This document shows positions 1-64,000 of a stretch of 64,000 bases of DNA, in pieces; position 1 is the stretch's first letter; the number at the start of each line of letters is the position of its first letter. The DNA comes from Branchiostoma floridae (taxonomy: Eukaryota > Chordata > Leptocardii > Amphioxiformes > Branchiostomatidae). The translations under genes were made by a program, and so were the position numbers. Below the pieces are notes generated by a model. That model was not told the origin of the DNA and searched no databases. It saw only the letters and a list, made by a program, of their open reading frames with translations. The stretch is from the NCBI RefSeq assembly GCF_000003815.2, contig NC_049991.1, positions 4,458,195 through 4,522,194 of the forward strand, in the 5' to 3' direction.

Positions 1-583
1 GCATGTCAAGCTTCGACCGGAGTGCACACTCCTGGTATAAAAAATGATAATGTAAAAGTGAAAAAATCCTTTGATCTCATCTCTGTGAATAAGATATAGC
101 CAGTGTTACTGACCTGAGTGGTGCAGAGATGAATCTACGAGGGTGCAGGTAAATTCCACAGGTAAACTTGCATCGATACCCGTTATAGGCTACATGAGCA
201 CTCATTGAGTGCAGTTATAAAAGACACGTATGCTAAGATAAACAAAACATCGACAAAAAGAGACGCCAGTGCTGCGCATGACTGGTGACTTTCTTGTTAC
301 TCCCTTCTTTTCCCTGAGGCTTGGTTTCAACCTGACCCAGGTAGGGCATTATCCAGTCTAACTACCTTCCCCAAATATTTGCTGTCATGTACCTGGAGAA
401 GTCGCGAATGTATCTTAATCTGAGATTTGGTCGGTGCAACAGCAGTCTCTGCTTTGACTCTTACTCAGTTGCCTGTCTCAGGCGTTTTGTATACCTCTAT
501 TCTTCGCCCGACAAGGTCATGAACCGCCCTCAGGCTTGCCACTACTCAAGCTGCGCGTGCGCTTGGCTGAATACGTCATAATT

Positions 584-818
584 GGCTAATGCTGTAAATG
601 CAGAAATTTCGGTGATGGTTTTATGTTCGCGGTTTTCGCGTTGCTAATTTACCGCAAACTTAAAACCACCGCGAACATTGTTTCCATGGCAGTAAGAGAC
701 TACAGTGCATAGACATAGTGCTACCGCAAACTTGAAATTGACGCAAACCGTCCTTTTCCCGCTACCGCGAAATTAAATCCCCGCAAACTTAGATGTTTTT
801 ACGGTGGATCTAACACCA
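584..818. mobile_element. MITE copy in array unit 1
   Basis: The ends are partly inverted (tgtaaatgcag near the start against a 'ttacggtggatc'/'tttacagtgg' type end in the sister copies). The interior has alternating 'accgcaaactt' and 'ttcgcggt' motifs. It is about 235 bp with no coding capacity. The same element is in units 2 and 3. Confidence 0.6.
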
Positions 819-2131
819 CAGTTCTTTAAGCGCTTGGCATGACATGACAATTAACCCAAAATGTTCATCCCTGAAGCTGACCCTGGACTTGTTCTGAACC
901 TACAGGTTACCACGTGATCAGGTCTGAAATTCACCAAACTACACTGTACAAAGTAACATGATGATGGTTTCAACAAGATAGACCTATGTACGCTTAACAC
1001 CCAGGAATGTCCTGACCACAACTATGCCACACTCCATGCCTGTAACCGTCACCACCTAGCCTCCAGGCAAGTGGTTGGGTTTTGAATGGCTGTCTTTTAC
1101 AGTTACGAGTTCAGAAGTTCACTCTGATTTAAAAAATAAAGATCAACTTTCTCTGTCCTGATCTGGTGCAGAATACCAATGGCTAGCCTAGCATGTGCTC
1201 TAATGTAAACCTAACTACTCAATTTCGGGTAGTCATTCCATAATTAGCCTTCCGGGAATCGACCTTCTCATTTTTTTAGTTTTTTTTTATTTATTCTGTG
1301 ATCTTATCCACTGCTTTACAGTGGAGCCCTGTATTTATTATTTTTAACAAAGAACTCCTTTCTTTAACGGGTAGGGGATTGTTATAAACCGGGAATACAT
1401 ATCAAACTTACATATGCATACTCATAGAACAGCAGATAATACACAGTAAGCCCCCTCCCGAAAAGCCCAGACGTTTCTAACCCATTCTATGAGTCCGAGG
1501 GTGAGTACTACATTTACACACCATAATCGAAACATTCTAGCACAAATTGCTTTTGTAGTTAACATGCTTAGTAATACTATTTCATGGTTTATGTTGTTAT
1601 AGAAATGTGTCATTACTGTATTGTTATTATTTTTTAAGTGTAAGTCCATGACTGCCTAAAAAGCATGTAAAGCTTTGACATGAGTGTACACTCCTGGTAT
1701 AAAAATGATAATGGAAAAGTGAACAAATCCTTTGATCTCATCTCTGTGGATAATATATAGCCAGTGTTACTGACCTGAGTGGTGCAGAGATGAATCTACG
1801 AGGCTGCAGGTAAATTCCACAGGTAAACTTGCATCGAGACCCATTATAGGCTACACGAACACTCATTGAGTGCAGTTATAAAAGACACGTATACTAAGAT
1901 GGCAAAACATCGACGAAAAGAGACGCCAGTGCAGCGCATGACTGGTGACCTTCTTGTTACTCCCTTCTTTTCCCTGAGGCTAGGTTTCAACCTGACACAG
2001 GTAGGGCATTATCCAGGCTAACTACCTTCCCCAAATATTTGCTGTCATGTACCTGGAGAAGTCGCGAATGGATCTTAATCTGACATTTGGTCGGTGCAAG
2101 TGTCTTGACTAGGTATCGATACGGTGTACAC

Positions 2132-2290
2132 AACATTCCACACACAGACACGTACACGCACATACACACATATATACCCACATACCGCACACACACAAAC
2201 GCACACACACACACATACCACGCACATACCACGCACATACCACGCACACACACACATACCGCACATACATACATACATACATACATACAG
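2132..2290. repeat. CA/CATA microsatellite, array unit 2
   Basis: Compound (CA)n with cacgcacatac and (catA)n tracts. Both strands are open in several frames, which produces spurious Cys/Val- or His/Thr-rich open frames. Confidence 0.95.
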
Positions 2291-3070
2291 TTGCAGTATT
2301 AATTTACAGTATACTGAACAAGACCTGAATGACACTTCACTTTATTTTACCATCAATACCTTTTCTTTCACTGGTGTTGGTACATGTGCATTTCTAATTG
2401 AAGTTCTTCCTGGATATTCAATTTAACATACAAGTTAGGCTCTTTTTTTAATAACAAGATCCCCTAATTAGTTATGCAAATTGGATCCTCATTGTTAAAC
2501 AAATACACATTATGACGATCTGTTTACCTCTTCATGAGTTACTAGTCCTCTGTTTCAAATTCTGTCACATAATCGTCGGCTGCAGTTTTCAAACAAGTCG
2601 CTATGGGGCCAAACGCCCATGACCTGTCCAACACTCAAAATGTCATGGACATAGCTCTTTCAGATGAATACAACTCAAACTTCTAAAAAACATTTTCGAC
2701 GATGACCTTCGTTTTCCCGGCTCCTACCTACCTACCAAATATCTTTATGATCTACGTAGAGCTTCTAGGGTTATGTTGATAACATACAAACATACACACT
2801 TACAGACACAACCCGCTGCAATACAGTGGGAGACCATCGGGAGGACCATTAACGAATTTGAACTTTAAGATCCATCCACAGCATCTTAAGTCATGTTGTT
2901 TTCAAACAAAAACACATGCGACTGCGGTCACTGATTTGCTTCTTGCTCAGTTGCCTGTACTAGGCGTTTTGTATGCCTCTATTTTTCGCCCGACAAGGTC
3001 ATGAACCGCCCTCAGGATTACCACTACTCAAGCTGCGCGTGCGCTTGGCCGAATCTGTCATAATTGGCTA

Positions 3071-3293
3071 ATACCGTAAATCCAGAGCTTTTGCCGTGGT
3101 TTTATGTTCGCGGTTTTCGCGTTGTTAATTTACCGCAAACTTAAAAACCACCGCGAACATTGTTTCCATGGTAGTAAGAGACTACAGTGCATAGACATAG
3201 TGCTACCGCAAACTTGAAACTGACGCAAACAGTCCTTTTCCCGCTACCGCGAAATTAAATCCCCGCAAACTTAGATGCATTTACAGTGGATCT
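3071..3293. mobile_element. MITE copy in array unit 2
   Basis: Near-identical to the element in unit 1, at the same relative site. The terminal motif reads ccgtaaatccag at the left and tgcatttacagtgg at the right, an imperfect terminal inverted repeat. Confidence 0.6.
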
Positions 3294-4321
3294 AACACCA
3301 CAGTTCTTTAAGCACTTGGCATGACATGACAATTAAACCGAAATGTTCGTCCCTGAAGCTGACCCTGGACTTGTTCTGAACCTACAGGTTACCGCGTGAT
3401 CATGTCTGAAATTTACCAAACTTTGCTATACTAAGTAACATGATGATGGTTTTAGCAAGATAGACCTATGTATGCTATGTATACACCCAGGAATGTCCTA
3501 ACCACAACTATGCCGCACTTCATGCCTGTAACAGTCACCACCTAGCCTCCAGGCTAGTGGTTGGATTTTGAATGACTTTCTCTACTATAGCTACAGTCGC
3601 GAGTTCAGAAGTTCACTCTGATTTTTAAAAAAAGAGATCAATTTCTCTGTCCTGTTCTGGTGTGGGATACCAATAGCTAGCCTAGCATGTGCTCTAGTGT
3701 AAACCTTTCTATTTAATACTCCTTACTCTTCAAATTAATACTTCTACTTTCTACTTAGTAATACAATTTCATAGTTTATGCTGTTATAGAAATGTGTCAT
3801 TACTGTATTGTTTTTGTTTTTTAAGTGTAAGTCTATGACTGCCTAAAAAGCATGTCAAGCTTCGACCTGAGTGTACACTCCTGGTATAAAAAATTAAAAT
3901 GTAAAAGTGAACAAATCCTTTTATCTCATCTCTGTGAATAAGATATAGCCAGTGTTACTCACCTGAGTGGTGCAGAGATGAATTTACGAGGCTGCAGGTA
4001 AATTCCACAGGTGAACTTGCATCGAGACCCATTATAGGCTACACGAACACTCATTGAGTGCAGTTATAAAAGACACGTCTACTAAGATAAACAAAACATC
4101 GACAAAAAGAGACGCCAGTCCTGCGCATGACTTGTGACCTTCTTGTTACTCCCTTCTTGTCCCTGAGGCTAGGTTTCAACCTGACCCAAGTAGGACATTA
4201 TCCAGTCTAACTACCATCACCAAATATTTGCTGTCATGTACCTTGAGAAGTCGCGAATCTTAATCTGACATTTGGTCGGTGCAAGTGTCTTGAATAGGTA
4301 TCTATACGGTGTACACAACAT

Positions 4322-4482
4322 TCCACACACAGACACGTACACACACACAAACACACACACATACCACGCACACACACACACACACACATGTACACACACA
4401 CACACACACACACCGTGAATAACAAAACAACACACACACACACACATACCACACATACCGCACATACACACACACATACAGT
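4322..4482. repeat. CA microsatellite, array unit 3
   Basis: Compound (CA)n tract at the same position in its unit as the one in unit 2. It is interrupted by a short non-CA stretch with gtgaataacaaaac. Confidence 0.95.
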
Positions 4483-5265
4483 TGCAGTATTAATTAACAG
4501 TATACTGAACAAGACCTGAATGTCACTAATCACTTTATTTTACCATCAATGGCATTTTTTTTCACTGGTGTTGGTACATGTGCAGAATATCTAATTGAAG
4601 TTCTGCCTGGATATTCAATTAAACATACAAGTTAGGCTTTTTTTTTAAGAACAAGATTCCCTAATTAGTTACGCAAATTAGATCCTCATTGTTAAACAAA
4701 TACACATTATGACGATCTGTTTACCTCTTCATGAGTTAATAGTACTCTGTTTCAAATTCTGTCACATAATCGGCTGCTGCAGTTTTCAAACAAGTCGATA
4801 TGGGGCAATGCCCCCGAGTGTTATCCACCACTCAAAATGTCATGGACATAGCTCTTCGAGATGAAAACAACTCAAACTTCTAAAAAACATTTTCGAAGTT
4901 GACCTTCGTTTTCCCGGCTCCTACCTACCTACCAAATATCTTTATGATCTACGTAGATCTTCTAGGGTTCTGTTGATAACATACAAACATACACACTTAC
5001 AGACACAACCCGCCTCAATACCGTCGAAGACCATCGGGAGGCCCATTAATGAATTTGAACTTTAAGATCCATCCACAGCATCTTAAGTCATGTTGTTTTC
5101 ATACAAAAACACATTCGACTGCAGTCACTGCTTTTTGCTTCTTGCTTAGTGGCCTGTCTCAGGCGTGTTGTATACCTCTATTCTTAGCCCGACAAGGTCA
5201 TGAACCGCCCTCAGGCTTACCACTACAAACTGCGCGTGCGCTTGGCCGAATCCGTCATAATTGGC

Positions 5266-5485
5266 TAATGCTGTAAATGCAGAAATTTCGGTGATGGTTT
5301 TATGTTCGCGGTTTTCACATTGCTAATTTACCGCAAACTTAAAACCACAGGTAACATTGTTTCCATGGCAGTAAGAGACTACAGTGAATGGTGCTACCGA
5401 GAACTTGAAACTGACGCAAACAGTCCTTTTTCCGCTACCGCGAAATTAAATCCCCGTAAACTTAGATGCATTTACAGTGGATCTA
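5266..5485. mobile_element. MITE copy in array unit 3
   Basis: Third copy at the same relative site, ending tgcatttacagtgg. Unit 4 has the flanks joined without it (near 7640), so insertion or loss happened during array growth. Confidence 0.6.
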
Positions 5486-6665
5486 ACGCCACTGTTCTTA
5501 GCGCTTGGCATGGTATGGAAATTAACCCGAAAGGTTCGTCCCTGAAGCTGACCCTGGACTTGTTCTGAACCTACAGGTTACCACGTGGTCAGGTCTGAAA
5601 TTCACCAAACTCTACTGTTCAAAGTAACATGATGACGGTTTCAGCAAGATAGACCTATGTACGCTAAACACCCAGGAATGTCCTGACCACAACTATGCCG
5701 CACTCCATACCTGTAACCGTCACCACCTAGCCTCCAGGCAAGTGGTTGGGTTTTGAATGTCTTACTTTTACAGTTACGAGTTCAGAAGTTCACTCTGATT
5801 TTTTTAAAAAAAGATCAACTTTCTCTGTCCTGTTCTGGTGTGGGATACCAATGGCTAGCCTAGCATGTGTTTTTACAATGAACTCCTTTCTTTAACGGGT
5901 AGGGGATTGTTAGAAACCGGGAATACATATTTAACTTACATATAAATACTCACAGAACAGCACATAGTACCCAGTAAGCTTTCTTTTGAAAAGCCCAGAC
6001 GTTTCTAACCCATTCTATGAGTCTGAGAGGGAGTACTACAATTATACACCATAACAGAAACATTTGAGCGCAAATTGATTTTGTAGTTAACTTGCTTATC
6101 AATACGATTTCATAGTTTATGTTGTTATAGAAATGTGTCATTACTGTATTGTTTTTGTTTTTTAAATGTAAGTCCATGATTGCTTCAAAAGCATGTCAAG
6201 CTTCGACCTGAGTGTACACTCCTGGTATAAAAAATGATAAAGTAAAAGTGAAGTAAACCTTTGATCTCATCCCTGTGAATAAGATGAAGCCAATGTTACT
6301 GACCTGAGTGGTGCAGAAATGAGCCCACGTGGCTGCAGGTAAATTCCAAAGGTGAATTGGCATCAAGACCCAAATTAGGCGACACGGACACTGAGGGCAG
6401 TTAGATAAATAAAAGACACGCTTGATAAACTGAACAGCATGGACGAAATGAGTCGCCAGTGCTGCGCATGACTAGTGACCTCCTTACAACCCTTTCTTTT
6501 CAATGAGGATAGGTTTGAACCTGACCCAAGTAGGGCATTATCCAGTCTAACTACCTACCCCAAATATTTGCTGTCATGTACCTGGAGAAGTTGCGAATGG
6601 ATCTTAATCTGACATTTGGTCAGTGGAAGGGTCTTACTAAGTATCGGTACCGTGTACACGACGTA

Positions 6666-6666
<1 letters not shown>

Positions 6667-6720
<54 letters not shown>

Positions 6721-6822
6721 CCCACATACCGCACACACACAATTGCAAACGCACACATACACGCGAAAACACCACCGACAAACACACACACACATACACA
6801 CATACCGCACACACACACACAC
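6667..6822. repeat. CA microsatellite, array unit 4
   Basis: A long pure (CA)n run at 6667-6713 is followed by interrupted CA/CATA text. It sits at the equivalent place in unit 4. Confidence 0.95.
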
Positions 6823-8251
6823 AGTTTCAGTATTTCCAATATACTGAACCAGACCTGAATGACACTTCATTTTACCATCAATAGTTTTTTCTTTCACTGG
6901 TGTTGGTACATGTGCAGAATATCTAATTGAAGTTCTGCCTAGATATCCAATTAAACATACAAGTTAGGCTATTTTTAAAACAACATTCCCTTATTAGTTA
7001 TGCAAATTAGATCCTCATTGTTTGCCAAATACACATTACGACGATCTTTTTACCTCTTCATGAGTTACTAGTCCTCTGTTTCAAATTCTGTCACATAATC
7101 GGCTGCTGCAGTTTTCAAACAAGTCGATATGGGGCAATGCCCACGTGTGCTATCCACCACTCATAATGTTACATGGACATAGCTCTTCCAGATAATTACA
7201 CCTCAAACTTCAATGATGTTCCGCTCCAGTTCCGTAAAAACATTTTCGAATGTGACATTCGTTTTCCCGATTCCAGCTCACCTACAAAATATCATTAGGA
7301 TCCACCCACAGCTTCTCGAGTATGCTGATAACATACAAACAAATACACTTACAGAGAGACACAACCCGCTGCAATACCGTGGGAGACCACCAGGAGTCCC
7401 ATTATTGAACTTGACTTCGAAGATACATCCACAGCATCTTAAGTGCAACTGCAGTCACTGCTTTGACTCTTGCTCAGTGGTCTGTATCAGGCGTTTTGTA
7501 TACCTCTATCTGATAGCCGGGTCGAGTCTTACCGTAACTGTTCTTCGCCCGATAAGGTCATGAACCCGAACAGTTTCGCCCTCAGGCTTAACACTACTCC
7601 AGCTGCGCGTGCGCTTGGCTGAATCCGCCATAATTGGTTGATAGTTCAAACGCCACTGTTCTTAGCTCTTGGCATGACATGGCAATTAACCCCAAAGATT
7701 TGTCCCTGAACGGCTGACCCTGGACTTGTTCTGAACCTACAGGTTACCACGTGATCATGTCTGAAATTCATCAAACTATGCCATTCTCAGTACTATGATG
7801 GTTTAGGCAAGATAGGTCTGGGCATATGTACGCTAAACACTTAGGAATGTCCTGACCACAACTATGCAGCACTCCATGCCTGTAACCGTCACCACCTAGC
7901 CTCCAGGCAAGTGGTTGGGTTTTGAATGTCTGTCTCTACAACAGTCGCGAGTTCAGAAGTTCACTCTGATTTAAAAAAAAAAGTCTGTCCTGATCTGGTG
8001 CAGGATACCAATGGCTAGCCTAGCATGTGCTCTAATGTAAACCTAACTACTCAAGTTGGGGTAGTCATTCTATATTTAGCCTTCCGGGAATCGACCTTCT
8101 TATTTCTTTTTTTTTTCATTTTTTTTATTCTGTGTTCTTAAGCTAGAACAACCCAACTCAGTGTAACCACACCGCTTTACAGTGGGGCCCTGGATTTATT
8201 ATTTTTAGGGGATTGCTAGAAACCGGGAATACATATCAAACTTACATATAC

Positions 8252-8351
8252 NNNNNNNNNNNNNNNNNNNNNNNNNNNNNNNNNNNNNNNNNNNNNNNNN
8301 NNNNNNNNNNNNNNNNNNNNNNNNNNNNNNNNNNNNNNNNNNNNNNNNNNN
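8252..8351. other. Assembly gap (100 N)
   Basis: A run of exactly 100 N inside array unit 4, a placeholder gap of unknown true size within the tandem array. Confidence 1.
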
Positions 8352-8931
8352 TAGTGAACTTCCTTAGTAATACAATTTCATAGATTATGCTGTTATAGAA
8401 ATGCGTCATTACTGTATTGTTATTGTTTTTTAAGTGTAAGTCCATGACTGCCTAAAAAGCATGTCAAGCTTCGACCTGAGTGCACACTCCTGGTATACAA
8501 AATGATAATGTAAAAGTGAACAAATCTTTTGATCTCATCTCTGTGAATAAGATATAGCCAGTGTTACTGACCTGAGTGGTGCAGAGACGAGGCTGCAGGT
8601 AAATTCCACAGGTGAACTTGCATCGAGACCCATTATAGGCTACACGAACACTCATTGAGTGCATTTATAAAAAGCTACGTATACTAAGATAAACAAAACA
8701 TCGACGAAAAGAGACGCCAGTGCTGCGCATGACTGGTGACCTTCTTGTTACTCCCTTCTTTTCCCTGAGGCTAGGTTTCAACCTGACCCATGTAGGGCCG
8801 GCATTATCCAGTCTAACTACCTTCCCCAAATATTTGCTGTCATGTACCTGGAGAAGTCGCGAATGGATCTTAATCTGACAATTGGTCGGTGCAAGTGTCT
8901 TAAATAGGTATCGATACGGTGTACACAACAT

Positions 8932-9075
8932 TCCACACACGGACACGTACACGCACACACACATATACTTAGTATATACCCACATACCGCACACACACAA
9001 ACGCACACACCACGCACACAAAATACCACACACACACACACACACACATACCGCACATACATACACACATACATT
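8932..9075. repeat. CA microsatellite, array unit 5
   Basis: Compound CA/CATA tract of the truncated fifth unit, ending close to the array boundary. Confidence 0.95.
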
Positions 9076-9085
9076 TGCAGTTGCT

Positions 9086-9326
9086 GTATTGATTTACAGT
9101 ATATGGAACTCAAGCACGACAGTAGGCGCAAGTCAGGGAACACAAGTTACATGTTGACAACCTTTCACGGCAAACACATAATGGTGGACAAAGGCACACG
9201 TCATCGATGACGTAACCACTAGGGGACCATACCACTTGTTACATGGGTGGTGATCCTAACCTGCTATGTCAAGAGAGTGATTCCACAAGGGATCATAAAT
9301 GCGGTGCCAGTTTTAACAGTGTTTAC
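9086..9326. other. Single-copy flank with a CRE-like palindrome
   Basis: Non-repeated sequence after array A. It holds a perfect 16-bp palindrome at 9198-9213 (acgtcatcgatgacgt) made of two CRE half-sites. No gene is seen. Confidence 0.5.
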
Positions 9327-10033
9327 CTGCAGGGATAGCCTTCTCTCAAATGATCGTTATTTCTGAATTGCTTACAGGACAGACAAGAGTTGGCCCTAAA
9401 ATATAACACAGAAAGACTGGTAACCTGATATCTGTGCATCATATGTCCATTATCACCATTCATTCTTTCATCGCACACTTTGACAGAATGGCATTTATCT
9501 CTTACATTACTTAAGTTACAAGCTTGTTTATCGGGGCACAAACATAAGATAGAGCAGAAAATTACGTCCAGAAGTTCAGTTCCAGATGTTACATTTTCTG
9601 CAGTACTAACTATAGTTTGTCTATGTCTGTAAATGCTATATGTGTAAACGTTATAATAATTGTCCATGTCATCGTTATGAATAGGTTCAAGCATGTTTTC
9701 AGCTAGTGGAATGTGACCAACGTAAAATTGAGATGACAACTATCCCCTCCATTCGTCTCGCAGGAATAAAAAGCGCATTGACACAAACAATGGTCTGTTC
9801 ATAGCAAAATATTTGGCGTCGTGCTATCCTGGGGCATTATTTGATATAATGAGATGCCACACCTCATCAGGGACGTCACACTGTATATGACCTCCTTGGC
9901 CTCTTTCACAGAGCAAGGGCGTTACATAGCCTTCTTGCACAGAGTAAACAACATAAAGTATAGTAAAGTATGGAAACGTGCCAAGAGGCAAGGCTGTCCG
10001 AAGATTGTTGAGATGTTTACACCCCCTTTCCAC
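9327..10033 (-). pseudogene. Possible broken cysteine-rich coding segment, unrecognised
   Basis: On the minus strand one reading frame runs from about 10033 to 9327 with only two in-frame TAG stops (at 9824-9826 and 9740-9742). The 3' part (9739 down to 9327) encodes about 138 residues rich in cysteine. It has CLCPDKQACNLSN with an N-glycosylation sequon, and a CLSCKQF motif near the end. It closes at a good donor (ctgcag/gtaaac, GT at 9326-9325), with the next in-frame codon after the donor being a stop, as expected for a true exon edge. The 5' part (about 9940 to 9827) has LLCERGQGGHIQCDVPDEVW. This looks like the extracellular part of a receptor-type protein, but I cannot name the family. 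It could be a pseudogene, two exons separated by a very short intron, or chance. Confidence 0.35.
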
Positions 10034-10039
10034 TAGGAC

Positions 10040-10860
10040 GGTGCTCTCGCCGCGCTCTCAAAATTTGACATATTGCTCAACGAATTGTATAGAAAAGAAA
10101 CGAATCTTTTTACACTTTCTGTGTTTTGTTGTCTTCTCGGCCAGCACACTTTTAAAGATACCACCGGTGTTGTCAGTTCTTCAAATTATCAATTGCATCA
10201 ATGAAAGAATATGAAAATGCACTAGCGATGTGGTGTCTTGCTAGCCAGAGGAATCGCCAAGGGGAAGTTGTGTTTGAGAAAAAAACACATTCAAAGATAA
10301 AGACCTTATGGTTGGATGCGGTGTTCGCGTTGTGCTAGCCCGATGCCTACCGCGAGAGAAGGTGAACAAAGGTCAAATAGATAGTGACCGAAGCAGTACT
10401 ACCACCGATGTTGTTCTAAGCATTTGTTTAATTGTTTTGCTCAGTAGAACTAATTTAAAAGCCATCACAGAAAGTTTGGTCACTTTTAGTTGGCAAACGT
10501 CAACGGATTTTTAATAATTTATTGGCACAATTACAAATATTGGTAGTAGTGCAGCTGCCTGTGTTGAGGTATATCTTGGCGTTTATCGCCCGCATTCGTG
10601 TTGTCATAGAAACATGACTAACAAACACTACAAGACAGTGTACTTCCTCGCAAATTCGGAAGGCGGCAGTTCCCAAAGTTTGCAATGGGGTTACTGTTGT
10701 GAACGATCAATGTGTTTATGATATTGAGACTATCTTTAGTTCTTTTCTTCAGGCGAAAATTGTTCAGTTCTTGTCATCACCACTGTAGCCCTTCTATGTA
10801 ACAACTTAAGATGCCCGTGGACTGCTACGTTTCGACCCTGCTCGTCTCCATTCACCCGTG
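10040..10860. other. Non-coding stretch without recognised features
   Basis: AT-rich unique sequence with only short, unconvincing open frames on both strands. I see no splice-bounded exon, tRNA or transposon end. Confidence 0.5.
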
Positions 10861-10864
10861 TACA

Positions 10865-10990
10865 GACGGTGTTAGGTAATCTCCAAGCAGATCCTACGGT
10901 GCCATAAGATTAGTATCAAAGCTGGCCAGGGAGTATAGCCGGCTAAGGGAGTCAAACGGGTACAGGGCATTACGCACCGTGGATCTGGTT
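10865..10990. repeat. Dispersed repeat, copy 1
   Basis: The text starting taatctccaagcagatc and running through 'agctggc...gtagccggct' recurs at 23218-23310 with point differences. This is a dispersed family of unknown class. Confidence 0.55.
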
Positions 10991-11180
10991 CGAGATTAGG
11001 TGTTAGGTAGTCGTCCGCCCTGTTCTAGTTGTAGTTTCCGAAAATTCCGCAAGTGGTGCCCTGATGTTTGTCGTAAGATCAACCATGACGCTGCCGAGAG
11101 CGTCGAAGGAACACCCTTAGTATGTTTCCAGCGGCCATCAGGAAAAATGACGCAGTGCCAGTTGATATCCGTGTGTGAAT

Positions 11181-11388
11181 CTAAGGCTTAGGTCACATTT
11201 CAAGAATTGGGCCCGACCGGGCAGCTTTCGGGGGGGAAAATAATTATATAAAAGACATAAAAATACACAAAATGTTGCATAATACTCATGGACATGATTT
11301 GTGTATATTTCTAAGTATACACTTTAATTTTTCGTTTCATTAAACATCCCGTCCGGGTCCCGGTTTGGAAATATGACCTAAGCCTAAG
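11181..11388. mobile_element. MITE with ctaaggcttaggtca terminal inverted repeats
   Basis: The left end reads ctaaggcttaggtcacattt. The reverse complement of the right end reads cttaggcttaggtcatattt, followed by matching 'ccgggacccgg'-type text. The element is about 208 bp with an AT-rich middle and no coding capacity, a typical non-autonomous DNA element. Confidence 0.75.
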
Positions 11389-11520
11389 AGGAAAATGTAC
11401 GTCATGCGACGTAAACAACAATCAGTTACGTCGTGGTATCGTGAATAACGTTACATTGATTATGATATCTGTTCTTGTATTTATGTATATTATGATTTGA
11501 TGTATCAATGTTATGTTTAA

Positions 11521-11612
11521 GGTATGGCGGCTTCGAAAAGGTGTCTTTTGACACCTGTTCCGCCATACCCTCCAGTGTGGAGAATCCAAATAAATAAATA
11601 AATAAATAGCGT
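11521..11612 (+). mobile_element. Probable non-LTR retrotransposon 3' end
   Basis: A stem-loop (ggtatggcgg... to ...ccgccatacc, 11521-11569) is followed by a short linker and an (aaat)n tail at about 11588-11608. A 3' hairpin plus a simple-repeat tail is the usual look of a CR1/L2-like LINE 3' terminus. Only the end is present. Confidence 0.4.
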
Positions 11613-11832
11613 AACTAGTAGAGTGTTGGGCTCGGAATCAAGAGGTCCCGGGTTCGATACTTGCCGTGCCCCCGACGTTGTCCCCTTGGAAAAGACACTT
11701 TTCACTTTCATCACTCCAGCCAGGTGTAAAAAATGGGCACTTGACTTCGGTCGGGGAGGTAAAGGACTATCTTCACCTAAATCTGTCCAGAGTCCTCCCC
11801 AGAGGATGGAATAACGGAGGCCCTCCACTATA
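11605..11832 (+). mobile_element. tRNA-derived SINE
   Basis: A tRNA-like head has an A-box region (gcgtaactagtagagtg) and a B box (gggttcgatac). It is followed by the shared body 'ccttggaaaagacactttt...cactccagccaggtg...gggcacttgacttcgg'. The same body occurs at 25,448, 32,005, 38,545 (reverse) and 48,562. Confidence 0.8.
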
Positions 11833-12372
11833 CTCCTAGCCCAGCTCCACTCTACTACTTTTCATATTTAATGTGTTTTCTTGGTTAATTTTGCTAAAAT
11901 CAATGAAAAGTCACAGATTTTTGTATCAAGACTCAAGTGGCATCACTTTTCCAGTGGGCATTGTCTGCAAAAAACTTGTGAATGGGCGATGATCAAAACA
12001 ATAGTCGTTTTGCCACTTCACAACAAAGGAATCACCATAATGTATTATACTTCATTACTTGTAGTATTTGACAACCTCTGCAAAATGAACCCATTTTCAT
12101 GAGAGCGCAGCGCATTGGTCCGGGTTATTTTTGCCAGCCCCTCCACTATACTAAAATGTTATGAGGAGAACCCTGCTGTCTGTACTTTGTATGTGGCACT
12201 GTTAGAATAAGACACGCCCAAAAGCTGATACTCAAGCAACTTGATATGATTTTGAAAACATTTCAAACACATCCGTTGTTTTTCGTCAGTGACACTGAGA
12301 AATCTTGTTGGACAAGGTTTATACATCATAGTTCTTGTTCGGCTCGATCGGGTCATAGTCTTTTACAAACAT

Positions 12373-12460
12373 TCTTATAACTTAGGGAAAATCGTTTCTT
12401 ATAACTTAGAGTAAATTGTTTCTTATAACTAAGAGAAAATCGTTTCTTATAACTTAATCG
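12373..12460 (+). repeat. Short minisatellite, ~26-28 bp x 3-4
   Basis: Repeats of 'gtttcttataacttagag' with the spacer 'aaaatc', at the leading edge of array B. Confidence 0.8.
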
Positions 12461-13063
12461 TTAATCGTTAACTACACAATCATGTAATCTTCGACGGCTG
12501 TTTTTGAGATGTATGTGGCAAGAAATCTGGTTTTACCAGTGCTTGTGAAAAAATGTGCAATCTACTGTATGTAGAGGGAAGGCGACACAGCTGAAGAGCG
12601 GGTATAATGTTTCAAACTGTTTAAGAAAACAATGGAAAATGAAGGGGCCTCGAGATGACTTCATAATTGTGACAGTGAAGCAAGTTACAATGTGTGCACT
12701 TTTTATCTTAGTAGGTTGTGATGTTTTCCGTCCCCTAGTTGTAAAGATGAAGCTGACGCATCACGTACAAATGTTTATTACTGAATCCTTTAGGGAGTGT
12801 TCAACCCGCATTCGATAAAGTTTTTTCTGTTTCAAGTAGGGCACTTTATGTCACCTTGAGAGCTGTGGTTCTAGTTGCTGCTTTTTTTCTGGACCTGTTC
12901 AGTGTAAACTGGGGCACCACAGTTAGCGGTGCCGTTAAAGATTTTGCTTTTCTGGCCATTTGACTTTAAGCAACATGTAGCGGCCAAGGTCCCTTTGAAA
13001 TCTCTACATTTTGTCGATGTTCTTTTGTATGGGATTTCGTTTCATAACCATTCACATCACATG

Positions 13064-13345
13064 GAATCAAAACGTGAGACCATGACACGTGTACTGTTTT
13101 TTTTTATTGCTGGTCGCTTTAGAGGACGTAACTGTACAAACAGCCATATTGGTATTCCCATGGGAGGGGCTAGGGTTACTAGGATTCAATCTATGTGGTT
13201 GGACAGATTTATCACGTGATTTGTATACGGACACAGATATCTCCATTTTCTCCGTTCTTTCTTTCTTTCGTCGCCTTTTGCAAGACAAGACGTGTTTCTA
13301 GAATCAGCCTCTTCCTTAGTTCAACCACAGAGACATCCTACCTTG
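13064..13345 (+). promoter_or_regulatory. Array B module 1: promoter-like block with donor-like end
   Basis: It contains an E-box palindrome (acacgtgt), a GC-box-like gggaggggc, a second E-box tcacgtga, and then a pyrimidine-rich stretch. It ends accttg followed by gtaagt, an excellent splice donor. There is no ORF beyond background. I infer a TATA-less promoter plus untranslated first exon. Confidence 0.35.
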
Positions 13346-14860
13346 GTAAGTACTTGTTGCTTAAATGTTTTACCCTGTGTTTTAGAAAGGATTCTGTACA
13401 GTCTGATTTTTACATATTTGATATACCGGGTAATGTTGACAGAGGGACGCTTGTCTTTGTTTTAGATGTTGGTAGAACAAGAGGCTGCAGTCGTATGTGC
13501 CTGGTTTGCCATAGCCGTAACGGGGAGGGCAATACCAAAAAATAGTTGTAGTTGTGGGAGGGCCTAGGAAAAGTTCCAAGAAGCGTTAAAAGGCCAATGT
13601 GTCGCCGTTAGCAGGCAAACTGGATGTATTATGAGCTTTGTGGCCCTGTCGGTTTGTCCTAGGTCGGTAAAATGGCGGTGTTCGAGCCACAGTTAACACT
13701 GCATGGTTGAACATATGGTACTGGCATATTTCTTCTACGTTTGAAATGTTCTTTAACTAATTATGTCAAGTTGTGATCAGCTCAAGTTTCAGAGGTTGTT
13801 TTGGCTTTATTAAGATTTTTTCCCTTTTACGTACAGTGAAGCGACCTTGGGTCACGTTAAAATCTTTTTAGCGAGCTTGTCTCCTTCTTTCCACTAGTTT
13901 AGAGTGCAATATTTGTAGCCAGTTACCAATGCTTGTACAATGGTGATAGAATAGTTATCTTCTGATTGTTTTAAATGTTTTTTCTGGTCTTCTTGAAATG
14001 TTGTCTTTTTTAATGAATCACGAGACATGGGGTCACATGTGAATCTATGAATCTACTTTACTTATTCATGTAACTACTTGTTCTTCATGATCAGTTTTAT
14101 ATTTAGAGTCACTGTTGACCCTCACTACTTTATTGAAATCTCTCAACCCCGCCTTAAATCTCCCATTTTTGTTGTAAATCTGATATTGATAGGCACTACC
14201 AGTTCCTATGACCGTTCCTGTCACTTAGAGTAAAACGTGAGTCAACTACGCAATCATGTACTCTTCAACGTTTGTTGGCGAGGGCAAGGTGTAAAGAAAC
14301 CTCATTTAACCAGTACTTGTGAGAAAATGTGCAATCTACTATAGAGGGGCCGTTGTAGTTGAAGAGCGGGTAAACCTTTTTTCAGACCGTTTGAGAAAAC
14401 AATGGGAAATAAAGCGCCCCGAGATACATTTATAAATGTTAAGTATGTTGCTACTATTCTCTATCTATTTGAAGTGTGATGTTTAGCGTCACAAGTGACA
14501 AAGTTTTAAAGATGAACCTGACGTATTACGTGTAAACTACAAACGGTAGGTACTGATTCCGTCAGGGAGTGGTCAACCCACATCTTATGGTTGTTGTTTT
14601 GTTTTGCTTCTTGCTTTTTTTCTGCTTTAAGTAGGGCAAATTATGGCCTGAGCCATGGGTCAACTTAAAAGCTGTGACTCTAGTTGCTGCTTTTCTGGAC
14701 CTGTTCAGTGTAATGTGGGACACCAGAGTTGATATTATTAATTTCTGACCATTTGATAGTAAGCAAGATGTAGAGGCCCAGTCCCTTTGAAATCCGTATA
14801 TTTTGTCGATGTTTTTCTAGATTGATTTCGTTTCATAACCATTCTCATCACATGGAACAA

Positions 14861-15126
14861 AAACGTGAGACCATGACACGTGTACTGTTTTGCTATTGCT
14901 GGTCGCTTCTGAAGACATAACTGTCCAAACAGTCATCTTGGCATTCTCACGGGAGGGGCTAGGATTCGGGCTACGTGGTTGGTCAGATCCATCACGTGAT
15001 AGGACGAAGGCCAGAGATAGCTTAATTTTTTTTCCATTCTTCATTTTATTCTCGACTTACGTAAGACAAGACAAGTTTCTAGAAGCACCTTCTTATCTAG
15101 TTCACTGACAGAGACATCCCTCCTCG
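14861..15126 (+). promoter_or_regulatory. Array B module 2
   Basis: Same order of elements as module 1: acacgtgt, gggaggggc, atcacgtgat, 'agacaag', then ctcctcg followed by gtatgt. The donor-like end is intact. Confidence 0.35.
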
Positions 15127-16857
15127 GTATGTACCAGCTAGTTGCTTAAAAGTGTAGTGTCATGTTCTGTTCAGTTTGGTCTTTGGTATAGCTGATTTAG
15201 AGTCTGTTATGTTAAGAGACGGACTCGTGTATTTGTTTTGGCAGTTGGGAGACCAATTCGCTACAGTAGTACCTGTTTTAATGTTGTCGTAACGAGGAGG
15301 GAAATGCCGAACGTTCAGAGGTCATCTGTCGGTATTTGTGGCAAAATAGAGCCACAGTTAGCACTGCTTGTAAAGATGGTGTTTGCGTATTTTTTTTTTT
15401 ACATTTGAAATGTTCCGTTAGACTGATTCCGGCAATTGTCAGCCAACGTTCCATAATAAAAAAAATTGATGTTTTCTGGCCTTCTTGAGATTATCCCGTT
15501 TTACGTTCAGCATGTGGGGTCCGATTTCACATTGAAATCTGTAAGTGTAGCTAGATTGTCTTAATCGTTTGGGACAATTCAGCGTGGTGCTCGAAGCCAC
15601 AGATAACAGTTGTTGTCATGTGGTTATGAGGTAGATTTTTTCTCTTTTTATGTTTGTGACTGATTTTGTTAGGACCATGCCAGTACGCATATCATACGTT
15701 TTTTCCTTCCCTTCTTGAGCTGTTTTTCTTTTCAGGTTAGTCACATGTTCAGGTATAGGGGCACCTAGAAATCTATACTAACTACCTGTTCTTTATTTTT
15801 CGTTTAATGTTTGACGTTTGGAGCCACTGTTACTTGGTTGAAATCCTTTAGTTAGCAACAATCATTCGCAGGCATTTGTGTTTGTTGTTCCTGTTTTACT
15901 TTATCAGGTCATAGTGTTTTTAAAAAATTCCTATTAAATAGCGCAAAACGTGAGTCAACTACACAAGCATGTACTCTTCGAAGGTTGTTGCTGAGGAAAA
16001 GGTAGAAGAAAACCTCGTTGTACCAGTACTTTTGAAAACATGTGCAGTTTATTGTGCGGGGGCAGCGGTGTAGTTGATGAGCAGGTATAACGTTTCAGAC
16101 TGTTAATGAAAACAAATTGGGGGAATGAAGCGACCCGGGATACACAAATAACTGTGAGGCGAGTTGATGCTCTTATGTATCTAGCCAGTGTCTCTGTTGA
16201 TATAGCTGTAGAAATGAAATTGACGCATTAAGTACAAATCAGAAACCTTGGTTACTGATTCAGTCAGGAACTGGTCAATCCACATTTCATAGTTATTTTG
16301 GCCTTCTTCTTTTTTCGTATGTTTAAGTAGAACAATGGTAAATGTCCGGGGTCACCTTCAAAACTGCGCTACTTTTCCGGACTTGTTCAGTGTAACATGG
16401 GTGCCACAAATAACACAGTTGTGAAGATGAAGATGACACATTGCGCACAAATTCTAGATGTTGGTTAAACGGTTACTGATTCCAACTGGGAGTGGTCAAC
16501 AGGCTTTTCAGTTTGTTTTCGCCTTGTTGTTGTTTTTTTAACTAATAGAGCATGCAAAGGCCTAGGGTTACAATAAAAGCTGTAGTTCTTTTTGGTTAGT
16601 AACTTTTCTGGACCTGTTTAAGGTATAATCTGGGGCACCACTGTTAACAATAGTGGTGGAGATAGTGCTTCCAAGTTGGAAACATCTTTACCGACTCTCT
16701 CGAGTCCTGACCAGCCTTTATTTTACTTTTTTCTGGCCATTTTGACATAAAGCTTCATGTAAAAGACACGGAATCCAATCAAAATATTAAATATAGTTGC
16801 GGTTCTTCTGGATTTGATTTAGTTCTGTTGTTCACATTCCGCATTAAATGAAATAAA

Positions 16858-17111
16858 AACGTGAGACTATGACACGTGTACTGTTCGGCACTTGCTGGTG
16901 GCTTCCATTGCAGGACTATCCAAACAGCAATCTTGGTATTCCCACGAGAGGGGCTAGGGTTCAAGCTTCGTGGTTGGTCAGATCTATCACGTGATAGGAT
17001 TAGGACTTAGAATGCCTCATTTTCTTCATTTGATTCTCGACTTACTCAAGACGAGACGTGTTTCTAGAAGCAACCTCCTATCTAGTTCACCGACAGAGAC
17101 ATCCCTCCTCG
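16858..17111 (+). promoter_or_regulatory. Array B module 3
   Basis: Same layout. It has acacgtgt, gagaggggc, atcacgtgat and an agacgtg motif, and ends ctcctcg followed by gtatgt. Confidence 0.35.
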
Positions 17112-18611
17112 GTATGTACTAGTTGCTTAAAAGTATTGTAACATGTTCTGTTCAGTTTGATTTTTTGACATAGATTATTTAAATCTACTGATGTCGAGAG
17201 ACGGCCTCGTCTATTTTTGTTTTGGAATTGGGAGATCGAACGAGTTGATTCAAGCGCTCCTGTTTTAATGTTGTCGTAACGGGGAGGGAAATGCCGATAA
17301 AAGAAACCTGTGAAAGCGTTGAGGAAAGTAGTTGAAGAGGTACTACCAGGAAATAAAAACGATTAAGGCTTAGTTAAAATGGCATTGGGGCGCCCGTAGC
17401 AGTACACTGGAGATGTTGTGAACTTTGTGGAACGTACAGAGAGGTCCTCGGTCGGTATTTGTTGCAAAATGGTGGCGATACAGCCACAGTTAACACTGCT
17501 TGTAAAGATGTTGCTTGCATATATAGGATTTCTACATTTGAAATGTTCCTTGCTGATTCCGACAATTAGGGTCAGCCAACGTTCCATATGTTTCCTGGTC
17601 CTCTTGAGATTATCCCATTTTCACGTACAGCACAAGGTTCTGATGGCATCTTGAAATCTGTGTACCAAGCGTGCCCTCTTTGGGGCCAATTTAGAGTGCT
17701 CGTAGTACTTTTAGTACTTCTTACAATGGTTGTAAAAAGCTGATGGGTTCGATTCTTTCCCTTATTTATGTTCGTTACTGATTTTCGTAGGACTTCGAAA
17801 GTACACGCTCCACTATCTTCTTTAGCTGTTTTTTTATAAGTCACATCTTTTTGTCCTGTTTGCCAGTTCAGAATCTGATGCTTTGAGTCCCTATTATTTG
17901 TTTGAAATCCTATATTCATAAGTCACTGTTGTAAATCAGTGCTGGTTTTTCGTGTTTGACTGTATTATGTCATAGTTTTTCATCAACGCTCCCATCACAT
18001 AGAGTAAATCGTAAGTCAAAATACACGGTCATATGTACTATTTGAAGGTTGTTGGTGAGACAATGTGGAAAGAAACCTCGTTTTACCAGCACTTGTGAGA
18101 AATGTGCACGATCTACTGTAGAGGAGTGGCGATATAATTGAAGAGCGGTAATAACATTTCAGACCCTTTATGAAAACAATGGGATAACGCGTGCCGGAAT
18201 ACATTGAACTGTGAAGCAAGCTGCTTCTCTTCTGTAACTAGTCAGAGCGTGATGCTTTTGGTTAAAGCTATTAAAAAAGCAAAGTATTCAACATGAAGCT
18301 GACGCATTATGTACAAACTCAAAACGTTGATTACTGATTCCTTTAGCGGTTGTCATCCCGCATTTGATAAAGTTGTTGTTTTTTTGTTTTGCCTTCTTGT
18401 TTTTTGTTTAAGTACGGCAAATTATGTCCCGGATCACCTTAAAAGCAGTGACTCTAGTTGCTGCTTTTTCCGACCTGTTCAGTGTAATGTGGAACACCTG
18501 AGTTAATATTATTAAGATTTTGGTTTTCTGACCTTTTGTCCCTTTGAAATCTGTATACTTGTCGATGTTCTTCGGGATTGATTTCTTTTCATAACCAGTT
18601 CCATCACATGG

Positions 18612-18868
18612 ACTAAAACGTGAGACCCTGATATGTGTACAGTCCGGCTCTTGCTGGCAGCTTCCATGGACAGAACAGCCATCTTGGTATCCCACGGGAG
18701 GGGCTAGGATTCTAGCTACGTGGTTGGTCAGATCTATCACGTGATAAGAAGAAGGACTAAAAAAGCTTTATTTTCTCCATTCTTTATTTAAATCTCAACT
18801 TACTCAAGACAAGACGTGTTTCTAGAAGCACCCTGTTATCTTGTTCACCAACAGAGACATCCCTCCTA
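18612..18868 (+). promoter_or_regulatory. Array B module 4
   Basis: Same layout, but the first E-box is altered (atatgtgt). The GC-box-like gggaggggc and atcacgtgat are kept. The end reads ctccta followed by gtatgt, with loss of one G before the donor. Confidence 0.3.
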
Positions 18869-20499
18869 GTATGTACCGGTTGCTTAAAAACATTGTGTCA
18901 TGTTCTGTTCAGTTTGATTTTTTTTGGCAAAGCAGATTTAGCTGGTGATGTTAAGAGACGGCCTCGTGTATTTGTTTTGGATATTGTGAGAACAAGTTGC
19001 TAGAATCGTACCTGTTTTAATATTGTCGTAACGAGGAGATTGAGCCGAAAAAGAAAGCTGTGGGAGGGTTGAGGGTACTAGTTGAAGAAGTAATATGTAA
19101 GCAAGTGTTGCGTCATGATCTGTTTAGTTTGATTTTTTTTACATAACCGATTTAGTTCTATATCTAGTGATGTCAAGTAACGGTCTCGTGTATTTTTGTT
19201 TTTGAAGTTGGGAGAATAAGTTGCAATAATTAAGCAAAACGTTTAAGACTTAGTTCAAAATGGCATTGGGGCGCCCGTAACAGTACACTGAAGGTGTTGT
19301 GAACTTTGTGGAACGTATAGAGACGTTTTCTCTCGTTATTCGCAGTAAAATGGCGCCATTAGAGCCACAGTTAACACTGCTTGTGAAGAAAGTGCTTGCA
19401 TAGGTTTTCTACATTTGAAACGTTCCTTACTAATTCCGACATTTAGGGTCAGCAAACGTTCCATCTGTTTTCTGACTATCCTGAAATTATCCCCTAAAGT
19501 TTAGTACAACATGATGGGCCCGATGTCGCCTTGAAATCAGTGTAGCTAGATTGCCTTCATCTTTTGAGTGTAGTGCTTATAGCCACAGATAACAATTGTT
19601 CTAATGTAGTGATGAGGTAGATTTCTTTCTATTTCTATCTGTCCTTTTCTGAGTTACTTAGGACGTGGTCAGTACACATTTCATACGTTTTTTCCTGACC
19701 TTCTTGAGCTGTTTTTCCTTCATGTACAGCCATGGGGTCATCTTGAAATGTTTTTCTTTATTTTTCGTGTAGAGTCTGACGTTTGGAGCCACTGTTATTT
19801 GCCAAAAATCTCAAATGTATAAATCTTCTCGTTAATTTCTGTTTGTTGTCCCTGTTCAACTTTATCAGGTCATAGTGTTTCATAATGATGATTATCAAAT
19901 AGATCAAAAGGTGAGCAACTACGCAATGATGTACTCTTCGACTGTTGTTGGTGGAAAGAAATCTTTTTTTACCAGTGCTTCTGATGAAATGTGCAATCTA
20001 CTGTAGAGGCTAGGGCCGCGTTATAGTTGAAGAGCGAGTATAACGTTTAAGACCATTTAAGAAAACAATGGGGAATGAAGCGGCCGGGACACACAAATAA
20101 CTGTGAAGCGTGTTGCTGCTCTTCTGTAACTAGCAGGAGTGTCATGTTTAGTGTCACTATTGACATAGTTGCAAAGATGAAGCTGACGCATTACGTGCAA
20201 ATTCTCAACGTTGGTAACTGATTCCCTCAGGGAGTTGTGAACACGCAGTTCATGTGTTTGTTTGTTTTTGCTTTCTTGTTTTGTTTTCCTGTATATATAT
20301 GTAGGGCGCATGTTGGTCCTTGTCACCTTGAAAATTGCCGCTCTAGTTGGTGCTTTTTTAGACCTGTTTAGTGCAATGTGGGGTACCAGAGATAACAATG
20401 GCGATAAAGATGGTGCTTTTTTGTAGCCATTTGAATAAGGTATATTTTGTCGATGTTCTTCTGGATTGATTTTGTTTCATAACCATTCCCATCACGTGG

Positions 20500-20762
20500 A
20501 ACACAAACGTGAGGCCATGACGCGAGTACTGCTTTGCTCCTGCTGGTCGCTTTAGAGGACAGAACTGTCCAAACAGCCATCTTGGCATTCCCAGGGGAGG
20601 GGCTAGGATTCGGGCTACGTGGTTGGTCAGACCCATCACGTGATAGGAAGAAGGCCAGAGATGGCTTAATTTTGTTTCATTTTATTCTCGACTTACACGA
20701 GACAAAACGTGTTTCTAGAAGCACCCTCCTATCTAGTTCACTGACAGAGACATCCCTTCTTG
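20500..20762 (+). promoter_or_regulatory. Array B module 5 (GC donor)
   Basis: Same layout with a weakened first E-box (gacgcgag). GC-box-like text (ggggaggggc) and atcacgtgat are present. The end reads cttg followed by gcatgt, so the GT is replaced by GC. Confidence 0.3.
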
Positions 20763-21307
20763 GCATGTACCAGTTGCTTAAAATGTTGCATTATATTCTG
20801 TTCAGTTTGATATCTTTTATATAGCTGTTTTAAACTTAGTGATGTTAAGGGATGGAGTCATTATTTGTTTTAAAAATTAGGAAAACAAGTCGCTACAATC
20901 GTACCTGTTTTCATGTTGTCATAACGAGGAGGAAAATGACAAAAAAATAATGCTCGGCAGAAGGGTTGGGGGTACTAGTTGAAGAGGTACTATGTAAGCA
21001 AAACGTTTACGTCTTAGTTAAAGGGGGCATAGGGGCGCCTGTAGCAGTAAACTAGAGGTGAAATGAACTTTGGGGAACTTATAAAGAGGTACTCTTTTGG
21101 TATTAGCGGTAAAATGGCGGTATTAGAGCCACAGTTAACAGTGCTTGTAAAGATGGTTCTGGCGTAGGTTTTCTACATTTGAAACGTTCCTTACTGATTC
21201 CGACATTAAGGATCAGCCAACGTTCCATATGTTTTTTGGCCTTCTTGAGATTATCCCTTTATAAACGTACAACATGAAGGTCTGATGACACCTTGAAATC
21301 TGTGTAG

Positions 21308-21573
21308 AATAAAAACGTGAGACTACGACACGTGTACTATTCGGTACTTGTTGGTAGCTTCCATGAACAGAACTATCCAAACAACCATCTAGGTATTCCC
21401 ACGGGAGGGGCTAGGATCCAGGCTACGTGGTTGGTCATATTTATTACCTGATAGGCAGAAGGACTAGGAGATAGCTTCATTTTCTTCATTCTGCATTTGA
21501 TTCTCGACTTACTCAAGACGTGTTTGTAGAAGCACCCTCTTATGTAGTTCACCTACAGAGACATCCCTCCTCG
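21308..21573 (+). promoter_or_regulatory. Array B module 6
   Basis: Layout kept with acacgtgt and gggaggggc. The second E-box is degenerate (attacctgat). It ends ctcctcg followed by gtatgt. Confidence 0.3.
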
Positions 21574-22179
21574 GTATGTACCAATTGCTTAAAATGGTTG
21601 TCTTATGTTCTGTTCATTTTATTTTTTTGGCATAGCTTACTTAGCGCGTGATGTTGAGATACGGCCTCATGTATTTGTTTTGGAAGGTGGGGGAACAAGT
21701 CACTACAATCGTACCTGTTTTAAGGTTTGTCGTATCGGGTAGGGAAATGCCGAACAAAAGACATTGTGAGAGTGTAGAGGATAGTTGAATAGGTAGCTAA
21801 ACGTTTTAGACTTTGGACATCGAGGCGCAGTGTTGTCATGTTCAGTTGCTTTATCTCAAAACGGTGGTCACTGATTCAGTCGTTGAGTGGTCAAACCATT
21901 ATTTTGGCCTTATTGTTTTTTCCTCCGATTAAGTAGGACACGTAAAGGCTCAGGGTTACCATGAAAGCTGTGGCTCTACTTTTTGCTTTTCTAGACCTAT
22001 TTAGGGTGTTATGTGAGGCGCCACTGTGAACAATGTTGGTAAAGATAGATAGGTGTTCCTTGAGTCAATTTTTCTGGCCATTTTGAGATTACGCAACATG
22101 CACAGGCACGGGGTTCACATGATATTTACATATTTAGCTTCTGTTCTTCTAGATAAATTCGTTTCATAACCCATCACAT

Positions 22180-22443
22180 GGATAAAAACGTGAGACAGTG
22201 ACACGTGTTCTATTCGGCTTATTGTCGCTTCCAATGACAGAACTGTCTAAACAGCCATCTTGGTATTCCCACGGGAGGGGCTAGGGGGGCTACGTGGTGG
22301 TTAAGATTTATCACATGATAAGAAAACGGGCAGAAATAGCTTCATTTACTTCATATTTCATTTGATTATCGACTTACTCAAGACAAGACGTGTTTCTAGA
22401 AGCACCCTGTTACCTAGTTCACTGACAGAAACATCCCTTCTCG
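22180..22443 (+). promoter_or_regulatory. Array B module 7, nearest to the sushi gene
   Basis: It has acacgtgt and gggaggggc, and a degenerate second E-box (atcacatgat). It ends cttctcg followed by gtatgt. It lies 0.7 kb upstream of the ATG exon of the sushi-domain gene, on the same strand. Confidence 0.35.
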
Positions 22444-22459
22444 GTATGTACCAGGCCAG

Positions 22460-23132
22460 TTGCTTAAAGTGTGGTGTCATGTTCTGGTCCTTTTGGTTTT
22501 TTGGCAAAGCTGATTTTGCATGTGATGTCAAGAGACGGATTCGTGTATATGTCGATCAAATCTTACCTGCTATATCTAAAGTTTGTTGAAACGGGTAGGA
22601 AAATGCAAAAAAAAAGACGCTGTGAGAGTGTATAGGATAGCTGAAAGCTGTGGTTCTAGTTTCTGCTTCTCTAGGCCGAACACTGCTTTTGATTAAAAGT
22701 TAACGTAAGAAAGCAAAATTATACAAGTGTTAGAATAGAACAAATGAATATGGAATATAATGAAAAGAAAGATTGTCACCACACAGCGAAACTTGATACG
22801 GTACGACGGCTCTCTGCTCTGCGTTACTAATTTAAATAGAAAAGAGTCTGACAAGCTTTTTGGCCATCCCCTTGTCAACATCCCCCAGCAAGGTCCATAT
22901 CGGGGCCATGCATTTATGTTCAGTGGGACAAGAAAAACACCTGAGTAGAAAAAAATGCAGCAATTCGGCTTTGCAAAATCTAAAATCTCTCGTTTCCACA
23001 AATGATTCTACAAACAAAACTAATGAGATTTCTCTTTTTGCAAGTCTCATCGCCTCCCCAGAAAGCTTGTGCACTTCTCCACGACAAAATCTTCAGGAAC
23101 GTCTACAGCATCACCAACATCGCAACGTCATC
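22460..23132 (+). promoter_or_regulatory. 5' region of the sushi-domain gene
   Basis: Non-repeated AT-rich sequence between array B and the start codon. A plausible acceptor lies at about 23,031-23,044 (ttctctttttgcaag), which would let upstream donors of array B join an untranslated stretch leading to the ATG. No clear TATA box or other gene is seen. Confidence 0.3.
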
Positions 23133-23137
23133 ATGAA
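23133..23137 (+). CDS. Sushi gene exon 1 coding part (ATG AA)
   Basis: ATGAA followed by the donor gtaaga. The two bases of codon 2 are completed by A at the start of exon 2, giving lysine. It is chosen as the start because exon 2 has no in-frame ATG before the hydrophobic signal segment. Confidence 0.65.
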
Positions 23138-26041
23138 GTAAGAAATTCTCTCTTCTTTTTTTCCTTTCATTTTTGTACCACTGAAACGCCTGTGAAAAAC
23201 TAGTTGAAGACGTCATCGCTAATCTCCAAGCAGATCTTATCGTAGCTTAAGATAATATCAATAGCTGGCTGAGGAGTGAGTCCGGCTTAGGAGTGGACAT
23301 GTGTACATATTTTACAACAATATCCTGCATTCTACATGTAGGTCATGAAAATGTTGTCAGACCATACTTGAGGGGTTGGGGAGGCAGTAAAATGTCTGTG
23401 GAAATCAGCAGAAACGTTGTCCCACGGTAACCTGCCTTGTAGATATAAACTCTGTGGTTGATATTTTGTTGTTGCAGAGTCAATTTTGTTTGAAGGTGAC
23501 GGCGTGATAATGTCGACACTGCATATTAGAGTCGTTCGTGTTCGTTTGTGGTGTTTCTAAGTCGTTTGTGGTCGTTTGTGGTGTTTAGGCACACCCCAAC
23601 CTTGACAGGTAAGATTCAGATTTCTTGAGCCCAAAATTTCTTCTCACACCCAACATGTTGATCAAAAATGAAAGGGGCTGTCAAATGTATTGGGGCCAAT
23701 NNNNNNNNNNNNNNNNNNNNNNNNNNNNNNNNNNNNNNNNNNNNNNNNNNNNNNNNNNNNNNNNNNNNNNNNNNNNNNNNNNNNNNNNNNNNNNNNNNNN
23801 CTACGGCCCCCGGTATTTCCAGCGCTAAGTCAGCCGTCGCTTCTATCTTGTTTTCCACATTCTAACAAGTAACATGCATGTAACATACAAATTGAGGTAG
23901 AACAGAGTCCACAGCTTCGGAGCTAAGAAGAATTTTGTCGTTAGCAGTGTAAATGTATTTTACCATTGGGTTATAAACTGTACTTCCATGTGCGAGTACC
24001 TCCCTGACACTGCATCTGCATGTTAAATTTGGTACCAACTGCCCCTACGGCTTCAAAAAGCCAATGGTATTACATATACCTCTTATTGATTGCACTTATT
24101 ATCATTAGTCGAAGAAAAATAGATGTTTCATTTCAAGTATACGTTTACCATTGTATACGTTGACCAAATGTGTGTTCTATGAAAAATGTGAATGTATGTA
24201 TGTGTTGGCACCAAATATCAGCTGAACTGCCTGGGTTTGCCATGTATTACACAGGCTTTTTTTACTGATTTCTTTTTCTAGAGTGTGGCACGGTGTGTTA
24301 CTCCTCCTTGTAGTATGTGCACTCGTGCTAGAGACAGACGCAAGCTTCCTTCGCCGTCGAAGCTTCCTTCGCCGTCGAAGCTTCCTTCGCCGTCGAAGCA
24401 CTGGCCATGGTGAGAATATGACAGGCTATAAAAAAGTGAAAAGTCAAAGTGCCATAATTTTGCTTCTGTCAAGTGTGTCAGTCCCATCACAACTTTTGTT
24501 AGACATGTATCTTGAGACAATTCTGTGATCATTTCATCATTATTTTAGAATGTTGACACTGTTCGACGGATTACACGGATTTACAAAGATCAAAGATTGA
24601 CTATTCAAGTGGACGCTGTTAAACAGAACATATGAAGTCCACAGATAATCTAGAACTGTTTGCAGTATGAAGTTAGAAGCATTAGTGGGACGAAAGTGAC
24701 AATCTTCAAGACTTTAGTGTCCTATTGCTTTTGCAAGATTTTGAAGAATATATGGCTAGATAACTGTCAAATGGAAAGGTTTTTGTCAAATGTTGCCTAT
24801 ATATTTGATCTTATAAATCATTGATTGTACAGCCCAAGAGCAAATTCTTTTCGCCTCCCCCTTACAGTTCTAAAGTTAAGTGTTTGGTTTATTTTTATTA
24901 GGAACAGCGAGCTGCAATGAGCCAACGCGGAAACTAGCGAACGCCGTCTGGCCCTGCAGTCCGCCCTACAAACACGGATTCACCTGTTTATACAAATGCA
25001 GACAAGGTTACACCCTGGTCTCCGACAGCAACAAGAAGACCTGCTCCAATGGACACTGGACTGGAAAAGTTGTCTGTGAGAAAGGTAAGTACGTTATAAT
25101 CAGATTGGGATTATTTTGCAACAAAATATAATTTGACCTTCAATAAAAGAAGCGACTTGTTGAAGAGAGCCGGTCTGTAATGTAAAAGCAAGCAGAGACG
25201 ATATCAACGTCCTGTATTACATATAAAAAAGGCCTCCTGACAGCCTTGACAGTTAAGTATTATATCCTCTTTGTATAATTTGAATAAAGAACAGAAGATA
25301 ATGAACTGATGTGCAAGTCATATTCATGAATTAAATCTCATTTCGATATTTAATGAGAAACATTGATGAAGTGTCAATGGAAAGGGTTAACATCATTTGG
25401 TGAAGGTATGAGGCTGAAGACCGCGTAGCGCAGGTGACATTGGTGGGACCGCGTAGCACAGTGGCAGTGTGTTCGACTCGGAACCGATAGGTCGCGGGTT
25501 CGAATCCGGCTGCCGTGTTACCGATCTTGTGCCCTTGGGAAAGGCACTTTACACGGCTTTCCTCACTTAACTCAGGTGAAAATGAGTACCTAGCTTCGGC
25601 TAGGGCCGTCCCTAGGATAGGACGTTAAATGGAGGTCCCGTGTATGGGGAGAGCCACACCCCATGCACCCTATAGAACCCCCACACATGCGATGGTGCGG
25701 TGTGATGGGTCAAATCATGACAGTTTGGGGTGTTAGTAACCAAGTATGCACCAAGGGCTTAGCTGGCGAGGGATGAAGCATATAAAGATTCTTATGTCAC
25801 GTTTCATCTGCTGGAAAAAGAGCTTCCACACTTTCATTCATCTGCTGGTAAAAGCTTCCACACTTACATCTCTAAGACGCCCTTTCTCTTTAGTTACAGA
25901 AACTGCTTGACGCTTGAGAGTGCGGTCTTCGTTGTCTTCTTCCCACTGAAGACTACTGCAAAACGGACATTCTGATCATTCATTCCAGAAAGTGAGCATG
26001 ACTCCTCTGCAGGTGTTAAAATTGAAATTAAAATTTCATAG
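23133..26041 (+). CDS. Small secreted protein with SFLRRR repeats and one sushi (CCP) domain
   Basis: This is a four-exon model: 23133-23137, 24282-24409, 24902-25084, 25989-26041, 369 nt, 122 residues. It joins a signal peptide (MKVWHGVLLLLVVCALVL, likely cut after ETDA) to three exact SFLRRR hexapeptides, a short linker, and one sushi domain with six cysteines. Cys spacing and the closing W...VVC match the selectin-type CCP, which has an extra disulfide. It ends in a short acidic/serine tail. Splice phases agree at every junction, and the CCP exon is flanked by phase-1 introns, as usual for this domain. The role is unknown: secreted, perhaps processed at the RRR sites, or matrix or immune-related. 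The first three exons are well supported. The last exon is inferred only from an acceptor (cattccag), correct phase and an in-frame stop. Confidence 0.7.
23218..23310. repeat. Dispersed repeat, copy 2 (intronic)
   Basis: Related to the copy at 10865-10990, sharing 'aatctccaagcagatc' and the following 'agctggctg...ccggct' text. It lies in intron 1 of the sushi gene. Confidence 0.55.
23701..23800. other. Assembly gap (100 N)
   Basis: 100 N in intron 1 of the sushi-domain gene; a small exon could be hidden here. Confidence 1.
24282..24409 (+). CDS. Sushi gene exon 2: signal peptide and SFLRRR repeats
   Basis: The acceptor is ttctttttctag and the donor is catg/gtgaga. It encodes the hydrophobic signal segment, then three SFLRRR repeats, then STGH, and ends in phase 1. 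Confidence 0.75.
24343..24396 (+). repeat. Perfect 18-bp x 3 coding tandem repeat
   Basis: agcttccttcgccgtcga occurs three times with no difference, in frame, each encoding SFLRRR. The lack of even synonymous changes implies recent expansion or gene conversion. Confidence 0.97.
24902..25084 (+). CDS. Sushi gene exon 3: CCP domain
   Basis: A 183-nt symmetrical exon (phase 1 to phase 1) between ttattag and gtaagt. Six cysteines run from SCNEP through WPC, FTC, YKC and KTC to VVC, with the conserved GYTL and W before the last cysteine. A single sushi domain is complete within the exon. Confidence 0.85.
25443..25730 (+). mobile_element. tRNA-derived SINE in a sushi gene intron
   Basis: The tRNA-like head has ccgcgtagcacagtggc and the B box gggttcgaatcc. 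The shared body is 'cccttgggaaaggcactttacac...ctcaggtgaaaatgagtacctagcttcggctagggccgtccctaggataggacgtt'. This is the best-preserved copy of the family in the window. Confidence 0.85.
25989..26041 (+). CDS. Sushi gene exon 4 (putative last exon)
   Basis: The acceptor is cattccag. Joining in phase 1 gives ESEHDSSAGVKIEIKIS and then a stop. This is inferred from splice signal and phase alone; a further CCP exon could exist instead. Confidence 0.4.
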
Positions 26042-27630
26042 CTTTCAGGTTCAGGTCTTCATCACATTAACTGATGCCCATGGTATAATAACATTACTAC
26101 AGCATTACAAAAAAACAGTCTTGCATGTAATAATCTTCAATTCAACATCACTTTACATTGCCAGAGGAATCATGAATCACTTTCAGACTGCTATCAGGAA
26201 TATTTCTTTAAACAGTTATTTCAAGGTACATAAAATGCATAGAAATATAGGGGGTTAAGGAAGAAAATGGTCCGATGAAAACTGTATAATATAGTGGTAC
26301 GTTGTAGGAATTGAAACTGTAATATTTGGCCACAGGGAAGACATTGATGAAATATTTTCTTCAGAAATCTACATCACCAATAATTTGCCGATGATAAAAT
26401 AATGTCAAACATTGTCAGAAGAAACAATGATAAAATGTTAAGTCCATTACATTAAAATATTATGTCAGACTACCCCAGTTTTCACTTCCTACATAGTACT
26501 TCTTTTTTTCGTTCATTTTTTTTTCTTCGCTTATTCTGGACAATCCAATTTCGATAAGATCATCATGCGGCTGGCTTTGTGTGGCTTCACATCGACACAT
26601 TTGAAAATACATCTACAAAATCTTCATAATCTTCTAATAATGACGGCATAATTTGAGATAACAAAAGTTAGATCAGTTTTTATTTTTTATGTGTCAAAAG
26701 TCGCAGAATGACTGCTTGGGGATGTTGGAACGTTCAGAATAAATGGTTAGTAGAATATCTACTTAATCAAAAACATGTTTATTAAACAATACTAACCAAA
26801 TTCTTATTAGAATTTAATCTTTAATTTCCATTAGTTATTTAGTTTTCGCAAGACTTGTATCACAAGACCTATTCTATTCTTGCATATCAACTAGATCTTA
26901 AATATCAATAGATAATTTGTGAAGATAGTAAAAGTTTGATGTAATATGATATCGTTTACAACTACGACTTAAACATTGCATATACCCATTCCATCATTTC
27001 AGTATATCTATGTTGTAGTATTGAAGGCTAAGTAGTAAAGATTATATAAGTCTAATACAATTTAATGGTATACTTTTAATGCAATATGATTATCTAATAG
27101 TATAGCGTATGCAACTACGACTTTAAAATTAAATAGGCCTATTTCATTACTTTAGTATATGTATATCTCCTTCTGGTATCGAAGGTTGAGTAGTGAAGAT
27201 TATATAAGTCCTATACAATATGATTATGTAACTGTGTATCTTAAAGAATTACAACATTAAGAAGCCTGTTTTATTCTTGTAGTACAGCTAGATCTTTACT
27301 TTTTAAAAGTTAATCAGAGAAGATAGTGTAAGTTCAGCGTTATGGTTATCTAATAGTATAGTGTAAGCAACCAGTACTTGAGTATGGATACGAATGGATT
27401 TATATGAACGTGAATTGTTGTCACCTATATGTATGGCCTATACGTTCCGATGCGGTCTAAATGACTACCATTAGAACAAGCGCAGAAGCTGACATGTGGA
27501 CATGATATTGTAAGAAACATGCAAAATCGACACTATCTGGAAAGAGTGTTTACTGAATTTTATCATACCTATTATATGTATTTAAACTTAATATCATATC
27601 AATAAAACTGCAGTTTGAGGACCAAATGCT
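26042..27630 (+). other. AT-rich 3' region of the sushi gene, with poly(A) signal
   Basis: Strongly AT-rich, without exons. AATAAA at about 27,600-27,606 could end the transcript. Between about 26,840 and 27,370 a degenerate repeat of roughly 150-250 bp recurs three times ('gaagatagt...gcaactacgact' and 'tatctaatagtatag'). Confidence 0.4.
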
Positions 27631-27707
27631 TATTGTCCTGGTTTCATTTGATACTTTCTTATTTTATGACCTAAACCACTTGGTTCTTCGTACAAAGATG
27701 ACTTTTA

Positions 27708-27786
27708 AATTGTACAAACTGTAAAAACTTTCTAACGTTAAACACTTTTTTGTTTAACGTAGAAAGGTTTTACAATTTGTACAATT
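27708..27786. ncRNA. Long hairpin, pre-miRNA-like or transposon remnant
   Basis: Left arm 27708-27743 and right arm 27752-27786 are inverted repeats of about 35 nt with only a few mismatches, around an 8-nt loop. The arms begin aattgtacaaa and end tttgtacaatt. The size and single stem fit a microRNA precursor, but a MITE core is equally possible. Confidence 0.4.
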
Positions 27787-27799
27787 AGGCCAACAAACA

Positions 27800-28935
27800 T
27801 ACAAGGATTTGCTATCTTTTGCAACTGAGTTTCATGTAGAGTATACGTCTAAATAATGGAGAAAAAAAAGGCCGTTTTCTGAATCTGAATCAAGACAGTG
27901 TGAAACAAACCTGGAATCCGGACTGCTGCAAGGGCCCACACAGGCCGGCTCTTCGGCATCAGGTCTAACATACCCCCGAGGAAAGTTTGCGTTCGCAAAC
28001 CCCCTTGCCTTACCCCTGAAATGAGCTAGCTGTTCTTTGAGAGAGAGAGAGAGAGATTGAGAGAGAGAGAGAGAAACAGAGACAGACAGAAAGAAAGACA
28101 GACAGAAAGATATATAGAGAGAGACAGACAGATAGGTAAAGAGAGAGAGAGAAAGCGAAAGGGAAAGATTGGGGAAGTTAGGGAGTGTCGGAGGAAGGTA
28201 GGGATTTGGAAAAAAGTGAGTGAAAAAGGGAGAGGGTCAGTCAGGGAGAAGGTAGAAGGAGGGAGGAAGAAGAGGGAGGGAAGCAGGGAGGGAGGAAGGA
28301 AAGAGACACAGGCAGAGAAAGTCATAAACGTCATACAAAAACAGTGCCTACATTACATAATTGAAATAAAACAAGTGCGCAAATGTAACCTTTCCAATGT
28401 TTCATTATACTAGTGTTACCACAACGGTGCTCAGCACACACACACGCACACAAACACACGTGTACACAAACACACACACAAACACACACACACACTCACC
28501 CACACAAACATACACACACACAAACACACACACACACACACACACATGCGTGACGGACAAACACACCGAATATAAAACATTCTTAGCAAAGGTTAATTAA
28601 TATTAAAGTAGCAAATGAATTCCTGATGAACATTAATCTTTTGTTTATCTCCTGCATTTTGACTACTCATGCGTCATCATGCAAGTTTACCTTTATGCAC
28701 GGGATAACTTATAACCATTGTCTTCAATAACAAGGCATTCAGGGATATCAAGTCAAATGACGGTAGTTTCAAATTGCAATTTATACATATAACGTTACTC
28801 AACATTTTACTGTTTGAAACCATTCCTTGCCGATTTCATATCCCTACACACCTTATTTTTAAAACAAAAAGGTTTTTGAAAGGTGAACCAACGTTACATC
28901 GTAGCGATCGTTTGTATGAAATGAACCACGTCAAC
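27800..28935. repeat. Intergenic: GA-rich tract and CA microsatellite
   Basis: 28,038-28,320 is a (GA)n/(GAAA)n low-complexity tract, open in several frames. 28,436-28,566 is a compound (CA)n microsatellite. The rest (27,800-28,030 and 28,570-28,935) shows no gene. Confidence 0.85.
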
Positions 28936-28939
28936 TGCC

Positions 28940-29079
28940 ACCGCTATCCTTAACCCGGAAGTAATACATCCAAAACACCTGTTGCAACCGGAAATGACAC
29001 GGTTGCAGGTCACCGTCGCTCGATTTCAAAAGAGGTGTCAACAACAGAGCGATCATTCTAGCACGCCCGCAAAACAACG
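28940..29079 (+). promoter_or_regulatory. Promoter/5'UTR region of the MXRA7-like gene
   Basis: Two ETS-type sites lie upstream of the start (acccggaagt at 28953-28962 and accggaaatg at 28987-28996). The ATG context acaacgATGG has A at -3 and G at +4. No TATA box is seen. Confidence 0.45.
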
Positions 29080-29394
29080 ATGGATTTTAGTGATGATTTT
29101 GAATCCTTCGTGTATTCATTTTCAGTATTGTGGATCTGTATTTTCACAACGGTAACAATTTTAGCTGCGTGTTGCTATAATGTAGGTACGGATAGCGCGG
29201 ATGTGGGAGAACTGGAAGAACCCGCAACGGACGATACAACGTTGGGCTTCGGTCAGTGTACGGGTGACCTTACTAGCGGGCCCGGCGAAGATCGTACGGT
29301 TGGATGGGAGATTGGAGAGGGGGACAACAAAACGTCTGATGGAGAGAGTGAGAGAGAGACGGAAGAAGAGGACGAAACGGCGATCCCTGGCGAG
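29080..29394 (+). CDS. MXRA7: MXRA7 exon 1: membrane segment
   Basis: 105 codons, ending in phase 0 at the donor ggcgag/gtttgt. It starts MDFSDDFESF, with the single transmembrane helix immediately after. The tail is Glu/Asp/Ser-rich. Confidence 0.8.
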
Positions 29395-32300
29395 GTTTGT
29401 ATGATTTACTGTATGGTTTACCGTAGATCAACTAATTTTTAGGTGCCACCTGGTATGGCTTTCTAATGCATGCCTAATATATGTGACTTTTCAAACTTAG
29501 ACAATACGAGCTCTAACATGATAGATATGCTCTTGCATATAATATTGCAGGGGTAGATTCTAGTACTAGTATACAGCACAAACTTGTCTTGTTTGATTTT
29601 CTGTTATCTATTTTGTATGTATATGTATGTTGACATTGCGCCTTTTACTCTTGCCTTGCTTCATATTCATGTTTAGAGTATAAGACTTTTATTAGACACT
29701 GTTCTTCGTAACTAATTCTGAAAATCTGTGAACAAAATAGGAAATAAGATACAAATGCAGGAAATTTCATTGACTAATATGTGTGCTCCTATTCAAATTG
29801 AAAGGGCAATAGAGGTCAAGGCTATATAATTTTTTTGCCCTTTCAATACATTACATCTCTTTCGTTTTCAAAGACTTTTAGTCCACGAACGAACGCATAT
29901 ATCTTAATCAACAAATTCTAAGTGAATAATGCATTTAAAAAAAAACAAGATTATCTTTTCTGTTCCTAATACGTTAAATCTGTTCACAAACTTTCAGTTA
30001 ATAGCGTCTTCTTTTCCAAGACACACTTTCAAGGATACGTAGGTCACATTTCTTTTACATTTTAGGGACCACCCTATAGATTGACTAAAATCGCGCTCCT
30101 CGCTAGCGGCCGGCCGTACAGTTTCGGGATGGCGAGCCAGCCAGCGAGAGATAGTGTAAACACAGGCTATGGACCGCTCTAAAGATCTATAAATAAACAT
30201 TTCTCTTTCTGACGGTGCTTTTAAGAATACTACTGTGTGGATATTCTTTTTGCAGCAATACTACACATTATATTATTATCTGTTTAACTCAAAATTACAC
30301 CGTACAAACTGGTCATTTTGCATCCTTATGAATCACGCGACTTAATTTCTTAATACCCCCTCACATTAGGCGCGATTTGATCGGACGACGAGTCTGCGAG
30401 CTCTAAATTACGAGGAGGCATGACCCTGACGGGAAGGGGGAACTCTGCCATTTCTTCGTCGGCATCAGGGTCATGCCTCCTGGTAAANNNNNNNNNNNNN
30501 NNNNNNNNNNNNNNNNNNNNNNNNNNNNNNNNNNNNNNNNNNNNNNNNNNNNNNNNNNNNNNNNNNNNNNNNNNNNNNNNNNNNNNNNNNNNNNNNNNNN
30601 NNNNNNNNNNNNNNNNNNNNNNNNNNNNNNNNNNNNNNNNNNNNNNNNNNNNNNNNNNNNNNNNNNNNNNNNNNNNNNNNNNNNNNNNNNNNNNNNNNNN
30701 NNNNNNNNNNNNNNNNNNNNNNNNNNNNNNNNNNNNNNNNNNNNNNNNNNNNNNNNNNNNNNNNNNNNNNNNNNNNNNNNNNNNNNNNNNNNNNNNNNNN
30801 NNNNNNNNNNNNNNNNNNNNNNNNNNNNNNNNNNNNNNNNNNNNNNNNNNNNNNNNNNNNNNNNNNNNNNNNNNNNNNNNNNNNNNNNNNNNNNNNNNNN
30901 NNNNNNNNNNNNNNNNNNNNNNNNNNNNNNNNNNNNNNNNNNNNNNNNNNNNNNNNNNNNNNNNNNNNNGGTAAATAAGAATTTAAAACTTTTTCTCCGG
31001 TTGGAATCGCGCCTAATGGTAGGGGGTATAGGGAGTGAGATTAGGATTTGCGAAATAGAAATTCTACAAAATAGATCACACCGACTTTATGGATTATATG
31101 AATGACATCCGCTCGCGCATTGATCTTATCCTGTTCTAAAAAATACTGTGACCACATGTGACCCAATAGCATCCCTAGCCAATCAGAATTTTCTACTTGC
31201 CAGAGGATCTGTTCTCGGGGTAAGGGGACACATGGTCAGGGCATGGGGCCATAGCGCCATGAATGGCAAAACAAACGATTGAATTGGCGACTGTCTCTTA
31301 CAGTCTTACTAGTGGTAAACATAAGACAAAATAAGCATGGGAAAGAATGGACTGGATGTTTAGTCCCGTTTTTAAGCAGCATTTCTTTTTGCTGGATTTT
31401 TATTTTTTTCGTCATCCATAAAACTAAGTCATTCTGGTCTTACGGTACCACGCATTGATTCACCCCTAATGATATAGGTACATTTCTCTGTCTGTTTGTG
31501 CCTCGATATATCTCTTCTAAGAGGGCGGTGCTAACACTCGTAACATGCTGTCATTTTGTCTGCACACGTTTATTCATGTTTGCTTTGAAAGATAGATAGT
31601 TTTATTGCACAACAATTGTACGGGGTACAAAGTATGGCATCTACATATATATTAACTACAGTTCTATAACTTAACGCTTATCTAACTAATACTGAAGTTG
31701 TAGTATGGGATAAGTTTCTTACAGTTATTGGAGGCTTTTACAATCATTGGAGGAATTTCTAATGTCTAAACCTTCTTTGATATATTTTCCTATATCTGTC
31801 ATGCAGGGATTGTCACATGTCATGATGTATTTGAATTTGCACTTCAGGTCCATGAAATGCCCCCACGGTCCACCCGACTGTGTTTACGTTTGTCCTCATG
31901 GGAAAATAAACTTGTCGTCTGTTTTATGGTCCAGTCACATTTTAGTCGTACGACAAGTTTACGACAGAATTGACAGAATTTACGTTGTAGGATCGTGTGG
32001 ACTAACGGAAGCTTAACCAAGCGGATTGGAACCAAGTTGTCCTGTGTTCGAATCTTGCCATGTCACTGATTCATTGCCTTTGGGAAGGGCACTTAACACG
32101 ACTTTCCTCACTTCACTCAGGTAAAAATGAGTACCTAGCTTTGGTTAAGGCCGTCCCTCGGATAGGACATTATATGGACGTCCCGTGTTCGAGGAGAGTC
32201 TTAAAAAATGTTCGGCCATTTCCACACACAAAAAAGTGTTTAACCGCACTATAAACCGTGCAAAGCATCAGCAAAATGAGCAAATATATGCCGTAGATAT

Positions 32301-35300
32301 AAAAAAGAAGGAAACAAATGTCATAGAATGCTTAAGTCAATTCCAAGGTCAAAGACGAAGATGTGAAAGAACAAAAATTGATAAATCCGTACGCAAATGG
32401 CATCGAAAGAAGAATGTGACCTTGCCTTTTGTATAGACCGCCTTTTACTGTTGGATACAAAGAGACTTTTAAGGCGGGGTCACACGTGCGTATATATTTA
32501 TGTGCGCATGAGGCGCGCATGGGAGTATTTGCCTCCATCAGGCTCCACAGGTCGTTGTAAAAATAATAGAAATTGCACAAACGTAAACAGGTAACATGTC
32601 AGACGAGTTAGCTGGGTCGCTAACCATACTTCTCGGTCTGCTAACTCATCTGGCATGTTGTGTATCTATATTTGTCCGATTTGTACCTTTTTTCCCGGGA
32701 CCTGTGGAGCCTGGTAGAGACTAAGACCTTCATACGCACCTCAAACGGACTTGAATATATATGCATGTGTGACCCCACCTTTACACAATCGGTTGGCATA
32801 TACGTAAACGCACGAGGTCCATACGCATGGTAAACTGTTTATGATGGATGTCCCTATAGCTCAATTGGTGGTGGCTTCACAGTTGAGCTCTTGGTTCCAA
32901 TTACTTGTGAACTGGAAGACCCCGGTTCAAATTTTTGGACATTACCCTGTCATCCCGACGGATAACAGGGTAATGTCCACCGACGGGTCGTTCGGTTTAA
33001 TATAACCAGCTGTTGCCGCGCCACGTGCCTGCGAAGCTGGTGTGTTACGCTGAACGGCGGTTATACCGGCTATATAGATACAGATACAGATCCCTACCAA
33101 AAGTAAGCAAACTTCAGAACCCAGAATATTGCGTTGATTATCATAGCCAACCATCAACAATCCTTTCAATTCGTCAAACAGCGCATGCAATGCCTGTGTT
33201 TTATATGGTTTTCAATGCTCAGAGAGGAAAGCCCAATTATTTAACAGCTGACGCTTTTCCAACCACTTATACACATCTGGAAGCGGCATGTGATCTGCGC
33301 GTCATCGTTACGATGGCAACAGCGCGTACGCACCATTGTAACAGCCTGAGGCTTAAACGAGCCACCATAGCTGTTAATATATCGAACACGTCCTGCCTCG
33401 TCAAATTCTAAATGGGCATACTGTTGTGCTGTGTTAGGTGATTCTTTTTTCAAACTTTTACTCTGTTGAAACAAGGAGGTTTTAAAAAAAGATAAAACCT
33501 CCTGGGTTGAAATAAGATAAAATAGTTGTCAATAAAAAATTATGTCCAAAGTCTCATAGAAAGTACAAAAAATGAAAGCGTACATTCAATCTAACAGACA
33601 GCATATATATATATATGTTTATATGTATAGATCAATTCCACTGTAAGACTTTATATTCTTGACCGTTGGCGTTGACCTCTTTGCGGACACGTGTAATGAT
33701 ATGCTCCACGTTTTATGTCATAAGTGGTTTTCGTGATGTTAGTAGAAATATTGTTTTGGGGTGTTTTGAGATTGGTAACGCTAGGAAAACTGTAGCTTGA
33801 CAACATTTGTGGATTCGTACTGGGGGCGAAATTAACAAATTAGATGTACACGCATTTTTTCACGCGGCGGACACGATAGGTCGAAAATGAGGCCAATGTG
33901 GCAAACAAGAGACTGTCCATCATAATCAGGAATTCAACCAATGATAGCATGACAGTTAGCAAACTGACCAATAAGAGAACAGCTGCATGTCCCTCAGCTA
34001 TTTGCATTGTTATGCTTTTATTTTGCTTCTCTACGCGACTCTAAATCGCTACTTCTTTCATGTGCATAACACTACTAAAATATTACTTTGTATATTATAC
34101 ATTATGTATTTAGAACTTAAGATAAAAATGAAAGAGAGCTGCATGATTCTATAAATAATTTTTTTTTTTTGCCTAATTGACCTCGTTTCCGTTCAATCGT
34201 ATCCGCCGCTTGAAAACGGTGTGTTTAATTTTCTACAGAATACAATTTTCTAAAATGTCCGTACCAAAATAAAGGAGAACAGCATGCAACCTGTTACTTC
34301 GTGTAATGTCTGTGGTCTCGAACAGACTTACTACGCTGGGTGTAGGAAGAATGACATTTTGCCATAACAAGAATCTTATTAAGAAAGATACACTGGGAAA
34401 TATACGGACAGAGAGTTTTATACAATGGGTCAATTAATGGTTAATGATTCATAGAAGTGCAAATCCTGGCTCTCCCTACCTAAGTGGTATGACGAAAAGA
34501 TTCTACGGAAAATATTGAACCTGAAACACTTAGTATTTCAGTCATGTCAAAGACCATATAACATTATGTAGATGGAATAACAGAAAAAAAAGATATGTTA
34601 TGAGACGAAGATCCGCATACTATATGCCCCATTCGCCATCGTTTCTACGTAGCAAAAATGTTTCCAGTACAATCTAGATGCTAATTGCTGCTAGCTTCCA
34701 GAGTGTATCTCAGTTGAAGGAATGTTTTCGTAATTTGTGCGCAAAAGAACCTGCGGCACAAAAGGGCATAATTTGGCGGAATTCAGTCATCGTTAGGGTT
34801 TTCTAGTTTCTAGAATTAAAAATACATTGTATAACATAAGAAGTAATACTTGATTAAAGTTACACTTCGCGAAGCTTGAAACACTGCAGGCCACTTTATA
34901 TTGTTTTCGCCAAAACATATAACATTTATTATCATAATACCGGTACGTTTACGACGATTTCTCTAGCCATACTGATTTGACAAATTGTCAACGCATCATT
35001 TTCTCCAGTTACATGTTGCTGTTATAGGTTACCCTTGCCACTTCTTCTGTGTAACTTTTCTGCCACTCTTGTCCTGCTAAAAGCGTAATATTGTAATTGT
35101 AACACGCCGCGGAATTACACGGCGAACGGGCGCTTGGTTGGGAGGGGGTAAAAAATACCGGTAGGAAGAAACACGGCACAATTAACTGCCGCTATATGTA
35201 CATTTATACATCCTCTGATGTTCCTTCCTTTTCTGTCAGTAAATGCATAAAACATAAACCTGCATGAGCATACAAAATGTCATGAGAAAACGGACGTATA

Positions 35301-38300
35301 CTGTCAAGAATTTTCATTTAACTTCTGTCCGTCACAACCGCTATGACGTAACACTTCACTGCTAACGTAGATATAAAAATGGCGGGAAAATGGCTGCGTA
35401 CGTTCAATTTTGCCCATTCAGTCGAAGATCCGGGCTATTATGAAACGGTTCTTCACACTTTTACATGAGTTGTAGGTCACCAACAGAAATTCAAGATTGT
35501 TGTTGAATCATGTTCTTCTTGTGCCGTGAGCATGTGTAATTATGATCTATAAATTTGGCAATGAATGTGACAGTGTGTTCGTCCCACGACGAGCTGCCTA
35601 CCTCGAAAAAGATACTGAAAACTTTTGGCCTTGTTGTCTTCGAATGCATTGTTATCGATGCTTTGTAAATGATGTATTGGACACCTAGATGTCTGAAGTG
35701 TGCACAGCTCAGAAATAACTATTGTTGCATGTGTAGATCTCTTTAAGTTCCAGTATTTTTAATCTACCGGTATAAGTCTTACTACCGGTATTATGCCAAT
35801 GCATGTTACTCGTATGGGTGTGAACTGGTAAATTATTTTATCCAACCACATTAGAGAATGATGAATAATAGTCAGGAGAATCATATGCCGGAGAAATCAT
35901 ACAAAGGTACTAGCTAGCACTCCTGGTGATATTTTTAAACCACAGAGGCTGTTAGAAAACACTATTCAAACGCTATCCGTCGCTAAGCGACGGAACATAC
36001 AGTGCCATCGCGTGGATCGCAATTTCCTCAATTTGCGTACTTGTTATTCAAACGAAGCTATTGGAGTCATAGACTCCCGGGGGTTCTGTAACTGGCAACC
36101 CGAGTGGTGCATAGAGCCACAACGCTTCGTTTGCACAGCTAGCTCTAAAAATGGCCGCTCCACCATCGTTGACATCTTTGTCCTTTTCTCCTCAACAGGA
36201 CTCCTCGGCTGATGAAAGCATGCCTGAACTTGAAGACATCGCTAAGAAGGATACGGATAAACCCATCAATCTGACCCAAGACGAAAACGATGCTGCAGAC
36301 GACATCATCACTACAGAACATGGGAACGAGAACGGCTCAGAGAACGCAGCAGAACGCAAAGACGAGGAGAAGGTAGAAAATATTGATGGAGGAGAAGAAA
36401 AAGTGAACGAAGCTTATGAAGCGACAAAAGAGGAAGAAGAACAACGACAGGAGAAGGAATCTTGTTCTGATGTGGTGAAAGAGCAAAAAGAACCAAACGA
36501 GAACGATGGTACCGCAGAGATACGAGCAAAGAGTGAGGATGGGAAAGAGAGGGAAGAAAAGCAAACTGAAGCAAGCGCACCAGACCCCGTCGTCGCGAAG
36601 AAAGGCGACGGCACCACCAAGGTTCTGCGGAAGAAAAAGAAGAAGAAAACGCGCAGCCAGCTACCCAGTCTTTTCAGCTGCCCGTTCATGACGCCAGATA
36701 TGATGGAGCCGAGCGAAAGCCGGGGTCCCTGGCGGCGCAGAGAGCGAGGCAAGCCGAGAGAGCGAGTCAACGTTTTCCTCGCTGAAGGGAACAAGAGCAA
36801 GGAAGATCAGAAAGAAGACACGGTCACGGAGGTGACACAGAATGGGGAAGATCCGGAGAACGGAGGCAATGCAGAAGGAAAAAACAACTCAAGCCCCGCC
36901 CCAGAAAACGATGACGACGTTAAAAAGGTGTGTGTATGAATATATTTACGGTAACAACTCTCTTAAAACCTTGCCGTACTACCTGATGATTTCTAAGCGA
37001 ATAGGTCTTCTGATTCCTGTAGTGTCGCTCTCCTCTCACTCAGAGTACTTATTCTTCCTTACCACTACAAGAAAAGGGAATACATGAATCTAAATTGTAC
37101 CAATGCCGCATCAATGTACAAGTTGCCAAACACTGTATCCTCTACAGTTGTCGTGCAATAAAGTTCTTCTTCTATGTTGTCTTGAAGTACACACACTTCA
37201 GATACATGTATTTGGGATGTGTTCTCCTATATTTTGCTTTCTGTTGCTTTAGGAGGCTCGAGGGGAGATTTGACTTGTTACATACTATGCATTTGACATG
37301 AATTCGTTCACTTACTATTCATAAGTTTGTGTCATTTAAAATATTTCATGTTCCATGTTGTAAGAAGCACCAAGTATCGGCGAAAACATAACTTGTGCAC
37401 TACTTGAGTCCGCTGTAACTTTGTCTTTTTCCATCTTATCTCTATTTGATAATTTGTATTTTTTTATATATGTTTCTTTGAAAAATAAAGGTAAAAGAAG
37501 AGATTTACGAAGAGGCCCTCCCACAACGTAAGGTCTACAAGGAGGCTGAACGGTGTATGACAGACGAAGACAGGGCGGCCGAAAGGCGGTAAGAACAGAT
37601 TCTTAAGAGGAATAAGGCCGCATTGATTTGATTGTATGGATGACATTCACGCACGCATCAATTTTTGGCCGTTTTTAATCAAACGTTTTCGACCATACTT
37701 TAAATCGTGCAGAGCAGTAACAAAATGAACAAATATCATGATTATTGCCATGAATGACAAAAAATATCTAACAACGTTGTTTATGAAATGATTATCTGTG
37801 TAAAATAATGCAGATGGTGCATAAGGCGGCGCCAATCTCCCTTTCTGTAGCCCTTGGCCACACAAATTTTGAGCAATCACTACAGCAGCGGGCTAGTCCA
37901 TTGGCAGTGGCGTGTGTGTTCAACTCCCATACGTTTTCAAATGCTGAGTGCTAAGCAGAAAAAAAAAATCAGCAAATTAAAAGTTTTTCGCAAGGCTCGG
38001 ACGTGAAAACTCACGACCTATACACCTTTCTCACGCGGCGGACATCATAGATTGAAGACGAGGTCAATGAGGCAAACAGACAAAACATATTTTCTAAAAT
38101 CAGCTCCTATTTAGTTTTCCCCAGACCACACCAATTTTCACGATATAAGATCAAATAATACATATTATGGCCAGTGTTATGCAGTGAATTATATAGCAAT
38201 TTATACTCGCGTACTGATCCCATATTCCTTTACGAGATGCAAAATAAAAACATAATAATGCAAATATTTGACGGACATGCAGCCATTCTCTTATTGGTCA

Positions 38301-39175
38301 ATTTTCTAATTTCCATGCTATCATTGGTTGAACTACTAATTATGATGGGCAGTCTTTTGTTTGCCTCATTGGACTCGTTTTAGATCCTTCATGCCCGCTG
38401 CGTGAGAAAGGTGTATAGCTACCGAATGCAAGCAGGGTTGGACAAGTTTTTTTTTTTTTTTTCTATTTGCTTTTTGCTTTTTGGACAGACGAGGACGATG
38501 TGGCACTGCACTCAAGTTTTGTAACAATGCCACATACACGGTACAGACAGAAGGAAAGTCGTGTAAAGTGCCTTTCCCAAGGGCACAACTTCGGGGGCAC
38601 GGTGGGAATCGAACTCAGGACCCATAGATTCCGAGCCGAACGCTCTACCAGTTACGCCACGCCCGACGCCACAAGGTTGGACAAGTTCACTATAGCCCCA
38701 TTGTCTGGGGCAAGTGGAAGTGCTGATCAGACAACCGCATGTTCTACCCCACTTGTCCGATCGGGCAAGTAAGAATTTTCCATGAGAGAGATTTTGATAT
38801 ACTTGTTATCTTTCACAGTCATAGCATTGGTCAACACAGAAAAATAGAGCTAACAATAAAAAATTCCCATTGAAATACAAATGACAAATGTCCGGACAAG
38901 TGAAAAGTTAGTTTATGCAAGTAAATTTTCTATGTACTTGCCCGATAGGACAAGTGAATTTTAGAAAACTTGTCCGAACCCTGGCAAGGCTAAAATTTCA
39001 CCAACACTGTACCGGTATGTGGAACTAGTTTTTATGAAAAAGATGCGTTTCTATTTCCAGGATTCAGCAGGAGCAACTGGCCGCCATCTTTAAATTGATG
39101 CAAGACAATGAGGACAAATTCGGCGTCCAGTCGTACGATGACGTCGAGGAACAGATGAAGTTATACAAGACGTAA
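29080..39175 (+). CDS. MXRA7: MXRA7 orthologue (matrix-remodelling-associated protein 7)
   Basis: The four exons are 29080-29394, 36199-36927, 37491-37588 and 39061-39175, totalling 418 residues; the human protein is about half this length. Exon 1 encodes a short acidic N-terminus, one hydrophobic membrane segment (about residues 10-35, FVYSFSVLWICIFTTVTILA), and an acidic stretch. Exon 2 is very rich in Glu, Asp and Lys and contains a poly-lysine run (LRKKKKKKTR) that could be a nuclear signal or membrane-proximal basic patch. The C-terminus is diagnostic: QEQLAAIFKLMQDN...DDVEEQMKLY closely matches the human MXRA7 end. All splice phases agree. The molecular function of the family is poorly defined; the name comes from co-expression with matrix genes. 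It is convergent with MAD1L1. The family assignment is confident; the long middle exon is lineage-specific. Confidence 0.9.
29395..30350 (+). other. MXRA7 intron 1, first part
   Basis: AT-rich intron sequence with no exon or transposon end that I can support. Confidence 0.5.
30352..31030. mobile_element. Foldback DNA element interrupted by an assembly gap
   Basis: The left end ataccccctcacattaggcg and the right end ...cgcgcctaatggtagggggta are inverted repeats. Inside the left part, aggaggcatgaccctga is inverted as tcagggtcatgcctcct. The centre is lost in the N run. Confidence 0.7.
30488..30969. other. Assembly gap (482 N)
   Basis: A gap of estimated size inside the foldback element in MXRA7 intron 1. 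Confidence 1.
31130..31290. repeat. Dispersed repeat family R1, partial copy
   Basis: It shares 'ctgtgaccacatgtgac...catccctag..aatcagaattt...gaggatctg' with the copies at 44,165, 57,765 and 62,985. Confidence 0.6.
32005..32205 (+). mobile_element. tRNA-derived SINE in MXRA7 intron 1
   Basis: B-box-like text (tgtgttcgaatcttg) is followed by the shared SINE body, ending 'ggccgtccctcggataggac...gtcccgtg'. Confidence 0.8.
32470..32782. mobile_element. Foldback MITE, 313 bp
   Basis: The terminal inverted repeat is about 28 bp (taaggcggggtcacac on the left, gtgtgaccccaccttta on the right). Internal inverted pairs (ggctccacaggtc/gacctgtggagcc; aacatgtcagacgagttagc/gctaactcatctggcatgtt) let nearly the whole element fold on itself. 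There is no coding capacity. Confidence 0.85.
32848..32936 (+). mobile_element. tRNA-like sequence (SINE head)
   Basis: It has an A-box-like tagctcaattggtgg and a B-box-like ccggttcaaatt, but no good acceptor stem. Probably a degenerate tRNA-derived SINE. Confidence 0.45.
32937..32980. repeat. Short perfect-arm palindrome
   Basis: ggacattaccctgt and acagggtaatgtcc are inverted around a 10-14-nt centre. Confidence 0.8.
33000..33835. other. MXRA7 intron 1: no recognised gene
   Basis: Open frames exist on both strands (about 33,013-33,411 plus; 33,241-33,474 minus), without recognisable domains or splice support. A hairpin lies at 33,475-33,504 (ggaggtttta/taaaacctcc) and a (TA)n run at 33,603-33,620. 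Confidence 0.4.
33837..34000. mobile_element. Partial copy of the 'cacgcggcggacat' MITE
   Basis: It shares cacgcggcggacacgatag, 'gaggcaaacaagagactgtccatcat' and 'caaccaatgatagcatg' with the complete element at 38,018-38,418. Confidence 0.65.
34005..35340. other. MXRA7 intron 1: AT-rich, no gene seen
   Basis: No splice-bounded open frame, RNA gene or transposon end is apparent. Confidence 0.5.
35342..35400 (+). promoter_or_regulatory. Possible internal MXRA7 promoter
   Basis: A CRE-like tgacgtaa (35344-35351), a TATA-like atataaaa (35371-35378) and an E2F-like tggcgggaaa (35380-35389) lie within 46 bp. This is about 0.8 kb upstream of an ATG in good context at 36,151 that is in frame with MXRA7 exon 2. 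Confidence 0.35.
36151..36198 (+). CDS. MXRA7: Alternative MXRA7 N-terminus (upstream extension of exon 2)
   Basis: ATGGCCGCTCC opens in a strong context (aaaaATGG). Its frame runs without a stop through the exon 2 acceptor into exon 2. It would give 16 residues (MAAPPSLTSLSFSPQQ) in place of the membrane exon, so a soluble isoform. Confidence 0.35.
36199..36927 (+). CDS. MXRA7: MXRA7 exon 2: acidic/lysine-rich
   Basis: 243 codons, phase 0 to phase 0, between ctcaacag and gtgtgt. Mostly Glu, Lys, Asp and Asn, so probably disordered, with a K6 run near the middle and an Arg-rich patch (WRRRERGKPRER). Antisense open frames here are shadows. Confidence 0.85.
37491..37588 (+). CDS. MXRA7: MXRA7 exon 3
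   Basis: 98 nt, phase 0 to phase 2, between aaaataaag and gtaaga. It encodes KEEIYEEALPQRKVYKEAER and the charged helix leading into the conserved C-terminal motif. Confidence 0.9.
37795..37960 (-). mobile_element. Dispersed SINE-like repeat R2, copy 1
   Basis: It shares 'gatggtgcataaggc...ccaatctccctttctg...ggccacac...actacagcag..ggctagtcca' with the copies near 51,520 and 59,315. The orientation was assigned from the likely head-to-tail order and is uncertain. Confidence 0.6.
38018..38418. mobile_element. MITE with tatacacctttctcacgc terminal inverted repeats
   Basis: The left end ctatacacctttctcacg and the right end cgtgagaaaggtgtatag are perfect inverted repeats about 401 bp apart. The interior is AT-rich and non-coding. 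It lies in MXRA7 intron 3. Confidence 0.85.
38545..38672 (-). mobile_element. tRNA-derived SINE, reverse orientation
   Basis: The reverse complement reads as a tRNA-like head (gcgtaactggtagagcg, B box gagttcgattccc) and then 'ttgggaaaggcactttacac'. Same family as the copy at 11,605. Confidence 0.8.
38673..38983. mobile_element. hAT-like MITE, ggttggacaagt family
   Basis: The ends ggttggacaagt and acttgtccgaaccctg are inverted. The interior matches the copy at 51,744-52,078 throughout. The left terminus is damaged where it abuts the SINE. Confidence 0.75.
39061..39175 (+). CDS. MXRA7: MXRA7 exon 4: conserved C-terminus and stop
   Basis: Follows the acceptor tatttccag. It encodes IQQEQLAAIFKLMQDNEDKF...EEQMKLYKT and TAA, the most conserved part of the family. 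Confidence 0.95.
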
Positions 39176-41000
39176 TATATTGTATTTCTTAAAATATTTG
39201 CGATGTTTTTATTTTCGTGGTAGCTAGCATCCTCAATGTCTAGCTACAGTAGTGTACAAATGTTTTTATTTGCGAATTTAAAACATCACCCCCCCCCCCC
39301 TTACCGCGAAAATACGTCTTCACGAAAATGAATTTTTATCACAGTATTCCACTCAAACTACCGACCTGTAAAAATCGTTCAGGGATTTAAAACATGAAAA
39401 ACTTTCTAAATTATTAGAATTGGTAGATGCAATCTTTCATTTGTCTGTTTTGATTGTTTCTATTCATATCTTGTGCCATATGTTATAATATTCCGATGCG
39501 TTTTTCTCCATTAACGAATAATTCCTTCCCCATTATCAATCCATTTTCAATCCAAATTCATTTATTCATTATAGTGTAGTCCCTTCAGTTTTTGAAAAAA
39601 AAATGATTCCAAAGGGAGCCCTGCAACTTAACAATAATAATAGAACATAGAATAGAAGGCAAATAATCGAGCATAGGAGTAATAACTTGGTTTTCCCTTT
39701 ACGAAAAATAGCGAGGATTAAAAACTATCGTAGCTAGTGATTCTAAACACAACTGTTTTCAAGTTGTACAATGCTTTAGAAAACAACACCCAACGTTGTT
39801 CTATGTCCATAGAGTTCAGCACCAAGGACAGGACCTTGTGTTTTGAACGGTTAGATTTTTTTTCACTAGCAATAAGCACCGTATTGCGGTTTTGTTGTGT
39901 AGTTATGTAACAATAGTTCGTCTTGCTGATAATTACGTGTTAATGACCAGGTGTATACGGTGCCATAATTCATGGTCGGTTCCTATAACCACCGAATGAA
40001 CGATTGAGCGTAACGAGGTCGCTTATGAGGTGGTAATAGGAGCATCAACAATTGAAAGCTAGTACCATATTGACTACTATAGCCTGGTTCCGACCTCTGG
40101 TCGATAATGTACTAGTACGTATGACCTAGAGAAAGGAAATTTCTTGTCAGGTATTCAAGTGTTTTGATGTGAATGTTTAGTCTACTACAGTTTAGTGAAA
40201 ATGTTGGAACAGTGAATCGTATTTGAAATTGGTTGAATGAATGGTTAATTGACACGTGGTGTACACCGTACAATTTCTCATAAAAGACATAAAAAGCATG
40301 TAAAAACACAAATTACGCCAGGGCATACATTATAGAGACGTCAATAGCACAATAAAAACGATTCAAAACGTCTGTGTAGTATACAATTAGATTTGACTTG
40401 CAGAAGAAAATTTTGTGTAGATATGAGGATTGATAAAAACGGTATTTGATTCAAATTGGTCTGTTTTCACTGTCTTTATCTGTTGTTAAGTAAGCGGACT
40501 AAGTAAGGCATTAGTGAATTCTTGTATCAGTTTGTTTGTTTGTCTATTTAGATCTCCATTAAATGTACAACTGGTTTGTATATTGGTTAGTCCTGCATGC
40601 TATAAACTTTTCAGCTTTTGAGAGTTCCTTGTGTTTCTGCAGTTGAGTTCTTCTAACGTAAGTGGAGATTCAGAGTTAAGTTTGTCGGGTATTGGTTCTC
40701 TGGTCAGCTTTTCACTGACTTGTTAGCCGCAGAGCTAACGCAAAATTCTTAAAACGTTTGTTCATGGTGCCTAGCGCCATCCTCCGAACACCCCCCCCCC
40801 CAACTGTGTCCTGATACCATTGTTGCTTTACTTGTGACCCAAGTAACCATTTCTTATAACAACTGACATTTGGTTGTCAATACGACACCAAACACAACTT
40901 CTTTATGTAACCGAAACCTTTTGTTGGTGCGAGGAATTCTAAAGATGTGTTGCAACGAGCTTTATATTTGTCAGAAATAAATATTTGGTTCAACATTTGT
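39176..41000 (+). other. Likely MXRA7 3'UTR
   Basis: AT-rich, non-coding, with AATAAA at about 40,977. It contains a poly(C) run at 39,289-39,300 and a fragment related to the array A MITE near 39,240-39,340. Confidence 0.4.
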
Positions 41001-41089
41001 TTTTGTGTATTGTCTAATTATGAGGTGTTTGTCTAAGAATCCAGAACTTTCGAGTACGAATAAGAATGTAACGTTACATGGTTCCTGTT

Positions 41090-41268
41090 TCGCATGTGCA
41101 GTGAGATGCATTGTGGTTAATTTCAAAGTTCAAGGCCCCTGAAACATAAACAAAACACATCTGGACATGTTATAAAGTATTGTCTTGACAAGAACTGTTT
41201 ACAAGTCAGGGACCTTCACCTTTGACATATTACCCACAATGCACCTTTCTGTTCATGTGCAGTAGGAA
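41090..41268. mobile_element. MITE-like repeat with gcatgtgcag ends
   Basis: The ends cgcatgtgcagtgagatgcattgtgg and ccacaatgcacc...catgtgcag are inverted. The internal text 'gaactgtttacaagtcagggaccttcacctttga' recurs near 61,620-61,660. Confidence 0.6.
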
Positions 41269-41310
41269 CTCTACTTAAATATAGTTGAAACATAAGTTTG
41301 ATATGTATGT

Positions 41311-41378
41311 ATGTACACATGCAAAGCAAAGTCCAAATGTTGAACATTTGGACTTAACTGCACTTTGCATGTGTACAT
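41311..41378. ncRNA. Compact hairpin, pre-miRNA-like
   Basis: The outer arms atgtacacatgcaaag and ctttgcatgtgtacat pair perfectly, and the inner arms agtccaaatgtt and aacatttggact pair perfectly, with a small internal asymmetry between them. The total is about 68 nt with almost no loop, so a transposon palindrome is at least as likely as a microRNA. Confidence 0.35.
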
Positions 41379-41379
41379 G

Positions 41380-43910
41380 CATCATAGGACCTACATTGTC
41401 AGGTATCACATTACAAACTTTGAAACTCAAGAAGAGTTTGAGACTGGGTTTACAAGTTTTCCCTGTGGACTCCAAGTCATTAATAAAAAAAAAAAATGAA
41501 TCCATGTTTTCTGTACGTTAAAAATTTTGGTGACCTTCTTGTCCAAGTTGGTCATGATTCAAAGTGCTCAAGCAATACACATCACAACCCCGTGCGTAAA
41601 CAGATTGCTCCGGCTGAGTTCACTAGAAAACGCCATATAATCTTCACAGGAACATATTACAGTTGCCATGCATGTATGTGCCAGTTGTAAAAAAGATCTA
41701 TATGCAAATATGATTCAACGCTTCTACTGAAATTGATCAGTTTTATTTCAATGATAAGACTTGTAGCTGACAAGATACCATTTTTATATAGACAAATAGA
41801 TGTGAAGGTCAAATAAAGATGTGGCTTCAATAGGTTAAGTATTTACTTGTGGAAAAATACAGCTATATAAACTACTTAGATGACATTAGTAGATGTTCTT
41901 GTATCTGATAATACATTGAGACAAGGTCTTTAAAAACAATCTGCTTTAAACAAAAGCTACTTATGGTAATAGCTACTTTGCAATTTCAAAGCAAAGCCAA
42001 GACTGGCCTGGCCAAGGGGTGAATGCCAAAAAAAATTGAATACAGAAAATTCAGATCCAGTCCAGGTCCGGACCCGATTATATATACCATATCATATTTT
42101 GATACACAAATACAAGTATATGTGAGCGATAGAAATTGTAAAGATTTATTTAGTGATTTTTAACACTTTAAACAAAATTACATTTCATTTTAAATTGTGG
42201 AAACCATCAGGGAACAATCCTACAGTGCTGAAGATTTCTTTGTGAATGAAACTTTGCACAAAAATATGTGGTTGTGTAATTTTCTAGCCAATCACATCAC
42301 TCAATTCTTTTTTTGGTGTTACTACATAATATGTATAGTTAAATCTTCTCTGTTTTGGCTTATCGTTGGCTTATTTCCTAGCATGGACAGGTATACTCCA
42401 AACATGTGACTGCCTGCTGGTATAGTGTTAATTTTCTTATTGATCAAAAAAACAGTCCACTGATTTTTCTGGTTCGTTTTATTTGTCCATTCCAGCAAGA
42501 AGTACCAGTTTTGAACCAGTTTATGGTGCCGGTACGCACTCCTACGATGCGCTACGTGAGCTATTTTGTAGAAGCCTGACTTAAGGTCTCTAGAGGGCTC
42601 CCTGGCAGTGAGAGATTGTGTAGGATCGTAGCTAAATTTTCACACGCCAGTACTTAATCAGCGACATGTTTTAACTTTGTGTCAATACACTAGTAGGGGT
42701 AACACATAATTTCCAAACAATTTGAATAGTGATTCTCAAAACATTTTCAGCTGTGAATTTAATCTGCAAACTAATACATTTTGTATCAAAGTGATCAATA
42801 CATGTATTCAAGTGACCTCTGCATTGGAAAACACTCATGTTTCTAAGCTGCTTTAAGATAAGCTGCTTTATTCAGATAACCAAAATGCTACATGAAATCA
42901 GATCATTTTACTGCAAGTTTCTTTGTGTTTGCAGCACGCAAAATATTTGGCACTTTGAAAATCAACAACTTGTGGTATATTCCACTTCACGTTTGTCGTA
43001 AAGTAATATTCTAACAAATTGAAAATACTGGCATTTGTTTGTGGGGTAGATGAATGTGCAATGGAGAAGTGCAAAGAGGGCAGAAACTTAAAAGTGACCC
43101 TTATATTTACAGATTTACAGTACTCTAAGGGACTGTGTATCTCTCCATACACTGTTTCTAATGCCAATGACTTTTATCAACCTACCCAAAATGTAAAGAA
43201 GATGAGATATTTTCTAAAACAGTTATGTTCTAAAACTTAAAGAAGAAGACCTTTAATATTTCAAAATTAACTCTGGACTTAACTACAAAAAAATGAGCTG
43301 AAAAATCACCCCCAAAAAATGTCAATTTTCTGGCTACATCCTTTAAAAGGTACAGCCATATTGTAGTGATTGCTGATAAGGTCTTTGTTTAAATTAAAAC
43401 ATATAAGTACACAAGTCAATGTATGGGCTGCTATAATGTATGATGATGACTATACACTCAGAAAGTACAAAATTGTGATTTTAGGTTAGGCCTAAGAAAA
43501 GAATGTTCCTTTAAATTAGTTACCTGACCAACCCTAACAAAAACAATTCGACCCCAAAGTCAATTGTTTGTCGACCACTTGTGCTTGCAAGAGACAAAAA
43601 ATTTCAATCTGACATCGAAAAAAGATGTTGTAGAACTGTTCCCAACATGTGCTCCTGATTTTTGTTGAAACAGAAAATTGTGCTTGTACAATGAATATCT
43701 CATTCTGTATAATAAGAATATGATGTTGAAAATATGTCCTGATGCGTTTCAGTTAAATTTACATTGTTAGACAGCATTGTTGGATCACTTTTGCGGAAAT
43801 CTGAAAGAAAAAAAGCCTATTTCAGGGTCGTAATTGGTAACAACATTTTTCCTAGGCCTTATACAATACTGACAATATGACAATGAAAAGAGTCATAGAA
43901 AGTCAAGACA
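41380..43910. other. Intergenic / likely MAD1L1 3'UTR
   Basis: No exon is seen. Minus-strand AATAAA signals lie at about 42,866 and 41,737, and a plus-strand AATAAA at about 41,814. MAD1L1 and MXRA7 transcripts could therefore approach or overlap tail to tail here. Confidence 0.35.
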
Positions 43911-44069
43911 TCAAGCTATGGTCTGCTGACTGAAGAGGTCAAGGGTCAGGGCACTGAGGAATGCTGGGATAGAGTGCTGGGTCTTCAGGTGGAGGTCCAC
44001 TAGCATCATCACAGCCTGGGAGTTGGAGAACTCAGTCTCCAGGAGCTGCAGCTCCCCTCCTGGCACCAT
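43911..44069 (-). CDS. MAD1L1: MAD1L1 exon 16: C-terminus
   Basis: 53 codons including TGA, after the acceptor aattccag. It encodes [12 protein letters not shown]...[20 protein letters not shown], the end of the RWD fold. Confidence 0.97.
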
Positions 44070-47000
44070 CTGGAATTGCAGGCAGTAGAGGGATGAGAAA
44101 ACTACATGAGACCACAGCAAATTTTATGGATGACATCCTTTGCAAACTACGATTGTAGATATAGGCAGATAGGGCAGATATATATAGGCGCCACTATTGT
44201 AGGGGAGTCCAGGAGCATCCTTCCATGGTGCAGAATTTACGAGAATTTTAAGTTAAAATGGTACATTCTAAGGCATCCTGAGGGGCAAAATTACTGTGAG
44301 AGTACTAGTGGTATCCCTGATCAATCAGAATTCCATACTTGTCCGAGGATCTGCTCCCCAATGTGGGGACATTTAGTGCGTCCAATGTCTTGTTATTTTA
44401 AGAAAAGCTCGTCCAAATGGCACCTGGACGCATGCATGGCTAACAGCCTGCTACATTGTAATACACAACAGATCTTTCAAGCGGGGAAGTTTTGTTTAGG
44501 CGTGAACCTGTACCTAAACTGGTACGTAATGTTATGTTTAGGTACGCAGCCCTAACACAAGTCTTAACAGGGCCTAAAGACCCTACCTGGAACATAAGGC
44601 AGTCCTCCTGCCTCTCAGTATACATGGACATGAGTTTGTAGTTGTTGTCCTTCACCACGTCCACCTTGTACCCCAGCAGCACTTAGTAACAGGCCTAATG
44701 CCCTAGTCTTAACATGACCTAAAGGCTTGGATCTGAAGACCCTACCTGGAACATTAGACAGTCCTCCTGCCTCTCGGCATACATGGACATGAGTTTGTAG
44801 TTGTTGTCCTTCACCACGTCCACCTTGTACCCCAGCAGCACTTAGTAACAGGCCTAATGCCCTAGTCTTAACATGACCTAAAGGCTTGGATCTGAAGACC
44901 CTACCTGGAACATTAGACAGTCCTCCTGCCTCTCGGCATACATGGACATGAGTTTGTAGTTGTTGTCCTTCACTACGTCCACCTTGTACCCCAGCAGCAC
45001 TTAGTAACAGGCCTAATGCCCTAGTCTTAACATGACCTAAAGGCTTGGATCTGAAGACCCTACCTGGAACATTAGACAGTCCTCCTGCCTCTCGGCATAC
45101 ATGGACATGAGTTTGTAGTTGTTGTCCTTCACTACGTCCACCTTGTACCCCAGCAGCACTTAGTAACAGGCCTAATGCACAAGTCTTAACAACTGGCCTA
45201 AAGACTTGGATCTAAAGACCTTACCTGGAACATAAGGCAGTCCTCCTGCCTCTCGGCATACATGGACATGAGTTTGTAGTTGTTGTCCTTCACCACGTCC
45301 ACCTTGTACCCCAGCAGCATGTAGCAGGCCTGGCGGAACTCGTGGATCTTCTGTTGAAACACCTCCTTAAGACGGGTGTTCTTCGTCTCAGCTGTCGTCA
45401 ACTGCTTCTTAAGATCTGGGGCAATAAAAAGTGAATTAGTACTTCTCAAGATCTGGGGCAATTAAAAGTGCATTTTCATGTTTCCCCTAAGGAAAATATA
45501 CCATTTTCACTTGTGCATTCTTCCTTACTTGTTTTTTCTTTGTTTCTTCTTTTTCTGTCATTTTTGGCAACGCTTCTGGGGAGAGTCTAGTTTTTGGTAA
45601 CACCTCTGTGGCAAGACTAAATGATATACAGTAGAAGCCATTTAATGGCACAATGGATTAAAGCACACATCTGTTAATTGCTTTGAATACCAAAATCCCA
45701 AACCACTGTGGTCCAGCTGGATAACTTGTCATTATTACACCACCCGGATAATTGCAAGAAATACAGTCTGGCAAAGCGGGTGTACAATCAAACGGCTTCT
45801 GCAGTAGTATTGTGTGCAAGTAGCTTGACAGAAATCAAATCACTTGGAGGGAAATACTGTATCCTGATTTTTTTTTTTGAAATGTCGCATTTCTAGTCTT
45901 CAAGTTGCAGTACGTTTAGGTTGGTTACAGTTTTTGAAAATACTGATGTTAATTACAAAGTAGGAAGAAAATGGAGTTCTCGCAGTGGTCTTAATTTTCC
46001 ATTTGAAACAAGAGGTAGTGAGAATGAAAACAAAGACAAACAAACTTTGCAGTGGTTATAGGTTTGAGGTGAAGAGCTCACTGCAAAAATAGAAGAAAAA
46101 ATCATTCAACCTTCCATTTCCTTGCTGGAGGGAGTCTGCAGTATGCTGGCCGTCACGTCGGCGGCGACCCCTTCCTCTGCCGCTCTTAGTCGCTGCCGAA
46201 GTTTCTCGCACTCTTCGCGTAGTTTCTCCAGCTCCTCCTGTCTGTGCTGTCTGCGGAGCGCCGTAGGGTTCAGCCCAAAGTGCACAACTTTTGTCTTGGT
46301 GGGGTCAAAGTCTCCCTAGAAGAATGAAGAACAGATTCATAAAATTATATTACACAAAATTATCAAGATTATCTTTTTGCCGGTGCGAGAGAAGCCGTTC
46401 GTTCAACCGTTCAACGGTTTGGTTTGCATGGATGCATGCATGGATCGGTGAATTTAACCAAACTTTTCTTATAGCCCTTCTATACGCACGATTACGCAAT
46501 GGAGTTAGCGTGGCCGAGCGGTCTACGCGCTGGGTGGATATAGGGATTCGCTTTTGCAGCCGTGGATCGTGGGTTCGAACCCCACTTGTAACAATTTTTT
46601 TCTTTGTTAGACTACTCTCATGTAGTGTTTTTTTTAATAGAAGAAAGACCAATTCAGTAATTTGATGTTTAAAAACTCTTTTTTCGTGTGATTTTGTTTA
46701 ACATCCAGGCTTTTTCCAAAATACGCACCGGCCAGCTTTTTTCAGAAGCTTTCTTGTTTCAGAAGCTTTCTTGCTTAATATAGAATATTCAACACTAGGG
46801 ATGGGTACCGGTACAGAAAATTCAAGTCCAGATCTGGTTCAGATCCAAAGAATCAGGTCCCGGTCCGGACCTAATTCAGTATGTCAATGGACAATACTCG
46901 GAACAATGGTCAATTCCGCTACAAAGAAATCTGTTTGATTTGGGGCCGTTTCAAAAAAAGATTTCAACCATGATACTAAAAACTGCAGAAAGCAGCTGCC

Positions 47001-50000
47001 AAGATCTTGAAGACTGCAATCAAGAATGTAGACTAATGTCATAGAATGCCTGGGTCAGTTCCAAGGCAAAAGAAGATGTGTAAGAACAAAAATGAAGAAT
47101 CTATCATTCGACATACAATACTCTGTGCGTGCAGTCATTTCTTCAGCCTTTCTAACCACTTAGCTTTCATAAGGAAGGCAACTTTTCTTTTCATGCCAAA
47201 TCTTTGCAAGCTCTCATCAGTTTTGGGGTTCCCAGAGGTAGGATGTCATCCATGTAATCAAATCAACATGGCCTAATAAACAGTAACTGTTTACAAAATT
47301 AGAGGCCCTCACTTGTTTGAACCATAGACCACATATTCTAGTAGAGACTAGAATAAGCTGCAGTTATTGTCCAAACCTGTAGGTGTCTCTGCTCCACACG
47401 GGCCTCCAGGATTTCCTTTTCCTCCAGAAGCTTCTGCCGATCCTCCTCCAGGTCTTCCACCTTCTTCCTGAGTGTGGTGACTTCCTGGCTGCTGATGGGG
47501 TTAGGGGCTGGGGATGGGGTTTGTGTCTTCAGCTGAGACAACTCTGATTCAAGCTACATGTACATTTGTAACAAAAAACAAGGAAACTTCTATGTAGAAG
47601 ACTACTCAAACTCGCGTCAGTACTCCCAAGCCAGGGGTACTAAGCACTACACCACGAGTGCTTAAACCTGTGATTTCTAAACTCCTCAGTGTCTGTCTAC
47701 AGGCCTGTACTGCTATTCGTGCTGGACATTCAACCTGTTTCTGATAAATTTGAGACCCGCTTATAAGTCCGCAACTATCACGATATAGTAATGATTGAAC
47801 ATTTATTTGTACTTATTGTAATTTAATGTGTTTGTTTTCCTATTTGATTGGAAATCTCAGCACAATTTATTGTGTACTACAAGGCCGATTTTATACATGT
47901 TTTGTCAATAAACTAATTATTGCTACTACTCTGTGAAATATTTCTACTTTTTGTAAATCTCTTGTTTAGTACAATTTTTTACCGATTCTGTCAAGTGTAT
48001 TTTTCCATTGGCTCTCATACATACATAGTGACTTTCATAAGCCAACGTACATTCATATAGCCGGATATTGAAGACAAGAAATGGCATAACCTATTCTGGG
48101 ATCTTTGACCTAACTTCCTGTAAGAGTTGTGGTGCCTAGCATGTGGAAACCAGTCACACTACTGTAATCAAATAACTGCATTCCACAACAGCAAAAACGA
48201 CAACAACAAAAACAAACTTTGTACACAGAGATTACAGAGTTAGGCCAGCTCAATTCAATAGATATTTTCACAAAAAGACAGGGTTTGATAAACAAGAATT
48301 TTTCTGCATTAGTCACAATGCTTTTATTTTGTTCAAACCCTGTGAGACTAGCCCTAAACATGGCTAAAGGGTATCGTAATAAAGGAAGGAGAGACCTAGA
48401 AATTGCCAAGAAAACCACAATACATAGTTGCACCACTTACCCTGTGTGCTTTTATTCTTTCTTCACTAGCCTGTGCATTCAGTCTTTGCAAATCTTCCTA
48501 CAAATAGCAAGAAAACATGAGCTGTCATTACTGCAACATCCTAGAGCAATAAAACAGCAGCATCTGTGTGGTGTAATGGTACAGTGTTTGGCCCAGAGGT
48601 CCGTAGAGGTCCTGGGTTTGAATCCCCTGACATGACCCGTTGACACTGTAAGCTTGAGAAAGGCACTTGATATGAATTTATTTATAAATTTCCTCACTTT
48701 ACTAATTTAAAGGAGGAAATGAGTATCCAACTGTGTGTGTGTTAGGGACAACCTTCAGGTATACAAAATGTGACACTTTCATTTTTTTGTCTTCCAAGAC
48801 TAAGGAAAAGCCACTGGTTTGGGATAGTAAAATAAAAAGAACAAAAAAACTAGGATGGTGTGTGTTAGGAAGGACATGAAAGTATGCGGACTAACAGGGG
48901 TCGACCCACTGCACAGAGCCGCATGGAAGCGGGGTGTGAAGACTACCTGACTGCTGCCTACCCCTGCGTTAGGGATCCCAGCAGCAGTATAATCAAACAA
49001 CGGATAGTGAGTGAGTGAGTGACACCATTGCTGAAATCTAGTACAAGATAAAACATGATCGTACCTCTAAAGATGTCATGTGTCTCTGATACCGTTGGGC
49101 AGACTCTTCGCTGTCCTGTAACCGCTGTAGCAGGCCGTCATCGGAGCTCGCTCGCGTAACCTCGCTCTCGTAAGACTCCAGGATGTTGCGGATACTGTCA
49201 CGGTCCTGGGAAGAATGTCATCAGATTAAATCATAAATAATAACTGTTATATTCCATTGTAGCTATATACTGATACTATGTACGCTATCTTACACCATGT
49301 ATATGTTTGGGTTTTTTATGTGTAGAATATAGTTATTGACAAGTATCCAATCCTTGTGAAATTCCCTTTGTATTGTCTGTTTTTGTCAGCAGAGCTAGCC
49401 CTTTGTAATAGCCACAGGCTAGTTGTGCAGCCCTGGCTGTGCGTGCTGAACAGCCAAACCAATGAATAAATTAAACAAATCATACATTAACGGTGCAAGA
49501 TGGACTGGATTTGAGTTACAAACTAGAAATAATGGTTTTCCTCAATTCACCAAGATTTTATGTATCAGACAAAACTCAACAAGATGGTCTTGTACCTGAA
49601 GATATACCCACTCAAGCAGACCCCAGTTATTTTGCTTCAGAATACTTTGCTGAAAGAAATGGTCACTACACTCGTGGGTGTGCAGCCTACAATTGAAACC
49701 TAAAAGTAACTGGGTGCACCCTCTTAATGCATTTAAGCTGCTTCCTGATGTAAAAAGGCATTATATCCAATGCGAACAATGTATTCAATAATCAATAATT
49801 AGATACAGTCGTTATTGATCTGATACCAATCATTGTTTTTGTCCCAAGACCAAGAGAACAAAAACAGCTACATATAGAAAACAATTGAGTGTTATAACCC
49901 CATACATACTAAAAAAATTTACCTTTGTGACTAATAGCAGCCTTCGTTGCAACTTTTTGATGAGATCTGCCTGCTGATTGGTCTTCTCAGTGGAGGCGAA

Positions 50001-53000
50001 CAACTGAGATTCGACCTCTCGTAGTCGGCTGGCTGCTGCCTTTTGCCCCGCTTCGCTTTCACGGGCGCTATAGAAACAACAACACGCAAGTCATCAAATC
50101 ATAACAGTTACTACAAATTTAGAAAGATCTAATAAACAAAGTTATGACTAGAAAGGCAACATTTTTATAAAAAATGCAGAATGCTTTCCCCATAGCTTTT
50201 TGCGAAGCTACTCACACATAATACTATACCATTGGGCTCTCCTATAGTATTGTGTATGAAGGAAAAACTACAACTTATTAATGAACATGATGAAATAATT
50301 ACATACTATACAATTATACCATACCATGGGGTTTGCCTTATAGTATTATGTTCATCCAAAAAATATTGTCATTGCCTGACAAGAACCTCAATCTCACATA
50401 GGAACTAAATGTATAATACAAGTCAGGGTTCGAAATACACATACTTAACTTGCAATTTGCACATAATTTTCGATATTTGCACGTAGAAATATTCTGAACT
50501 TGCAATCTTGCATGTTGAAAATACCTGGCCTATAGTAAAAATACTGAGGGATTAGACACCAAACTCTTAGACAGAACGACACATGGACGTCTGTCTTTTT
50601 CCGTCCTTGTGGTTTTTGCTGGTAACTTTCTCTGGTAGCTTCACTAGATGTAATCAAAATTCACCAATTCAAACTAGTGATCCTCAATGCGATTGCCGCC
50701 TAGTTGTATATTGCATGTAAATTTTTCAAATTGCACGTAAAATTTTTGCCAACTTGCAATTTTGCATGTAGCAAAAAAAAAGTATTTCGATCCCTGCAAG
50801 TACTTTTGTCAGAATTTCGATACCTGGAAGTCAGCTGGCCAGTTTTTTCTGTCAAAAGCGCCTCCTTTCTTTGCAGTTCAGCGATCCACTTGGCTATCTC
50901 AGCAGGCGACCTACAAAGGAACACATCATCAATAACTAAACAGCCAACCACCATATTTGGTAACATAAAGAAGAATATAACCATATTTGGAGCCCTGAAG
51001 CTGCATATACAGCCATATTTGGTGTTTCTCTGACATTCATATGTGGAAACATGGAGAAAGTATTGACCATATTTGGTCATGCAAAAAGAGGGGGGCCATA
51101 TTTGGAATCCTGAAGAATCCTACAGTCACATTCTGTACTTCAAGAGGCATATTTGGAGCCCTGAAACTGCCTTTAGCCATTTTTGGTGTTACTCTGACAG
51201 CCATATTTACTCATTTTTACAGCCATCCTGGAGAATCCTACAGCACATCTTTTTTTTTACTTTGACACCCATATTTGGAAACATGGAAGAACCGCATGAC
51301 CGTAATTTTGGGAGTATTTGGAACCTTACAAAACATGTGACCATATTTGGAATGATAGAGTACCTTGGGGTCTGACCTCCACTGGGGTCAATACCCTCCC
51401 ACTGCTTCAGCCTTGCTCGCAGATCCTACCAAAAAAAAACACAACAAAGTCCAGATGTCTTAAAATTCGAAAGGAATGACAACACAGTGACAAGCATATA
51501 TTGGTTGTTTCTTGAAGTCCTTACCGCACCAGATGGTGCATAGGGCAATACCAATCTCCGTTTCTGTGGCCCTGGGCCAGACAACCTTTGTGCAATCACT
51601 ACAGCAGGGGGCTAGTTCACTGGTAGTGGTGTGTGTGTTCTGAGCTACAATAATCTTTCCCAAATGCTGAGTGCTAAGCAGGGAAAGCAGTACCATTTGT
51701 AAAGTCTATTGTATGACTCAGCTGTGGATCTAACTTACAACCTCAGGGTTGGACAAGTCCACTAGCCATATTGTCCCGGGCAAGTGAAAGTGCTGTTTGG
51801 GCAAGTGCATGACCTACCCCACTTGCCCGATCGGGCAAATAAGATTTTTCCATTGAGTGAGATTTTATACTTGTTACCTTCTACAGTCATAACATCAAGA
51901 AATGGTCAACATTGACAAATAAAGGCAACAATAAGAATTCCATTGCTGAAAGTGACAATGCATATAAAAGTGACCGTCATTTGAATTTTGGGCGAGTGAA
52001 AAGTTGGTTCGGGCAAGTAAATTTTTTATGTGCTTGCCCGATAGGACAAGTGAATTTTAGAAAACTTGTCCAACCCTGAACCTACTGAATGCAAGGCAAA
52101 CATTGTTACCACTTGGCCATTGCACCGGTAATTCAAGAATTTTTTAAGAAAAAAAGAGAAGAGAGAAGAAAGTGCCTGACCTCAACTTCCTTGATGAGTT
52201 GCAGGTTGCTGTGTTCAGCTCGCCCGTACTTCGTCTCAAGACTCAGAAGTTTCTCCTTTAACAGCTGGTTGTTCTCACTTGTCTCTCTAGAAAATCAAAG
52301 ACATGTTGAAAGAAAAAGTCAATATTCTCAGCAGCTATAGCAGCATAGCTAAAGAATTGTGCAAATTTGTCTACAAGCATCAAATCTAACACTCATGTAG
52401 TTGAATATATTATGAACAAGTATAGATAAGGAGGCATCTCAGTTTCCACACAGAACTCATTTTATGGCAATTTTTTGACATTATCAGAACAAAAATGTAT
52501 ATTTCAAGCTCCTGTACCCAGGTATTTAAACCAAATGACATACAATTTTATGTGGATGTAGCTTTGACATATGCACAGAGGCCTTTTTTCATGCCTTTTG
52601 CATGCACTTCTTCAAAATGTTCATAAAATAGTATCTTACAAACTGATAAGGTGTTTGCAACCCATTCCGATGTTCCTGCAGAGGCTTTCAGCTACTACTT
52701 AGAGTTCATCGCAAAACAAGGCTCATGGAGCCACTGAAGCGTTTTGGGTTACAATACTGTATTGTGAAGAAAGATGTCTGTTAACCCTTGACTTAAACAG
52801 TTTCAGATTGTACCCATGGGGAAGCAAGTCAGTGGAACTGGAAGCATATTCCATAGTGATGTTGTTCTAGGAAAAAAGCTCTGAGTGTGGAACTTCCTCC
52901 TGTTAGGAGGATTGTGGAGGAAAAAAGGATGATTTGCTTCCGCCTGTTCCTACACAATTAGTGATTTGCCTCTCTGCATTATTCTGTACCTGTAGAACTT

Positions 53001-56000
53001 GTTCTGTTCCAGCAGTTTCTTGTTCTCCTTCTCCAGCTGTTCGTACCTGGCCAGTCGTGTCTTCATCAGTTTGGCCATCGCAGCTGACTCCTGCACCTGG
53101 CTCAGCTGTAGCTCAAGTTCCTGGAAAAAATGAAAGCACATGAAATTAAAACACCACCTGTTCTCTTGTGGCTATTATAATTTTACATATGTTTATACCC
53201 TATGTTTAGTCACTTAAGCCTAGTCCTGTTTTCATGTAGCTGTTTGAGGTACACATTCACCTGCCACCTCTCAATACAGCTGCACCTTCACCTGCCCTCT
53301 CCTTACACAGCTGCACCTGCCCTTTCCCTGAACAGCTGCACTTACACCTGCCCCCTCACAACACAGCTTCGCCACACCTGCCCTCTCCTCAGTCCATAAT
53401 TGTAACTGCTCCTTGCCCACACAGCTGTACTTGCACCTGCCTTCTCTTCATATAACTGCACCTGCTCCCTAACCACACAATCCACAGCTGTAGTTGCACC
53501 TGCCTTCTCTTCATATAACTGCACCTGCTCCTTAACCACACAATACACAGCTGTAGTTGCACCTGCCTTCTCCACACATAACAGCACCTGCTCCTTAACC
53601 ACACAATACACAGCTGCACCTGCACCTGACCCCTCCGAAGACAGCTGCACCTGCCCTCTTCCAACACAGCTGTACCTGCACCTGCTCTCTCCCCACATAC
53701 TAGTAACTGCACTTGCTCCCTGCCCACACAGCTGTACTTACACCTGCCTTCTCCACACATAACAGCACCTACATGCTGCCCATACAGCTGCAGCTGCACA
53801 CCCCCCCTCCCCACCTGCCTTACCTTGACCTTGTGTTCAGCTGTCACAGCCCTGATCCTGTCCTCCTGCAGCTGCTGCACCTGCTCCAGCCGCGCCTGCG
53901 CCTGTCCCCGGTGATGCTGCACCTGTTGCTGTGCCTCTGCCAGCTCACTGTCACTCATCTCTAGTTCTGCTTCAAGTCTTAGTTTGGGAGAAAGAACATG
54001 ATTGTGTCATTGGATGTCTGACTTGTGACAAACCATTTCATTGGTCCACAGCCATGTATGGTTCATCAATATCTATTTCATCCTATGTTTAGCTGTCACT
54101 AGTCTAGTCCTATTTCTTGTATCGTAGCTGATTTGCACCTGTTTCAGCTGCACATTCACCTGCATTCTCTTCACACAGCTGCACACACACCTGTCTTCTA
54201 GTGCCTACTACACTGCCATGCCATCTGTCTATTTATATCTATCTACTTCTTTATGAATCGTTAGGGAGGTCCCTAGAGTTTATCTTATTAACTGTACTTC
54301 TGGAGTACTCATTTAATACACATAAAAAGTATAATTCTGAATAAAAAGTTTCTCAAACTCACCTTTTGACCTGGTTGCGTAAGCTGGATATCTGGCTTCT
54401 GGACCCTTCCCTCAGCTGTGAACACAAGTAACAACATCGCTTATTTTGATAAAGATACATGTACATGTATATGCAAAGTTGGACAAGCGGATACACAAGA
54501 AATTAAGTCTTTTTTTTTCAAAATCTGCAAATAAAAAGGTTGCCTTCATTATAAAATAGAAGTGGTCAGGAAGGTTATTACAAATGGCTTAACACACAGT
54601 ATCACAGTATACCAGTGGGAGTACGGAACAATAGGTTCTTCAATTTTGGTCTTTCACATCTTCTTTAAAATTTTTACTTTGGAATCATCTTTTGATTGGC
54701 AGCTTTTTAAAGACATCATTATCCTATTTTCCATAAATTTTTGCAACTTACAGCAGAATGTTTCCTCTTTTTGAAGCTGCTTTGTATGATTTACTAGCCT
54801 NNNNNNNNNNNNNNNNNNNNNNNNNNNNNNNNNNNNNNNNNNNNNNNNNNNNNNNNNNNNNNNNNNNNNNNNNNNNNNNNNNNNNNNNNNNNNNNNNNNN
54901 ATTGGAACGATCGGTCCTTACCTCACTAATTCGGGAAAGATAGAAGTAGTGTTCCGTTCGATTACGAACTGTAAACATGATTCTGTGTGTTCGATTTCCA
55001 CCTTGGTGGTGCTTTGCGAAGGGGGCTTGGAGCCAACAGCCAATCAGAAATCGCGCACATAAAGGGTGCGAATATTCAAATGCCGATCGTTCCAATGCTA
55101 ACGAATGCCAGACGTACTGGCAGGAGCAGAGCGACCAACGCACAGTACGGCTGGATTCCAGGCTATGATTTACTGCATGGTTTAATTTCTTTTTGAAACT
55201 GAAGAAAATTGATGTGTGCACTGATGTTATACATATAATTGAATCAATTTAGGCTAACTTGGTGGCCTAAAAAGCAAGCATTTAAAAGGCTGTTTCCTGT
55301 CTATCTTTATGTTCTAAAAAGTCCACCCCTCCCACATAATGGTACATCCCACCTCCTCTAACTCTGCTTGGATGTGCAGCTTCTCCCGTTGCAATCCCAT
55401 GATCCTCTTCTCCGACTGGGTCTTAATCGTTGTCAGTTTTTTCCGCTCTTCTGCGAGCTCTTCTTTCGCTTGTTTCTCCTCCCTCTCCAGGAACTCCAGT
55501 TTGTGCCGGAGGTCGTTAACCTGTTCTAGGTCACGCTGAATTTGCGAGAGATGAAAAAAGGGACTTTCAAAACCTGGTTGTTATATACAGTAGAAGTCAG
55601 TTAATTGCACACTGGATAACTGCACACTTCTGTTAATTGTACGGAATCCCAAAGTCCCGTAGCGATGCGGTCCAGTTGAATAACTCGAGAGGCAATCTAG
55701 CCAATCTAGGTGATGAAACAGTGTAATAGTTCAGCTAACATGATACAAATGCATAGTCCAGTGGTTATATAAATGGAGACTAATAAAGGGTTAATGCCCC
55801 GCCCCGAGGTGTATATGGTGAGATAATCCCTGNNNNNNNNNNNNNNNNNNNNNNNNNNNNNNNNNNNNNNNNNNNNNNNNNNNNNNNNNNNNNNNNNNNN
55901 NNNNNNNNNNNNNNNNNNNNNNNNNNNNNNNNCACCATATACACCGAGGAAAAGGCGGGGCATTAACGTTATTATCATATAGCCTATTCAACTGACACAT

Positions 56001-57656
56001 ATAGCCTATCCAACTGACACAGGGCGTTTTCTGCGTGTTTACTGTAGCAACCTGCCGATGACCGCGGGTGACCCCCGGTAGAACGCCCGTTCTGTTCGAT
56101 CACGTCAGATCGAACAAGATTGGTGTTCTAATACCCCGAATAGAAGTCAAATTTGACCATCGGGTTTGTTTAGTGGGGGTGTTGAAAGTCATGTTCAATC
56201 TTTTTCTATTTAAAAATCATTTATATCTTTTTAATTGTGTTGTAGTTTAACATAAATTGTTCGAAATAAAGTACAGTACGCTGTTTAATAGATATAATCG
56301 ATAAATAACACTAGTATTAGCGTCCTGTCCCCTCTATAATGGTGCGGTCCAAAAAGTGGTCGGTTATTCTAATAACCGACCACTTTTCAGGTTACTGCCT
56401 GATAACCCATAGGAAATGGGGGCCTCTGATTGGTCAACTCCATCTGGCTATATGATAATAGTTTATATCAAAGACCAAACACAGCTTTTTCAATTGCCAT
56501 TAAAACTATTTCGGTATTAATCAAAGCCACTTTTGTCAGGCACACTGTATTTAGCCATAGGCTGAGATAACATATACAAAATGTAGAGAGTACTTTGGTA
56601 CATGTAATTCAGTAGAATACTGTATGATTTCTAATGCGGGCCAGGCTAGTGCATATTGTTCAAGTATACATGTATACATTTTTTACTCCCTGAAATTTTA
56701 TCATTTATTAGAACAAAATCACACCCTTCTGAAATTACGGGTTCCCTTAACATGCATGGTATATTGTGCATTCATCTGTTATATTAGGGCTAGTGAAAGT
56801 TTCATTTAAAAGTTCATTTGAGCGGAACTGGTTGAAACCACTTTCACTTTTCACCTTCACATTACCTCATATTGCATCCTGAAGGTCTCCTGTCCCTTTT
56901 CAAACTCGATCTTCTCTCGTTTCTTCTCCGTCTCCAGCTGTGAGATGGCGGTCTCCAGTTTAGCCACCTTACTGCGGGTCCACAGTAACTCCCCCTGCTT
57001 CTCTAGGGCATGCTGCTGTTCAAGTCTGCGCACTGAACACATAGATATTGTCATTGAATCAAATGTCATTATAAGCATCAAAGCATTACATAGTCTAAAC
57101 TCCAGAAGAATGTTAATCTTTCGATGGACAATGACCCACCCCAAGTTATTGTACTGCTCATTTGCTATAACTGCCTCACAAAACCACCATGTTTGCTTTG
57201 CTCACTCAGTGATTTTATTCAGTGGTCATAGCAAATGACCAGGCCTATGACACCATACACACTGAGGGACATATGGGTCATTAGCATTATCATATGATAT
57301 TCAAACCTAGATTTTCATGAGCTGCAAGGGAAGGACAGAAAATCATGAAATTTTTTAAAATTTTCTTTCATCTAAAATCATACATGTACAGTTTTCCTCG
57401 GATTGGCGAACAAGTTCAAAATTATTCACAACCAACCTCGATTTCTCTTGGCAGTTTCCGGCCTGTCCCATTGCACTGTGCTCTCGTCCCTAGAGGTTTC
57501 CAGTTTCATGGTGAGATCCCCCTTCCCTGCAGTGGTATCACCCATGTCAAACAGAAGTGAGGAGTTGCTGTGTTGCCTTCTCCCCTCTGCTAGGTAGGAG
57601 TTGAAATCTCCCATCATTCTCACTACCTCAGTGTTGTCTTCTGGAGTCACATTCAT
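43911..57656 (-). CDS. MAD1L1: MAD1L1: spindle assembly checkpoint protein MAD1
   Basis: Sixteen coding exons give about 745 residues (human about 718). MAD1 is a coiled-coil homodimer at nuclear pores and unattached kinetochores. It recruits MAD2 and turns on its closed form to delay anaphase. The N-terminus ([19 protein letters not shown]) aligns with the human start. Residues 75-560 are long coiled coil. The MAD2-interaction motif KVVHFGLNP is at about 570-578 (human KVLHMSLNP). The BUB1-binding RLK motif lies in [10 protein letters not shown] at about 644-646. The C-terminal RWD region ends [20 protein letters not shown], keeping the threonine equivalent to human T716, an MPS1 target. Splice phases agree at all junctions except inside exon 3, which has one extra base. 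Exon 15 has four partial tandem copies downstream. The assignment is secure. Confidence 0.96.
44165..44400. repeat. Dispersed repeat family R1 copy in MAD1L1 intron 15
   Basis: Core text 'catccttccatggtg...taagttaaaatgg.acattctaaggcatcctgaggggcaaaattactgt...aatcagaatt' is shared with 57,765-57,985 and 62,985-63,225. Confidence 0.75.
44587..44681 (-). CDS. MAD1L1: Exon 15 partial copy a
   Basis: 95 nt encoding [20 protein letters not shown], then [11 protein letters not shown], open throughout. The donor is intact (ccag/gtaggg). The upstream junction reads ttactaag, a possible but pyrimidine-poor acceptor. Phase 1 in and phase 0 out match a join from exon 14 to exon 16. Only this copy has Thr where the others have Ala. 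Confidence 0.4.
44746..44840 (-). CDS. MAD1L1: Exon 15 partial copy b
   Basis: Same 95-nt segment with an intact frame ([13 protein letters not shown]) and donor. The upstream junction is ttactaag. Confidence 0.4.
44905..44999 (-). CDS. MAD1L1: Exon 15 partial copy c
   Basis: As copy b with a synonymous change in a valine codon (GTA for GTG). Frame and donor are intact. Confidence 0.4.
45064..45158 (-). CDS. MAD1L1: Exon 15 partial copy d
   Basis: Nearest to the true exon 15 and identical in layout to copy c. Frame and donor are intact. Confidence 0.4.
45225..45415 (-). CDS. MAD1L1: MAD1L1 exon 15: RLK motif and start of RWD region
   Basis: 191 nt, phase 1 to phase 0. [20 protein letters not shown] carries the RLK motif. 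It is followed by the helix HEFRQACYM and LLGYKVDVV, the first RWD strands. Confidence 0.97.
45416..46110 (-). other. MAD1L1 intron 14 with a pogo-like MITE fragment
   Basis: At about 45,622-45,790 the text 'tacagtagaagccatttaatggcac' and 'ggataacttg...ggataattgca' resembles pogo/Tigger-type terminal repeats. A related copy is at 55,585-55,690. The rest is featureless. Confidence 0.5.
46111..46315 (-). CDS. MAD1L1: MAD1L1 exon 14: MAD2-interaction motif
   Basis: 205 nt, phase 0 to phase 1. It begins [20 protein letters not shown], containing the MAD2-binding KVVHFGLNP, then coiled coil and TPSSKEME. It aligns with human GDYDQSRTKVLHMSLNP. Confidence 0.97.
46504..46593 (+). tRNA. tRNA-Leu-like sequence, probably a pseudogene
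   Basis: It shows a leucine-type D arm (tggccgagcggtcta), a perfect T arm (gtgggttcgaaccccac), and a downstream T-rich pol III terminator (atttttttc). The acceptor stem (gttagcg with ttgtaac) has two mismatches, and the anticodon arm cannot be folded convincingly without a short intron. It lies in MAD1L1 intron 13, opposite strand. Confidence 0.4.
46594..47376 (-). other. MAD1L1 intron 13 remainder
   Basis: It contains a repeat near 46,797-46,870 ('ggtaccggtacagaaaattcaagtcc...ggtccggacc') that recurs at about 42,040-42,080. The dispersed 'agaatgcctgggtcagttccaagg' text also occurs near 32,325. No exon is seen. Confidence 0.5.
47377..47553 (-). CDS. MAD1L1: MAD1L1 exon 13
   Basis: 59 codons, phase 0 to phase 0. 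[11 protein letters not shown], then a proline-rich [11 protein letters not shown], then coiled coil [20 protein letters not shown]. It aligns with human KVEELEGERSRLEEEKRMLE. Confidence 0.97.
47590..47675 (-). mobile_element. tRNA-like SINE fragment
   Basis: The reverse complement has an A-box-like ctcgtggtgtagtgctta and a B-box-like gcgagtttgagtag. There is no body. Confidence 0.4.
47680..48440 (-). other. MAD1L1 intron 12, possible LINE 3' tail
   Basis: Around 47,830-47,935 the text 'gtactacaaggccgattttatacatg...caataaactaattattgctactact' has the look of a LINE 3' end with a short trinucleotide tail. Nothing else is recognised. Confidence 0.35.
48441..48497 (-). CDS. MAD1L1: MAD1L1 exon 12
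   Basis: 57 nt, phase 0 to phase 0, between tttgtag and gtaagt-like gtaagtggt. It encodes [19 protein letters not shown], coiled coil. Confidence 0.85.
48562..48770 (+). mobile_element. tRNA-derived SINE in MAD1L1 intron 11
   Basis: The tRNA-like head (gtgtggtgtaatggtacag; B box gggtttgaatccc) is followed by a diverged body 'gagaaaggcacttga...cctcacttt...aatgagta'. Confidence 0.7.
48850..49022 (+). mobile_element. Probable LINE 3' fragment with (gtga)n tail
   Basis: Text ending 'cagcagtataatcaaacaacggata' followed by gtgagtgagtgagtga, typical of a non-LTR retrotransposon end with a simple tail. Confidence 0.35.
49065..49205 (-). CDS. MAD1L1: MAD1L1 exon 11
   Basis: 47 codons, phase 0 to phase 0. 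[20 protein letters not shown] aligns with human ERDGMRAILGSYDSEL. Confidence 0.97.
49206..49922 (-). other. MAD1L1 intron 10
   Basis: At about 49,380-49,475 the text 'agccctttgtaatagccacaggctagttgtgcagccctggctg...caatgaataaattaaac' looks like a LINE 3' end. No exon is seen. Confidence 0.4.
49923..50067 (-). CDS. MAD1L1: MAD1L1 exon 10
   Basis: 145 nt, phase 2 to phase 0. [20 protein letters not shown]... ending [12 protein letters not shown] aligns with human RRLQKRVLLLTK at the same exon edge. Confidence 0.97.
50424..50796. mobile_element. hAT-type MITE, 373 bp, 5-bp target duplication
   Basis: The ends cagggttcgaaatac and gtatttcgatccctg are inverted, flanked by the direct repeat caagt (50419-50423 and 50797-50801). 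Internal 'cttgcaatttgcac' motifs repeat. It is non-autonomous. Confidence 0.85.
50824..50910 (-). CDS. MAD1L1: MAD1L1 exon 9
   Basis: 87 nt, phase 2 to phase 2. [20 protein letters not shown] aligns with human PEDLSRFVVELQQRELAL. Confidence 0.96.
50951..51350. promoter_or_regulatory. Cluster of eight perfect CArG boxes (SRF-type sites)
   Basis: CCATATTTGG occurs at 50951, 50981, 51013, 51067, 51096, 51269 and 51341, and CCATTTTTGG at 51177. Degenerate relatives lie near 51037, 51147 and 51201. All fit CC(A/T)6GG, the serum response factor consensus. They fill almost the whole intron between exons 8 and 9 and are embedded in loosely repeated text ('agccctgaa.ctgc', 'gaatcctaca'). Confidence 0.6.
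51364..51425 (-). CDS. MAD1L1: MAD1L1 exon 8
   Basis: 62 nt, phase 0 to phase 2. [20 protein letters not shown] aligns with human ERLLAKLQSWERLDQ. The donor ccaag/gtactc was chosen over gtcaga because it restores the next exon's phase. Confidence 0.9.
51520..51695 (-). mobile_element. Dispersed SINE-like repeat R2, copy 2
   Basis: Shares the 'agatggtgcatagggc...ctgtggccctgggcca...actacagcagggggctag' core with the copies near 37,795 and 59,315. Confidence 0.65.
51744..52078. mobile_element. hAT-type MITE, 335 bp, 5-bp target duplication
   Basis: The ends cagggttggacaagt and acttgtccaaccctg are perfect inverted repeats, flanked by the direct repeat aacct (51739-51743 and 52079-52083). Same family as the copy at 38,673. 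Confidence 0.9.
52181..52286 (-). CDS. MAD1L1: MAD1L1 exon 7
   Basis: 106 nt, phase 2 to phase 0. [20 protein letters not shown] aligns with human RETNGLLQEELEGLQRKL. Confidence 0.95.
52287..52989 (-). other. MAD1L1 intron 6
   Basis: The text near 52,660-52,910 ('caacccattccgatgttcctgcagaggct...gaacttcctcctgttaggagg') is probably a retroelement fragment, but I cannot place it. No exon is seen. Confidence 0.4.
52990..53120 (-). CDS. MAD1L1: MAD1L1 exon 6
   Basis: 131 nt, phase 0 to phase 2. [20 protein letters not shown] aligns with human KDLEQKLSLQEQDAAIVKNMK, followed by [12 protein letters not shown]. Confidence 0.95.
53245..53823 (-). repeat. Intronic minisatellite of cagctgcacctgc type, open in frame with exon 5
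   Basis: About fifteen degenerate 35-50-bp repeats of 'cacctgccttctc...cacacagctg'. On the coding strand, the frame of exon 5 continues through the donor into the repeat without a stop for about 140 residues. Confidence 0.85.
53824..53977 (-). CDS. MAD1L1: MAD1L1 exon 5
   Basis: 154 nt, phase 2 to phase 0. [20 protein letters not shown], then Gln-rich coiled coil ending VTAEHKVK, with the donor gtaagg. Confidence 0.93.
54363..54415 (-). CDS. MAD1L1: MAD1L1 exon 4
   Basis: 53 nt, phase 0 to phase 2, between gttcacag and gtgagt. [17 protein letters not shown] aligns with human INALKGRISELQ. Confidence 0.9.
54796..55164. mobile_element. DNA transposon insertion with 10-bp target duplication, gap inside
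   Basis: atgatttact is duplicated at 54786-54795 and 55165-55174. The element begins agcct and ends aggct, and internal attggaacgatcgg/ccgatcgttccaat are inverted. A 9-11-bp duplication with long inverted ends suggests a Mutator-like (MULE) non-autonomous element. Confidence 0.7.
54801..54900. other. Assembly gap (100 N)
   Basis: A placeholder gap directly inside the inverted-repeat element of MAD1L1 intron 3. Confidence 1.
55353..55536 (-). CDS. MAD1L1: MAD1L1 exon 3, with a one-base frame break
   Basis: It lies between the acceptor caaattcag and the donor gaggag/gtggga. Both ends should be phase 0, but the exon is 184 nt. From the acceptor the frame gives [12 protein letters not shown], matching human REVDRNQELLTRI. 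From the run TTTT at 55500-55503 onward the good frame ([19 protein letters not shown]) is shifted by one. An alternative acceptor (gacctag, exon to 55526) keeps an open frame but loses the aligned residues. Confidence 0.85.
55585..55695. mobile_element. Pogo-like MITE fragment
   Basis: 'tacagtagaagtcagttaattgcacactggataactgcac' resembles pogo/Tigger ends and matches the fragment at 45,622. Confidence 0.5.
55788..56465. mobile_element. Nested palindromic DNA elements with a gap
   Basis: ttaatgccccgcc...gtgtatatggtg is inverted as caccatataca...ggcggggcattaa around the gap. Then attatcatatagcc (from about 55,971) is inverted as ggctatatgataat at about 56,448-56,461, enclosing a perfect 17-bp-arm palindrome at 56,352-56,387. 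Confidence 0.75.
55833..55932. other. Assembly gap (100 N)
   Basis: A placeholder gap at the centre of an inverted repeat in MAD1L1 intron 2. Confidence 1.
56866..57032 (-). CDS. MAD1L1: MAD1L1 exon 2
   Basis: 167 nt, phase 1 to phase 0, between gtgttcag and gtaatg. [20 protein letters not shown]... ending FRMQYE. It aligns with human MQYQQSMQLEERAEQIRSK...SARNYE at the same boundary. Confidence 0.96.
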
Positions 57657-57657
57657 T
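57437..57657 (-). CDS. MAD1L1: MAD1L1 exon 1 (start codon at 57656)
   Basis: The acceptor ccaacatgtag is followed by one untranslated base and ATG. It encodes [20 protein letters not shown] and ends in phase 1 at cgag/gttggt. The start agrees with human MEDLGENTMVLSTLRSLNNF. Confidence 0.92.
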
Positions 57658-57764
57658 CTACATGTTGGAGAATAAGAGAATTAGAAGCATGTTAGAGTCT
57701 AACATCAACCTGGACTAGGGTTGTGTACTGGTCAGGCTTTTACCTAGGATTTACCTAGGTCGGC

Positions 57765-57990
57765 ATTTCTTGGTGAGTCGCCATTAGTGATAAGGGGATC
57801 CGATGCATCCACCTTCCATGGTTTAGAGTTTCCAAGAATGGCTTAAGTTTAAATGGTGCATTCTAAGGAATCCTAAGGGGCAAAATTATTGTCAGAGACT
57901 GTGACCACATATGACATAATGGCATCTCTGGTCAATCAGAATTTCATGCTTATTAGAGGATCTGCTCCCCAGCGTAAGTGCTTCTTTTTA
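57765..57990. repeat. Dispersed repeat family R1 copy in the MAD1L1 5' intron
   Basis: Core 'catccaccttccatggt...aaatggtgcattctaaggaatcct.aggggcaaaattattgtcagag...gaccacatatgac' is shared with the other R1 copies. Confidence 0.75.
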
Positions 57991-58365
57991 TTGTTCTTTT
58001 AATCAAAGCGTGTCAAAAATTTAGCCAGGCATGTGTCAGTATGACACATTGCCTGGCTAAAACTAAGTTTACAGTAAGTAAAAGCTTGGTACGGGTACTT
58101 ACTAGTAACGTTATGTACCGTAAGAATTGATTCGAACAAGCTCGCCTTCTGTTTATAACCATGAGCGTGTCACATGCAATGCGTACTTTAATGTACTGTA
58201 GGTCAAAAAGGTTTTAAGGACTACAATAACTTTTTTTTGCAAGACCTGCCCCCCTCCCCAAGACGAACGCATCAAGATAGCAAAGTTTGACCAACTGTAT
58301 TTCATCTAATTTTCGCAGTCTAAACCCATGCATAATACAGAAGTATTCAAATTAGCCTCGGTTAC

Positions 58366-58480
58366 CTTGCAAATCAGCTTCACTGTTCCTCGTGGCCAAA
58401 AACTTGCCAAAAACAGAGAAAAACGGCCTGGATGTAAACATCAACACTTGGACTCGGCGCCATTTTCATGCTGACCACAA
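58366..58480 (-). other. MAD1L1: MAD1L1 5' untranslated exon (inferred)
   Basis: A donor (ttgcaag/gtaacc, GT at 58365-58364) would join the acceptor of the ATG exon. The upstream edge is only estimated from promoter motifs. Confidence 0.45.
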
Positions 58481-58580
58481 TCCTTTGCGTAACAAATGAC
58501 AATGTATCCCAGAATGCCACGGGTTCAGTCATCCAGAGCCTGCAGTGTTCATCATATCCGTTAGGTGGCGCTGGTGTATG
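58450..58580 (-). promoter_or_regulatory. MAD1L1 promoter motifs (YY1, ZNF143, CTCF-like)
   Basis: The reverse complement has a YY1-type gaaaatggcgcc (about 58455-58466). On the plus strand a ZNF143/Staf-like tcccagaatgcc is at 58507-58518, and a CTCF-like ccgttaggtggcgctgg at 58558-58574. No TATA box is seen. Confidence 0.4.
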
Positions 58581-58589
58581 GTCATAATG

Positions 58590-59310
58590 TCAAGGATGTA
58601 CAAATGTATAAATATGTGACCTTAGTTAGAGCCCTTGAGGCAGTTTGAGGGACATTTTCTCCAAGTGGTTGACCATAGATTTCTCAGTGAATTTCGGACC
58701 CCGCAATTACTTTCTATCGTGCGGGGGCGTGGAGATCACTTATTCTAGATAATTTATTTTACCAAGGAGGTTAAAGAACCTCCTTGATTTTACGACAAAA
58801 CCTATACCATTAACGTTAGGTAAAAGGAATGTGTGTGGGTTGCCTTGCCCCGGTGATAATACAATTATAAATCTTCATCCAGGTCAACGGTTTGGTGGAC
58901 AGGTAACTTTTCTCACACCATTCAGTCACCCTTTTCAGATTTCATAATTGAGTTCATTGCCCCTAGTCAGGTGCCCTCTCTCACTGCACGACGCAGTCAC
59001 CTCTATATTTGCTGTGTGACTCATTTGCCCAACCCGTGAAATACAAACACCTGGTAGCACGTGCGCCACGCCTCCAATCGCGTAACAGTCACAACATTGC
59101 ACGGCAAACATTACAACACAAAGGGGGCCAAAACCCCCGCCCACTCTTATAATACTTCATGCTGCCGGGCACCGTGCAAATTGCAGTGTTTGGGTGTGTT
59201 GTGATCTAAATCTCTGATAACACTAAATATACACAGCTTTCATCATCCTTTTCAAAGAATTCCAGGCATTCTTCCTTCCTCAATGACAAAAGAATATTTG
59301 TGTCGTATAA
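58590..59310. other. Intergenic between MAD1L1 and small Maf
   Basis: No gene is seen. A perfect hairpin caaggaggttaaagaacctccttg type (arms caaggaggtt/aacctccttg) lies at about 58,764-58,787. Confidence 0.5.
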
Positions 59311-59314
59311 GTTT

Positions 59315-59548
59315 AAGTCCTTCCCGCACCAGATGGTGCATAGGGCAGCTCCCATCTCCATTTCTATAGCCCTGGGCCACACAATGTGCTATAACTATAC
59401 GGCAGGGGGCTAGTCCACTGGTACACAATGTAGTGTTGTGTTTGACTGTTCAACTACCATTATCTTTCCCGAATGCTGAGTGCATCTATCAATTCTAACG
59501 TCTTCTGCATGCCTTGGCCGGGGATCAAACTCATGACTTACCAACAAT
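59315..59548 (-). mobile_element. Dispersed SINE-like repeat R2, copy 3
   Basis: Core 'accagatggtgcatagggc...ctatagccctgggccacac...ggcagggggctagtccactgg' and the tail-like 'gaatgctgagtgc' are shared with the copies near 37,795 and 51,520. Confidence 0.65.
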
Positions 59549-59659
59549 GCTCTGGTACTTAGGTTTCATTAAAAGATGTATGAAAAAGTTAGAAAAATCG
59601 TGAAAGTTCAACACAAGAAGATGAGACGAAAAACCAGCCACAGCCAAAAATAACTTATG

Positions 59660-62464
59660 ACCTAAACTTTATTGTAGACATGTCAACGTAACACACTGAG
59701 GTCGCGAGGCAGAGATTCTATCCGCCTTATCATTATCACAATATTATCTACAACACTTGCATTTAGCTGTTGCAAAGTCTCCAACGCATTTAGGCTCTGT
59801 ACTTAGTACAGGACTGAAAGACACAATAGGTGGAGGACCATGTATATATATGCACCTATGTATTGGCATACCGTATACACATACATGTACACGTGTGCTT
59901 TTTCTACTTCTCTGTGCAGTTCTAACGCTAGTTCACCTTTATCCATGGGGTATACTATATCCGTTATTTCTAAAAACTGGGTATTGAGGAATATTAAGTC
60001 GACGGATGTTGGTTTCAAATTGCAATATTTCAGTAGTGCAACAGTGGATCCAACTAAAATTAAAGTCAGATAAAATGTTTTTGAAAATGGACATTGGTTA
60101 CCCCGCAGATAAAGGTCAACTAGTGTGAATAGCTAGAATTCAGAACGAACTACGTGAAATGTTATCTACCTAATGCCCAGTGTATGGAGTCTAACTGAAA
60201 ACTGAATCTTAAAACAGTATGTATGGTTGCCTACATTTTTGTCCAACATTCCTGTAGAAGCTTGTATCTATACCTATTTACAAACACCTTTGTTTACCAG
60301 ATCTACAATTAAGTATGCAGAAGAATTATAGTAATTTTTCATATAACAAAATAAAGGACTACCACATACGAACAATTATTGGCTTGCTGAAACCAACCCC
60401 CCCTTCCAATCAATGGTGTGTCCCAAATGTACTACTGGAAAGTTTTAAACTAGTGGAACACACCATTCTTGGAGGGGGTGTAAGCAATCTACCCTTGAAA
60501 ATTTTCGCGTATCATGATCAATTTTAGTAATGCTGCATTCGCATTCCCAAACCAGTGCCTGGCCGGAACTTTTGCGGACAGATGAAAGAAGTGTAATACG
60601 CAATTGAGCTCATTACTATTTTTGTTACATTTTGTGTGTTTTCTTGTCTTTTGCGTCATACTTTTTGTTCCAAAAAGCTGCGTGACCGGGCCTGTTCGGG
60701 AATGAGAACGTGGCATTAACTGTGCAAATCTGTGATTGGGTACTGTAAGAATGGGCAACTGTGTACAGGATATTGTGCGATATGAGGAAGGCACTTGTGT
60801 TGCTATCTACTGAATCGCAGGGAAGAATTTACAAATCCTATTTTTGAAGCCAATTCTACTTTGTTGCTATGTGAGGTCCAAGCTGACTATTACTACTATG
60901 CTGTATCAGTTTAACAAGTCATTTTACAATTTCTGTCAGAAAAAGTTTAGAGCTCGAAAAAGTCCTGTGGATTCATTCCAAGGGGTCAAAAACAAGATTT
61001 TATGGAAATGTCATGGATCATAATTTGGAAAAAATAGATTTGATGTTAAAAAGAAAAAAAAAAACAATATGAGAAGTAAGGCATTCTTTTTCGACATTAG
61101 AACATTTCTAAGCCAATAAATCCAAACAACAACTGATCGTTTTCCCCTTCTTTTGCTTACAATCATCTTACTTAGAATATATTATTGAATAAAATCTTGG
61201 ACAAAATACACAGCTCAGAAACATATAAATAAAAATGTTCATGTTCAATTTGTTAACTTTCATTTTGCCACAAAAACTAAAACATATTTGATAAAAAATT
61301 ACAATTTAGAATATCTTCAGAAAAGAAAGCAAAGTCTTACAAAAAGTGCAGCAACTGAAACAAATTTTTTAGCTTCACTGAAAACAGCACAAAATCTGTG
61401 GGTTATTCCTTGAAAGTACCTTTTGCATTTGACTAACAAAAATTAGGTATACTACAGGTATATTACATGTAGCTTAGCTTGTTCAAGTTTGTCCACCATT
61501 TTGAGTACGCATGCACAACATCATGAATTTTTGGTAATATGTCAAAGGTAAAGGTCTATGAGACATAACCAAAAATGCTTGGATATTGTCAATATGCAAA
61601 TAAGACAAGGTTAAGTCACTGAGAACTGTTGACAAGTCAGGGGCTTTCACCTTTGACCTTAATATGCATGTGTTTTCAGAATGGTGAAGGAGCTCATACA
61701 CTTAAAACACCAGGCCTAACACACATGTAAAAGGATGCAATGCCCCCCTCCCACCCCACCAGCTTAAACTGTGTTGTTACATATTTCAAAAAGGATCTTC
61801 CTTTCAAAAACACTGAAAGGTTCTGCTTCTTCCAAATATGGACTGTTTCCATGGCGATAGGACCAGTTGCAATATGATTGACAGATGATCAGACAACACA
61901 AATGAAAACACAAACTAATGAAGTTAATCAACAATTGCTATACATGTGCCTCTCAAATTTTCACTAACATGGCTGTATGATGGCTGCTCCATTATATGGA
62001 CTATTGATTTAATTTTTCAGTGCGACCGTTGAATCCTCTATCGTGTTAACATACAATTTCTATCTCCTGTGCCCGAATGGACGATGTGGGGGTAAGTTTA
62101 ACTTTTCCAACACCAAAACTACAAGATAGCAATATCAAACCACAGTTTACCACAGAATACAACAAGAACACAGGCAAAAATAAATACTACTAGTACGCAC
62201 TTGCCAGGCAGTGAAGTACGCAGCTTATTAATATTATAATAACACAACTCTAGCGAGCGTCTCCTCTCCAAATTCATTTGTACAAAAGTAAGGTATATGA
62301 TAAAGATATAGATATATATATTACATATCATAAACATTCGCTAATGTGAAATAAACTCTCTTAGAATTATATTTTCTTAGTAAATTATTGGCATCATTGC
62401 ATTAGGAGGATAGATATATTTGGCTGGATATCACTCAGTCTATGTACATAGCGCCGACTAAAAC
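59660..62464 (-). other. Likely small Maf 3'UTR / downstream region
   Basis: AT-rich with no exon. A minus-strand AATAAA lies at about 59,670. It contains an imperfect inverted repeat at 60,396-60,479 (arms of about 25 nt: cccttccaatcaatggtgtg and cacaccattcttggaggg). A repeat near 61,490-61,685 is related to the one at 41,090-41,268. Confidence 0.35.
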
Positions 62465-62935
62465 TCAATCTCGGTCTTGTTTGATACGCAAGTCGCTCGG
62501 ATGCTCTTGCTCTCGAATGTCGACCTCCATGTCGCGGTGGTTCGAGTGGAGTAGCGCGACCGCCGCCTGGATATTTCCGTTGCTCTTCTGGAGCGTCGTG
62601 GCAAAGTTCTGGAGGGCCTCGTACTTTGTTCTCATGGCTCGGAGCTCGATTCTCATTTCCGTGTTTTCCCGCGTGAGCTTGTCGACCTCCGACTTCAGCA
62701 CGTGCTGCTGGCGCTCCAGCTCCTCCTTCTGCGTGAGCCGCTTGGTGCGGCAGCTGGCGGCGTACCCGCGGTTTTTCAGCGTCCGTCGCCGCTGCTTCAG
62801 CCGCATTATCTCCTCCTTCGAGAGCCCGCGCAACCGGCGATTCAACTCCCGGACGGTGAGCTGCACCAGTTCCATGTCGCTCAGGTGCAGGCCGTTATTT
62901 GGGCTCAGTTCCGGGTCCTCTGGCTCTTTCTTGAT
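62465..62935 (-). CDS. MAFK: Small Maf bZIP transcription factor, main coding exon (5' exon missing)
   Basis: 156 residues and TGA, starting at the acceptor gttttcctatcag with IKKEPED. This fits vertebrate VKREPG just after the short first coding exon. Next come the extended homology region ([20 protein letters not shown]), the basic region with the Maf-specific NRGYAASC and flanking Arg/Lys, and a leucine zipper of about five heptads ending in [12 protein letters not shown]. No acidic or proline-rich activation domain precedes them, so this is a small Maf (F/G/K type). Such proteins dimerise with CNC factors or each other on MARE/ARE sites. IKKE fits the SUMO consensus. Pre-duplication orthology to MAFF/G/K jointly is more likely than to MAFK alone; the symbol is nominal. 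The first exon with the ATG probably lies beyond the window. Confidence 0.95.
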
Positions 62936-62984
62936 CTGATAGGAAAACAACAAAAACAAATGACTTAGGATGATCTTTTTGCAG

Positions 62985-63230
62985 GCTTTTGGCTAGGATT
63001 TTATCACAGGGAGTCCAAATTTCTTGGCGAGTTGCGGTAAGTGACTATGTTCAGGGGAATCCACCTTCCATGGTGTTTTTTATAATTTTAAGTTAAAAAT
63101 GGTGCATTCTAAGGTATCCTGAGGGGCAAAATTACTGTCAGAGAGGTCTGCGTAGAAGACTATGACCACAAATGACCTCCTGGCATCCCTGGTCAGTGGT
63201 CAATCAGAATTTCATGCTTGTCAGTTACTG
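62985..63230. repeat. Dispersed repeat family R1 copy in the small Maf intron
   Basis: Core 'aatccaccttccatggtg...taagttaaaaatggtgcattctaaggtatcctgaggggcaaaattactgtcagag...catccctggtcag...aatcagaatttcatgcttgtc'. Confidence 0.75.
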
Positions 63231-64000
63231 TATATATTTGCTGCAAAATGAGCAAATATAGAACTTGATTTATAAGGCTTAAATTAGAACAAACAATCAA
63301 AGAACGGATGGTGATGCGGTGCATGTGTAGAATGCCAAATTCTATTTCAAAATCCAAAAAAGAAGATGTTAAAGACAATACAGAATCCATCGGTCAGTAC
63401 ACCATACTTTTTTTGGCCAATTTCTTCTGCATGGTTGCATTAGTTTTGGGATTCAAAAAAGATGTCATCCATATAATCAAATCAACACAACCTCAGCTGC
63501 AATAAATCGGCAACAAAAGTCGACCAACTGATTCCACCACAAACAGCAATATCTGGCACTTCACTTTCTGCTGACACCAGAGACTTTCCCTTCAGGCTAT
63601 TGGGCCCATTGTCAATCAATTTCAAAAAATTGCTCCAATTAGCGCCAACGATCTCCCTGTCGTCCCCGGAGACCAGAAGTGTCCGTTTGCAGCCACGTTT
63701 ATTACATGGACGAGACGTGGAATAAATTGTTTGGTGATAACGTGTAACTTTTATTCTACACACACTGAGCTATTGGGCAAAATTTTTTAGTTTAACATAT
63801 CTTTGTTTTGGTGGCGATCTGTTCGAATTGGCTGTAGGTATCAGGTTAAACGCTGGCTAGAGACCCGCCCTGAATCTGAACTTCATCATTTGCCCCCATC
63901 TTTTATTGATAGGCATTAATTTTGCAATCAATATCAACTGAAAAGCGACGGCCCCCTTGGCACACCAATATTGTACGGTGCAGCACAATCGGGGCACGTT
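63231..64000 (-). other. Small Maf intron 1, unassigned
   Basis: A minus-strand open frame (63,482-63,763) with GCKRTLLVSGDDREIVG...NWSNFLKLIDN is not recognised and could be a transposon relic. No candidate first Maf exon (a short ATG exon ending in ALK) is visible. Confidence 0.35.

Follow-up and report, generated by a model that had tools for sequence, protein, structure and literature searches.

The MAD1 locus and a repeat array at the end of exon 15

The window analyzed here, a 64,000-nt stretch of Branchiostoma floridae DNA, carries a MAD1 gene on the minus strand, with 15 coding-exon peptides placed between positions 57656 and 43914. In a profile search, the joined exon peptides matched the Pfam MAD family (PF05557) with an E-value of 3e-119, covering positions 4-661 of 661, and the C-terminal part of the peptide matched it with an E-value of 1.6e-66. 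The joined products of exons 15 and 16 aligned end to end with the solved human MAD1 C-terminal domains 4dzo and 7b1f (E 6e-39). The Pfam match and this alignment confirm the gene's identity, which an earlier sequence-only reading of this DNA had proposed. The exons numbered 14 to 16 below would be coding exons 13 to 15 by located peptides and, judged by phase, a small MAD1 exon between 55353 and 53977 may be absent from the list of 15. The other MAD1 exons are intact-looking as far as read.

The last 95 nt of exon 15 recur four times on the minus strand, with starts at 45158, 44999, 44840 and 44681. In the direction of transcription, the exons, copies and spacers are:

46111..46315, minus strand: MAD1 exon 14, upstream of the array, with a phase 1 end at the donor AAG|GTTGAATG and a Pfam MAD match in its translation
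45415..45452, minus strand: strong acceptor, a tandem duplicate of the one at exon 15 and 37 nt upstream of it; an exon entered here would begin with base 45452
45225..45415, minus strand: MAD1 exon 15, 191 nt, encoding the RLK motif and the first part of the C-terminal domain's globular head
45159..45224, minus strand: 66-nt spacer between exon 15 and copy 1, the start of intron 15
45064..45158, minus strand: copy 1 of the 95 nt that end exon 15
45000..45063, minus strand: 64-nt intron unit after copy 1
44905..44999, minus strand: copy 2, identical to copy 1
44841..44904, minus strand: 64-nt intron unit after copy 2
44746..44840, minus strand: copy 3, with one difference from copies 1 and 2
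44682..44745, minus strand: 64-nt intron unit after copy 3
44587..44681, minus strand: copy 4, with two differences from exon 15, in one codon (GCC to ACT)
44523..44586, minus strand: shortened, diverged intron after copy 4, then unique intron; it holds AGGGCTGCGTAC, like exon 15's AGGCCTGCTAC
43911..44069, minus strand: MAD1 exon 16, the last exon, containing the stop codon

Tandem Repeats Finder (TRF) delimited the array at 44577-45319, with a period of 159, 4.7 copies, 97% matches and a score of 1370; this score is the highest of the 34 rows in the window, and the array is therefore not a product of chance. On the minus strand, the motif TGCTGCTGGGGTACAAGG is present five times, once in exon 15 (45319) and once in each copy (45158, 44999, 44840 and 44681). 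The sequence-only reading had described four units of 95 nt plus 64 nt at an exact 159-bp spacing. The four copies and the 159 bp between them stand, but the step from exon 15's own 95 nt to copy 1 measures 161 bp, and the spacers after exon 15 and copies 1-3 are 66, 64, 64 and 64 nt long. Nor does a 64-nt intron unit follow every copy, as had been claimed, because copy 4 is followed by a shorter, diverged version. With at least three head-to-tail units running across an exon-intron boundary, the array has the form of an exon-boundary tandem repeat.

All four copies are 95 nt long, free of indels and free of stop codons in the MAD1 frame, and their translations vary at a single A/T residue. 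Each ends in CAG|GTAGGG, and exon 15 ends in CAG|GTAAGG. Indels are present in the intron units of the array, and no N lies within it. When 63 residues of exon 15 were searched against all six frames of the 513-Mb genome, at least five matches were returned, match counts in this search being lower bounds, and all five are the exon and its four copies. The matches of the copies extend past the 95 nt into the leader, which in all four cases contains one TAG and one TAA.

Two further observations concern the array and its edges. A 198-codon open frame (stop to stop) at 44615-45211 on the minus strand spans most of the array in a frame other than that of MAD1 and ends in copy 4; it can run through the array, whose unit of 3 x 53 nt preserves the frame, and it is probably a by-product. 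At the other edge of exon 15, 26 nt at its acceptor (TTTT.ATTGCCCCAGATCTT.AGAAG) are found again 37 nt upstream, matching at 24 of 26 positions (45390-45467, minus strand). Both edges of exon 15 are therefore duplicated, the acceptor as well as the repeated 3' end. The upstream duplicate acceptor scores at the 99.7th percentile by the gene matrix and at the 98th by generic weights (both described below), and its use would bring in an in-frame stop.

Elsewhere in the window, a small-Maf-type bZIP gene lies at 62465-62992 on the minus strand (Pfam bZIP_Maf, E 1.2e-26), the same strand as MAD1, and the first MAD1 coding exon that was located lies about 5 kb downstream of it; MAFK and MAD1L1 are neighbours in human as well. 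An open frame at 24880-25131 (plus strand) encodes a Sushi/CCP domain (E 2.6e-06) after an apparent signal peptide. A tRNA-Pro-like sequence at 25446-25519 (plus strand) may be a tRNA-derived SINE, since the peptide SCALGKGTLH, encoded by an open frame that overlaps it, recurs in the open frame at 38366-38614. A 274-codon open frame at 36115-36939 (plus strand) is rich in Glu, Lys and Asp, and its 262 residues from the first Met had no Pfam match up to an E-value of 0.01. CA-rich blocks near 2142, 4324, 6667 and 8990 (span 2142-9074), about 2.2-2.3 kb apart and with similar flanking open frames, resemble a larger tandem repeat whose unit would be about 2.3 kb.

Reading frame, protein consequence and splice signals of the copies

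When exon 14 is joined in silico to any of the four copies and the copy to exon 16, the reading frame stays open to the normal stop and yields 152 amino acids from the start of exon 14, compared with 184 for the form with exon 15. Three claims of the sequence-only reading are thereby borne out: the copies keep the frame and the donor, their 95 nt being free of indels, open in the MAD1 frame and ending in CAG|GTAGGG; replacement of exon 15 by any copy gives an in-frame MAD1 shortened by 32 residues; and a copy added after exon 15 by its 95-nt entry brings an early stop in all four cases. All four copies thus show the frame-compatible replacement expected of mutually exclusive exons. The early stop falls 27-30 nt into the added copy and 65-68 nt before the last junction. 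Extending exon 15 to the donor of a copy also creates an early stop, in four of four cases and at the same place for any donor, in exons that would measure 352-829 nt, and skipping exon 15 outright creates one as well. Entered instead at TACAAG|GTGG, a copy would form a 78-nt exon in phase 0-0 that follows exon 15 in frame and contributes 26 residues; this applies to each of the four copies taken singly.

The alignment to human MAD1 places residue n of the query at human residue n+602 (the chain ends at Ala718), and the residues lost in the short form correspond to human 603-635. The RLK motif, which aligns with human 617-619, is indeed among them. In the human C-terminal domain, a long alpha1 helix forms the stem ahead of a four-stranded sheet, and the contacts of MAD1 with BUB1 include S610, R617-K619, Q627, F629 and R630, and also I643 and R650 (PMC8391104). 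Almost the whole of helix alpha1 would be missing from the predicted short form, and thus more than the RLK motif alone. For this reason, the earlier claim that it would keep the RWD fold is doubtful, as the lost segment comprises most of alpha1 together with several further BUB1 contacts. A structure model of exon 15 alone, computed with no alignment, was all helix (mean pLDDT 82.3, pTM 0.42); it contradicts the beta strands of the homologue and was rejected. A comparison of this model with the PDB gave no matches at E-values up to 10.

We scored splice acceptors with a matrix built from the 14 acceptors of the MAD1 gene, against a background of 982 other AGs, and with a second model that used generic weights. 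The acceptor of the copies, TTACTAAG|TG, scored -4.64 with the gene matrix, at the 43rd percentile of the 982 AGs, and at the 56th percentile with the generic weights. With each known acceptor left out of the matrix in turn, 13 of the 14 outscored it, and the sole exception, at 53977, has an uncertain boundary; by generic weights, all 14 lie above the copies, at the 70th percentile or higher. Exon 15's own acceptor reached the 95.5th percentile when left out, the 99.8th with the full matrix and the 99.7th with generic weights. The four lowest known acceptors have left-out percentiles of 37.5, 60.1, 69.1 and 70.6, and the MAD1 gene therefore tolerates weak sites. An AG is present in the exclusion zone (-15 to -3) of all four copies and of none of the 14 known acceptors. 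A branch-point-like YTNAY motif is absent from the scanned stretch before the copies, as it is for 4 of the 14 known acceptors. The description of the copy acceptor as pyrimidine-poor is mildly true, but its 10 pyrimidines out of 17 fall within the known range of 8-15. The 78-nt entry scored below the 95-nt entry, at the 20.6th percentile by the gene matrix and the 34th by generic weights.

The donors present a different picture from the acceptors, with nearly equal U1 duplex energies for the copies and exon 15 (-11.2 vs -11.5 kcal/mol). By sequence score, each copy therefore has a donor but an acceptor at the level of background. The proposed role of the copies as alternative exons is therefore weak: frame and donor agree with it, but the acceptor scores as an average AG and has another AG in its exclusion zone. 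Judged by these splice signals, alternative-exon use of the copies is unlikely. Pairing of the docking/selector kind between the intron unit of copy 1 and intron 14 showed no excess (90 of 100 shuffles were as good or better), nor did pairing between this unit and the rest of intron 15 (21 of 100 shuffles); not all clusters of mutually exclusive exons use such pairing. Folded by itself, the unit shows nothing remarkable (z -1.4). Recursive splicing was considered and rejected: the copy-end AG|GTAGGG scores at the 97.8-98.2th percentile by the gene matrix and the 87-93rd by generic weights, but the end of exon 15 reaches similar values, and an intron of about 1.2 kb is short.

Substitutions, origin of the array and rival explanations

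Among the copies and exon 15, there are 5 substitutions over the 95 nt, of which 4 are synonymous when one of the two changes in the ACT codon is taken as a replacement and the other as silent. Random change is expected to be synonymous in 19-26% of cases, and the probability of at least 4 of 5 is 0.006-0.018, in a test that was post hoc and that includes two changes in one codon. Consequently, a small chance of coding use remains. Substitution rates in exon and intron, compared between exon 15 and copy 1, show no significant constraint (3/95 vs 6/64, Fisher p 0.16), and an alternative count, with intron-side events counted by hand, gives the same outcome (5/95 vs 7/64, p 0.23). Unequal exchange that carried alleles of the working exon into the copies would give the same synonymous pattern.

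The relationships among the units bear on their origin. Copies 1 and 2 have no differences over 159 nt, copy 3 carries a single change relative to both, in its exon part, and copy 4 departs from exon 15 at 2 of 95 positions. The leader of copy 1 equals the flank after copy 4 as far as TTAGG.CTG, and its last 20 nt are identical ahead of all four copies. At the duplication edge, where the resemblance of AGGGCTGCGTAC to AGGCCTGCTAC also sits, exon 15 and the intron flank have AGGCCTGC-TAC/AGGGCTGCGTAC in common. Beyond the copy edge, the leader is similar to the exon (AGGCCTGTTAC/AGGCCTGCTAC), with 10 of 500 shuffles equally good, and this likeness makes the position of the break uncertain within about 12 nt.

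We consider it likely that the array is a recent and mostly silent tandem duplication, minisatellite-like in form, across the 3' boundary of MAD1 exon 15. The first duplicate may have arisen by unequal exchange or slippage between the imperfect short match of AGGCCTGCTAC in the exon to AGGGCTGCGTAC in the intron, and a later unequal exchange between the long repeats could have multiplied one middle copy into copies 1-3. A break inside exon 15 would have given each copy a good donor while leaving the exon's acceptor behind. With the acceptor lost, the copies would mostly be passed over and exon 15 would normally be joined to exon 16 as before. Occasional errors, in which a copy is added after exon 15 or exon 15 is extended to a downstream donor, would produce premature stops, and such aberrant splicing is expected to be low-level at most. 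As exons, the copies are probably used rarely or never, since each lacks a good splicing entry signal.

Several other explanations can be weighed against this one. That the copies are mutually exclusive alternatives to exon 15, providing a MAD1 that would lack the BUB1-binding RLK segment, agrees with the open frame and normal stop in all four cases, with the retained donors, with the four synonymous substitutions out of five and with spacers of 64-66 nt that would hinder the joining of neighbouring copies. We nevertheless judge it very unlikely: the copies' acceptor is at background level with an AG in its exclusion zone, exon 15's own acceptor scores far better, the copy 1 unit showed no docking/selector pairing, and the product would be without most of the C-terminal domain's alpha1 helix. 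A more elaborate version, in which the array is a copy-number-variable splicing switch that swaps exon 15 for a half-exon in some transcripts and the synonymous changes record selection on the frame, seems highly improbable. If it were true, the resulting MAD1 would keep its MAD2-binding part and would not be recruited by BUB1. An alternative form of the switch would use the TACAAG|GTGG entry to make 78-nt exons that add 26 residues per copy, at acceptor scores that are lower still. The copies might instead serve as poison exons or decoy donors, whose premature stops would lower MAD1 output and whose number could tune the gene. A premature stop far enough from the last junction likely triggers decay by the usual distance rule, and the stops at 65-68 nt would make decay likely; extension to any of the four donors also leads to a stop at one place, with near-equal U1 pairing. 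However, inclusion would depend on the same weak acceptor, and the extended exons would measure 352-829 nt, which makes this a quite unlikely reading.

Two explanations concern the sequence itself. The array could have been created by misassembly, or it could be one length variant of a polymorphic locus, a variant that many individuals lack. The window contains 882 N, hence the assembly is gapped, and copies 1-3 are nearly identical, as is the case where assemblers miscount. Yet three sequence classes (exon 15, copies 1-3 and copy 4) differ in both their exon and intron parts, the flanks are unique and no N falls inside the array, so that a pure artefact is hard to imagine, and we regard this explanation as unlikely. 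A tentative but credible alternative for the synonymous pattern is standing allelic variation, whereby the differences would have arisen in a working exon 15 and reached the copies by exchange between haplotypes. It accounts for the synonymous excess without any use of the copies, and fits with the mostly silent duplication that we favour. Lancelets are highly heterozygous, at about 2% in B. belcheri (PMC7417228; PMC12373286). Against it, parsimony with exon 15 and copy 4 as the reference puts the changes on the copies.

If the copies were used, the array would provide the spindle checkpoint with a natural separation-of-function switch, its strength set by repeat number. If they are unused, as we favour, it is a clear snapshot of how partial exon duplications arise, with copies that retain a donor, have no acceptor of their exon and stay silent. 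Gene prediction then calls for caution, because such copies are open and homologous and can be called as exons.

Comparison with known systems

We found no report of the MAD1 exon 15 array in the open-licence papers searched, nor a paper there on a MAD1 beta splice variant, and the MAD1L1 splicing papers found there do not seem to concern exon 15. A search for relatives in viral contigs gave 11 pattern matches, none of them confirmed. The structures PDB 4DZO and 7B1F provide a protein homologue of the exon 15 and 16 product, and their description (PMC8391104) concerns the protein.

Mutually exclusive tandem exons resemble the MAD1 array in that an exon and part of an intron are repeated, the frame is kept and the spacers are short (PMC9013439; PMC6071210), and a spacer that is too short is one known way to prevent the joining of two exons (PMC6071210). 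However, such exons tend to be of similar length, whereas the MAD1 array copies only the 3' half of its exon; in addition, its unit leaves out the exon's acceptor, and competing pairing was not found. Tandem exon copies that lack annotation may in some cases be expressed (PMC9013439), and this possibility is a reason for caution over the silent reading.

The array is also like the variable internal tandem repeats (minisatellites) at exon-intron boundaries, with tandem units across such a boundary and possible effects on splicing; these repeats can create alternative splicing, and unequal crossing-over and slippage are named as their cause (De Grassi and Ciccarelli 2009, PMC2812944). The repeats of that study are human, lie in primate-specific paralogs within segmental duplications and have units that average 30 bp, whereas the MAD1 unit measures 159 bp and, unlike those paralogs, all matches to exon 15 in the genome search fell at this one locus.
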